From a virus, in IMG/VR virus record IMGVR_UViG_3300013103_000555, positions 1 to 31,753 of that record: a DNA stretch of 31,753 nucleotides; one strand, 5' to 3'. The notes under the pieces were generated by a model. The model did no database searches, was not told where the DNA came from, and was given only the letters and a program-made list of their open reading frames with translations. How positions within the stretch are numbered: position 1 is the stretch's first letter; each line of letters starts with the position of its first letter. Of this stretch, positions 1-31,753 are shown one piece after another. The position numbers and the translations under genes are program-made.

Positions 1-623
1 CCAATGCCAAGTTGTAAGGATGGAGTTAATCCCATTATTAAATTATTAGAGCTATCTCGAAAAGCATAACTTCCACCTATAATAAAATTAAAGTTCCCTG
101 TTCCTTCATTTATGATTGATAAGACACCATTTTCTCCAGAAGCTCTTATAATCCTTGTACTATAATCCTCATTTACGTCATCAGAATGGAAATCTATATA
201 AGAATTTCTATCTCCTGTACCATATTGAGATAATTCGATATTACCATTAGAAAGAATCAGAGTTTTCCCTATACGAGCACTTCCAGAAAGTTCTAATCTT
301 TTATTTGTATCATCCCAAAATATTTCACTTGTTTCTGCATATGTCCAAGCAGACCCATTCCAGAAAGCTATTTGACCATCCGCTGTGCCAACATCGAACT
401 TACCAAGTTTTGTCCGCTCATTATCAGATATAATTGCCCCACTACCAGCACTCGTAATATCAGAAAGTTCAGTTACACTATGACCCGATAGATTTGTTAA
501 GTTTTCTACTTTGATTTTTTTGCTTGTTGGAGTACCCGCAATATCATCTACTATTTCAAGCAGATCAGTACCATCTGGAATAGCTGCGAGTTCTGGTAAA
601 TCAGTTATTTTTACATTGGCCAT
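1..623 (-). CDS. Tail fibre protein, N-terminal part (runs off left edge)
   Basis: The frame opens with ATG at 623 (MANVKITDLPELAAIPDGTD) and stays open to the window edge, about 207 codons, so the C-terminus lies outside. The opening resembles the short N-terminal segment of many phage tail and fibre proteins. The motif WDDTNKRLELSG near residue 105 and the run of Ser/Asn/Gly-rich beta-strand repeats after it (SNGNIELSQYGTGDR, GENGVLSIINEGTGNF) are typical of elongated fibre shafts, often followed by an endosialidase-chaperone C-terminus. It is the last visible gene of the leftward tail operon. Its start overlaps the end of the 47-codon ORF by 23 bp, suggesting translational coupling. Being a fibre is well supported; receptor and C-terminal type are unknown. 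Confidence 0.8.
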   Translation of the reverse strand, partial: MANVKITDLPELAAIPDGTDLLEIVDDIAGTPTSKKIKVENLTNLSGHSVTELSDITSAGSGAIISDNERTKLGKFDVGTADGQIAFWNGSAWTYAETSEIFWDDTNKRLELSGSARIGKTLILSNGNIELSQYGTGDRNSYIDFHSDDVNEDYSTRIIRASGENGVLSIINEGTGNFNFIIGGSYAFRDSSNNLIMGLTPSLQLGI

Positions 624-744
624 TCTCTTTACCTTTCTTTTTTAACTCTGCTATCTCCTTTTGGAGTTTAGCTATCTCAATTTTTAGCAATCTGTTCTCG
701 GCAAACAACTCACCTACTATCTGAAATAATTGTTCTACTGTCAT
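601..744 (-). CDS. Small coiled-coil protein, 47 aa
   Basis: A short frame begins with ATG at 744 behind a good ribosome site (AGAGGAG, 6-7 nt upstream) and ends with TGA at 601. The product starts MTVEQLFQIVGELFAENRLL and continues as a heptad-like run of Leu/Ile/Lys/Glu (IEIAKLQKEIAELKKK), so it should form one amphipathic helix or coiled coil. No signal peptide or membrane segment is visible. It lies between two fibre genes and overlaps the downstream fibre start by 23 bp. It could be a fibre-associated trimerisation or assembly factor; that role is inferred only from its position. The good ribosome site and tight packing argue that it is translated. Confidence 0.6.
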   Translation of the reverse strand: MTVEQLFQIVGELFAENRLLKIEIAKLQKEIAELKKKGKENGQCKNN

Positions 745-757
745 GATTTTCTCCTCT

Positions 758-1162
758 TTAATATCCTATCGCAAGGTAATAAAAATAAACAGAACCGTTT
801 ATACTATCATCTCTGTTGATAGAAAAATATGTAGTGTCTAACGCACAAATCGCAAGCGGAACACTTACGTTATTCCCAAATCGAGTAGTAACAATACTTA
901 AGCAGGAATTTGGAAACTCTATTGGAAAATTAAAAAATTCTTCTCCATCTATTGTGCTTAGCCCCTCTCCCCATTGAATAATGATTCCATTTGGTAATTT
1001 TGTATATCCATCCTTATCTTTAGAACAGGTAAAATCAACAGGAAGCCCTTTTACAAATCCTGCATCGACTATTTGATCTTCTTTTAATGCTCTGAAATTT
1101 TCCCGCATGTCTGCGGCTACAAGAGACCCTCCTGTCACGGGTTTTGAACTGTCATAACTCAT
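758..1162 (-). CDS. Short tail fibre protein with gp53-like C-terminal domain
   Basis: The protein has 134 residues. The N-terminus (MSYDSSKPVTGGSLVAADMR) has a helical segment, ADMRENFRALKED, seen in phage tail-associated proteins. Residues about 55-134 match the pattern of the gp53-like fibre C-terminal domain: LPNGIIIQWGEG, then FPIEFPNSCLSIV, an alternating beta-strand region, and the terminal YYLAIGY. In that family the domain forms the receptor-facing tip of trimeric fibres. The protein is very short, so it would be an accessory or side fibre tip, not a full shaft. It sits 12 bp after the central tip gene with its own ATG and a ribosome site (AAGGAG). Domain assignment is from sequence pattern memory. 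Confidence 0.7.
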   Translation of the reverse strand: MSYDSSKPVTGGSLVAADMRENFRALKEDQIVDAGFVKGLPVDFTCSKDKDGYTKLPNGIIIQWGEGLSTIDGEEFFNFPIEFPNSCLSIVTTRFGNNVSVPLAICALDTTYFSINRDDSINGSVYFYYLAIGY

Positions 1163-1174
1163 TGTTTTTTCTCC

Positions 1175-4100
1175 TTAAATTCCTATCATAGTTATATTTG
1201 CGTTTCCGCTCACTGCATTCCCTGATAAATTATACAATTTGATCGTAACACTACTCGAAGACTGCGCTGTAATTAGTGGCACTAAAGGAGTGCTTCCTAT
1301 AGGCGTTACTGTTATCGCGGGAGTTGAGTTGAAACCTTTTAAATCAATCGTTGTCCCTTCTGAAGCTATCGCTTTGTTGCATTTCATCCCAAAAAGGTTT
1401 GTAACATTTCCCAGACATGTCATTGTATGAAGAATTATTCGGTCGATAGTTGAGGTGGTTTCTAATTCAACTTTAACTTTGAAATGTGCGAAAGTAAAAA
1501 GATTACCTGATGCTTTATAGATATTCCCTGTAATTCGATTTATTGAAGCTGTCTCCCAGAGTCCATCATCAAACGAAGGAGCATTTGTTCCAAAGTTTAT
1601 ACCATCTATTGAATACTGAAATTTAATCGTTTCTGTGGTCGAAGATACATTTTCCTCAACCTTAGTATATCTTAACGCTAATTGAAGCGTTCGAGAAGCC
1701 CCAAAATTTATCGAAGAAGAAATCCAACTACCTGAACTTTTCGTGGGTTCATCCCATGTTCCTGTATCCCATTCGCCACCATCATCCCATTCTTGAGCTG
1801 TAGCTATTCTAATTGAAACCCCATAGTCAGCATGTGTGTCGGCGTCTATGTTTGTTGCACTTCCATTGCTTAAATCCGTATCAGTTAAATCATATTCAAA
1901 TTCATCCCCTGCGCCAAGTACCGTTTTTACGTAAGCCATTGCCTGGTTTATATCACCGTAGAGCGTTGACACAAATTTATCAGCAGTTATGGTTTTTGCA
2001 TATATCTTCTCTCCATCTATGTATGTAGGAGATCCTGCTTTGCGCCATGCCTCGATATTCTCTCTCACTTCGGCATTGAGGAACATCCTGTTCAGGACTG
2101 TGCTTTGTAAATCTCCTTCGCCAACATAGTTTTTTGTTGCAAGAGCTCCTGTATCATTTAAATTTAAAACTCCAGAACCGCCAGTGATTATTATTTCCCC
2201 CGACATCCTAATACCATTCACAGGGTCAACTTTGATGTAGTTATTAACATCAATATAGCTTGCCCAGCCATAAACATCAGTCTCATACCCGGCGTAACCA
2301 TTGAGATTGCCTTCTCTGATATGAGTGGTAATCGAATTCCACGGTTCTCCATCATGAGTAAAGATTGATAGATGTGGAGCATTAGTATCAGAAGCAGTCA
2401 GAAAGATTCCGCCATCTCCTGCCTGACCGTAGTTTACAACACTTGCTCCCTTTGGCCATTGTGGATTAAAACCGTCTGCGTAATTCCCCGCCAAGTCTCT
2501 TGTTACGACATATGTAGGAGCATTGTCCGTATTTTCAACCCTTATCCATTCATCATGCGCACCATCTTTGATTCTGAGAATATCACCAACTGAAAAAGTC
2601 TCGTTTCCTTCTATTGTTAGAAAGGCGTAACCGTCAAGTATTCTTGTATCACCAGCCTCTGTAATTCTTGTATCACCAGCCTCTGTTAATCTTTCAAGGC
2701 CATCATCAGAATCATTTGCGCTCATATTCGCATTAAGAAGATCCGCTGGTAAAACAGCAAGATTCCCGCCTACAGCCGAAACTACGTCTTTTTGAAAGAC
2801 TGCCGTTCTGATAATCCCTCTTGATGCTATGTTCCCAACTTCCAAGAGATCGTGCTTCAACAAAAAACCAGAACCAAAAGAACCTGAGACATAATCAGAG
2901 CTTTTAACTGCTGGAACACCTGAATAATCACCATCTAAAACCAGATATGGGGTGGTTTTATCTCCAAGCCGTATTAAAGTATTTGTCTTGTCTATCAGGA
3001 TTTTAGCATCATCTGCATTAACATTGTCCCTAAAAGAATATTCCCCTACATAAAAACCTCCAAGCCGAATATATCCCTCAATTAAAACTGAAGCATCATA
3101 AGTTGCAGGAGCAGGTTCTGCCAATTCATATATCGAAATGCTGCGTAGCTTAATATAACAGGTATCACCTGCCTCATACACAGAACCAAGCCCTGAGAAG
3201 ATAAAAGAGCCTGAACTATTAGTCCCTACATAATGGTATGCTATATCATCATTGGAGGCATAAACTTCACAATGAGAAAAAACAGGATCCGGTGGAGGAG
3301 TAAAAGTGATATGCACTGCACAATAATTATAAGCTTCCCCACCGGCCACCAGTTCAGCAGCGATATCAGTGGGATGCGCAGGCACTAATTGTGGCGTTGC
3401 CGGAGTCCCTGTTCCTATTGATGTCCATGTAGAAGCCACCCCATAAACTGATATTGATTGTGCCTGTATCTCATATTCAACATCTTCAATTACTGGAGTT
3501 ATCGTAATTGTTAGATTCTCCATTTCAGGCGTGTATTGCCATTGGCTTTCACCTGTTACTCGATACCTCACCCTATATCCTCTGATTCTCATATCATTGT
3601 CAGGTGCAGAGAGATACACGATGAGAGATGATACTGAACCCCCTCCTGATATAGTCGAAGCATCCTTTCCTGATGCTGTACCTTCTATTGTAGGAGGTTT
3701 AGGAGGAAGTTCTGTAATATCAATGGAAGGAGTTGTTTGTGGGTCAAATGCTGGTATTTCTCCCGTATCAGCATTGTATATATCAGGGGCAACATCCACG
3801 AGAAATAATTGAGCAGTAAAATCTCCTGAGCGTCGAATCGAATGGACAAGAAGTTCTACTGTTTCACGATTTGCTTCTCCAAACATAGCAAGGTCGCCGA
3901 CCTTTGGTCCTGATTCTTCAGCGACAGGAGTTTGCAATTCGAGAATATCGGTCTCTCCAGGGTCTGTTACAATGGACAACACTAATGAACTTCCATCAGA
4001 TAGGCGAAATCTACAAGCATAAGATTTCCCCTCTTCCATTATAATCAATTCATCAAGGATAATGTGTGTGATATTTCCACTCTGTATTGTAAAGGATTTT

Positions 4101-6049
4101 ACACGTCCTGAACCTGACCCCCAAAGAGGTACGTCATGCGAAACACGAACCTTGTCCCCTCTACGGCAGACCAAATGCTCAAAATCCATATAGAGAGAAT
4201 ACATCTCCGGCCTTAATCTTGCCTGCGCAATATGATATCGTCCAAATTTCCAAATCAAATCAGGATTAGTTATACCAGGGAATTCTATTGTTTCAAATAA
4301 TGTAGCATTTTCTTCAGAGTATCCATCATCATAAACAATTCGTTCATCATCCTCATATTCATTATTTTCATTTTTGAATTTGATTCGAAAAGCATGAGGA
4401 TGTTCATAAAGGAGTTTTTTTGAACTAAATCCCCAGGAATTTCGCGGAGTGATATGCTGAACAAGTGTCTGATTTCCTGTATCTGATACAACCGACCAGA
4501 GGCCATCTTTCAAAGTAATCGCTGATCGAGCAGTAGAAGCGATATCCTGACAAGTCTCAAAAACAGAGGAAGTATAGTCCCGATACATATTAAAAGCATA
4601 GCCATTTGTCTCACAAAACTCATAGAATTCTCCAAGCGTAGCATTATCAACCTGGGAAACTGTTCTCTTTTTTGCATTGGCATTGCCTGTCAATACATGA
4701 CGGATTAAAGCAGCAGGATTATTGGTAGGAAGATATTCATTCTCTTCATCCCCCCATGTTTCCGTTTCCGAATCCCATACAGGACAATATGAAGTAACTA
4801 CAGCGTTTAGATTAGAAATCATACCATTTAACTGGTCAGTAGCTTTAATTCGTAATGCAGTTACTGCCAAAGGATAAGGAAAATTAATGGGATATGTTGT
4901 CTTGATACTTCTGAGGTTTGTCCAATAAACCTTATCCATAATTTGCTGATCATCAGTATCAGGGGTCAAACGGTTTAACCTGATTTCATATTGTTTTGTA
5001 TTGTCAACTTCCCAATTCCATCCATATCTGACAGCGGAAGTAGACATATCGGTAAATGTTTTATCTTCAAGAGTTGTCCAAGTTTCGTCCCCTACTTCAC
5101 GATAGCGTACTCTTATCGTGACACTCCGAAACAATCGATGTCCATAATTATCATACTGAACAAGGCCATAGGGGAAACAAATATCCACAGAAATTTCATC
5201 AACGTTTGCTTGGGCAGTTCTATCAACAGGTCCGGAGGCATTTTTCAAAAGCACCCCAACTGTTTCTTGATTAACAGATGATGGGAAAAGAGTTATATCT
5301 GTATCTGTTGACCATCCTTCTCTGGTCTCAACCCTCACATGTTTATATGATGATAAAAGGGTATCGCCTAACTTAATGTCTTCAATTTGCATAGGGCCAT
5401 ACCCCCATACAACAAGAATCCTGAGGTATTCATTCTCCCCCACTATTTCAGTATATGCCTTGGCGCCAAATGCCGGATAAACACGATGTTTCCCGAGGAT
5501 CGTAGGCACTGTCATCCAAGGTCTTTCTGCATTTGTAGGAGTACTTATCGAGTAAGTAGGCGAATCTTCATATTTTTGACTTTTTCCTCCAATTTGCTCT
5601 AATTTGACAGGAGCAATAGCATTAACAAGATATGATCCTGCAGTCATAACTGCCGCGCTAACCAGATAAGAACCCATTAACGATGCGGTGGTATATGTAC
5701 CCGCCGCAGTTAAAACTCCATATGTTGCCAAATACCATTGTCCTGCAGCTATTGCTGCAACTACAACTACTATTGTAAGCAACGTTCGTAAAGGATTTTT
5801 CCCTCCTCCACCACCATGCAAAGGGATATTTATAAGCACATGAGAATCAATGTCAGGGATAATATCCCATTTTTCATAAGGGACAGGCTCTCCATCAATT
5901 TCCACAATTACGGTTGTATTAATATCAGGGTAGAGAATATCAACCATACCGCGAATACTTGTGCCATGCGGGATATAAATTGCTTTTGGAGCATGAAAAG
6001 CTGCGGGTGAAACTATTATTTCCCTATCGTTTTTCATATCTTTGCCCAT
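1175..6049 (-). CDS. Central tail-tip / host-specificity protein, lambda J-like with gpI-like N-terminus
   Basis: This is a protein of about 1,620 residues at the position of lambda gpJ, the tail-tip protein that contacts the receptor. The first ~90 residues are soluble and end in a glycine run (HGGGGGKNP). A Gly/Ala-rich hydrophobic stretch of about 55 residues follows (LLTIVVVVAAIAAGQWYLA), like lambda gpI, so gpI and gpJ functions appear fused. The middle contains the J-type tip core (YLRILVVWGYGPMQIEDIKL, then PNAERPWMTVP upstream). Fibronectin-III-like repeats follow around residues 830-1050 (GYRVRYRVTGESQW). The C-terminus is a beta-rich module with GFNSTPAITVTP. An in-frame TTG lies at 6070, but ATG at 6049 is preferred; ATG at 6037 is also possible. 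It overlaps the NlpC gene. Confidence 0.88.
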   Translation of the reverse strand: MGKDMKNDREIIVSPAAFHAPKAIYIPHGTSIRGMVDILYPDINTTVIVEIDGEPVPYEKWDIIPDIDSHVLINIPLHGGGGGKNPLRTLLTIVVVVAAIAAGQWYLATYGVLTAAGTYTTASLMGSYLVSAAVMTAGSYLVNAIAPVKLEQIGGKSQKYEDSPTYSISTPTNAERPWMTVPTILGKHRVYPAFGAKAYTEIVGENEYLRILVVWGYGPMQIEDIKLGDTLLSSYKHVRVETREGWSTDTDITLFPSSVNQETVGVLLKNASGPVDRTAQANVDEISVDICFPYGLVQYDNYGHRLFRSVTIRVRYREVGDETWTTLEDKTFTDMSTSAVRYGWNWEVDNTKQYEIRLNRLTPDTDDQQIMDKVYWTNLRSIKTTYPINFPYPLAVTALRIKATDQLNGMISNLNAVVTSYCPVWDSETETWGDEENEYLPTNNPAALIRHVLTGNANAKKRTVSQVDNATLGEFYEFCETNGYAFNMYRDYTSSVFETCQDIASTARSAITLKDGLWSVVSDTGNQTLVQHITPRNSWGFSSKKLLYEHPHAFRIKFKNENNEYEDDERIVYDDGYSEENATLFETIEFPGITNPDLIWKFGRYHIAQARLRPEMYSLYMDFEHLVCRRGDKVRVSHDVPLWGSGSGRVKSFTIQSGNITHIILDELIIMEEGKSYACRFRLSDGSSLVLSIVTDPGETDILELQTPVAEESGPKVGDLAMFGEANRETVELLVHSIRRSGDFTAQLFLVDVAPDIYNADTGEIPAFDPQTTPSIDITELPPKPPTIEGTASGKDASTISGGGSVSSLIVYLSAPDNDMRIRGYRVRYRVTGESQWQYTPEMENLTITITPVIEDVEYEIQAQSISVYGVASTWTSIGTGTPATPQLVPAHPTDIAAELVAGGEAYNYCAVHITFTPPPDPVFSHCEVYASNDDIAYHYVGTNSSGSFIFSGLGSVYEAGDTCYIKLRSISIYELAEPAPATYDASVLIEGYIRLGGFYVGEYSFRDNVNADDAKILIDKTNTLIRLGDKTTPYLVLDGDYSGVPAVKSSDYVSGSFGSGFLLKHDLLEVGNIASRGIIRTAVFQKDVVSAVGGNLAVLPADLLNANMSANDSDDGLERLTEAGDTRITEAGDTRILDGYAFLTIEGNETFSVGDILRIKDGAHDEWIRVENTDNAPTYVVTRDLAGNYADGFNPQWPKGASVVNYGQAGDGGIFLTASDTNAPHLSIFTHDGEPWNSITTHIREGNLNGYAGYETDVYGWASYIDVNNYIKVDPVNGIRMSGEIIITGGSGVLNLNDTGALATKNYVGEGDLQSTVLNRMFLNAEVRENIEAWRKAGSPTYIDGEKIYAKTITADKFVSTLYGDINQAMAYVKTVLGAGDEFEYDLTDTDLSNGSATNIDADTHADYGVSIRIATAQEWDDGGEWDTGTWDEPTKSSGSWISSSINFGASRTLQLALRYTKVEENVSSTTETIKFQYSIDGINFGTNAPSFDDGLWETASINRITGNIYKASGNLFTFAHFKVKVELETTSTIDRIILHTMTCLGNVTNLFGMKCNKAIASEGTTIDLKGFNSTPAITVTPIGSTPLVPLITAQSSSSVTIKLYNLSGNAVSGNANITMIGI
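2640..2687 (-). repeat. Tandem 24-bp duplication inside tip gene (ITEAGDTR x2)
   Basis: Two head-to-tail 24-bp units, 2640-2663 and 2664-2687, differ by about one base and encode TEAGDTRI twice in the central tip protein. Such units are common in phage tip proteins and may act as a short linker or beta-turn repeat. Confidence 0.8.
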
Positions 6050-6437
6050 TATATCTGTAAAATCCTTCAACTTTGTTTTGCCATTGCAAACTTGTAAATT
6101 CTTCGATTGTTGTATCGATTCCTTCCATTACATGTAGCATCCGTTTTTTATCCACAACAATCCCACTGTGATACAACATGTTGCCTGTCCGAATCAAAAC
6201 TACATCATAAGAAATAGGTTTATCTACCTTTTTCCATTCTTTTTTTCCTTCTCTAATTATCCGAGTTACTTTTTTCAATGAAGTCAATGAACCATCAACA
6301 TAAATTCCCGAAAAGTCTGGAAGATCAATTCCAAGCCTCTCCTTGTAAATCATAACAACTAATCTCCAGCAATCTAAACCTTCTCTTGTGTTACCGTTTT
6401 TGCCAAACGGAATCCCTATATAATCATTAACCCACAT
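6024..6437 (-). CDS. NlpC/P60-family tail-tip assembly peptidase (lambda K-like)
   Basis: The protein has 137 residues. It carries the NlpC/P60 cysteine-peptidase pattern: Cys within EGLDCWRLVV (catalytic Cys), His in YHSGIVVD and a second His in LHVMEG. The family cleaves peptidoglycan peptides; in lambda-like phages the K protein is a tail-tip assembly factor that probably helps DNA pass the cell wall. The N-terminal Mov34/JAB-like domain found in lambda K is missing, so this is the short single-domain form. I chose ATG at 6437 over a TTG at 6443; the preceding gene's TGA at 6440 lies just before it. The 3' end overlaps the start of the tip gene, as expected for a tightly coupled tip cluster. 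Confidence 0.85.
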   Translation of the reverse strand: MWVNDYIGIPFGKNGNTREGLDCWRLVVMIYKERLGIDLPDFSGIYVDGSLTSLKKVTRIIREGKKEWKKVDKPISYDVVLIRTGNMLYHSGIVVDKKRMLHVMEGIDTTIEEFTSLQWQNKVEGFYRYNGQRYEKR

Positions 6438-6439
6438 TA

Positions 6440-6952
6440 TCAAAATAACCCCGGAAAATAACTTGGAACAAATTTTCCTGCCGGATAAGGTTCAGTTTCC
6501 AATGTTTCGAGTTTCAATGTCCCTGTGATTACCGTAGCATCATATACTATGTTGGTTAATCTAAATTCCGGCCAACTTGCATCTATCGTATCAAGAGCAT
6601 TATCCATCACAAGGTCAACCTGACAAATCGCTGGAGTAAAAATATTTCTGATTGTCTCTACAAAAGCCTGATGAATATTATCAATTTTTAATTGCATTTC
6701 GCCGGGGCCTTCCTCTGTACTATCAGGAAGCTGGATGCTTAATGGTAAATAAAAATACGTCTTTCCATTTGATATTGTCCCGTAAATCTTTTCTGTATCC
6801 GTAGTATATTCTTCAAGTTCCTGTGTCGGATCAGTGCTTATCCTAATATCATCTGTAAGATCAGGATGCGAAATAGTAATCAAAGCAATCGGAACTCTGC
6901 CAGTTTCCTGGGCAAATGCCGCTTCTTTGAAGTTCAAAGATACTGTAGTCAT
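6440..6952 (-). CDS. DUF1833-like minor tail protein
   Basis: About 170 residues starting MTTVSLNFKEAAFAQETGRV. The pattern of a short helix, then strands with IALITISHPDLTDDIRISTD and ending KLETLETEPYPAGKFVPSYF, fits the DUF1833 family of phage tail proteins found next to NlpC/K and J genes; this family sits where lambda has gpL. The longer frame from 7006 has no good start, whereas ATG at 6952 overlaps the upstream stop as ATGA, so translation is probably coupled. The likely role is a structural ring at the distal tail tip. No catalytic motif is visible. Family assignment comes from position and sequence style. Confidence 0.7.
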   Translation of the reverse strand: MTTVSLNFKEAAFAQETGRVPIALITISHPDLTDDIRISTDPTQELEEYTTDTEKIYGTISNGKTYFYLPLSIQLPDSTEEGPGEMQLKIDNIHQAFVETIRNIFTPAICQVDLVMDNALDTIDASWPEFRLTNIVYDATVITGTLKLETLETEPYPAGKFVPSYFPGLF

Positions 6953-7302
6953 GGTAATATTTCCAAAGCTAAACTTACTTTGTATTCGCCTTCTACCCGT
7001 GTCCAAGTAGGAGGCGCGGTAAATCTCATCTCACATGCATCAACATGTTCTGGAGGCCTCATCCATGAGAAACGAAGAGAACCACCTAATAAAGTATCCT
7101 TATAAAATGTCCTGAGATATTCAAGTTGTTCTTCAGCCAAAAACATCATGCCAGATACAGGTTCAACCCCAGCGGTGAATCTGCGCCTAACTTTTGCCGG
7201 ACCTGCATCCATATCAGATTTGATTGTGATGTCAGGAAATGATTGATTGTAACCCTCAACAAGTAATGCCTGTGGCAGTGATTCAGGCCATGATGGAATC
7301 AT
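6949..7302 (-). CDS. Minor tail protein at lambda gpM position
   Basis: A 117-residue protein begins MIPSWPESLPQALLVEGYNQ and contains DAGPAKVRRRFTAGVEPVSG and YLRTFYKDTLLGGSLRFSWM. This pattern (ending in a beta strand after VEGEYKVSLALEIL) recurs in small proteins directly downstream of tape-measure genes in lambda-like phages, where gpM caps the tape-measure end of the tail tip. The ATG at 7302 lies 3 bp after the tape-measure stop, and GGGAGG of that gene's end supplies the ribosome site. The 3' end overlaps the next start as ATGA. Function is inferred from position; I do not recognise a named domain. Confidence 0.7.
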   Translation of the reverse strand: MIPSWPESLPQALLVEGYNQSFPDITIKSDMDAGPAKVRRRFTAGVEPVSGMMFLAEEQLEYLRTFYKDTLLGGSLRFSWMRPPEHVDACEMRFTAPPTWTRVEGEYKVSLALEILP

Positions 7303-7305
7303 TGT

Positions 7306-9918
7306 TTACCTCCCTGTTAATTGCTGCCGTGCACCAAAATTATGACGCAAGGCTCTGTTAGACTGTGATCCGAATTGACTGAGTTTTTTTGCAACCGCAC
7401 TATCTATTATTACATCAATTTCCGTCCCGCCGGCAGTTTTTCGTTCTGAAGTTGTCACCTCTGCCCCAACATTATTGTAGATATTCACTACTGCTCCTCC
7501 TCCTGATGCCTCAACTCCAAGATTCCCGCCTGATGTTCTTTTTAATGGTAAAACTGCTTCAGGTCCCGCTTCCCCCATAAGTCCTACGCCATTTGCCATT
7601 GGAAAGACTGTTGGCTTAGTTACAACACCTCCTCGAACAAATGGAATTACTTTGCCGTTTTGAAAAACATTACCTTTAGCTGAACCAAATAAATAGCGTG
7701 AAATGTTACTAAACAAAGGTTTGGTAATTTGTTGGTAAACCATCATCCTTGTAAGATCCGAAATCATTGAATCAATCATATCAGAAAAAGATGCCTTTCC
7801 ATGAAGAGCAAAATCAGTAATTGCTCGAGCGGAATCTTGGCCAAATCCTTCTACAGCGTCTCTCAAAGTTTCCATGGCAGTTTTGCCTTTGTCCGCAGCC
7901 GATTTTTCCTCTTCATTAATCTCCTTAATTTTTTTTGAGACAAATTCTGCTATCTGTATTTTTTTAGCAGCCAATTCTTTTTCATTTTTTATTGTTGCTT
8001 TTGCTGCCTGCACCCAAATTTCGGCCTGTTTCTTTATCCTGTCTCGTTCAAGATCAAATCGACTCTTCCCTAAATTTGCATATTGAACGTTAAAATCCTG
8101 GATTGATTGTAAAAATTCTTCTTGAATTCTCTTTTCTTCTGCAATTTTCTGTGCTTCTGCATCATATGCTTTCACTATTTCCAGGATTCTATTATACTGT
8201 GCAGAACCTATTTTGATGTCATTCTGACGGGCAAGGGTCATAGCACGTTGGACAGATTCATTTTCGCCTAACAAGGATTTTTCAAATTCTAATTGAGTAA
8301 TTAATTTCTTATAAGCATCTATCGTTTTATTTACGTTACCTATGGAAACAACATTCCCTCCACTTGCTATGCCATCTGCTCCGGATCCTGTTTCACCTTC
8401 TGCTCCGGATCCTGTTCCACCATTTTCTCCTGGTTTAGGTGGATTTAACCAGTTCTTTAAAAGTAACCTATCAGCATCAGAAGCAATGTGAATAATACGG
8501 CGCGACATATCTACTTGGAAGTCATCCCCTACCTTGGAAAAAGCATCATTGAAAGCTTTTTTCGCTGATGATGTTATGGCTGTCCAGGCTTCTTCTTTGG
8601 TCAAATCACCAAATATCAAATCCAAAATATTAAAAGAAGTAAATGCAGCTATCATCGGATCAGTAATTACACGTATTAAATTACTCATTGAGTGCCCAAG
8701 AGCTACAATACTATTGATTAGCGAATTCACAACATTATCCATTGCCAATCGCATCGCTGCCCCCCACTTTGCAGGAGTTTCTTTTACAAATTTATCCATC
8801 CTTTCAAATTCAGATATTACTTGTAAAATACCTTCCACGATTAGACCATAAAGAAGGGCACGTCCTAACATTTTAACAGAAAAACGAAGCAGATTAATGG
8901 CAGTAGTTAGTTTGCCTATCCCTGTAGTAGCCAATGATGTCCAAGTGAGAAAAGCCGTAAAAGATTTATGAACTAACCAGCCCGTCAAAACTTTAACTGC
9001 TGAAATTGTGATATTGATACCATCGGTAACCAGCCAATTAAACGCTTTAACAATAGCAGATATTTTATCCCCTATTTCTTTCGCCCATTCATCCAATTTT
9101 CCTGTTTTACGGAGCTCAATAATTTTTTCATTAATGTCTGTCAAAGAAGTAGTAAGTAAATCGTATAATCCACTGTTCATAATCGATACTTCAAACCGTT
9201 GCCATATGGAAATCAACATTTCCCACTGGCCAGATAATTCCTTGTTCATTTTTGCCATCTGGCCACCAAACTTTTCCCCCATATTTTTAAGCAGGGCATT
9301 GATTATCATGTTTGCAGTGACACCCTGTTCTTTTAACTTTGCGACTTCATCTCTTGCAACGCCAAAAGTGTCTTTCATTACCTTCCCGGCATTGATTCCA
9401 GCATTGGCAAGTTGATTCATATCTTGAGCCGTCATAAAACCTTGTGCCTGGATTTGCCCTAAGACCAGTGCTATCCTTTCCATAACATCTGATCCACCTA
9501 ATGCCGCCGCGGTATCCCCCATAATTCGCATAGTTTTGACAGTAGGATCAAGTCCAAAAGCTTTCAATGTTTTATACGATTCCATAACTTGATTTATCTT
9601 GAAAGGAGTTTCCTCTGCAAACTGAAGCATTTCCCGCCATTTTTTGTTCGCTACTTCTTGAGAACCTTCAAGTGTTTCAAGCGTTTTCTGGTATTTCACA
9701 AATTCATTTTTAGTCTTGATAATATCTCTTACTATTGTCCCAATGGTCAGACCACCTATAACTGTTTTAAGACTAAAAACAGATTTTTTCACTCTTTCCA
9801 ATGCCGCCACGCCGCCTTTTTGGAATTTATGAAATTGTGCCTCCGCTTGCATTGTAGATCGTTTTAAAGGGCCTAAATCGGCACCCATTGAAACTATCAG
9901 AGAACCCAGATCAGCCAT
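7306..9918 (-). CDS. Tail length tape-measure protein
   Basis: 870 residues, with the tape-measure N-terminal region visible at about 20-240 (MRIMGDTAAALGGSDVMERI, then GFMTAQDMNQLANAGIN), the signature seen in lambda-H-type tape measures. Hydrophobic segments lie around 290-365 (WLVHKSFTAFLTWTSLATTG, LLRFSVKMLGRALLYGLIVE). A Gly/Ser-rich linker near 500 is followed by a long helical coiled-coil stretch to ~660. The C-terminus has GLMGEAGPEAVLPLKR, typical of the lambda H C-terminal domain. The protein sets tail length and is ejected with DNA. At roughly 1.5 angstrom per residue the helix would give a tail near 130 nm (inference). It overlaps the chaperone stop by 8 bp. Confidence 0.93.
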   Translation of the reverse strand: MADLGSLIVSMGADLGPLKRSTMQAEAQFHKFQKGGVAALERVKKSVFSLKTVIGGLTIGTIVRDIIKTKNEFVKYQKTLETLEGSQEVANKKWREMLQFAEETPFKINQVMESYKTLKAFGLDPTVKTMRIMGDTAAALGGSDVMERIALVLGQIQAQGFMTAQDMNQLANAGINAGKVMKDTFGVARDEVAKLKEQGVTANMIINALLKNMGEKFGGQMAKMNKELSGQWEMLISIWQRFEVSIMNSGLYDLLTTSLTDINEKIIELRKTGKLDEWAKEIGDKISAIVKAFNWLVTDGINITISAVKVLTGWLVHKSFTAFLTWTSLATTGIGKLTTAINLLRFSVKMLGRALLYGLIVEGILQVISEFERMDKFVKETPAKWGAAMRLAMDNVVNSLINSIVALGHSMSNLIRVITDPMIAAFTSFNILDLIFGDLTKEEAWTAITSSAKKAFNDAFSKVGDDFQVDMSRRIIHIASDADRLLLKNWLNPPKPGENGGTGSGAEGETGSGADGIASGGNVVSIGNVNKTIDAYKKLITQLEFEKSLLGENESVQRAMTLARQNDIKIGSAQYNRILEIVKAYDAEAQKIAEEKRIQEEFLQSIQDFNVQYANLGKSRFDLERDRIKKQAEIWVQAAKATIKNEKELAAKKIQIAEFVSKKIKEINEEEKSAADKGKTAMETLRDAVEGFGQDSARAITDFALHGKASFSDMIDSMISDLTRMMVYQQITKPLFSNISRYLFGSAKGNVFQNGKVIPFVRGGVVTKPTVFPMANGVGLMGEAGPEAVLPLKRTSGGNLGVEASGGGAVVNIYNNVGAEVTTSERKTAGGTEIDVIIDSAVAKKLSQFGSQSNRALRHNFGARQQLTGR

Positions 9919-10300
9919 GCTTTTTTCCCTTCTTATTATATATCCTATTATGATTTTTTGCCAAACCTAACAAAATAGCTTTCTGTTCTTCCATTGACTG
10001 CCCTTTTTGAACATCTCTTCTTTTTTCGACGCCCCATTTTGGCATGAAATCACTGGGGGTAGTTCGTTTTGGATGCGATCCTTTTTTTGAATATATATCA
10101 AGCGCCAAGTTATATAGCACTGAACACATCATTGCCCAACCATAATCATCCCTATGTTTTCCAATAGGATCAATACTATCATAAGCCATCCATTCGCTAA
10201 TCTGTTTCGATGTCAACTCATCCAATAGATAATCTGGATGTGCATATCCTAACTCTCGGCAGAGTCGGAAATAGAATTGGCGTTCTGGACGGCTTCTGAG
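9911..10300 (-). CDS. Tail chaperone T-part, expressed by -1 frameshift (lambda GT-like)
   Basis: This frame is open through the upstream chaperone gene and codes for a DUF4035/lambda-T-like domain: RPERQFYFRLCRELGYAHPD, then LTSKQISEWMAYDSIDPIGK. The first in-frame start, TTG at 10225, would cut off the conserved RPERQF...YAHPD part, so the domain is almost certainly made as a fusion to the upstream protein by -1 slippage at 10300-10306. The predicted fusion is 253 residues: 124 from the upstream frame and 129 from this one. In lambda, G and GT bind the tape measure and recruit tail-tube subunits, then leave. The C-terminus (NRIYNKKGKKHG) is basic. The stop overlaps the tape-measure start. 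Confidence 0.85.
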   Translation of the reverse strand, partial: LRSRPERQFYFRLCRELGYAHPDYLLDELTSKQISEWMAYDSIDPIGKHRDDYGWAMMCSVLYNLALDIYSKKGSHPKRTTPSDFMPKWGVEKRRDVQKGQSMEEQKAILLGLAKNHNRIYNKKGKKHG

Positions 10301-10671
10301 TTTTTTGTTAAGTTCTTTTTGTCCTCCTCCGAAATTCTATTTAACTCTTGCGCCTTGTTCACAATCAATTCCAATCTTGCTGCACTCATATTTTGGGACA
10401 AGGTAGAAACATCTTCTGGCCTCAAAAGATTGTTCCCATCTTCATCGCAAACTGTGTGAACCGCCAGTTTTGCACGGAAGTCATCAAGGGAACGTTTAAA
10501 TTCAGATTGCCCTTTGTCGTCCATTACTTCTTTTACCAAACTTTGCTCAAATCGATCCCGCTCACGTCCTGTCATTTGACGAACAAACACATATTCGTCC
10601 TTTCCAAGATCTACTTTCTCTTTTCTTAATATCTCTTTCTTCAATAAACCTTCTCTTGTCAATACCTTCAT
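10249..10671 (-). CDS. Tail assembly chaperone (lambda G-like)
   Basis: A 140-residue acidic/basic helical protein starting MKVLTREGLLKKEILRKEKV, with the segment YVFVRQMTGRERDRFEQSLV that is typical of tail assembly chaperones between the tail-tube and tape-measure genes. It has its own stop (TAG at 10249). A slippery AAAAAAC lies 17 codons before the end and moves a fraction of ribosomes into the T frame. ATG at 10671 has GGAG about 10 nt upstream. It is expected to bind the tape-measure protein during tail assembly and to be absent from the virion (family knowledge). Confidence 0.85.
   Translation of the reverse strand: MKVLTREGLLKKEILRKEKVDLGKDEYVFVRQMTGRERDRFEQSLVKEVMDDKGQSEFKRSLDDFRAKLAVHTVCDEDGNNLLRPEDVSTLSQNMSAARLELIVNKAQELNRISEEDKKNLTKNSEAVQNANSISDSAES
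10300..10306 (-). promoter_or_regulatory. Slippery heptamer A AAA AAC for -1 ribosomal frameshift
   Basis: Read on the minus strand in the zero frame the codons are ACA AAA AAC, giving the canonical X XXY YYZ heptamer. The -1 frame continues CTC AGA AGC CGT without a stop into the T domain. A small perfect hairpin, ACTCT-GCCG-AGAGT (10252-10265), lies about 34 nt downstream. That is farther than the usual 5-9 nt spacer, so its role is doubtful. Confidence 0.85.
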
Positions 10672-10697
10672 TTTATTATTCTCCTATCGGTATTAAT

Positions 10698-11141
10698 TTA
10701 TGCCGGTGATCCAGAATAACTACCTGAATTCACGGTAATCGCTCCTGAAATCTTAATGGTCACTTCCAGTGTTATAGGGGCGTCTGGAATTGTCAATGGA
10801 ATACCAGTAACCAATCCCTCAAACTCAATCGAGGTTGCCTCATCATCAGGAAGTACAATTTCATAATTTTGTGCATTGTCTGATTGAAAATCACTAACCA
10901 TAATATCATATTCTGTTCGATTGAAAATCATCGAAAGAGTGATTTCCCCGGCATCCCGAAATCCAGTAATAAAGGTTCTATAACCGCCTTCAGTGTCTAA
11001 TGCCGTAGTATCATGAGTTCCCCGTGATGCCGAAGGCCCCCCGATATTGGTTATCCCTGCTATTTTTTCCCATGTACTGTTAGTAGTATTCCATCTACGA
11101 AATACTGTTCCAACTCCTGTAGTTCCATCTACTCCTGCCAT
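10698..11141 (-). CDS. Major tail tube protein
   Basis: 147 residues, beginning MAGVDGTTGVGTVFRRWNTT. The pattern SASRGTHDTTALDTEGGYRT, FRDAGEITLSMIFNRTEYD and LVTGIPLTIPDAPITLEVTI is characteristic of siphovirus tail tube proteins of the lambda gpV / TTP-like type (a single beta-sandwich). It forms stacked hexameric rings around the tape measure. No C-terminal Ig-like domain is present, unlike lambda gpV. The location between tail terminator and chaperones is exactly as expected. The ribosome site GGAG lies about 10 nt before ATG 11141. Confidence 0.87.
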   Translation of the reverse strand: MAGVDGTTGVGTVFRRWNTTNSTWEKIAGITNIGGPSASRGTHDTTALDTEGGYRTFITGFRDAGEITLSMIFNRTEYDIMVSDFQSDNAQNYEIVLPDDEATSIEFEGLVTGIPLTIPDAPITLEVTIKISGAITVNSGSYSGSPA

Positions 11142-11176
11142 AATTATTTATCTCCTGTATTATTTATTTTATACTG

Positions 11177-11578
11177 TTATTTTCTGTGTACCGAAAATGT
11201 TGCTATGAATCTCGCACGATCATTTTCATCCCAATCAAGTAAAACAGGTTCATCTACTCCTTTGATGAGCAAATACTTAGTGCCATCTTCAGTATATTCA
11301 CAGACGCCATGCAAACATTCTTGGATACTGTGAATTAAATCCCACCCTGTCAAATAATCATTGTTTCTCACCCTCACTTGGACAGAAGGACGATAGTAAT
11401 TGCCTCCATCCTTCCCCGTCAAAGTTAATAATGGAGCATCTCCAGGAATATCAAAAACTATTACGCAATCATCTGGGGATGCTGGTTCTTTCCCAATAAA
11501 TAGATTGGTGGCAAACGTCAATCCAAGACTGGAATCTGCCTCTAACAATGAGCATATATCGACACTTGTCGGGTTCAT
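11177..11578 (-). CDS. Tail terminator / minor capsid-type protein
   Basis: 133 residues beginning MNPTSVDICSLLEADSSLGL, with FIGKEPASPDDCVIVFDIPG and YYRPSVQVRVRNNDYLTGWD. This matches the style of the phage minor-capsid-3 / tail-terminator family (lambda gpU position), small alpha/beta proteins that cap the tail tube and join it to the head. Its start is 1 bp after the upstream stop (TAAATG), with GAGG as the ribosome site. Adjacent to the gp10-like connector and the tail tube gene, which fits neck function. Confidence 0.75.
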   Translation of the reverse strand: MNPTSVDICSLLEADSSLGLTFATNLFIGKEPASPDDCVIVFDIPGDAPLLTLTGKDGGNYYRPSVQVRVRNNDYLTGWDLIHSIQECLHGVCEYTEDGTKYLLIKGVDEPVLLDWDENDRARFIATFSVHRK

Positions 11579-12073
11579 TTACCTCACCTTCGCATTTTCT
11601 TTGATTGCATTCAAAATCTTTCCTTTGTTTCGTTTTATTGACGCTACAAAGAAACCTGCACCTGCACCGGGACGTCGGAAATGAGCACCATACATTTCAT
11701 GTACATACACAGCATAATTTGCAGAAAAACCAAAAGCTACTACAGGCCCTTTTTGTGATTTAGCTTGTACTCTTCCAACGACAACTGTTTTCACCGTGGA
11801 ATGTTCGGATGCCATTTTTTCTGCATTCCTCCCTTTGAAATTAGGAGATTTACCTTGTGGTGTTGTTCCTTTAGAAGTAGTAACAAACCAACTCTGCCTC
11901 AAGTTCCCTGTCTCACCAACCGGAATTAGAGGAGACGTCTTATCCATATCACGCCGAACTTCAATTACTCCTTCAATCATACCTTTCAAAGAACGCCCTT
12001 TAATCCCTTTGATTTTTTTATTAAGGTTTTTTACTACTTCCTGGAGGCTTGCTTTTTCTATTGCAGCGCTCAT
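11579..12073 (-). CDS. HK97 gp10-like neck protein
   Basis: 164 residues. The region IEVRRDMDKTSPLIPVGETG followed by NLRQSWFV, the strand YAVYVHEMYGAHFRRPGAGA and the C-terminal helix FFVASIKRNKGKILNAIKEN is the classical layout of the HK97-gp10 family (putative neck/tail completion proteins). The ATG at 12073 overlaps the stop of the degraded endonuclease frame as TAATG. Before the endonuclease invaded, this gene probably followed the 127-codon connector gene directly. Confidence 0.82.
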   Translation of the reverse strand: MSAAIEKASLQEVVKNLNKKIKGIKGRSLKGMIEGVIEVRRDMDKTSPLIPVGETGNLRQSWFVTTSKGTTPQGKSPNFKGRNAEKMASEHSTVKTVVVGRVQAKSQKGPVVAFGFSANYAVYVHEMYGAHFRRPGAGAGFFVASIKRNKGKILNAIKENAKVR

Positions 12074-12536
12074 TATAAGGAAGCCCTCCTTTTAATCCAT
12101 CCCTTTTTTGCTGCTACAGATTTTCTTTGTCGTGTTATTTCTGAATCTTTCCTTCCCATATTAGCTGTAGAAATTCTCTGTCGGTGTTCTATGGAAACAG
12201 GCCCCAGCATTTTACGTCTTATTTCTTCAGAAAAAGGCTTCCCCTTATTCCATGCTACTTGTCCTTTATGTGCTTCTGATAATTTCTTTCTCGTTTCCTC
12301 CGATATTATTCTTCCTTTAGCACTCTTTGACATTTTTAATTTTGTTGCCTCTGAATGTTTCTTACCAAGCATCCCATATCTAACATGATTTAGAACTTCC
12401 TTTTGATGCTCAGAAATAGGACGCCCAGAAAGTGCTTTCCTTATTTTCTCTCTTGTTTCGTTTGAAACCTTTCTTCCTCATACTGTTTCCCATCAATATT
12501 ATTTTTTATACTGTAAACGCCACTTACAAGTAACAT
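12073..12536 (-). pseudogene. Decayed GIY-YIG homing endonuclease with NUMOD3 repeats
   Basis: Two frames together read as a broken intron-type homing endonuclease. The first opens at ATG 12536, inside the end of the connector gene, and gives MLLVSGVYSIKNNIDGKQY, the GVY half of the GIY-YIG motif, then loses similarity exactly where YIG should follow and stops at 12441. A second frame is open from just after a TGA at 12478-12480 down to 12073. It is a string of about seven NUMOD3-like DNA-binding units (SEETRKKLSEAHKGQ, HSEATKLKMSKSAKGR, SEEIRRKMLG). The central nuclease body with the catalytic Arg and Glu is missing, so an internal deletion plus frameshift has occurred. A 99-codon ORF starting at ATG 12372 could still make a NUMOD3-only DNA-binding protein. 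Confidence 0.78.
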
Positions 12537-12892
12537 TTGCGCACCCACTCATCAGTTTTGAAAATCATCGGAATCTTGTCAAATCTCACAATCTTCCATG
12601 CCCCACTCACCAATTTAGGATCTGCTTTCTGTGCCTCCGTTAAATCTGATAGTGTTCCTAAATACAAATACCCTTCTTCATCCACATCCTGATTAACTAT
12701 AACTTCTGCACGACTGACATATTCCGTTCCTTTGGTAGTAGTGATTACTTTTGTAGAACCTTCCCAACGAACAGCAATTTCAATTGGAGTAGAATAAGTA
12801 TGACCTCCATATCCATCGTTTACAGGCGCCCCCCAATACACGCATTGCTGGACAGAAAGCTTCCGTAAAAACTTTTCAATAGGTTTGGTCAT
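12524..12892 (-). CDS. Head-tail connector / head closure protein
   Basis: About 122 residues, starting MTKPIEKFLRKLSVQQCVYW at ATG 12892. A TTG five codons upstream at 12907 is also in frame but would overlap the upstream gene. The core reads YSTPIEIAVRWEGSTKVITT, SRAEVIVNQDVDEEGYLYLG and a C-terminal WKIVRFDKIPMIFKTDEWVR. This beta-barrel style and its place after the adaptor fit head closure proteins (HK97/SPP1 gp16-like). The last codons overlap the first ATG of the endonuclease remnant. Confidence 0.68.
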   Translation of the reverse strand: MTKPIEKFLRKLSVQQCVYWGAPVNDGYGGHTYSTPIEIAVRWEGSTKVITTTKGTEYVSRAEVIVNQDVDEEGYLYLGTLSDLTEAQKADPKLVSGAWKIVRFDKIPMIFKTDEWVRKCYL

Positions 12893-12899
12893 CTTTTTC

Positions 12900-13271
12900 T
12901 CAATCAAATGAGGTTATCGCTGTTATCTTAGCTGACTTTCCGCCAAGTGCTGCCAATTTACCAGTAGTGTCAAGACGAAGACACTGTTGCCCGTATAAAG
13001 TGGCCTCCAATCCTTTTCCTGTCATGCCTTGATAAGTGACATTTGCCCCACCCGCGCCTGCTTTTTGTATTTGTTGTTCTCTCGTTGCCGCCAAAAAATG
13101 TGCAGCGAGCCATAATTCTATGTTACGTTTTAATTCATCCGACAATGTAGTATCAGACCCAAGCACATTAGTAACCACCTCAGTAGCACCAGATATGTAT
13201 GTATCAATAACAAAAGGGTCTAAATCAGTGTCAATAATTTGTGCAACTTCCTCTGCTGTTGTTCGTGCCAT
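12900..13271 (-). CDS. Head-tail adaptor protein
   Basis: 123 residues, MARTTAEEVAQIIDTDLDPF then YISGATEVVTNVLGSDTTLS and IELWLAAHFLAATREQQIQK: an all-helical N-terminal part typical of HK97 gp6 / SPP1 gp15-like adaptor proteins that sit under the portal. The C-terminal part is Gly-rich (KAGAGGANVTYQGMTGKGLE) and ends ITSFD. Its ATG overlaps the stop of the GT9-like gene as TAATG. Assignment rests on length, the helical pattern and the neighbourhood. Confidence 0.7.
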   Translation of the reverse strand: MARTTAEEVAQIIDTDLDPFVIDTYISGATEVVTNVLGSDTTLSDELKRNIELWLAAHFLAATREQQIQKAGAGGANVTYQGMTGKGLEATLYGQQCLRLDTTGKLAALGGKSAKITAITSFD

Positions 13272-14044
13272 TATATACTCCCTTTATTCAACATTTCTAA
13301 CGCCGCTTGACGAACTTCTTCAGGTTTAATCATAGACATTGCCTTCCTGCAATGTTCACAGGGATAATATCTACCACAAGGGGATTCTGGAAGATCAACA
13401 TAGAAGTTCCTTTGGTAAGCATACCCTGTAATCTTCGGATCAGCAAATCCACCGAACACTACCACCGCAGGAGTATTCATACTTGCAGCCATGTGATGCA
13501 TGCCCCCATCAACCGTCATCACCAAGAAAGCATGTTCTACTATACCTGCGGATACCCGAAAGTTCGGGGAATATATCGGGGTCACTCCGGGAAGAATCTT
13601 CGTTTTTCCGTCCGAGTCAAATTGGTACACAGGAATTGGAAAATCCTTAACTACCTCCTCCCATCGCTCAAATCCCCAATTCTTATTTTGACTACTTGGT
13701 TTTCGAACAATAGGCTCTACAATTACAAATGGACTCTCTGGAATCAGACATAACGCTTCAGCTTGTTCTTGTGCAGTTAAACGCATATGACCTGCACGTG
13801 CACGATACTTTATGTCCCATATAGTTGTCAGACCTGGGTTACGACTCCATCGGAGAATACACGGACGAGCAGAAGGTCCATCAATAATATGCAACGGAGA
13901 GTTGCTATCCACTGCAGGATGGTTCTCCCATATCACATGCTTCCGTGGATTGCCACTCACGCCATAGACAGCTACGGGTTTCCCAAGAATGGAATAGATT
14001 GCTTCTGCCCTTCCCAAAGCCATTATTTCATCACCATAACCCAT
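13271..14044 (-). CDS. GT9-like (heptosyltransferase-type) glycosyltransferase
   Basis: 257 residues. The start MGYGDEIMALGRAEAIYSIL is the glycine loop and first helix of GT-B family 9 enzymes. The C-terminal donor-binding part TVDGGMHHMAASMNTPAVVV followed by FGG at ~177-199 is the family's most conserved motif, and a late CGRYYPCEHC cluster resembles the Cys motif seen in GT9 relatives. These enzymes transfer heptose-like or other sugars from a nucleotide donor. The protein is shorter than cellular heptosyltransferases (~320-350), so the acceptor domain is reduced. No signal peptide. It sits in the head operon between the FkbM methyltransferase and an adaptor gene, so a virion or host-surface target is possible. 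Confidence 0.78.
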   Translation of the reverse strand: MGYGDEIMALGRAEAIYSILGKPVAVYGVSGNPRKHVIWENHPAVDSNSPLHIIDGPSARPCILRWSRNPGLTTIWDIKYRARAGHMRLTAQEQAEALCLIPESPFVIVEPIVRKPSSQNKNWGFERWEEVVKDFPIPVYQFDSDGKTKILPGVTPIYSPNFRVSAGIVEHAFLVMTVDGGMHHMAASMNTPAVVVFGGFADPKITGYAYQRNFYVDLPESPCGRYYPCEHCRKAMSMIKPEEVRQAALEMLNKGSI

Positions 14045-14060
14045 TTTTTTTATTATTCTC

Positions 14061-14741
14061 TCATGCCCAACTTAAAATGTAATCTCCCTGTATCCCTCTG
14101 CGCTGAACTGCACCTAACGCCTTTAAATAACCAATGGCCGCTGTGCTGGATATACCATATCTCTTGAAACCACCAGTCTCCGGCTTCTGCTCTACAATAA
14201 TGCAAGGCTTGTGTTTTAAGAGCAATTCCTTCATCCCTTGCAAGACAAACAATTCAAACCCTTCACAATCAATTTTAATGAAATCAATACTTCCTTCCGG
14301 AAGTCCCAAATCATCTAAACGGAACATCAAGGTTTCCTGCGCGCCTTCTACTTCTTCTACATCAACACTGGTATCCCCAGAAGAATCTATTGTCCTTGTA
14401 GAAAGATAGGCCCTTCCATTGTAATTTCCTAAAGCATGTCGCACCAAAATGGCATTTTCCGCCTGTACATTCTTTTTCCAACAATCAACATGAGGAATCA
14501 TCGGTTCAAATGCGATAAGTTTTTGAAAATCCTGAGACATATAATACGACCATGTTCCGATATGTGCCCCAACATCAATACAGATATCCTTTGATGATCT
14601 GATATATGGAAAACATGCTTCATATTTATGAAACTGATAACTCTTTCTCCCCACAACTTCCTTATTTACTTTTAACATCCACTGTATCATGTGTTTTTCT
14701 TTATCAGGAAACCACCATCCTGTTCTCTTGGAAAATTTCAC
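14061..14741 (-). CDS. FkbM-family SAM-dependent methyltransferase
   Basis: 226 residues. The SAM-binding motif I is DICIDVGAHIGTWSYYMSQD (~52-71), followed by the acidic strand LIAFEPMIPH. The FkbM signature IDFIKIDCEGFELFVLQGMK lies at ~152-171, ending CIIVEQKP. FkbM enzymes O-methylate sugars and small molecules and are frequent next to glycosyltransferases. The start is GTG at 14741, overlapping the previous stop as GTGA and preceded by AGGGAGG, so translation is coupled. Together with the adjacent glycosyltransferases it may cap a glycan by methylation (inference). Confidence 0.88.
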   Translation of the reverse strand: MKFSKRTGWWFPDKEKHMIQWMLKVNKEVVGRKSYQFHKYEACFPYIRSSKDICIDVGAHIGTWSYYMSQDFQKLIAFEPMIPHVDCWKKNVQAENAILVRHALGNYNGRAYLSTRTIDSSGDTSVDVEEVEGAQETLMFRLDDLGLPEGSIDFIKIDCEGFELFVLQGMKELLLKHKPCIIVEQKPETGGFKRYGISSTAAIGYLKALGAVQRRGIQGDYILSWA

Positions 14742-15682
14742 ATTTCCCTCCCTATTCTATCCCAACACATTCCTGATGCAATCTCAAACAATGTCCATTG
14801 ATTAGCGCAAAGATTTAATAACCATTCCCTTCTGTTTCTCGGACACATAGGATTCTCAATGTCCTTCAATGGAGTGGATAATGGAAATGCCCCGCAAACA
14901 TCAGTGGTATGTACAGGTATTCCTGCAATAAGAGCATCTACTGCTACATTGGAAAATGCAGTAACCAGAAACCAAGTATCTTTTAACGCTTCTGTCAAAG
15001 ATGTCTTATCATGGCGTTCCCTAATTACAATTGGCCTATCTGTGTATTTCTTCACCTGCTTAATGATTTTCTTCTTCCACGTAGTAGCAGAAAACCCAAA
15101 CAAACGAGCAATACTAATATCAGGAGGACATATCAGAATGTTTCTTCCTGTTTTTCTCCAAGGTTTCTCTACTATCTTACAGGTATCCAATCGCCTTTGA
15201 TTCTCTTCTGTCTCTTTGTACCCATCAGTCTGAATATATGCTATCTGATAAGCATTACGAGTCACCCGAAAACTTCTACCCCTGTTGAAATAACCATGAT
15301 CACCATAATACCAGTCAAAGCCCAACTTCTGAGTCTGCCGCAAACCTGACCACGTCACTGGTGAACCAAATCCTGCCCAAGCTCCTAATTGATATGCGCA
15401 TCCTTCCACTAATCTACCACCACTGCCTTTTGCAAATGCCCTTGCAAAGCGAGGTGAAGTTTTTTCATTGGGAACATAATATATTTTCAAGCTCTTCATA
15501 GAAAAAAGATTTGTGAGTACCTCATGAACAACAGAAACTATCTGCTTCCGAAATGCCTTTGGCAAATCCTCTTCCACAGCACGAAAGATTTGATTTGGCT
15601 TTATAATCTGCCCTCTCCATCGAAGGGAACCACCACCTATCTTCCGCCATTTCTTTTCTACTGATATAGTATCACGATCCAT
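14738..15682 (-). CDS. Capsule-type glycosyltransferase-like protein with capsid-associated N-terminal module
   Basis: 314 residues in two parts. Residues ~11-50 (KWRKIGGGSLRWRGQIIKPN, then QIF and AFRK) closely repeat residues ~10-50 of the small protein encoded at 16382-16741. Residues ~65-314 look like a GT-B type sugar transferase related to capsular-polysaccharide enzymes: LGFDWYYGDHGYF, a strand-helix RNILICPPDISIARLFG, then RPIVIRERHDKTSLTEALKD, and FSNVAVDALIAGIPVHTTDV as the likely donor-site loop. The last ~45 residues carry Trp/Cys-rich helices. It overlaps the upstream gene by 11 bp. Glycosyltransferase fold is likely; substrate unknown. The fusion suggests the enzyme is directed to the same partner as the small protein. 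Confidence 0.65.
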   Translation of the reverse strand: MDRDTISVEKKWRKIGGGSLRWRGQIIKPNQIFRAVEEDLPKAFRKQIVSVVHEVLTNLFSMKSLKIYYVPNEKTSPRFARAFAKGSGGRLVEGCAYQLGAWAGFGSPVTWSGLRQTQKLGFDWYYGDHGYFNRGRSFRVTRNAYQIAYIQTDGYKETEENQRRLDTCKIVEKPWRKTGRNILICPPDISIARLFGFSATTWKKKIIKQVKKYTDRPIVIRERHDKTSLTEALKDTWFLVTAFSNVAVDALIAGIPVHTTDVCGAFPLSTPLKDIENPMCPRNRREWLLNLCANQWTLFEIASGMCWDRIGREM

Positions 15683-16385
15683 CCAATGCTTCTTTTAATG
15701 TAATCATCGGAAAACAATCTATCTTACTAATAGGACTGAGATTGTATATTTCTATTCCCAAATTATTTGCGTCCCTTGCTATCGCCGGGAATCCTTTTAA
15801 ATGCTTTTCAAATGGAGGAGAACGTTTTGCCTTTTGCCCCGGAGGCATATGGGAACCATGCCAATGACTATACGTTTTTTTAACATCCATAGTCATATCA
15901 AAGCCCAACAGATTTATTCTACGTACCCCCAGATGATGTGCCAAACTAATAGCTGCCGCTCCGGAATTTACATTCCAAGAAACCTTCGAAGGATCAGAAG
16001 TTATCCCTTCTCTCCTCCCTTTATCACGTTCAAGAAATTTAATACCTTCCATCTTGTTCCGTGGACGATTTGCAAATTTTTGATCGCAACATACTTTCAA
16101 TCCAGGCCACTCCGCCAACTTTATACGATGTTTCAAATACCAATGGCTATCACCAAAGAATAGAATATCAATCCACGTTCCAAGCTGATATGCATTATTG
16201 ATACCTATTACATGCCGATCATGAAGAGGCCTCATGTAATCAGAATACGCCAAAGGGGAAAGTCTTCCATCATATACTTTCCGAATCACCTCTAAAGGAA
16301 CTCCAAATTGTTGAGGTACAGAAGTCCCACCTCCAATTATCCAACATGTAGCATCTTTCCATAATTGAGGAACAGACCAAATCAT
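15672..16385 (-). CDS. MptE/DUF115-like Rossmann protein, possibly sugar transferase
   Basis: 237 residues. The N-terminus has the glycine-rich loop CWIIGGGTSVPQ (~14-25), then HVIGINNAYQLGTWIDILFF followed by GD, and later VNSGAAAISLAHHLGVRRIN with LLGFDMTMD. This order (GGGxS loop, asparagine-rich N/NxxY, NSG, GxD) resembles the DUF115/MptE-like fold and the GT42 sialyltransferase-like fold, both of which bind nucleotide-activated substrates. YSHWHGSH has several His that could be catalytic or metal-binding. It starts at ATG 16385, overlapping the upstream stop as ATGA. I cannot decide between a pyrophosphokinase-like and a sugar-transferase role. Confidence 0.5.
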   Translation of the reverse strand: MIWSVPQLWKDATCWIIGGGTSVPQQFGVPLEVIRKVYDGRLSPLAYSDYMRPLHDRHVIGINNAYQLGTWIDILFFGDSHWYLKHRIKLAEWPGLKVCCDQKFANRPRNKMEGIKFLERDKGRREGITSDPSKVSWNVNSGAAAISLAHHLGVRRINLLGFDMTMDVKKTYSHWHGSHMPPGQKAKRSPPFEKHLKGFPAIARDANNLGIEIYNLSPISKIDCFPMITLKEALDGS

Positions 16386-16741
16386 ACATTTAATTCCTCC
16401 ACTAACTGTTTAGCAGCATCTTCTCGAAGGCCCTTCTCATTGATAACCTTACCAGAAACAGAATTAACTACATCCCACCATCCACTGGAAGAACGCTTCT
16501 GTATCTTGTATACTTCCTCAGTATCAGTAGAAGTCTTCCTTTTACGAGCTGTAAAAGGCTGTACAGGTTCAATTATTGTCTCCGGAATATCTTCCAATGC
16601 CACTACATGCTTGCGAAAGGCAAGAGGAACTTCTTCCGGTCGTGCGATAAAAATCTCATTTGGTTTGATAATCTTGCCACGAATATACCGGAGGGAGCCC
16701 CCGCCAATCTTTCTCCATCGGATCTCATTACTTTCACTCAT
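16382..16741 (-). CDS. Small capsid-associated protein with WRKIGGGSLR module
   Basis: 119 residues from ATG 16741, with AGGGG six nt upstream; a GTG one codon earlier is also possible. Residues ~9-50 form the shared module (RWRKIGGGSLRYIRGKIIKP, NEIF, PLAFRK). The middle is Lys/Thr-rich (TARKRKTSTD). The C-terminus SSGWWDVVNSVSGKVINEKG followed by LREDAAKQLVEEL has the look of a second small domain common in short proteins next to phage capsid genes. It follows the major capsid gene by 32 bp, so a minor head or decoration role is likely, though not proven. The N-terminal module recurs in the glycosyltransferase-like protein two genes on. Confidence 0.6.
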   Translation of the reverse strand: MSESNEIRWRKIGGGSLRYIRGKIIKPNEIFIARPEEVPLAFRKHVVALEDIPETIIEPVQPFTARKRKTSTDTEEVYKIQKRSSSGWWDVVNSVSGKVINEKGLREDAAKQLVEELNV

Positions 16742-16773
16742 CACAATCCCCTATGTTGTTTATCAAAATCGAC

Positions 16774-17865
16774 TTACGCTGCGAGCAACACAACCCCACA
16801 ATTACCATCCTGATCCGAGCGAATCTGAGGAACCTGAATGGTCAAAACCTTATACTTCGTTATAAACTTGCCTTCAGTTTGCCACTCAACATTTTGAATA
16901 GGCATACCTCGTACTAACCGAACAACATCACTTGTCATCTGTACAAGTAGCACGTGATTTGCCGTGAGGGTATCCACTACCTTGACATCCTTGATTCTAT
17001 CTATCTTTAAAATTCTTTCCCTAATGGTAATCCCCGGAGTCGTAGAATTATAATCCTCATCCAATACCGTTTCATACGCAGTTGGAATATACAACATCCA
17101 CGGACCATAATGCTTCGCATCAATGCTGGACTGTTTCATATTTAAGACGTCCGCCAAAATCTGAGCAGCCGTCTTCCCTGGAGCATCCCAATTTGCACTG
17201 AGGGTTACGCTGTTAATATCGGGATAATTAAGATAGGAGTAAATCTTATTCCTGGAACGATCATCCGTAGTACCCCAAGCATAATCAGTATCCGTGAACA
17301 GCATCGATTCCAATTTCTCATTGACCTTACGGGCTGCCCTCTCAGCAGAAGTGGTATCTAACGGATTCCCTAACTTTCTACTGGCCTCAAGTACCCTTGC
17401 GTTGATTTCATAATCAACGTGGATTATCGGAATCGGAAGATAATTTGTTTGATAAACAGGACGATCCCCCCTACTTCGGGAAACTCCGTCCATCGTCAAA
17501 TCAGCTTCCATAGCATCCGACACATCGTGCCATTCAAGTACCGTGGTCCCCATTGCATTACCGAGGTCATACGTCAAACCATTTGCAATGAGATCCGCAA
17601 TACCATTCAAACGGGTTTCACTCACCTTGAGGACAGCGTCATCCAACTGTTTCCATTCATCCCTGCGCAATGTAGCAGCATTTATCTGTATAGCTTTGTA
17701 GTTTTTGGGATTCTTTATATCCCCACCTGTGTATACAGTAACATAAGCACGCCCGTCTTTACCAAGCCACGGACGCATATTACCAAGGTTTAATCTTCCT
17801 TCACCTGCCATATATGCCGCCACGTCACCATATACTTGTCCATTTCCCAGTATTACATCAATCAT
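16774..17865 (-). CDS. Major capsid protein (HK97 fold)
   Basis: 363 residues beginning MIDVILGNGQVYGDVAAYMA, preceded by a strong GGAGG site. The middle PIPIIHVDYEINARVLEASR, KLGNPLDTTSAERAARKVNE and KLESMLFTDTDYAWG is the spine helix and P-domain pattern of phage major capsid proteins in the group sometimes mis-annotated as encapsulin- or DUF2184-like. The end VEWQTEGKFITKYKVLTIQV followed by PQIRSDQDGNCGVV is typical. No long N-terminal scaffold (delta) domain is present, consistent with the scaffold being part of the separate protease protein upstream. It forms the icosahedral shell. Confidence 0.85.
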   Translation of the reverse strand: MIDVILGNGQVYGDVAAYMAGEGRLNLGNMRPWLGKDGRAYVTVYTGGDIKNPKNYKAIQINAATLRRDEWKQLDDAVLKVSETRLNGIADLIANGLTYDLGNAMGTTVLEWHDVSDAMEADLTMDGVSRSRGDRPVYQTNYLPIPIIHVDYEINARVLEASRKLGNPLDTTSAERAARKVNEKLESMLFTDTDYAWGTTDDRSRNKIYSYLNYPDINSVTLSANWDAPGKTAAQILADVLNMKQSSIDAKHYGPWMLYIPTAYETVLDEDYNSTTPGITIRERILKIDRIKDVKVVDTLTANHVLLVQMTSDVVRLVRGMPIQNVEWQTEGKFITKYKVLTIQVPQIRSDQDGNCGVVLLAA

Positions 17866-17887
17866 TTGTTATCTACCTCCTTCGTTA

Positions 17888-18346
17888 TTATATAACTCTG
17901 ATTTTGATTCTACCACTCGGATCTTCACCGGAAGAACCTGACATATCTACTGCCTCAAGTGCTATTCCGACTACAGAATCAGGGTATGTAGCACTCCCTG
18001 CAGATTCTGCATCGGCTTTTTGGAGATAACCATCCCCATGTGACTCCAAAATGTCACCAATCGCCACATTTTCACCATTGGCAAGGAGGGCATATACCTG
18101 ATCACCTCTACCGGCAACCCAGCACTGTACCTGATCACCTGCGGAATAGTCATCATCAATCCCTTTACCCTCTAATTCATTTTCAAGGGCAAAAATCTTC
18201 TCCGCAAACTGTCCGGCACTACCATGCTTCTGCACTTTCCCCGCACTGGTCAACTCTACAAGCATTCCAGGGGTAATTGCAGCTACGGCCTCATATTCCT
18301 CTACAACATCAGAGTATTTCTTCAATTTGATCGTATTTTTCGCCAT
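17888..18346 (-). CDS. Structural cement / head decoration protein
   Basis: 152 residues. The protein starts MAKNTIKLKKYSDVVEEYEA and has the run AAITPGMLVELTSAGKVQKH, then DDYSAGDQVQCWVAGRGDQV, YALLANGENVAIGDILESHG and DSVVGIALEAVDMS. Such SH3-like beta barrels (cement gp24-like) bind capsid surfaces and are encoded immediately before the major capsid gene. A strong AGGAGG site precedes ATG 18346. It probably trimerises at capsid three-fold sites (family knowledge). Confidence 0.75.
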   Translation of the reverse strand: MAKNTIKLKKYSDVVEEYEAVAAITPGMLVELTSAGKVQKHGSAGQFAEKIFALENELEGKGIDDDYSAGDQVQCWVAGRGDQVYALLANGENVAIGDILESHGDGYLQKADAESAGSATYPDSVVGIALEAVDMSGSSGEDPSGRIKIRVI

Positions 18347-18371
18347 TATTTGAACCTCCTATGATTCATTG

Positions 18372-19895
18372 TTATTTATTTTCTGCATCAACCCCAGGTG
18401 GGAGGAGAATTTCCTCATCCGTATTTACAAAAAATCCATCAGCCGCCCCTTCATAAGAAACAGGTTTCTTGATGGAATCCGCTGTTCTTTGCAGATCATC
18501 ATCATCCTTTTTCTTTAAGGATTCTTCATCCCACACCTTCTCAGCCTGATTATTCAGAATATGCTGAATCAACTCTTGTCGATGAGCGTCATACAACTTC
18601 TGTCCATAATTGAACTGTTTCTTCAATTCATCAGGCAAAAGTTCTCCGAAAATCTTGATATCAGAAACCTTTTCTTTTAGAATTTTCATAGCTGCTTCTT
18701 CGTTAATCTGAGGAGCTTTTTTCTTTAATTCTGCAATTTCACCTTCCAAAGCAACAATTCTTTCTTCCGCTTTCGCCTTTTCTGCTTCTACTACCTCTTT
18801 CGTTTTGGCACAAGTGATTAGCTTATCAACCTGTTCCTCTTCCAGTTTCTCTAACCACCCCTTATCATCCTCGGTATATACCGATGGAGCAATGGTCAGA
18901 AGCTCTTTTACTTTTTTCATCGTAGTATCTCCTGTATTGTTTTTTGTTTGTTTCATAGTTACCACTTTTTTGTATTTTACTTCTTTTTCTATTTCCTCTT
19001 CTTCATTACCAAACTGCACCTCCCCGTCTTTGATTTGATATGTTCTCTTATAATATTTCTCGCCCGCTCCTCGTACATCTCGCCTGTAAATGAAAGTACC
19101 ATCATCATAAACCTCTTCAAGATAGTATGAATCCGTATCGCTATCTAAGGAGTAAAGTTTATCCCTTACCAAATTTATTGCTTCCAAAAGCCCTTCTGTG
19201 TTCACTCTTATGCCACAACCATCTTGCCAACTACATGCACCAGTAGCTTCCGGTAACAAAGCAAGATGATCCGGACGATAGTTTCTCGCAATAGCCGTGT
19301 AGCTTTCTCCTCCCCATTCACCGGTAGTAGGTTCATCATCTGAAAAAACGCCAACACTGACATCTAACGGCTTCTGTTGCATAATATAGGCGTATGCCAA
19401 CGGAGATAGTTGTTTTAACTTTTCTGCATCTGCCCAAACCTCCCCTTTTAACTTACCTCCTTCCATCTTACTATTATATACCCTACCAATCACTGACTGA
19501 TCAATGACTTTTGGAGAATTAGCAGATATTGGCTGACCATTTTCTTCCGGGTGACCGATTAACACCGGTATTCCATTCCATGCCGATGGAAACTTACCTA
19601 ACTCATCTTGAGTATGGAGCAACGGCCCCGCACTGCCATTATGAACACCTTCCTTAAGCATTATTACAGGAACTACCAAGTGTTTCACACCTTGGTGCAT
19701 TTCGGTTCTAACTACATAATTGTTAGTTGTTATTACCTTGTATTGTTGATTCTTCATTCTATTTCTCCATTGACTATAACATATGGCTGCCCGTTGTTTG
19801 CTATCCGGGTATTCTGTATTCATCAAATCATTTCCCATGCACCTGGAAATAAAAGATTTCTCGTTTTCCCTATCAAGCGGAACTGGCAACGGCAT
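18372..19895 (-). CDS. Prohead protease fused to scaffold (DUF2213-type)
   Basis: 507 residues with three parts. The first ~50 (MPLPVPLDRENEKSFISRCM, then PDSKQRAAICYSQW) form a small conserved N-terminal domain frequent in phage head proteins. Residues ~55-230 are the DUF2213-like maturation protease: LKEGVHNGSAGPLLHTQDEL, NGIPVLIGHPEENGQPISAN, ERVYN-type strand VIGRVYNSK and PLDVSVGVFSDDEPTTGEW with candidate His and Ser catalytic residues. Residues ~340-507 are charged, helical and coiled-coil rich (EEQVDKLITCAKTKEVVEAE, IVALEGEIAELKKK), as in internal scaffolds. It would direct capsid assembly and then cleave. The start overlaps the end of the HNH endonuclease gene by 23 bp. Confidence 0.8.
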   Translation of the reverse strand: MPLPVPLDRENEKSFISRCMGNDLMNTEYPDSKQRAAICYSQWRNRMKNQQYKVITTNNYVVRTEMHQGVKHLVVPVIMLKEGVHNGSAGPLLHTQDELGKFPSAWNGIPVLIGHPEENGQPISANSPKVIDQSVIGRVYNSKMEGGKLKGEVWADAEKLKQLSPLAYAYIMQQKPLDVSVGVFSDDEPTTGEWGGESYTAIARNYRPDHLALLPEATGACSWQDGCGIRVNTEGLLEAINLVRDKLYSLDSDTDSYYLEEVYDDGTFIYRRDVRGAGEKYYKRTYQIKDGEVQFGNEEEEIEKEVKYKKVVTMKQTKNNTGDTTMKKVKELLTIAPSVYTEDDKGWLEKLEEEQVDKLITCAKTKEVVEAEKAKAEERIVALEGEIAELKKKAPQINEEAAMKILKEKVSDIKIFGELLPDELKKQFNYGQKLYDAHRQELIQHILNNQAEKVWDEESLKKKDDDDLQRTADSIKKPVSYEGAADGFFVNTDEEILLPPGVDAENK

Positions 19896-20799
19896 TGTTT
19901 AGTCCTCTGGTATTTGTATTATTTACGTAATTTAACAAAACACCACTCAATATCATACCATGATCAGCGTGATTATGACATTTCCTACATAAAGTAATCA
20001 TATTCTTTTCCGTATTACTGCCCCCTTCTCTCACGGGTACAATATGATGCACATCCATATAACTTGATTCCCCTTTGTACCCACAGTAAGCACACGTATA
20101 ATTATCTCTCTTTAAAACTTTTATACGGTTACGATAAAAACTACCCTCATTTTGAGAAAGCATGTAAGAATAAAAACTACCCCCGCCTTTCCATAATGGA
20201 TTCTTTTCTCCAGTCCTTTGACTCATAGCATCATATTTACACTTATCTGAACAATATTTAGCAGTTTCCTTTCTCCTGAAAGGAACTTCAAATTCTTTAC
20301 CACACATTTGACATTTAACCAATACATAATTTTTATTCCAAGGTTCTCTTCCTTTAGTAGCATCATGATAACACTTTTGAGAACAATATTTTCTGCCTTC
20401 TTTCAATTCCCTATAACTTAACTTAAACTCCTTTCCACAATAAGTACAAACAGCATACAAACAATTTGGGCACACTTTTGCATTGGGAGCTTTTGATTGG
20501 AAAGTTTTGCCACAATAAGCACAAACCAAAGTATACCTCCGTGATTTACACTTTTTATTTTGTTGAAGTGTTCTACTTATTTTCTCCTTAACTTCATCAG
20601 AGCGTGGTGGTAAAAACATTCCCTTATTCCATGTTGGACGACCTTTCAAAGACATGCTAATTCTTTCCCTCGCTTCCTTCGTTTGATGAAAGTGCTTCTT
20701 TGTAAATATATGTTGGCACTTACGAGAACAAAAGACCCTCTTGCTATAAGCAGATTGAAAAGTTTTGCCACACTCTTTACATTTTAATACAAACATCAT
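19873..20799 (-). CDS. Free-standing HNH homing endonuclease with zinc ribbons and NUMOD3
   Basis: 308 residues from ATG 20799 (ATGATG, overlapping the upstream TGA). An N-terminal zinc ribbon CKECGKTFQS...FCSRKC is followed by NUMOD3-like units (ARERISMSLKGRPTWNKGM and DEVKEKISRTLQQN), then three further Cys-Cys ribbons (CAYCGKTF/CPNC, CTYCGKEF/CSQKC, CQMCGKEF/CSDKC). The C-terminus holds the HNH nuclease: RDNYTCAYCG, the DVHHIVPVREGGSNTEKNMI core with HH and N, and TLCRKCHNHAD. Such enzymes cut intron- or gene-less alleles and spread by homing. It sits between the head morphogenesis and protease genes, adjacent to an intein-containing gene. It looks intact. Confidence 0.88.
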   Translation of the reverse strand: MMFVLKCKECGKTFQSAYSKRVFCSRKCQHIFTKKHFHQTKEARERISMSLKGRPTWNKGMFLPPRSDEVKEKISRTLQQNKKCKSRRYTLVCAYCGKTFQSKAPNAKVCPNCLYAVCTYCGKEFKLSYRELKEGRKYCSQKCYHDATKGREPWNKNYVLVKCQMCGKEFEVPFRRKETAKYCSDKCKYDAMSQRTGEKNPLWKGGGSFYSYMLSQNEGSFYRNRIKVLKRDNYTCAYCGYKGESSYMDVHHIVPVREGGSNTEKNMITLCRKCHNHADHGMILSGVLLNYVNNTNTRGLNNAVASSA

Positions 20800-22946
20800 T
20801 TCTCCTTCTTCACGGGGATTGCGCAACATCTGCAATTATGAACAATCACACCCTTAGCTAAGTAAGATTCATCCTCTTCTACACTGAGATTATACAATCT
20901 ACGATTTTTACGGAGTTTCCAATGTTCTATTTTCTGTATAGGAAAGGAAACAAATTCATACTGTCCAGAATGATTCATTACTACACGAGATAATTCTTCT
21001 TCTATCTCTCTCAAACATTGATTAATCTTTGCACCCGTATATCTAAGAACAAACCATCCTTCCTGTTCTATCCGTCTTTGTCTAATAGCATCCTTTTCCT
21101 TGTCTTGATGCCATTGTTCCCCATCACACTCAATCACTATCTTTAACGCTGGAATAGCAAAATCAACATTATATCTCAATATAGGGTATTGAAAAACATA
21201 ATCAATATTCATCTTATCCAATAGTTTCGCCATTCTCTCTTCAATCCAAGTCTTCTTCCCACTCTTCCTGTATTTTGCCATCCGTGCATTCAACCGTTTC
21301 TCAGGATGTTTTTCCAAATATTCATTGAGAGAAATTGTAGCCTTCCTCCTTACCGCAGGATCATACATTGGATTTTTCTTTTTCATTCTTTCAGAAGATG
21401 CTTTTCGCATTTCTGGAGTATTGGTAACCTTCTTATTTTTTTCTCTAACATCTGGGCGTGCTAAGGGACATCTACCTTCCTTAGCCATCTGTCTTGTTTT
21501 AATGTGGGCTGCCTTTGTTATTTCCTTTCCATCTCTCATTCCTGTTGCATATTGTTTCAACATAGATATTCTATTCTTTGCAGATACATTTTTTCTATGT
21601 TTCGGATCTGCCCATTGTCTATCTGTTATATCTTTACTTAAACAACTCTGAGAACAATATTGTTTAAAATAAGGAATCAAGGTCTCACAACGCTTACATC
21701 TACTCGCCAACAACTGTATCTGGTCTGTTTTCTTTACCTTCCCTGCTTCTTTCCAACGAGAAAAGGAACATCCTTCCTTTGTAATTAAAACAGGATGATT
21801 GGCTGTCATAGAAAGACCACCTTGCCCCATTCCCAATACAGAGAAACGAACAACTTCTGTTTCGTCTTTGTATCCCTTATTGCGTGGCAAAGCATATACT
21901 TTTCTAAATCTACCTTTATGTGTTAAAACGTAATCCCCAATCTGAATATTTCCTATTGGCTTCCATCCAGTTGATGTATAAACAGGAGTTTGAGGGTCAA
22001 GAAAACAATTCGGGTGAACAGGTATTTTGTTCTGTATCTCATCCAAACTAAACACCTTTCCTTCAAGCGCAGCACATATAGGGCATACTTTGTAGCCTGC
22101 AGTTGTAAATTCAACCTGTACCACAACTCCTTCCACAGCCCAATTTTTCATTTCTTGGACATTAGCTTGATGGAAACTCCTGATTATTTCTGTCCGTGCT
22201 AAGGTCCGTGCTCTCCTCTCCGCCGGAATGAATCTTCCCAATATATCTGTTATTCCTAAATCTCCTACGGGTCCGGATATTGTTTTGGTTAGCAACCTCG
22301 CAAGCTCTCTTGGATTCTTTCCATCTGCAATTCCTTGTGAAAGCACCCGGCTTATCTGGGTGTCCATCTGGCTTGTAATGCCTTTTAGCTCCTGAAATGT
22401 TCTGGAAAACAATAAACCACATCTTTCTATATGGAAGGGGGTTGCCATACTTGCAGATATTCCACCAGTTTCTAACAAAGAAGGCACTTCATATCCAGCT
22501 CTTTTCATCTCCCACCGTGCCCTCTGAACTCCTCTTTGGTATGAATCCTTGATATATTTATTCGTCCATGCTGTTTCGATTGAAGTGCCTATCTGCTGCA
22601 TTGTTTCTACTTCAAGGATTCCCTTTGCTTCTTGTCCCTGTAACCAGATCATAAAGGCATTAACTTTCTCTTCAGACCGAGGGAATGCAAAAGCTTTTCT
22701 GCCGGGGAGGAAAAGATCAAAAGTTGCCATAGTTGCCACTTGATGCTCTTTATCGAGCATATCGAAACAATCCTGTTCTATAATGGCTCTGCGAATTATT
22801 CCTCTCAATGCCCGGAATCGTTTATTCAGGTCACGAACAAAAGCATTTCTCAGGTGGGTTGTTCTGGTAGGGTCATACTGCGAAACAGCTACTGCTTTCT
22901 TTCTCTGGATAACAGGTATATCTATCTTTCTGGCTGGAAGTCCCAT
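20796..22946 (-). CDS. Phage head morphogenesis protein (SPP1 gp7 / Mu F-like), intein-containing
   Basis: 716 residues as encoded, about 325 after splicing. The extein begins MGLPARKIDIPVIQRKKAVA and has the SPP1-gp7/Mu-F signature in ERRARTLARTEIIRSFHQAN, then FTTAGYKVCPICAALEGKVF and, after splicing, VHPNCRCCAIPVKKEK. The HPNCRC zinc-type motif is the most conserved element of the family, which binds portal and enters the prohead in small numbers. I chose ATG 22946 with GAGG 12 nt upstream; TTG and ATG codons at 22970-22958 overlap the previous gene. An intein occupies 20835-22007. The stop overlaps the HNH gene start. Confidence 0.88.
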   Translation of the reverse strand: MGLPARKIDIPVIQRKKAVAVSQYDPTRTTHLRNAFVRDLNKRFRALRGIIRRAIIEQDCFDMLDKEHQVATMATFDLFLPGRKAFAFPRSEEKVNAFMIWLQGQEAKGILEVETMQQIGTSIETAWTNKYIKDSYQRGVQRARWEMKRAGYEVPSLLETGGISASMATPFHIERCGLLFSRTFQELKGITSQMDTQISRVLSQGIADGKNPRELARLLTKTISGPVGDLGITDILGRFIPAERRARTLARTEIIRSFHQANVQEMKNWAVEGVVVQVEFTTAGYKVCPICAALEGKVFSLDEIQNKIPVHPNCFLDPQTPVYTSTGWKPIGNIQIGDYVLTHKGRFRKVYALPRNKGYKDETEVVRFSVLGMGQGGLSMTANHPVLITKEGCSFSRWKEAGKVKKTDQIQLLASRCKRCETLIPYFKQYCSQSCLSKDITDRQWADPKHRKNVSAKNRISMLKQYATGMRDGKEITKAAHIKTRQMAKEGRCPLARPDVREKNKKVTNTPEMRKASSERMKKKNPMYDPAVRRKATISLNEYLEKHPEKRLNARMAKYRKSGKKTWIEERMAKLLDKMNIDYVFQYPILRYNVDFAIPALKIVIECDGEQWHQDKEKDAIRQRRIEQEGWFVLRYTGAKINQCLREIEEELSRVVMNHSGQYEFVSFPIQKIEHWKLRKNRRLYNLSVEEDESYLAKGVIVHNCRCCAIPVKKEK
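20835..22007 (-). mobile_element. Intein in head morphogenesis protein, with Vsr/DUF559-like nuclease
   Basis: 391 residues, from Cys of CFLDPQTPVYTSTGWKPIGN to Asn of YLAKGVIVHN, followed by Cys+1 of CRCC. Splicing blocks are present: A (Cys1, GDYVLTHKG), B (SMTANHPVLITKEG with TxxH), F (LYNLSVEEDESYL) and G (penultimate His, Asn). Between them are a zinc-ribbon (CKRCETLIPYFKQYCSQSC), NUMOD3-like basic repeats and a PDDEXK/Vsr-like nuclease near TWIEERMAKLLDKMNIDYVF with NVDFAIPALKIVIECDGEQW-H (Asp, Glu-x-Asp, His). The nuclease is not LAGLIDADG. It splits the HPN|CRC motif. All key residues look intact. Confidence 0.92.
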
Positions 22947-22947
22947 G

Positions 22948-23685
22948 CTATAACACATCCTCATGTTCAATCAAACGCATTGACAATGATATATTATTAT
23001 CCGCCGCCGATTTATCAGTAAGACGTACAATATACTTAGTATTCTTCTTCAATATCGTGTATTTTGCCACTCCCACAGTTCCACCAACATCAAATTTGGT
23101 ATTACCCCCGTCCTTACCTGTTCGCTTCCAATATATCTTAGTACCATCACTTGTTCCGCCACTCTGTCCCTTGTGAATTGTGACCATAGAATCATTTGAA
23201 GAGTTTCTGTTTCTATTTACTATTGTTTGAAGAGTACTACCTACCCTATCACCACCCTCATACACTTCAAGTGATCCTGCACCATCACCAAATATAACAG
23301 TCAAATCAAAATATATCTTTAGATCTGAATTTGGTGTGGTTAGTAAATAATCTTGAGAAGCACTGGCACCAAGAGGAGCAAGTACATCGTGATAATAATA
23401 ATCCCTCCCCGCTGAAACCTGAACACTCTCTTCAGTAGAGATTACCAAAGAACCATAACAACTACACAATCGCAAGAATTGGTACGTCTCATTAGATGCT
23501 TGGTACCCTTTGATAGGAACTCCAGGATTAAACTTCTCCACCCAGTGTGTCCCATCATAGGTCATCATCATTCTTCCGGTATCACGCTCATAGATAGTAG
23601 AGCCGGGAGCCATACCCGAAGGTTTAGGATCTGTAGATAATCCAATACGATGCTGCACCTCTATTATCTTACTGGATAAAGTCAT
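22948..23685 (-). CDS. Structural head-associated protein of unknown family
   Basis: 245 residues, MTLSSKIIEVQHRIGLSTDP, then MAPGSTIYERDTGRMMMTYD followed by GTHWVEKF and a beta-rich remainder (YLLTTPNSDLKIYFDLTVIF, GVAKYTILKKNTKYIVRLTD). The PG-S-x-Y-x-x-x-TG-x-x-x-x-YDGTxW pattern is common in virion surface proteins. No catalytic motif. Its ATG overlaps the portal stop as ATGA. It sits between portal and head morphogenesis gene, so a minor head or decoration role is plausible; I do not recognise a named family. Confidence 0.6.
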   Translation of the reverse strand: MTLSSKIIEVQHRIGLSTDPKPSGMAPGSTIYERDTGRMMMTYDGTHWVEKFNPGVPIKGYQASNETYQFLRLCSCYGSLVISTEESVQVSAGRDYYYHDVLAPLGASASQDYLLTTPNSDLKIYFDLTVIFGDGAGSLEVYEGGDRVGSTLQTIVNRNRNSSNDSMVTIHKGQSGGTSDGTKIYWKRTGKDGGNTKFDVGGTVGVAKYTILKKNTKYIVRLTDKSAADNNISLSMRLIEHEDVL

Positions 23686-25049
23686 ACTACTTCCTCATCC
23701 TCTTTAATCGCTGTTTCCTGTAATTCTGTAATCATATCTACCTGATCCTGATCAAATCCCAAAAAGTACTTATAGAAGGCCTCCGGTGGAACGATTGACT
23801 CTGCCATAGGTTGTGCTGCATACTGATTAAGGGCCTTTGCCCGTATCTCACCAACTTCTGCCTTTTCCTTGTCCGACTTCTCAAACATTGGTTTCCAGAT
23901 TACAGAGTAACCTTTTTCTTCATTTTTTACAGGAGGGAGAATATTAAATTCCTGACACTTACGGATAAAAGGTCTGAGGATTGTTCCTTCAACATAATTC
24001 TCTCTTCTCCCCTGTATCAAAGAATACCACGAGGTGATATCCTGAGTGCTGGCAAGTTCTCCTCTCTCGCTCCCTGTTAGTATCCGTTTTGGTATTCCTG
24101 TTTGAGCACTTATCATTTGGACCTGAACATCAACATGTTTACTTGGATCTGCTACCTGCGTCTCTAAGGCGGAAATATCTATTCCGGCACTGATCAAAAA
24201 CCTTCGTAAGTTATGTTCATATTCGTCTAACTGATCCTTAAAATCTGCTTTCTCGTCTGAAGTCAGCATGTAGTCTTTATCTACTTTTCCCTTGTATCCC
24301 GGCCTTGCTCCCCTCCAAAACATTTCAGCAGAAGCGCCTACAAGTTTTTCCAAATCAAACAGTCTGTTGTATATAGGTAGTAACCGGGAAGAACCTTGGA
24401 TAGACCCTTCCAAAAGTTCGCCGGCAACATGGAGGATTCGAGAATAGTGTACTCGTAAACTTGTTGTCATATCAGAATCCGGTTGAGATAATTTTAATTC
24501 ATACATCACAGGTAAACCATACCGAGGATTCTGCGTGTTGGTTTCCCATTGAGTAATTGAAACATTACCCTCACCTAAAGGACGTAAATATATCAATGGA
24601 GTATTTCTTTCTACGGGAGTCATAAATTTTTCCCTGCTGGAAACATCTCCTAACCCAAACAACAGAATAGCATAGCTCCCTATCCCTGCAAGTTTATCCA
24701 ACCGGCATAATTTACCAAGTACATCCAAATCAGAGTTTTTGATTAAACTCTTCCAAGCCTTTTCTAAAGGAGTATCTTCTTCCGTAGATTCCTGGATGAG
24801 GCATCCTCCTTGCCAAGAAGCATCAACAGGTTTATCAATTACTGCCCGTGCAATATCCTGTCTTTCATAACGTGCTGCAAAATCTTTATAGGTTAGTGTT
24901 TCGGGATACCCCAATGCCTCATAAATGTCCCGGTCAGTTCCATACTGTTGCCCTAACTTTGATGCAAGCTTTGCCCTGGAAACTAATTCAGAAAGAGTCT
25001 TGATTCGATTAATTTGTATTTGTAATTCTTCAGCATTTTTCTCAGACAT
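23682..25049 (-). CDS. Portal protein (DUF1073-type)
   Basis: 455 residues. The N-terminus reads GQQYGTDRDIYEALGYPETL, then RYERQDIARAVIDKPVDASW followed by QGGCLIQE, and LGKLCRLDKLAGIGSYAILL with FGLGDV: the DUF1073 portal pattern. Later PARTSAEMFWRGARPG (ASAEMFWRGARPGYKGKV region) and VQVQMISAQTGIPKRILTGS with ERGELAST match the portal stem and wing region. Twelve copies form the DNA gate at one capsid vertex. Placement between the terminase (with one small ORF in between) and head morphogenesis gene fits. Confidence 0.88.
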   Translation of the reverse strand: MSEKNAEELQIQINRIKTLSELVSRAKLASKLGQQYGTDRDIYEALGYPETLTYKDFAARYERQDIARAVIDKPVDASWQGGCLIQESTEEDTPLEKAWKSLIKNSDLDVLGKLCRLDKLAGIGSYAILLFGLGDVSSREKFMTPVERNTPLIYLRPLGEGNVSITQWETNTQNPRYGLPVMYELKLSQPDSDMTTSLRVHYSRILHVAGELLEGSIQGSSRLLPIYNRLFDLEKLVGASAEMFWRGARPGYKGKVDKDYMLTSDEKADFKDQLDEYEHNLRRFLISAGIDISALETQVADPSKHVDVQVQMISAQTGIPKRILTGSERGELASTQDITSWYSLIQGRRENYVEGTILRPFIRKCQEFNILPPVKNEEKGYSVIWKPMFEKSDKEKAEVGEIRAKALNQYAAQPMAESIVPPEAFYKYFLGFDQDQVDMITELQETAIKEDEEVV

Positions 25050-25061
25050 AATTTAACCTTA

Positions 25062-25187
25062 TTATCCCTTTTTCTTTGGAGCAGGTTGCCGACTTGTCCC
25101 TTTATTCCCAACGCCGCCGCCAGAACCATCTCTCTTACGAGTACCTCCGCAAGATCCTTTACTGCCTCTTCCTTTTGAACCTCTCAT
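25062..25187 (-). CDS. Small basic Gly-rich protein, 41 aa
   Basis: A short ORF from ATG 25187 (AGAGAGG eight nt upstream) to TAA at 25062 encodes MRGSKGRGSKGSCGGTRKRD followed by GSGGGVGNKGTSRQPAPKKK and G. It is highly basic and Gly/Ser rich with one Cys and has no hydrophobic core. Similar small KRDGSGGG(V/T)GN-type proteins sit near terminase/portal genes in other phages, from memory of the pattern. It could bind DNA or nucleic acid during packaging; that is inference. Confidence 0.65.
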   Translation of the reverse strand: MRGSKGRGSKGSCGGTRKRDGSGGGVGNKGTSRQPAPKKKG

Positions 25188-25246
25188 AATAAATACCTCT
25201 CTTCTTTTTGTTGCTATAGTATATCACATCTTTTTTTTTAATATCT

Positions 25247-28200
25247 CTATCTATTAAACAACATCCCTGCCCGTTTTTTCTTAGTCAAAAAATGGAAAGC
25301 CATAGAAAAAGCATCTGTTTGATCTTTATAGGTACTAAATGGAAAATTTCGTAGTTCTTCTGTAAAAGTAAAATTCCAATCCCCTCGTAACATACTGACG
25401 TTCCCATTGTTAACCTGTACGCTTACAGGGTCAGCCCGAAATGCCTTATCCCCGGTAGGACGCTCTGCCAAGCAATTAAACCCTGCCAAATTTCTTATTG
25501 TGGCCTCTGCTGATTCTTTCCCACCTGATCCCGGTTCCTGCTCTATAACAATGGAAACATCCCTTCCATCAGCTTCCGCCGTAGTACGAATAATATTCTC
25601 CCGCTCTTCACTACTCCATTGTCCACGAACAACATCTACAACAATATATCTTCCTGAGGAGTACCTATATAATTTTAATCCTACCGTATAAGCCCCTCCG
25701 CCAAAAGTCCCTGCTTTATCCCATGCCCGTACCATTCCAGTAAGATTGGTAGGTGACGGAAGATTTTCTACTACAGAAAGCATAGCTACCTTGAACATAC
25801 CTCCTTCCGGTGATGTAGGAGATTGACCAATCTGGCTAGAATATCCATATTGTCCCAGATCCGCTTCCATATCCTTCAATACATCCCAACTCATACGTTT
25901 TGGGTCTAAAAGATCATCCACATAATTTTTTGCAAGACTATCTGGCTTTAAACTTTTTCTGTAATTACGAATTTCACCCGGCAAACTAATATGTTTAAGA
26001 TTAGCTTTTTGTTTGGCAAGTAGATGTCCAGATGGATCGCTATTGTGTAGCATAGTTAATCCCACTAAAAAATCATGTGTAGGCGTTGTAATATCATAAA
26101 CAGCACCAATATAGTCTTTTTCCAAAATATCCAATATTTTAACATAAAGATAACCATCTTTAATTTTATTTACCGTCTTTTTAGTATAAGCTATATCAGC
26201 AAGTCCTATTTTCCAAAGTTTAGCATCTATATCTTTTCTTGCAACTCTTAACTCGTAAGGATTATGTTTCCCTTTTATTCTTCTTCCTTTACCGGGCCCT
26301 GTTTTAATAATACATGGTTCAATGGGAATTTTACCCTTATAAATAGATGAAACAATACCAATTTGTAACAGCAATCTTTGTATTCCTGTAAGTAATTCAA
26401 CCGATATTGAAGTAAACCGTGCATAATTACGAGCGATACAACCATCTCCAAGCCAATATCCTTTAATGAACTGCTGAATATACTCAATTGGCAACGACAA
26501 CATCCATTCCGGTATTTTTTTATTCTTAGCACCTATACCAAACATTTCAAAAAATAAAGCAAGTTGATAAGAAACACAAAAAAGAGTAAATGAATTATTT
26601 TTATCATCTGTTATTGTTGGGTTAAATCCATATTTTTTTAATATATTTACAGCATCTACTATCAATTTTCCATCTTTATTTCCAAAAGAAAAACGAACAG
26701 AATTATTTATTTTTCTTCTTCCCCTCACCAAACTACCTTCAGCCACCCAATACCCTACTAATCTCCAAAAATCAGGATCAAGCAGTAAATCAGATTTTAC
26801 AGTTAGTGCATTTTTCCTTACAATTTTGTATTTTGCTATGTACAAATCTATCATTTGTCTTGTTGCAAAACCAAAATAATCAGCCATTTGTTTACTAGTC
26901 CATCCACCATCGACAAGTTTTTTTAATTCTATATAAGGAACTCGCTTTTCATTCCCATTAAATGTTTGTTTTATTGTTTTTGGTGTTTTTTCTTTATATG
27001 GTAAAGCAGGCCACAACTTTTTTATTTCAACAGCTGTCTTCTTTTTTTTATTTGGTAAAGGAAATAACAATACATCTCTTTTAGTTAAATCCCCAGCATT
27101 AATCCATCCTTTTGCCGTATATACTCTATGATTAGCTGTTAACCATGGAATTTCAGGATGTCCACTAACTTTTAATCCTATTATTTTACCTTTATAAGGT
27201 CTGTTATTTATTGCCAATACATTTTGCCATCCACCGCTTGTTAAAACTTTTTCCCATCGTTTTATATTTATTACTTCAGTAAATCCATTCTGTGTCCATA
27301 TCCTTGTATTTGGATGTAGACATTCATGGAGTCGTTGCATAATCATGATAGTTGGTGTGATTGATTTATCGATCTTTCTGGTAGATAATGTTTGATCAAT
27401 CCATCTGTTCGCATTTGCAAGTTCTATTGTGCTTGCTGCCCTATTGGGGTCAAGAGGATCATCAACTAAAAGTATATGCCCATGGAATCCTGTTAGGGTA
27501 CCGCCGACTGACGTGCTGTACCTATTACCGCCTAACTCTATTTTTCCCTGGGATGTTTTGATAATCTTGAAATTAGATTTAGTATCTTTATCCTGCTTGA
27601 TCGTGAGCTCAGGAAATAACCGCTTGAATTTGCTCGATCTTATCAAATCCCTACTGTACTCGGCAGACTCCAAAGAAAGGGCTGATGAGTAAGAAGCTGT
27701 GATGAATCTCATCCAAAACCAGTTAATCCAACACCATACAGGGAACATAATCATGAAGGTTGTTGTATTATGTACCACAACACCATCAATTATAAAACTA
27801 TGCCCAGCACTTACAGTCAAACACCTACAAGGCAATAATCCACATTGGTTTACCTCTTTAACAATATCAGGCCAAAATTCCTGCTCAAAAGTTTTCTTTT
27901 GTGGAGAGAAACCCTTCAGTTTCTCAAATTTATACCCTTTAATATCCATTCTTTCAAGAAATCTACTAGCTGTATCCTGGTCTGTGCTTTCCACTTGATA
28001 ATATTTATAATTCGTTAATCCCCGATTATATGCAAAGCCTTTCTTCTGCATTCTTACCCTCAATTTCATAGCAATACCAAGACGTAAAAAAAGTCTTTGC
28101 AACCCAATTGCCAATTCTTTTGAGATAGTAGTCATGGATATTAAAATATTTCTTTTTCCCTTGTCCCGATATGATATGCACCCATCACAATGGAAATAAG

Positions 28201-29089
28201 CAGATAAAAAAGCAATAACTTGCTCATCTGTTCCTTTCCACACAAAAGCAGGAATATTTTTTGTTTTACTTGTTTTTCCTGCAATTCCAATATCACGAAT
28301 CCATTGTCTCGGTGATATACCCTCTTTACTTTTTTTCTTCAATTGAACTACAGTAACACCATTTTTATCTATAAATTTGTGATACCCAAATGATAATCTA
28401 TTAAGACAAGCTATTAAATCATTTAAGTAATCCTGATCTATTCCGCAAATGGAACAATTGTTACTTGATACAGAACCATCACCTATTAAATATCCAGCTA
28501 ATCGAAATTCATCCAAACCTCGTTTAGACGTTCCTACAATCTGCGGTGTGTGCATTAATGCCAGTACATCATCCCTTTGAATATCTTCTCCATTAACCCA
28601 ACCTCTAGTTGTCAATATAGGATGATCATTAGCCACATATAATGTTCTACCCCCCATAGTATCTATTTTAACGCATGGTTGCAATCCTTGTTCATGAACA
28701 TCTTCCACAAAACATGGTGCCCCCATCATATTAATTATAGAATCTCCCTTTTTAACATCTTTCAGTGGTTTATATTCCCCATTACTAAACAAAACATCCA
28801 TTTCTTCCCAAACAGGTTTAGTTGTCCCTGGTGGGACATTCACTATCAAATCATATTCTTTTGGTTTATTTTGCGACACCCTTTCTGCTATGGTTTGTAA
28901 TTCATTACAGAATAATTTGAGATGCCAATTTGATTTGAATGTATCATTAGAAACTTCGTCCCAGAATTCTTGCATGAAAAAATACAGAGAACGACGACAC
29001 AAAATAGTAGTGGTAACATCATACAAGGGCTGTACCATATCGATATGTTCTTTTGAAATTACTATTTTAGCCTTCTTCTTCCTGCTCAT
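25247..29089 (-). CDS. terL: Terminase large subunit with two inteins
   Basis: 1,280 residues as encoded; 503 after removing inteins at residues 92-441 and 590-1016. The extein is a typical packaging motor: Walker A VNVPPGTTK|TTTFMIMFPV, the Q/N-rich ASYSSALSLESAEYSRDLIR segment, Walker B HILLVDDPLDPNRAAS, coupling motif TIMIMQRLHE|SDPSGHLLAK, and a C-terminal RNase-H nuclease with VRAWDKAG, VIEQEPGSGGK and TYKDQTDAFSMAF acids. It translocates DNA into proheads and cuts concatemers. The intein junctions interrupt the P-loop and motif III, both essential, so splicing must be efficient. Start ATG 29089 overlaps the small subunit by 23 bp. Confidence 0.95.
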   Translation of the reverse strand: MSRKKKAKIVISKEHIDMVQPLYDVTTTILCRRSLYFFMQEFWDEVSNDTFKSNWHLKLFCNELQTIAERVSQNKPKEYDLIVNVPPGTTKPVWEEMDVLFSNGEYKPLKDVKKGDSIINMMGAPCFVEDVHEQGLQPCVKIDTMGGRTLYVANDHPILTTRGWVNGEDIQRDDVLALMHTPQIVGTSKRGLDEFRLAGYLIGDGSVSSNNCSICGIDQDYLNDLIACLNRLSFGYHKFIDKNGVTVVQLKKKSKEGISPRQWIRDIGIAGKTSKTKNIPAFVWKGTDEQVIAFLSAYFHCDGCISYRDKGKRNILISMTTISKELAIGLQRLFLRLGIAMKLRVRMQKKGFAYNRGLTNYKYYQVESTDQDTASRFLERMDIKGYKFEKLKGFSPQKKTFEQEFWPDIVKEVNQCGLLPCRCLTVSAGHSFIIDGVVVHNTTTFMIMFPVWCWINWFWMRFITASYSSALSLESAEYSRDLIRSSKFKRLFPELTIKQDKDTKSNFKIIKTSQGKIELGGNRYSTSVGGTLTGFHGHILLVDDPLDPNRAASTIELANANRWIDQTLSTRKIDKSITPTIMIMQRLHECLHPNTRIWTQNGFTEVINIKRWEKVLTSGGWQNVLAINNRPYKGKIIGLKVSGHPEIPWLTANHRVYTAKGWINAGDLTKRDVLLFPLPNKKKKTAVEIKKLWPALPYKEKTPKTIKQTFNGNEKRVPYIELKKLVDGGWTSKQMADYFGFATRQMIDLYIAKYKIVRKNALTVKSDLLLDPDFWRLVGYWVAEGSLVRGRRKINNSVRFSFGNKDGKLIVDAVNILKKYGFNPTITDDKNNSFTLFCVSYQLALFFEMFGIGAKNKKIPEWMLSLPIEYIQQFIKGYWLGDGCIARNYARFTSISVELLTGIQRLLLQIGIVSSIYKGKIPIEPCIIKTGPGKGRRIKGKHNPYELRVARKDIDAKLWKIGLADIAYTKKTVNKIKDGYLYVKILDILEKDYIGAVYDITTPTHDFLVGLTMLHNSDPSGHLLAKQKANLKHISLPGEIRNYRKSLKPDSLAKNYVDDLLDPKRMSWDVLKDMEADLGQYGYSSQIGQSPTSPEGGMFKVAMLSVVENLPSPTNLTGMVRAWDKAGTFGGGAYTVGLKLYRYSSGRYIVVDVVRGQWSSEERENIIRTTAEADGRDVSIVIEQEPGSGGKESAEATIRNLAGFNCLAERPTGDKAFRADPVSVQVNNGNVSMLRGDWNFTFTEELRNFPFSTYKDQTDAFSMAFHFLTKKKRAGMLFNR
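26042..27322 (-). mobile_element. Terminase intein 2, LAGLIDADG type
   Basis: 427 residues from Cys (CLHPNTRIWTQNGF) to HN before Ser+1 (SDPSG). Splicing blocks: A Cys1 and RWEKVLTSGG; B WLTANHRVYTAKGW with TxxH; F VYDITTPTHDFLV; G LTMLHN. Two LAGLIDADG motifs: LVGYWVAEGS (acid Glu instead of Asp) and FIKGYWLGDG. Before the nuclease lies a helix-turn-helix-like segment ELKKLVDGGWTSKQMADYFG, uncommon in this position. It splits the conserved QRLHE-[xD]-SG motif III. A class 1 intein by its residues. Confidence 0.93.
27767..28816 (-). mobile_element. Terminase intein 1 in Walker A, Pro-first, class-3-like
   Basis: 350 residues from Pro (PVWEEMDVLFSNGEYKPLKD) to HN before Thr+1 (TTTFM). Block A lacks the usual Cys/Ser. 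Block B is VANDHPILTTRGW, where the usual Thr of TxxH is Ala; His is kept. Block F is RCLTVSAGHSF with Cys where Asp normally stands; G is GVVVHN. Two LAGLIDADG motifs, LAGYLIGDGS and FLSAYFHCDG, have both acids. The Pro1, F-block Cys and Thr+1 match class 3 inteins, though I cannot place the Trp and Thr of the WCT triplet. Inserted directly inside the P-loop after GTTK. Confidence 0.9.
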
Positions 29090-29522
29090 CTATCGCAACA
29101 TCCTTTAATATTTTCAAGCCCTTCCTGATAGCCTCTATTTCCTCGGTTGTTTTAGATGATAAGTCTATCTTGATATTTCCTTCGTTGCGGATATCAAGTT
29201 TTGCTTTCATAGAACCCCCGTTTGCGCCGGTAACTTCATGCCTGCTTGTCTCTCTCCATCCTGCTTGTGTCTTAAGATAAAACATCTTAGCGGTAAGATT
29301 ACCAGCTCTTGCATCAGCTAACAGCCCATGAGCAACCATTCCAATAGCTTTAGCTCTGCCTTTTTTATAACGTGCTGAGACTTCTGGCTGTCGTTTCATA
29401 ATAGAATAGAATGTGCGTCTACCTATCCCAAAATAATCAGCTATTTGTTCAGAACTAAGGTATGCTGCTAATGCCTCAACCTGTATTAACTCCTCATCTG
29501 ATAATATTCTACCTTTTGCCAT
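29067..29522 (-). CDS. terS: Terminase small subunit
   Basis: 151 residues from ATG 29522; a GTG at 29528 is also possible. An N-terminal helix-turn-helix is visible at ~25-48 (YLSSEQIADYFGIGRRTFYS), then MKRQPEVSARYKKGRAKAIG and a central helical oligomerisation region ARAGNLTAKMFYLKTQAGW, and an acidic C-terminus (DEQEEEG). This matches small terminases that recognise the packaging site and load the large subunit. No strong ribosome site is obvious. It overlaps the large subunit start by 23 bp. Confidence 0.87.
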   Translation of the reverse strand: MAKGRILSDEELIQVEALAAYLSSEQIADYFGIGRRTFYSIMKRQPEVSARYKKGRAKAIGMVAHGLLADARAGNLTAKMFYLKTQAGWRETSRHEVTGANGGSMKAKLDIRNEGNIKIDLSSKTTEEIEAIRKGLKILKDVAIDEQEEEG

Positions 29523-29552
29523 AATCACTTAACTTTGTTTTTATATAGCCAA

Positions 29553-30689
29553 TCATGATTTAATTCTTTTTATCTCAATATCCGGGAAGGCATCAATCAT
29601 ACGTTGTAGTATAACAGCGCAATAATCCTCGCTTATTTCTATTCCTCTGCATTTGCGGTTTAGGTTTTGGCAGGCGACCATCGTGGTGCCGGAACCAAGG
29701 AAGGGATCGATAATAATGCCCTCTGTCTTCTCAATACACCATTGTAATAACCCGACGGGTTTCTGCGTAGGGTGGACACGTTTATCATGCTCGCCTTCTC
29801 TTATCATACCATTCCATAATTGCCGATATATGCGAGCTGGCCCGCCTATGTTTGACCATGCTAGTTCGCAATCCGCAAATGTGTTTTCTATTCCAGAGTC
29901 TACACGTTTATCCCATACTAACCAAGAACCAACAGGTGGAAACTGGTCGGCGAAATAATTTCCGCCCCAAATAATCTGCTTCTCGGTTAATTTCAAAAGG
30001 TGCCGAACATCCGGAGTCTTGTCGTCGCCTTCCATGGGCACATATTTCCCTTTTTTTGCAATACCAAAATCAGCCCCAACCATTTCACTTTTTACAACAG
30101 CCACGCCATACGGTGAATCAGTCACAACCGCTTCCGCCTTCTCTCCTCCCATCACCCTTTCAACATCCTCAACTTTCGTGCTATCTCCACACAACAACCG
30201 GTGTCCCCCGATTTGAAACAGGTCTCCAGCCTTCACCTTCCAGACCTTATTCAATTCAGCGGCTTTGTCGATCTGTGGTTCAATGCCTACGGGTTTAGGA
30301 TCCAAGATATTTCCCCAATCCTCCGGCAAATCAACACCCCAATCCACAAGCGGCAGATCATCCCAAGCATTTGCCAAAACATCCATATCCCAGTCACCGA
30401 AAGAAGCATTATCTTTTATAATAAATTCCCGCTTTTGCTCAGGGGTCAACCCCGAAGCTATTTTGATAATCGCTTCTTTCTCGCCTGCATTCTTTAAAGC
30501 AAGATAACGCATATTTCCGCCAAGGATTGCTAAATCCTCATCACAAACAATCTCCCTTAGCTTCATCATATCGGGAAATTCCTTGAGAGATTTTTCAAGG
30601 CGCTCCATCTGCGTTTTATTTATCTGCCGTGGATTATCAGGGTTTGGTTTAATATCAGATATATCCACTTTTTTAATTTCTACTTTCAT
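29553..30689 (-). CDS. ParB-domain DNA methyltransferase
   Basis: 378 residues. Residues ~1-120 are ParB-like (DIKPNPDNPRQINKTQMERL, GGNMRYLALKNAGE, with GDWDMDVLANAW). From ~150 a beta-class amino-methyltransferase follows: LLCGDSTKVEDVERVMGGEK, catalytic motif IV TDSPYG (residues 190-195; DSPY rather than the usual DPPY), IIWGGNYFAD, TQKPVGLLQWCIEKT and the SAM motif IIDPFLGSGTTMVACQNLNR. Motif IV precedes motif I, as in the beta class. Such ParB-MTase fusions are common next to phage terminases and probably protect phage DNA from host restriction. The first gene of the late operon; GAGG lies eight nt before the ATG. Confidence 0.9.
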   Translation of the reverse strand: MKVEIKKVDISDIKPNPDNPRQINKTQMERLEKSLKEFPDMMKLREIVCDEDLAILGGNMRYLALKNAGEKEAIIKIASGLTPEQKREFIIKDNASFGDWDMDVLANAWDDLPLVDWGVDLPEDWGNILDPKPVGIEPQIDKAAELNKVWKVKAGDLFQIGGHRLLCGDSTKVEDVERVMGGEKAEAVVTDSPYGVAVVKSEMVGADFGIAKKGKYVPMEGDDKTPDVRHLLKLTEKQIIWGGNYFADQFPPVGSWLVWDKRVDSGIENTFADCELAWSNIGGPARIYRQLWNGMIREGEHDKRVHPTQKPVGLLQWCIEKTEGIIIDPFLGSGTTMVACQNLNRKCRGIEISEDYCAVILQRMIDAFPDIEIKRIKS

Positions 30690-30726
30690 CCATAAATCCT
30701 CTAAATTTATTTTTACTTATAATATC

Positions 30727-30755
30727 AATATAATACACGAAAAACAAAAAGTCAA
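30727..30755 (-). promoter_or_regulatory. Leftward sigma70-type promoter for the late operon
   Basis: On the minus strand TTGACT (30750-30755), a 17-bp spacer and TATATT (30727-30732), 38 bp before the ATG of the ParB-methyltransferase. No other promoter is obvious in front of the operon. Confidence 0.75.
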
Positions 30756-30761
30756 AACACA

Positions 30762-30787
30762 GGGATTATATTGTTTTTAACAGATTT
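30762..30787. repeat. Operator-like repeat copy 1
   Basis: GGGATTATATTGTTTTTAAC followed by AGATTT; lies just upstream of the leftward promoter -35 box. The same element recurs at 30801 and 30889. The element contains ATTATA, so it also carries a TATAAT on the minus strand. Confidence 0.8.
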
Positions 30788-30800
30788 AAATCACAATAAA

Positions 30801-30827
30801 GGGATTATATTGTTTTTTTAACAGATT
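30801..30827. repeat. Operator-like repeat copy 2
   Basis: Same element as copy 1, with two extra T in the T-tract (GGGATTATATTG, T-run, AACAGATTT). It lies between the two divergent promoters, 39 bp from copy 1 start to start. Confidence 0.8.
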
Positions 30828-30870
30828 TGTGGATGTAAATAAAAAAAAGGTAAAAAAATAAAAAAAAGCC

Positions 30871-30899
30871 TTGACAAAGAGCAAAGGAGGGATTATATT
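30871..30899 (+). promoter_or_regulatory. Rightward sigma70 promoter with A-tract UP element
   Basis: TTGACA (30871-30876), 17-bp spacer, TATATT (30894-30899). An A-rich tract (about 30836-30867) upstream of the -35 looks like an UP element. It would transcribe the small rightward genes. Confidence 0.85.
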
Positions 30900-30915
30900 G
30901 TTTTTAACAAATGGG
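30889..30915. repeat. Operator-like repeat copy 3, overlapping rightward -10
   Basis: GGGATTATATTGTTTTTAAC followed by AAATGGG. It covers the -10 box and start region of the rightward promoter, so a protein bound here would block transcription. Confidence 0.78.
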
Positions 30916-30956
30916 AAAAACCATAAAAAAGAAGGAAAACGGCGGAGGGAAGGAAA

Positions 30957-31112
30957 ATGGAGACGAAAATTTGGTTGGTTATACATAAAGAAAGCGGAAG
31001 GGTTTATTCGACCCATAGCACCCGTGAGCTTGCTCTTGAAAAGCTTGCGGGGTTGGAATCTCAAAGGTTTGTTATTGATAAATATGATTTTTCTCCTAAA
31101 CCTTTAAAGTAG
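30957..31112 (+). CDS. Small rightward protein, 51 aa, unknown
   Basis: ATG 30957 follows GGAGGGAAGGAAA (strong ribosome site) and the frame ends with TAG at 31112. The product is METKIWLVIHKESGRVYSTH followed by STRELALEKLAGLESQRFVI and a short basic tail. No domain recognised; mixed alpha/beta, cytoplasmic, no hydrophobic core. It lies about 50 bp downstream of the rightward promoter, so it should be the first gene of the early operon. Confidence 0.65.
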   Translation: METKIWLVIHKESGRVYSTHSTRELALEKLAGLESQRFVIDKYDFSPKPLK

Positions 31113-31128
31113 AAGGGGGGTTAAAAAT

Positions 31129-31326
31129 ATGACAACTAAGCGAAAAATCTATGAGGGAGACGCAAACTCTCCCTTTTTTCAGGCTCTTTGCGACGAACTG
31201 GATCTGTGGGAAGATCCGGTTCAGGGTTACATTTCTGATGATCCTACCGTTGTAGTTTATAACTACTGCGGAAGGATCAACAATAAAGACTACGACCATC
31301 TGGTCGAAGTCTTTATTTGGGATTAA
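31129..31326 (+). CDS. Small acidic protein, 65 aa, unknown
   Basis: Starts MTTKRKIYEGDANSPFFQAL, with GGGGGG nine nt upstream acting as the ribosome site, and ends FIWD before TAA at 31326. Acidic, with CDELDLWEDP and YNYCGRINNKDYDHLVEVF. No signal peptide or membrane helix. Function unknown; early gene of the rightward operon, closed by the terminator just after. Confidence 0.65.
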   Translation: MTTKRKIYEGDANSPFFQALCDELDLWEDPVQGYISDDPTVVVYNYCGRINNKDYDHLVEVFIWD

Positions 31327-31332
31327 CTTTTG

Positions 31333-31369
31333 AAGCGCAACTCACGAAAGTGGGCTGCGCTTTTTTTTT
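31333..31369 (+). terminator. Intrinsic terminator after 65-aa gene
   Basis: AAGCGCA and TGCGCTT form the outer stem, with CAC-GAAA-GTG at the top and one wobble and one A/C mismatch between; nine T follow (31361-31369). A strong rho-independent terminator, separating the two halves of the rightward genes. Confidence 0.9.
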
Positions 31370-31384
31370 GTGATGAGGCGAAAA

Positions 31385-31729
31385 ATGGAGAAAACTCTGT
31401 ACCACATAACAGCTTGGGAAAACATCCCCAAGGAAGTTGGGGCAGAGTTTACGCTGGTGCCTGGCCCGCAGTGTGCTGAAGGTACTGGTGTGTTTTTTAG
31501 CGAAGGGAAACCCCGACCTGAAGCTGCTGATGGGACTTACATGGGCAGTTGCTCCGCATTAGTCCAAATCACAGCGTCTGGACGGGAAGGCTGGTGGAAA
31601 ACTAAAAACTCCATCTGCCGCAAATTTGGCAGGCCACGAACATATCACAGTCGTGGCAAAAGTATTAAATGCCGCATCCTTGACAGGCAGGGGTGGGGCA
31701 AACTTATATGCTCATGGGAATGGGCATAA
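31385..31729 (+). CDS. Small protein, 114 aa, unknown; weak resemblance to toxin-like folds
   Basis: I chose ATG 31385 (GAGG about 7 nt upstream) over GTG 31370/ATG 31373. The product begins MEKTLYHITAWENIPKEVGA, has EGTGVFFSEGKPRPEA and SALVQITASGREGWWK, and ends LICSWEWA. The order YHIT...G-x-GVFFSE...ALV resembles the start of ADP-ribosyl- or phosphotransferase-like folds where YH-T and G-x-GV-F recur, but the match is weak and I would not name it. No membrane or signal sequence. It lies beyond the terminator, so it may use a separate promoter or read-through. Confidence 0.55.
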   Translation: MEKTLYHITAWENIPKEVGAEFTLVPGPQCAEGTGVFFSEGKPRPEAADGTYMGSCSALVQITASGREGWWKTKNSICRKFGRPRTYHSRGKSIKCRILDRQGWGKLICSWEWA

Positions 31730-31745
31730 AAAGGGGGGGGGTAAA

Positions 31746-31753
31746 ATGGAAGA
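31746..31753 (+). CDS. Start of next rightward gene (partial)
   Basis: ATG-GAA-GA at the edge, preceded by a nine-G run (31733-31741) that would serve as a ribosome site. Too short to identify. Confidence 0.35.

Follow-up and report, generated by a model that had tools for sequence, protein, structure and literature searches.

A virus record from IMG/VR raises the question of why a small protein, encoded directly downstream of the major capsid gene, should begin with the same module as a glycosyltransferase-like enzyme of the same operon, and of what such a module might bind. The window is the whole stretch of DNA that was analyzed, 31,753 bases in length, and coordinates refer to the whole record.

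A module shared by two proteins of one capsid operon

The genes concerned, and the parts of the two proteins that carry the module, are listed in order of transcription.

17888..18346, minus strand: head decoration-like protein (phrog_766)
16774..17865, minus strand: gene for the major capsid protein, lying just upstream of the module protein (DUF6260, phrog_771)
16382..16741, minus strand: small protein bearing the module, 119 aa, the next gene downstream of the major capsid gene; ATG at 16741, in-frame GTG at 16744
16592..16720, minus strand: module copy 1, WRKIGGGSLRYIRGKIIKPNEIF...AFRK, in the small protein
16511..16591, minus strand: linker of the small protein, P/T/S/E/K-rich and probably disordered (pLDDT about 53-60, residues 51-78)
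16385..16510, minus strand: C-terminal domain (C-domain) of the small protein, strand, strand, helix by structure prediction
15672..16385, minus strand: "ST," a transferase-like protein between the two module genes; profile match to PHROG 4603 (annotated alpha-2,3-sialyltransferase), E 1.4e-33
14738..15682, minus strand: module-tagged enzyme, 314 aa, comprising module, short variable linker, and GT-B type body
15530..15652, minus strand: module copy 2, at the enzyme N-terminus
14741..15493, minus strand: enzyme body "CT," with a KpsC/WbbB transferase fold
14061..14741, minus strand: FkbM-type methyltransferase, a cassette gene (E 6.4e-16)
13271..14044, minus strand: glycosyltransferase family 9-like (GT9) protein, the final cassette gene (E 7.6e-8)
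12900..13271, minus strand: head-tail connector position by conserved order, closing the variable slot

The initial annotation had read the two N-termini as one domain of about 40 residues, and this was borne out. BLASTP aligned the 119-aa small protein and the 314-aa enzyme with 29 of 46 identities (63%, E 9e-16), the similarity ending at around residue 50 in each and defining a common N-terminal module of ~41 residues. The local alignment score was 141, against no more than 52 in 1000 shuffles of the enzyme. The record holds these two copies of the module and no third. At the DNA level they are 61% identical and their longest exact match is 9 bases, which rules out a recent DNA repeat as the source of the similarity and points to an old duplication whose protein sequence has been held by selection. 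The small protein was also placed correctly beside the major capsid gene, with the module at its N-terminus.

Across related loci, the operon runs in the order protease-like gene, decoration gene, capsid gene, module protein, ST, a slot of 0 to about ten genes, and head-tail connector. Among the genes in the slot are those for sulfotransferases, glycosyltransferases of families 2, 9, and 11, methyltransferases of FkbM and other types, and GDP-mannose dehydratases. The window carries CT, FkbM, and GT9 there, and one related locus (L066) carries none. In two further contigs, ST is fused to long unrelated transferase bodies in the same slot (L085:7571-10465, 965 aa; L090:8319-11249, 977 aa).

In the predicted structure of the small protein (mean pLDDT 75), a folded beta domain at the N-terminus is joined by a low-confidence linker to a C-terminal beta-hairpin plus helix. 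In the enzyme model, the module forms a separate, confident beta domain ahead of the two-domain body (mean pLDDT 88, pTM 0.76). Neither the sequence nor the length of the small-protein linker is conserved. Of the small module proteins, 79 have the C-domain, and it is missing solely in L210 and in two proteins cut by contig ends; it is absent from all fused enzymes. Structural matches to the module were all weak (best VIA Z 4.3, to a GINS domain; SH3 rows 2.2-2.8; Foldseek E of 0.77 or above), and no known binding fold emerged for it from VIA or Foldseek.

The enzyme body had been described as a capsule-type transferase, a label that is correct at the level of fold. Foldseek matched CT to KpsC (E 1.4e-7), and VIA-align against KpsC, WbbB, and KrkA gave Z scores of up to 12.4, with an rmsd of 4.6 over 221 residues, where unrelated GT-B rows scored about 7. 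CT has the two-Rossmann GT-B type fold of these enzymes, and its overall two-domain architecture is that of KpsC (GT107), WbbB (GT99), and KrkA (GT140). QXXXD is the nucleophile motif, invariant in retaining beta-Kdo transferases (PMC10148158), and (K/R)XHP is their CMP-binding motif (PMC12887879). KpsC, WbbB, and KrkA carry both, whereas CT has neither as a conserved motif: among 42 family members, QXXXD has no conserved instance at an aligned position and (K/R)XHP is absent from all 42, the start of the C-terminal domain reading CPP, CPQ, or CPN. The residues invariant in the family are D128, Y131, R139, S244, G254, and P256. Because the two motifs are missing, a retaining beta-Kdo transferase (GT99/GT107/GT140) is ruled out as the identity of CT, and we describe it as a transferase of KpsC-type fold with donor and mechanism unassigned.

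Distribution of the module and of the enzyme cassette

Used as a query against viral contigs, the module yielded 48 loci. To survey post-capsid genes, we took the 80 best among 470 relatives of the capsid protein. Of these loci, 77 extend more than ~200 bp beyond the capsid gene, and in every one of them the next gene encodes a module protein; the remaining three end within 177 bp of the capsid gene. These counts are of contigs rather than lineages, some near-identical strains being among them. Five loci (L227, L258, L261, L262, and L263) encode two different module proteins, one after the other in tandem, between capsid gene and ST. Of 27 records reaching up to 74 kb in length, 21 contain one copy of the module and six contain a second, solely as an enzyme fusion; none of the 27 has a copy outside this capsid operon. 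Many unrelated module-bearing proteins lacking any link to capsids would have spoken against the initial annotation, and they were searched for and not found.

Beyond these contigs, two scans of species-representative cellular genomes confirmed no relative of the module, and 50,697 records of cultured phages gave no significant match. Brevundimonas phage MaInes has a capsid protein 35% identical to that of the window, but a different post-capsid protein. Scanning 40 small module proteins against Pfam and PHROG returned scattered weak matches, PepSY among them, with no consistent family, and sequence searches of the PDB with module, enzyme, and enzyme-family profiles returned nothing significant. 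A search of the available literature for such a cassette or module found no paper describing either. On the sequences surveyed, the module is a domain not described before, linked to a single capsid family and put to a second use as a tag on enzymes, and the phages carrying this capsid-module operon are an undescribed group.

CT is spread more widely. At least 216 relatives occur in viral contigs, and among the best 80, which we inspected, five belong to the window's clade and the module is absent at the other 75 of 75 loci. Many of the module-less relatives sit in the gene order ST-CT-FkbM-GT9, and the genes near sampled CT loci include those for major head proteins and for head-tail adaptors belonging to several other families. 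The same four-gene run recurs in L106-L141, where the sampled neighbors include several major head protein families. A similar gene run follows a tail gene in Caulobacter phage CcrColossus. Judged by gene order and neighbors, ST-CT-FkbM-GT9 is a mobile glycan cassette of head operons. Because CT relatives elsewhere lack the module and lie in other capsid contexts, the cassette travels and the tag was added in the window's group.

Fusion of the module and exchange of enzyme bodies

A search for other module-bearing enzymes in phages, as the initial annotation had suggested, did find fusions, all within the window's clade and with four kinds of body. The module tags CT enzymes in the window, L064, L068, and L062, a 705/717-aa protein with a Capsule_synth match in L067, L065, and L036, and ST2-FkbM fusions in L024 and L038. 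In L063 it is internal to a 767-aa fusion that runs CT-module-ST2-FkbM, whereas in the small proteins and in the other nine of the ten fused open reading frames it is N-terminal.

Two lineages of the module are combined with two unrelated bodies in all four possible ways. At the nucleotide level, the window and L067 are 87% identical in the module and 39% in the body, and L068 and L065 are 76% and 44% identical, respectively; conversely, the window and L068 share 62% in the module and 79% in the body, and L067 and L065 share 66% and 90%. The breakpoint of body exchange is the end of the module. Fused modules cluster together, with weak support, so that the simplest history is a single fusion event and then exchange of bodies. 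A single origin of the fused modules is probable, and the four bodies should therefore not be counted as four independent fusions. In L012, a CT enzyme of the same type, with a body about 80% identical, has had its module deleted, so that the tag is dispensable for persistence of the enzyme, at least there.

Fused modules are 54-76% identical to one another, whereas the tail before them and the linker after them are 8-33% identical, and dN/dS is about 0.1 for pairs with unsaturated dS. These values indicate that purifying selection maintains the module while its flanks drift. WxKxGGGS is invariant across the fused copies, which points to a common surface. Elsewhere, the N-terminal stretch of a 952-aa cassette protein (L087:9815-12643) weakly resembles the module, scoring 6.6 against a control maximum of 3.1, and is possibly a second, independent fusion; a search for relatives returned none.

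A candidate docking role for the module

The reading that we favor, at a probability of about one in two, is that the module is a head-docking domain that would bring exchangeable glycan enzymes to assembling virions. The module would be a small folded domain native to the protein encoded next after the major capsid protein, and its target would be the head during assembly, with the capsid lattice or prohead as the likeliest site. In the usual form of the small protein, a flexible linker and C-domain follow the module, and the C-domain would probably recruit the neighboring ST, so that the small protein would act as an adaptor linking glycan enzymes to the head. One branch has a module copy fused straight to a cassette enzyme, as a shortcut that would need no adaptor. 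Later recombination at the module end swapped the body among the KpsC-fold CT, the 705-aa capsule-synthesis-like protein, and ST2-methyltransferase fusions. Virion proteins would be the glycan acceptors. As every new body would retain the address, virion sugars would be changeable by one cassette exchange.

The partition of roles draws on one natural deletion and on the distribution of the C-domain. In L210, a 74-aa protein consisting of module and tail lies between the capsid gene and the connector (4289-4525); ST, the cassette, and the C-domain are all gone, and the module is intact. Its retention there argues for a partner of the module in the head, and together with the C-domain distribution it suggests that the module is directed to the head and the C-domain to ST. 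L210 is one isolated example, and the deletion there could be fortuitous. The constant position beside the capsid gene also fits a partner elsewhere in the head, and the partner could be another head or glycosylation component. The initial annotation had proposed a docking module or a shared binding partner. The genomic side of that proposal fits well, with the module present in 77 of 77 post-capsid loci, absent elsewhere in the records searched, kept in L210, and conserved through exchange of bodies; binding to the virion is the part that we infer.

Three other explanations account for portions of these data. The module could be the assembly domain of a glycosylation complex, binding ST or another cassette enzyme, with the small protein as a regulatory subunit of ST. 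In accordance with this, ST immediately follows the module protein in 70 of the 71 loci long enough to tell, and a 499-aa fusion places an ST-like domain after the module, mirroring the gene order. Yet L210 has kept the module after losing both ST and the cassette, and ST is found without the module in Pseudomonas phage D3 as well as in dozens of further head operons; we regard such a complex as a somewhat unlikely function for the module.

That the fused module has no docking function on the enzyme, being a by-product of cassette exchange that served as an upstream recombination arm or supplied a good start region, would explain why breakpoints match the module end, why many CT relatives lack it, and why one relative has lost it. 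We consider this unlikely, given that the fused module is in frame, under purifying selection, and better conserved than the segments on either side, and that in L063 it sits inside the fusion rather than at a start. We hold it very unlikely that the small protein is itself the glycan acceptor, glycosylated on its linker, with the enzyme's module forming mixed oligomers with that of the acceptor. The S/T/P/E-rich, low-confidence linker would suit such a role and the tandem module genes would fit self-association, but the linker varies in both sequence and length, and the L210 protein, which lacks the linker part, was kept after the cassette was lost.

Returning to the head-docking reading, its scheme resembles known virion addresses and is a member of neither of the two classes closest to it. 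Tailspikes and depolymerases have conserved N-terminal anchor domains and exchangeable catalytic bodies, and a virion-docking domain that is kept while the enzyme behind it is swapped between relatives is similar to the scheme proposed here. Those proteins, however, are structural enzymes of the tail or head-tail region, whereas the tagged enzymes here are GT-fold proteins of a capsid operon. The capsid targeting sequence of T4 is a short N-terminal address on several head-associated proteins with divergent mature parts; it is about 10 residues long and is cleaved off by the head maturation protease, can bring foreign enzymes to the head, and has been proposed as a route for various proteins into heads (PMC9026906). 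Both it and the module, if the latter does target the head, are addresses on divergent proteins. The T4 sequence is a propeptide of ~10 residues, whereas the module is a folded domain of ~41 residues, and the module-tagged proteins are transferases encoded in the head operon, unlike those of T4. A tentative extension of the docking reading is that this folded, exchangeable head-address domain delivers transferases to the inside or the surface of proheads. The phage could then rewrite its capsid sugar coat by an enzyme swap, or could even carry the enzymes in the virion, as T4 carries Alt.

Phage-encoded glycosyltransferases glycosylate capsid and tail subunits in mycobacteriophages (Freeman et al. 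2023, as cited in PMC12619734 and PMC11256854). There, phage-encoded transferases act on capsid subunits, as the tagged enzymes here may; unlike the phages described here, the mycobacteriophages, as those two papers cite the reports, come without a shared capsid-operon docking domain. Phage D3 has the same gene order as the window, with capsid gene (orf6), small protein (orf6.5), PHROG 4603 transferase-like gene (orf7), and head-tail adaptor (orf9), and it lacks both a fused enzyme and a cassette. Its orf6.5 (PHROG 7993) was ruled out as a homologue of the module, with hhalign probabilities of 0.2 and 1.2. If correct, the docking reading would physically connect the assembly of phage heads with the glycan enzymes that phages encode, an issue unsettled since the reports of glycosylated phage virions, and would account for the large transferase cassettes lying between capsid and connector genes. 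It would also supply a naturally occurring, modular domain for capsid docking, about 41 residues long, that accepts cargoes of 250-660 residues.

Elsewhere in the window, a Mu F-like minor head protein (20796-22970) is split by an intein with a DUF559-type nuclease part, and the same gene is uninterrupted, encoding 333 aa, in a near-identical strain (L003, 557-1558). The large terminase reads as a 1280-aa open reading frame (25247-29089) with two apparent inteins, from intein splicing and LAGLIDADG matches, the first of which adjoins the ATP-binding loop. Homing-endonuclease-like open reading frames also lie among the structural genes at 12073-12372 (NUMOD3) and 19873-20835 (HNH); the near-identical strain is without the NUMOD3 frame at the first of these places and has a different short open reading frame at the second.
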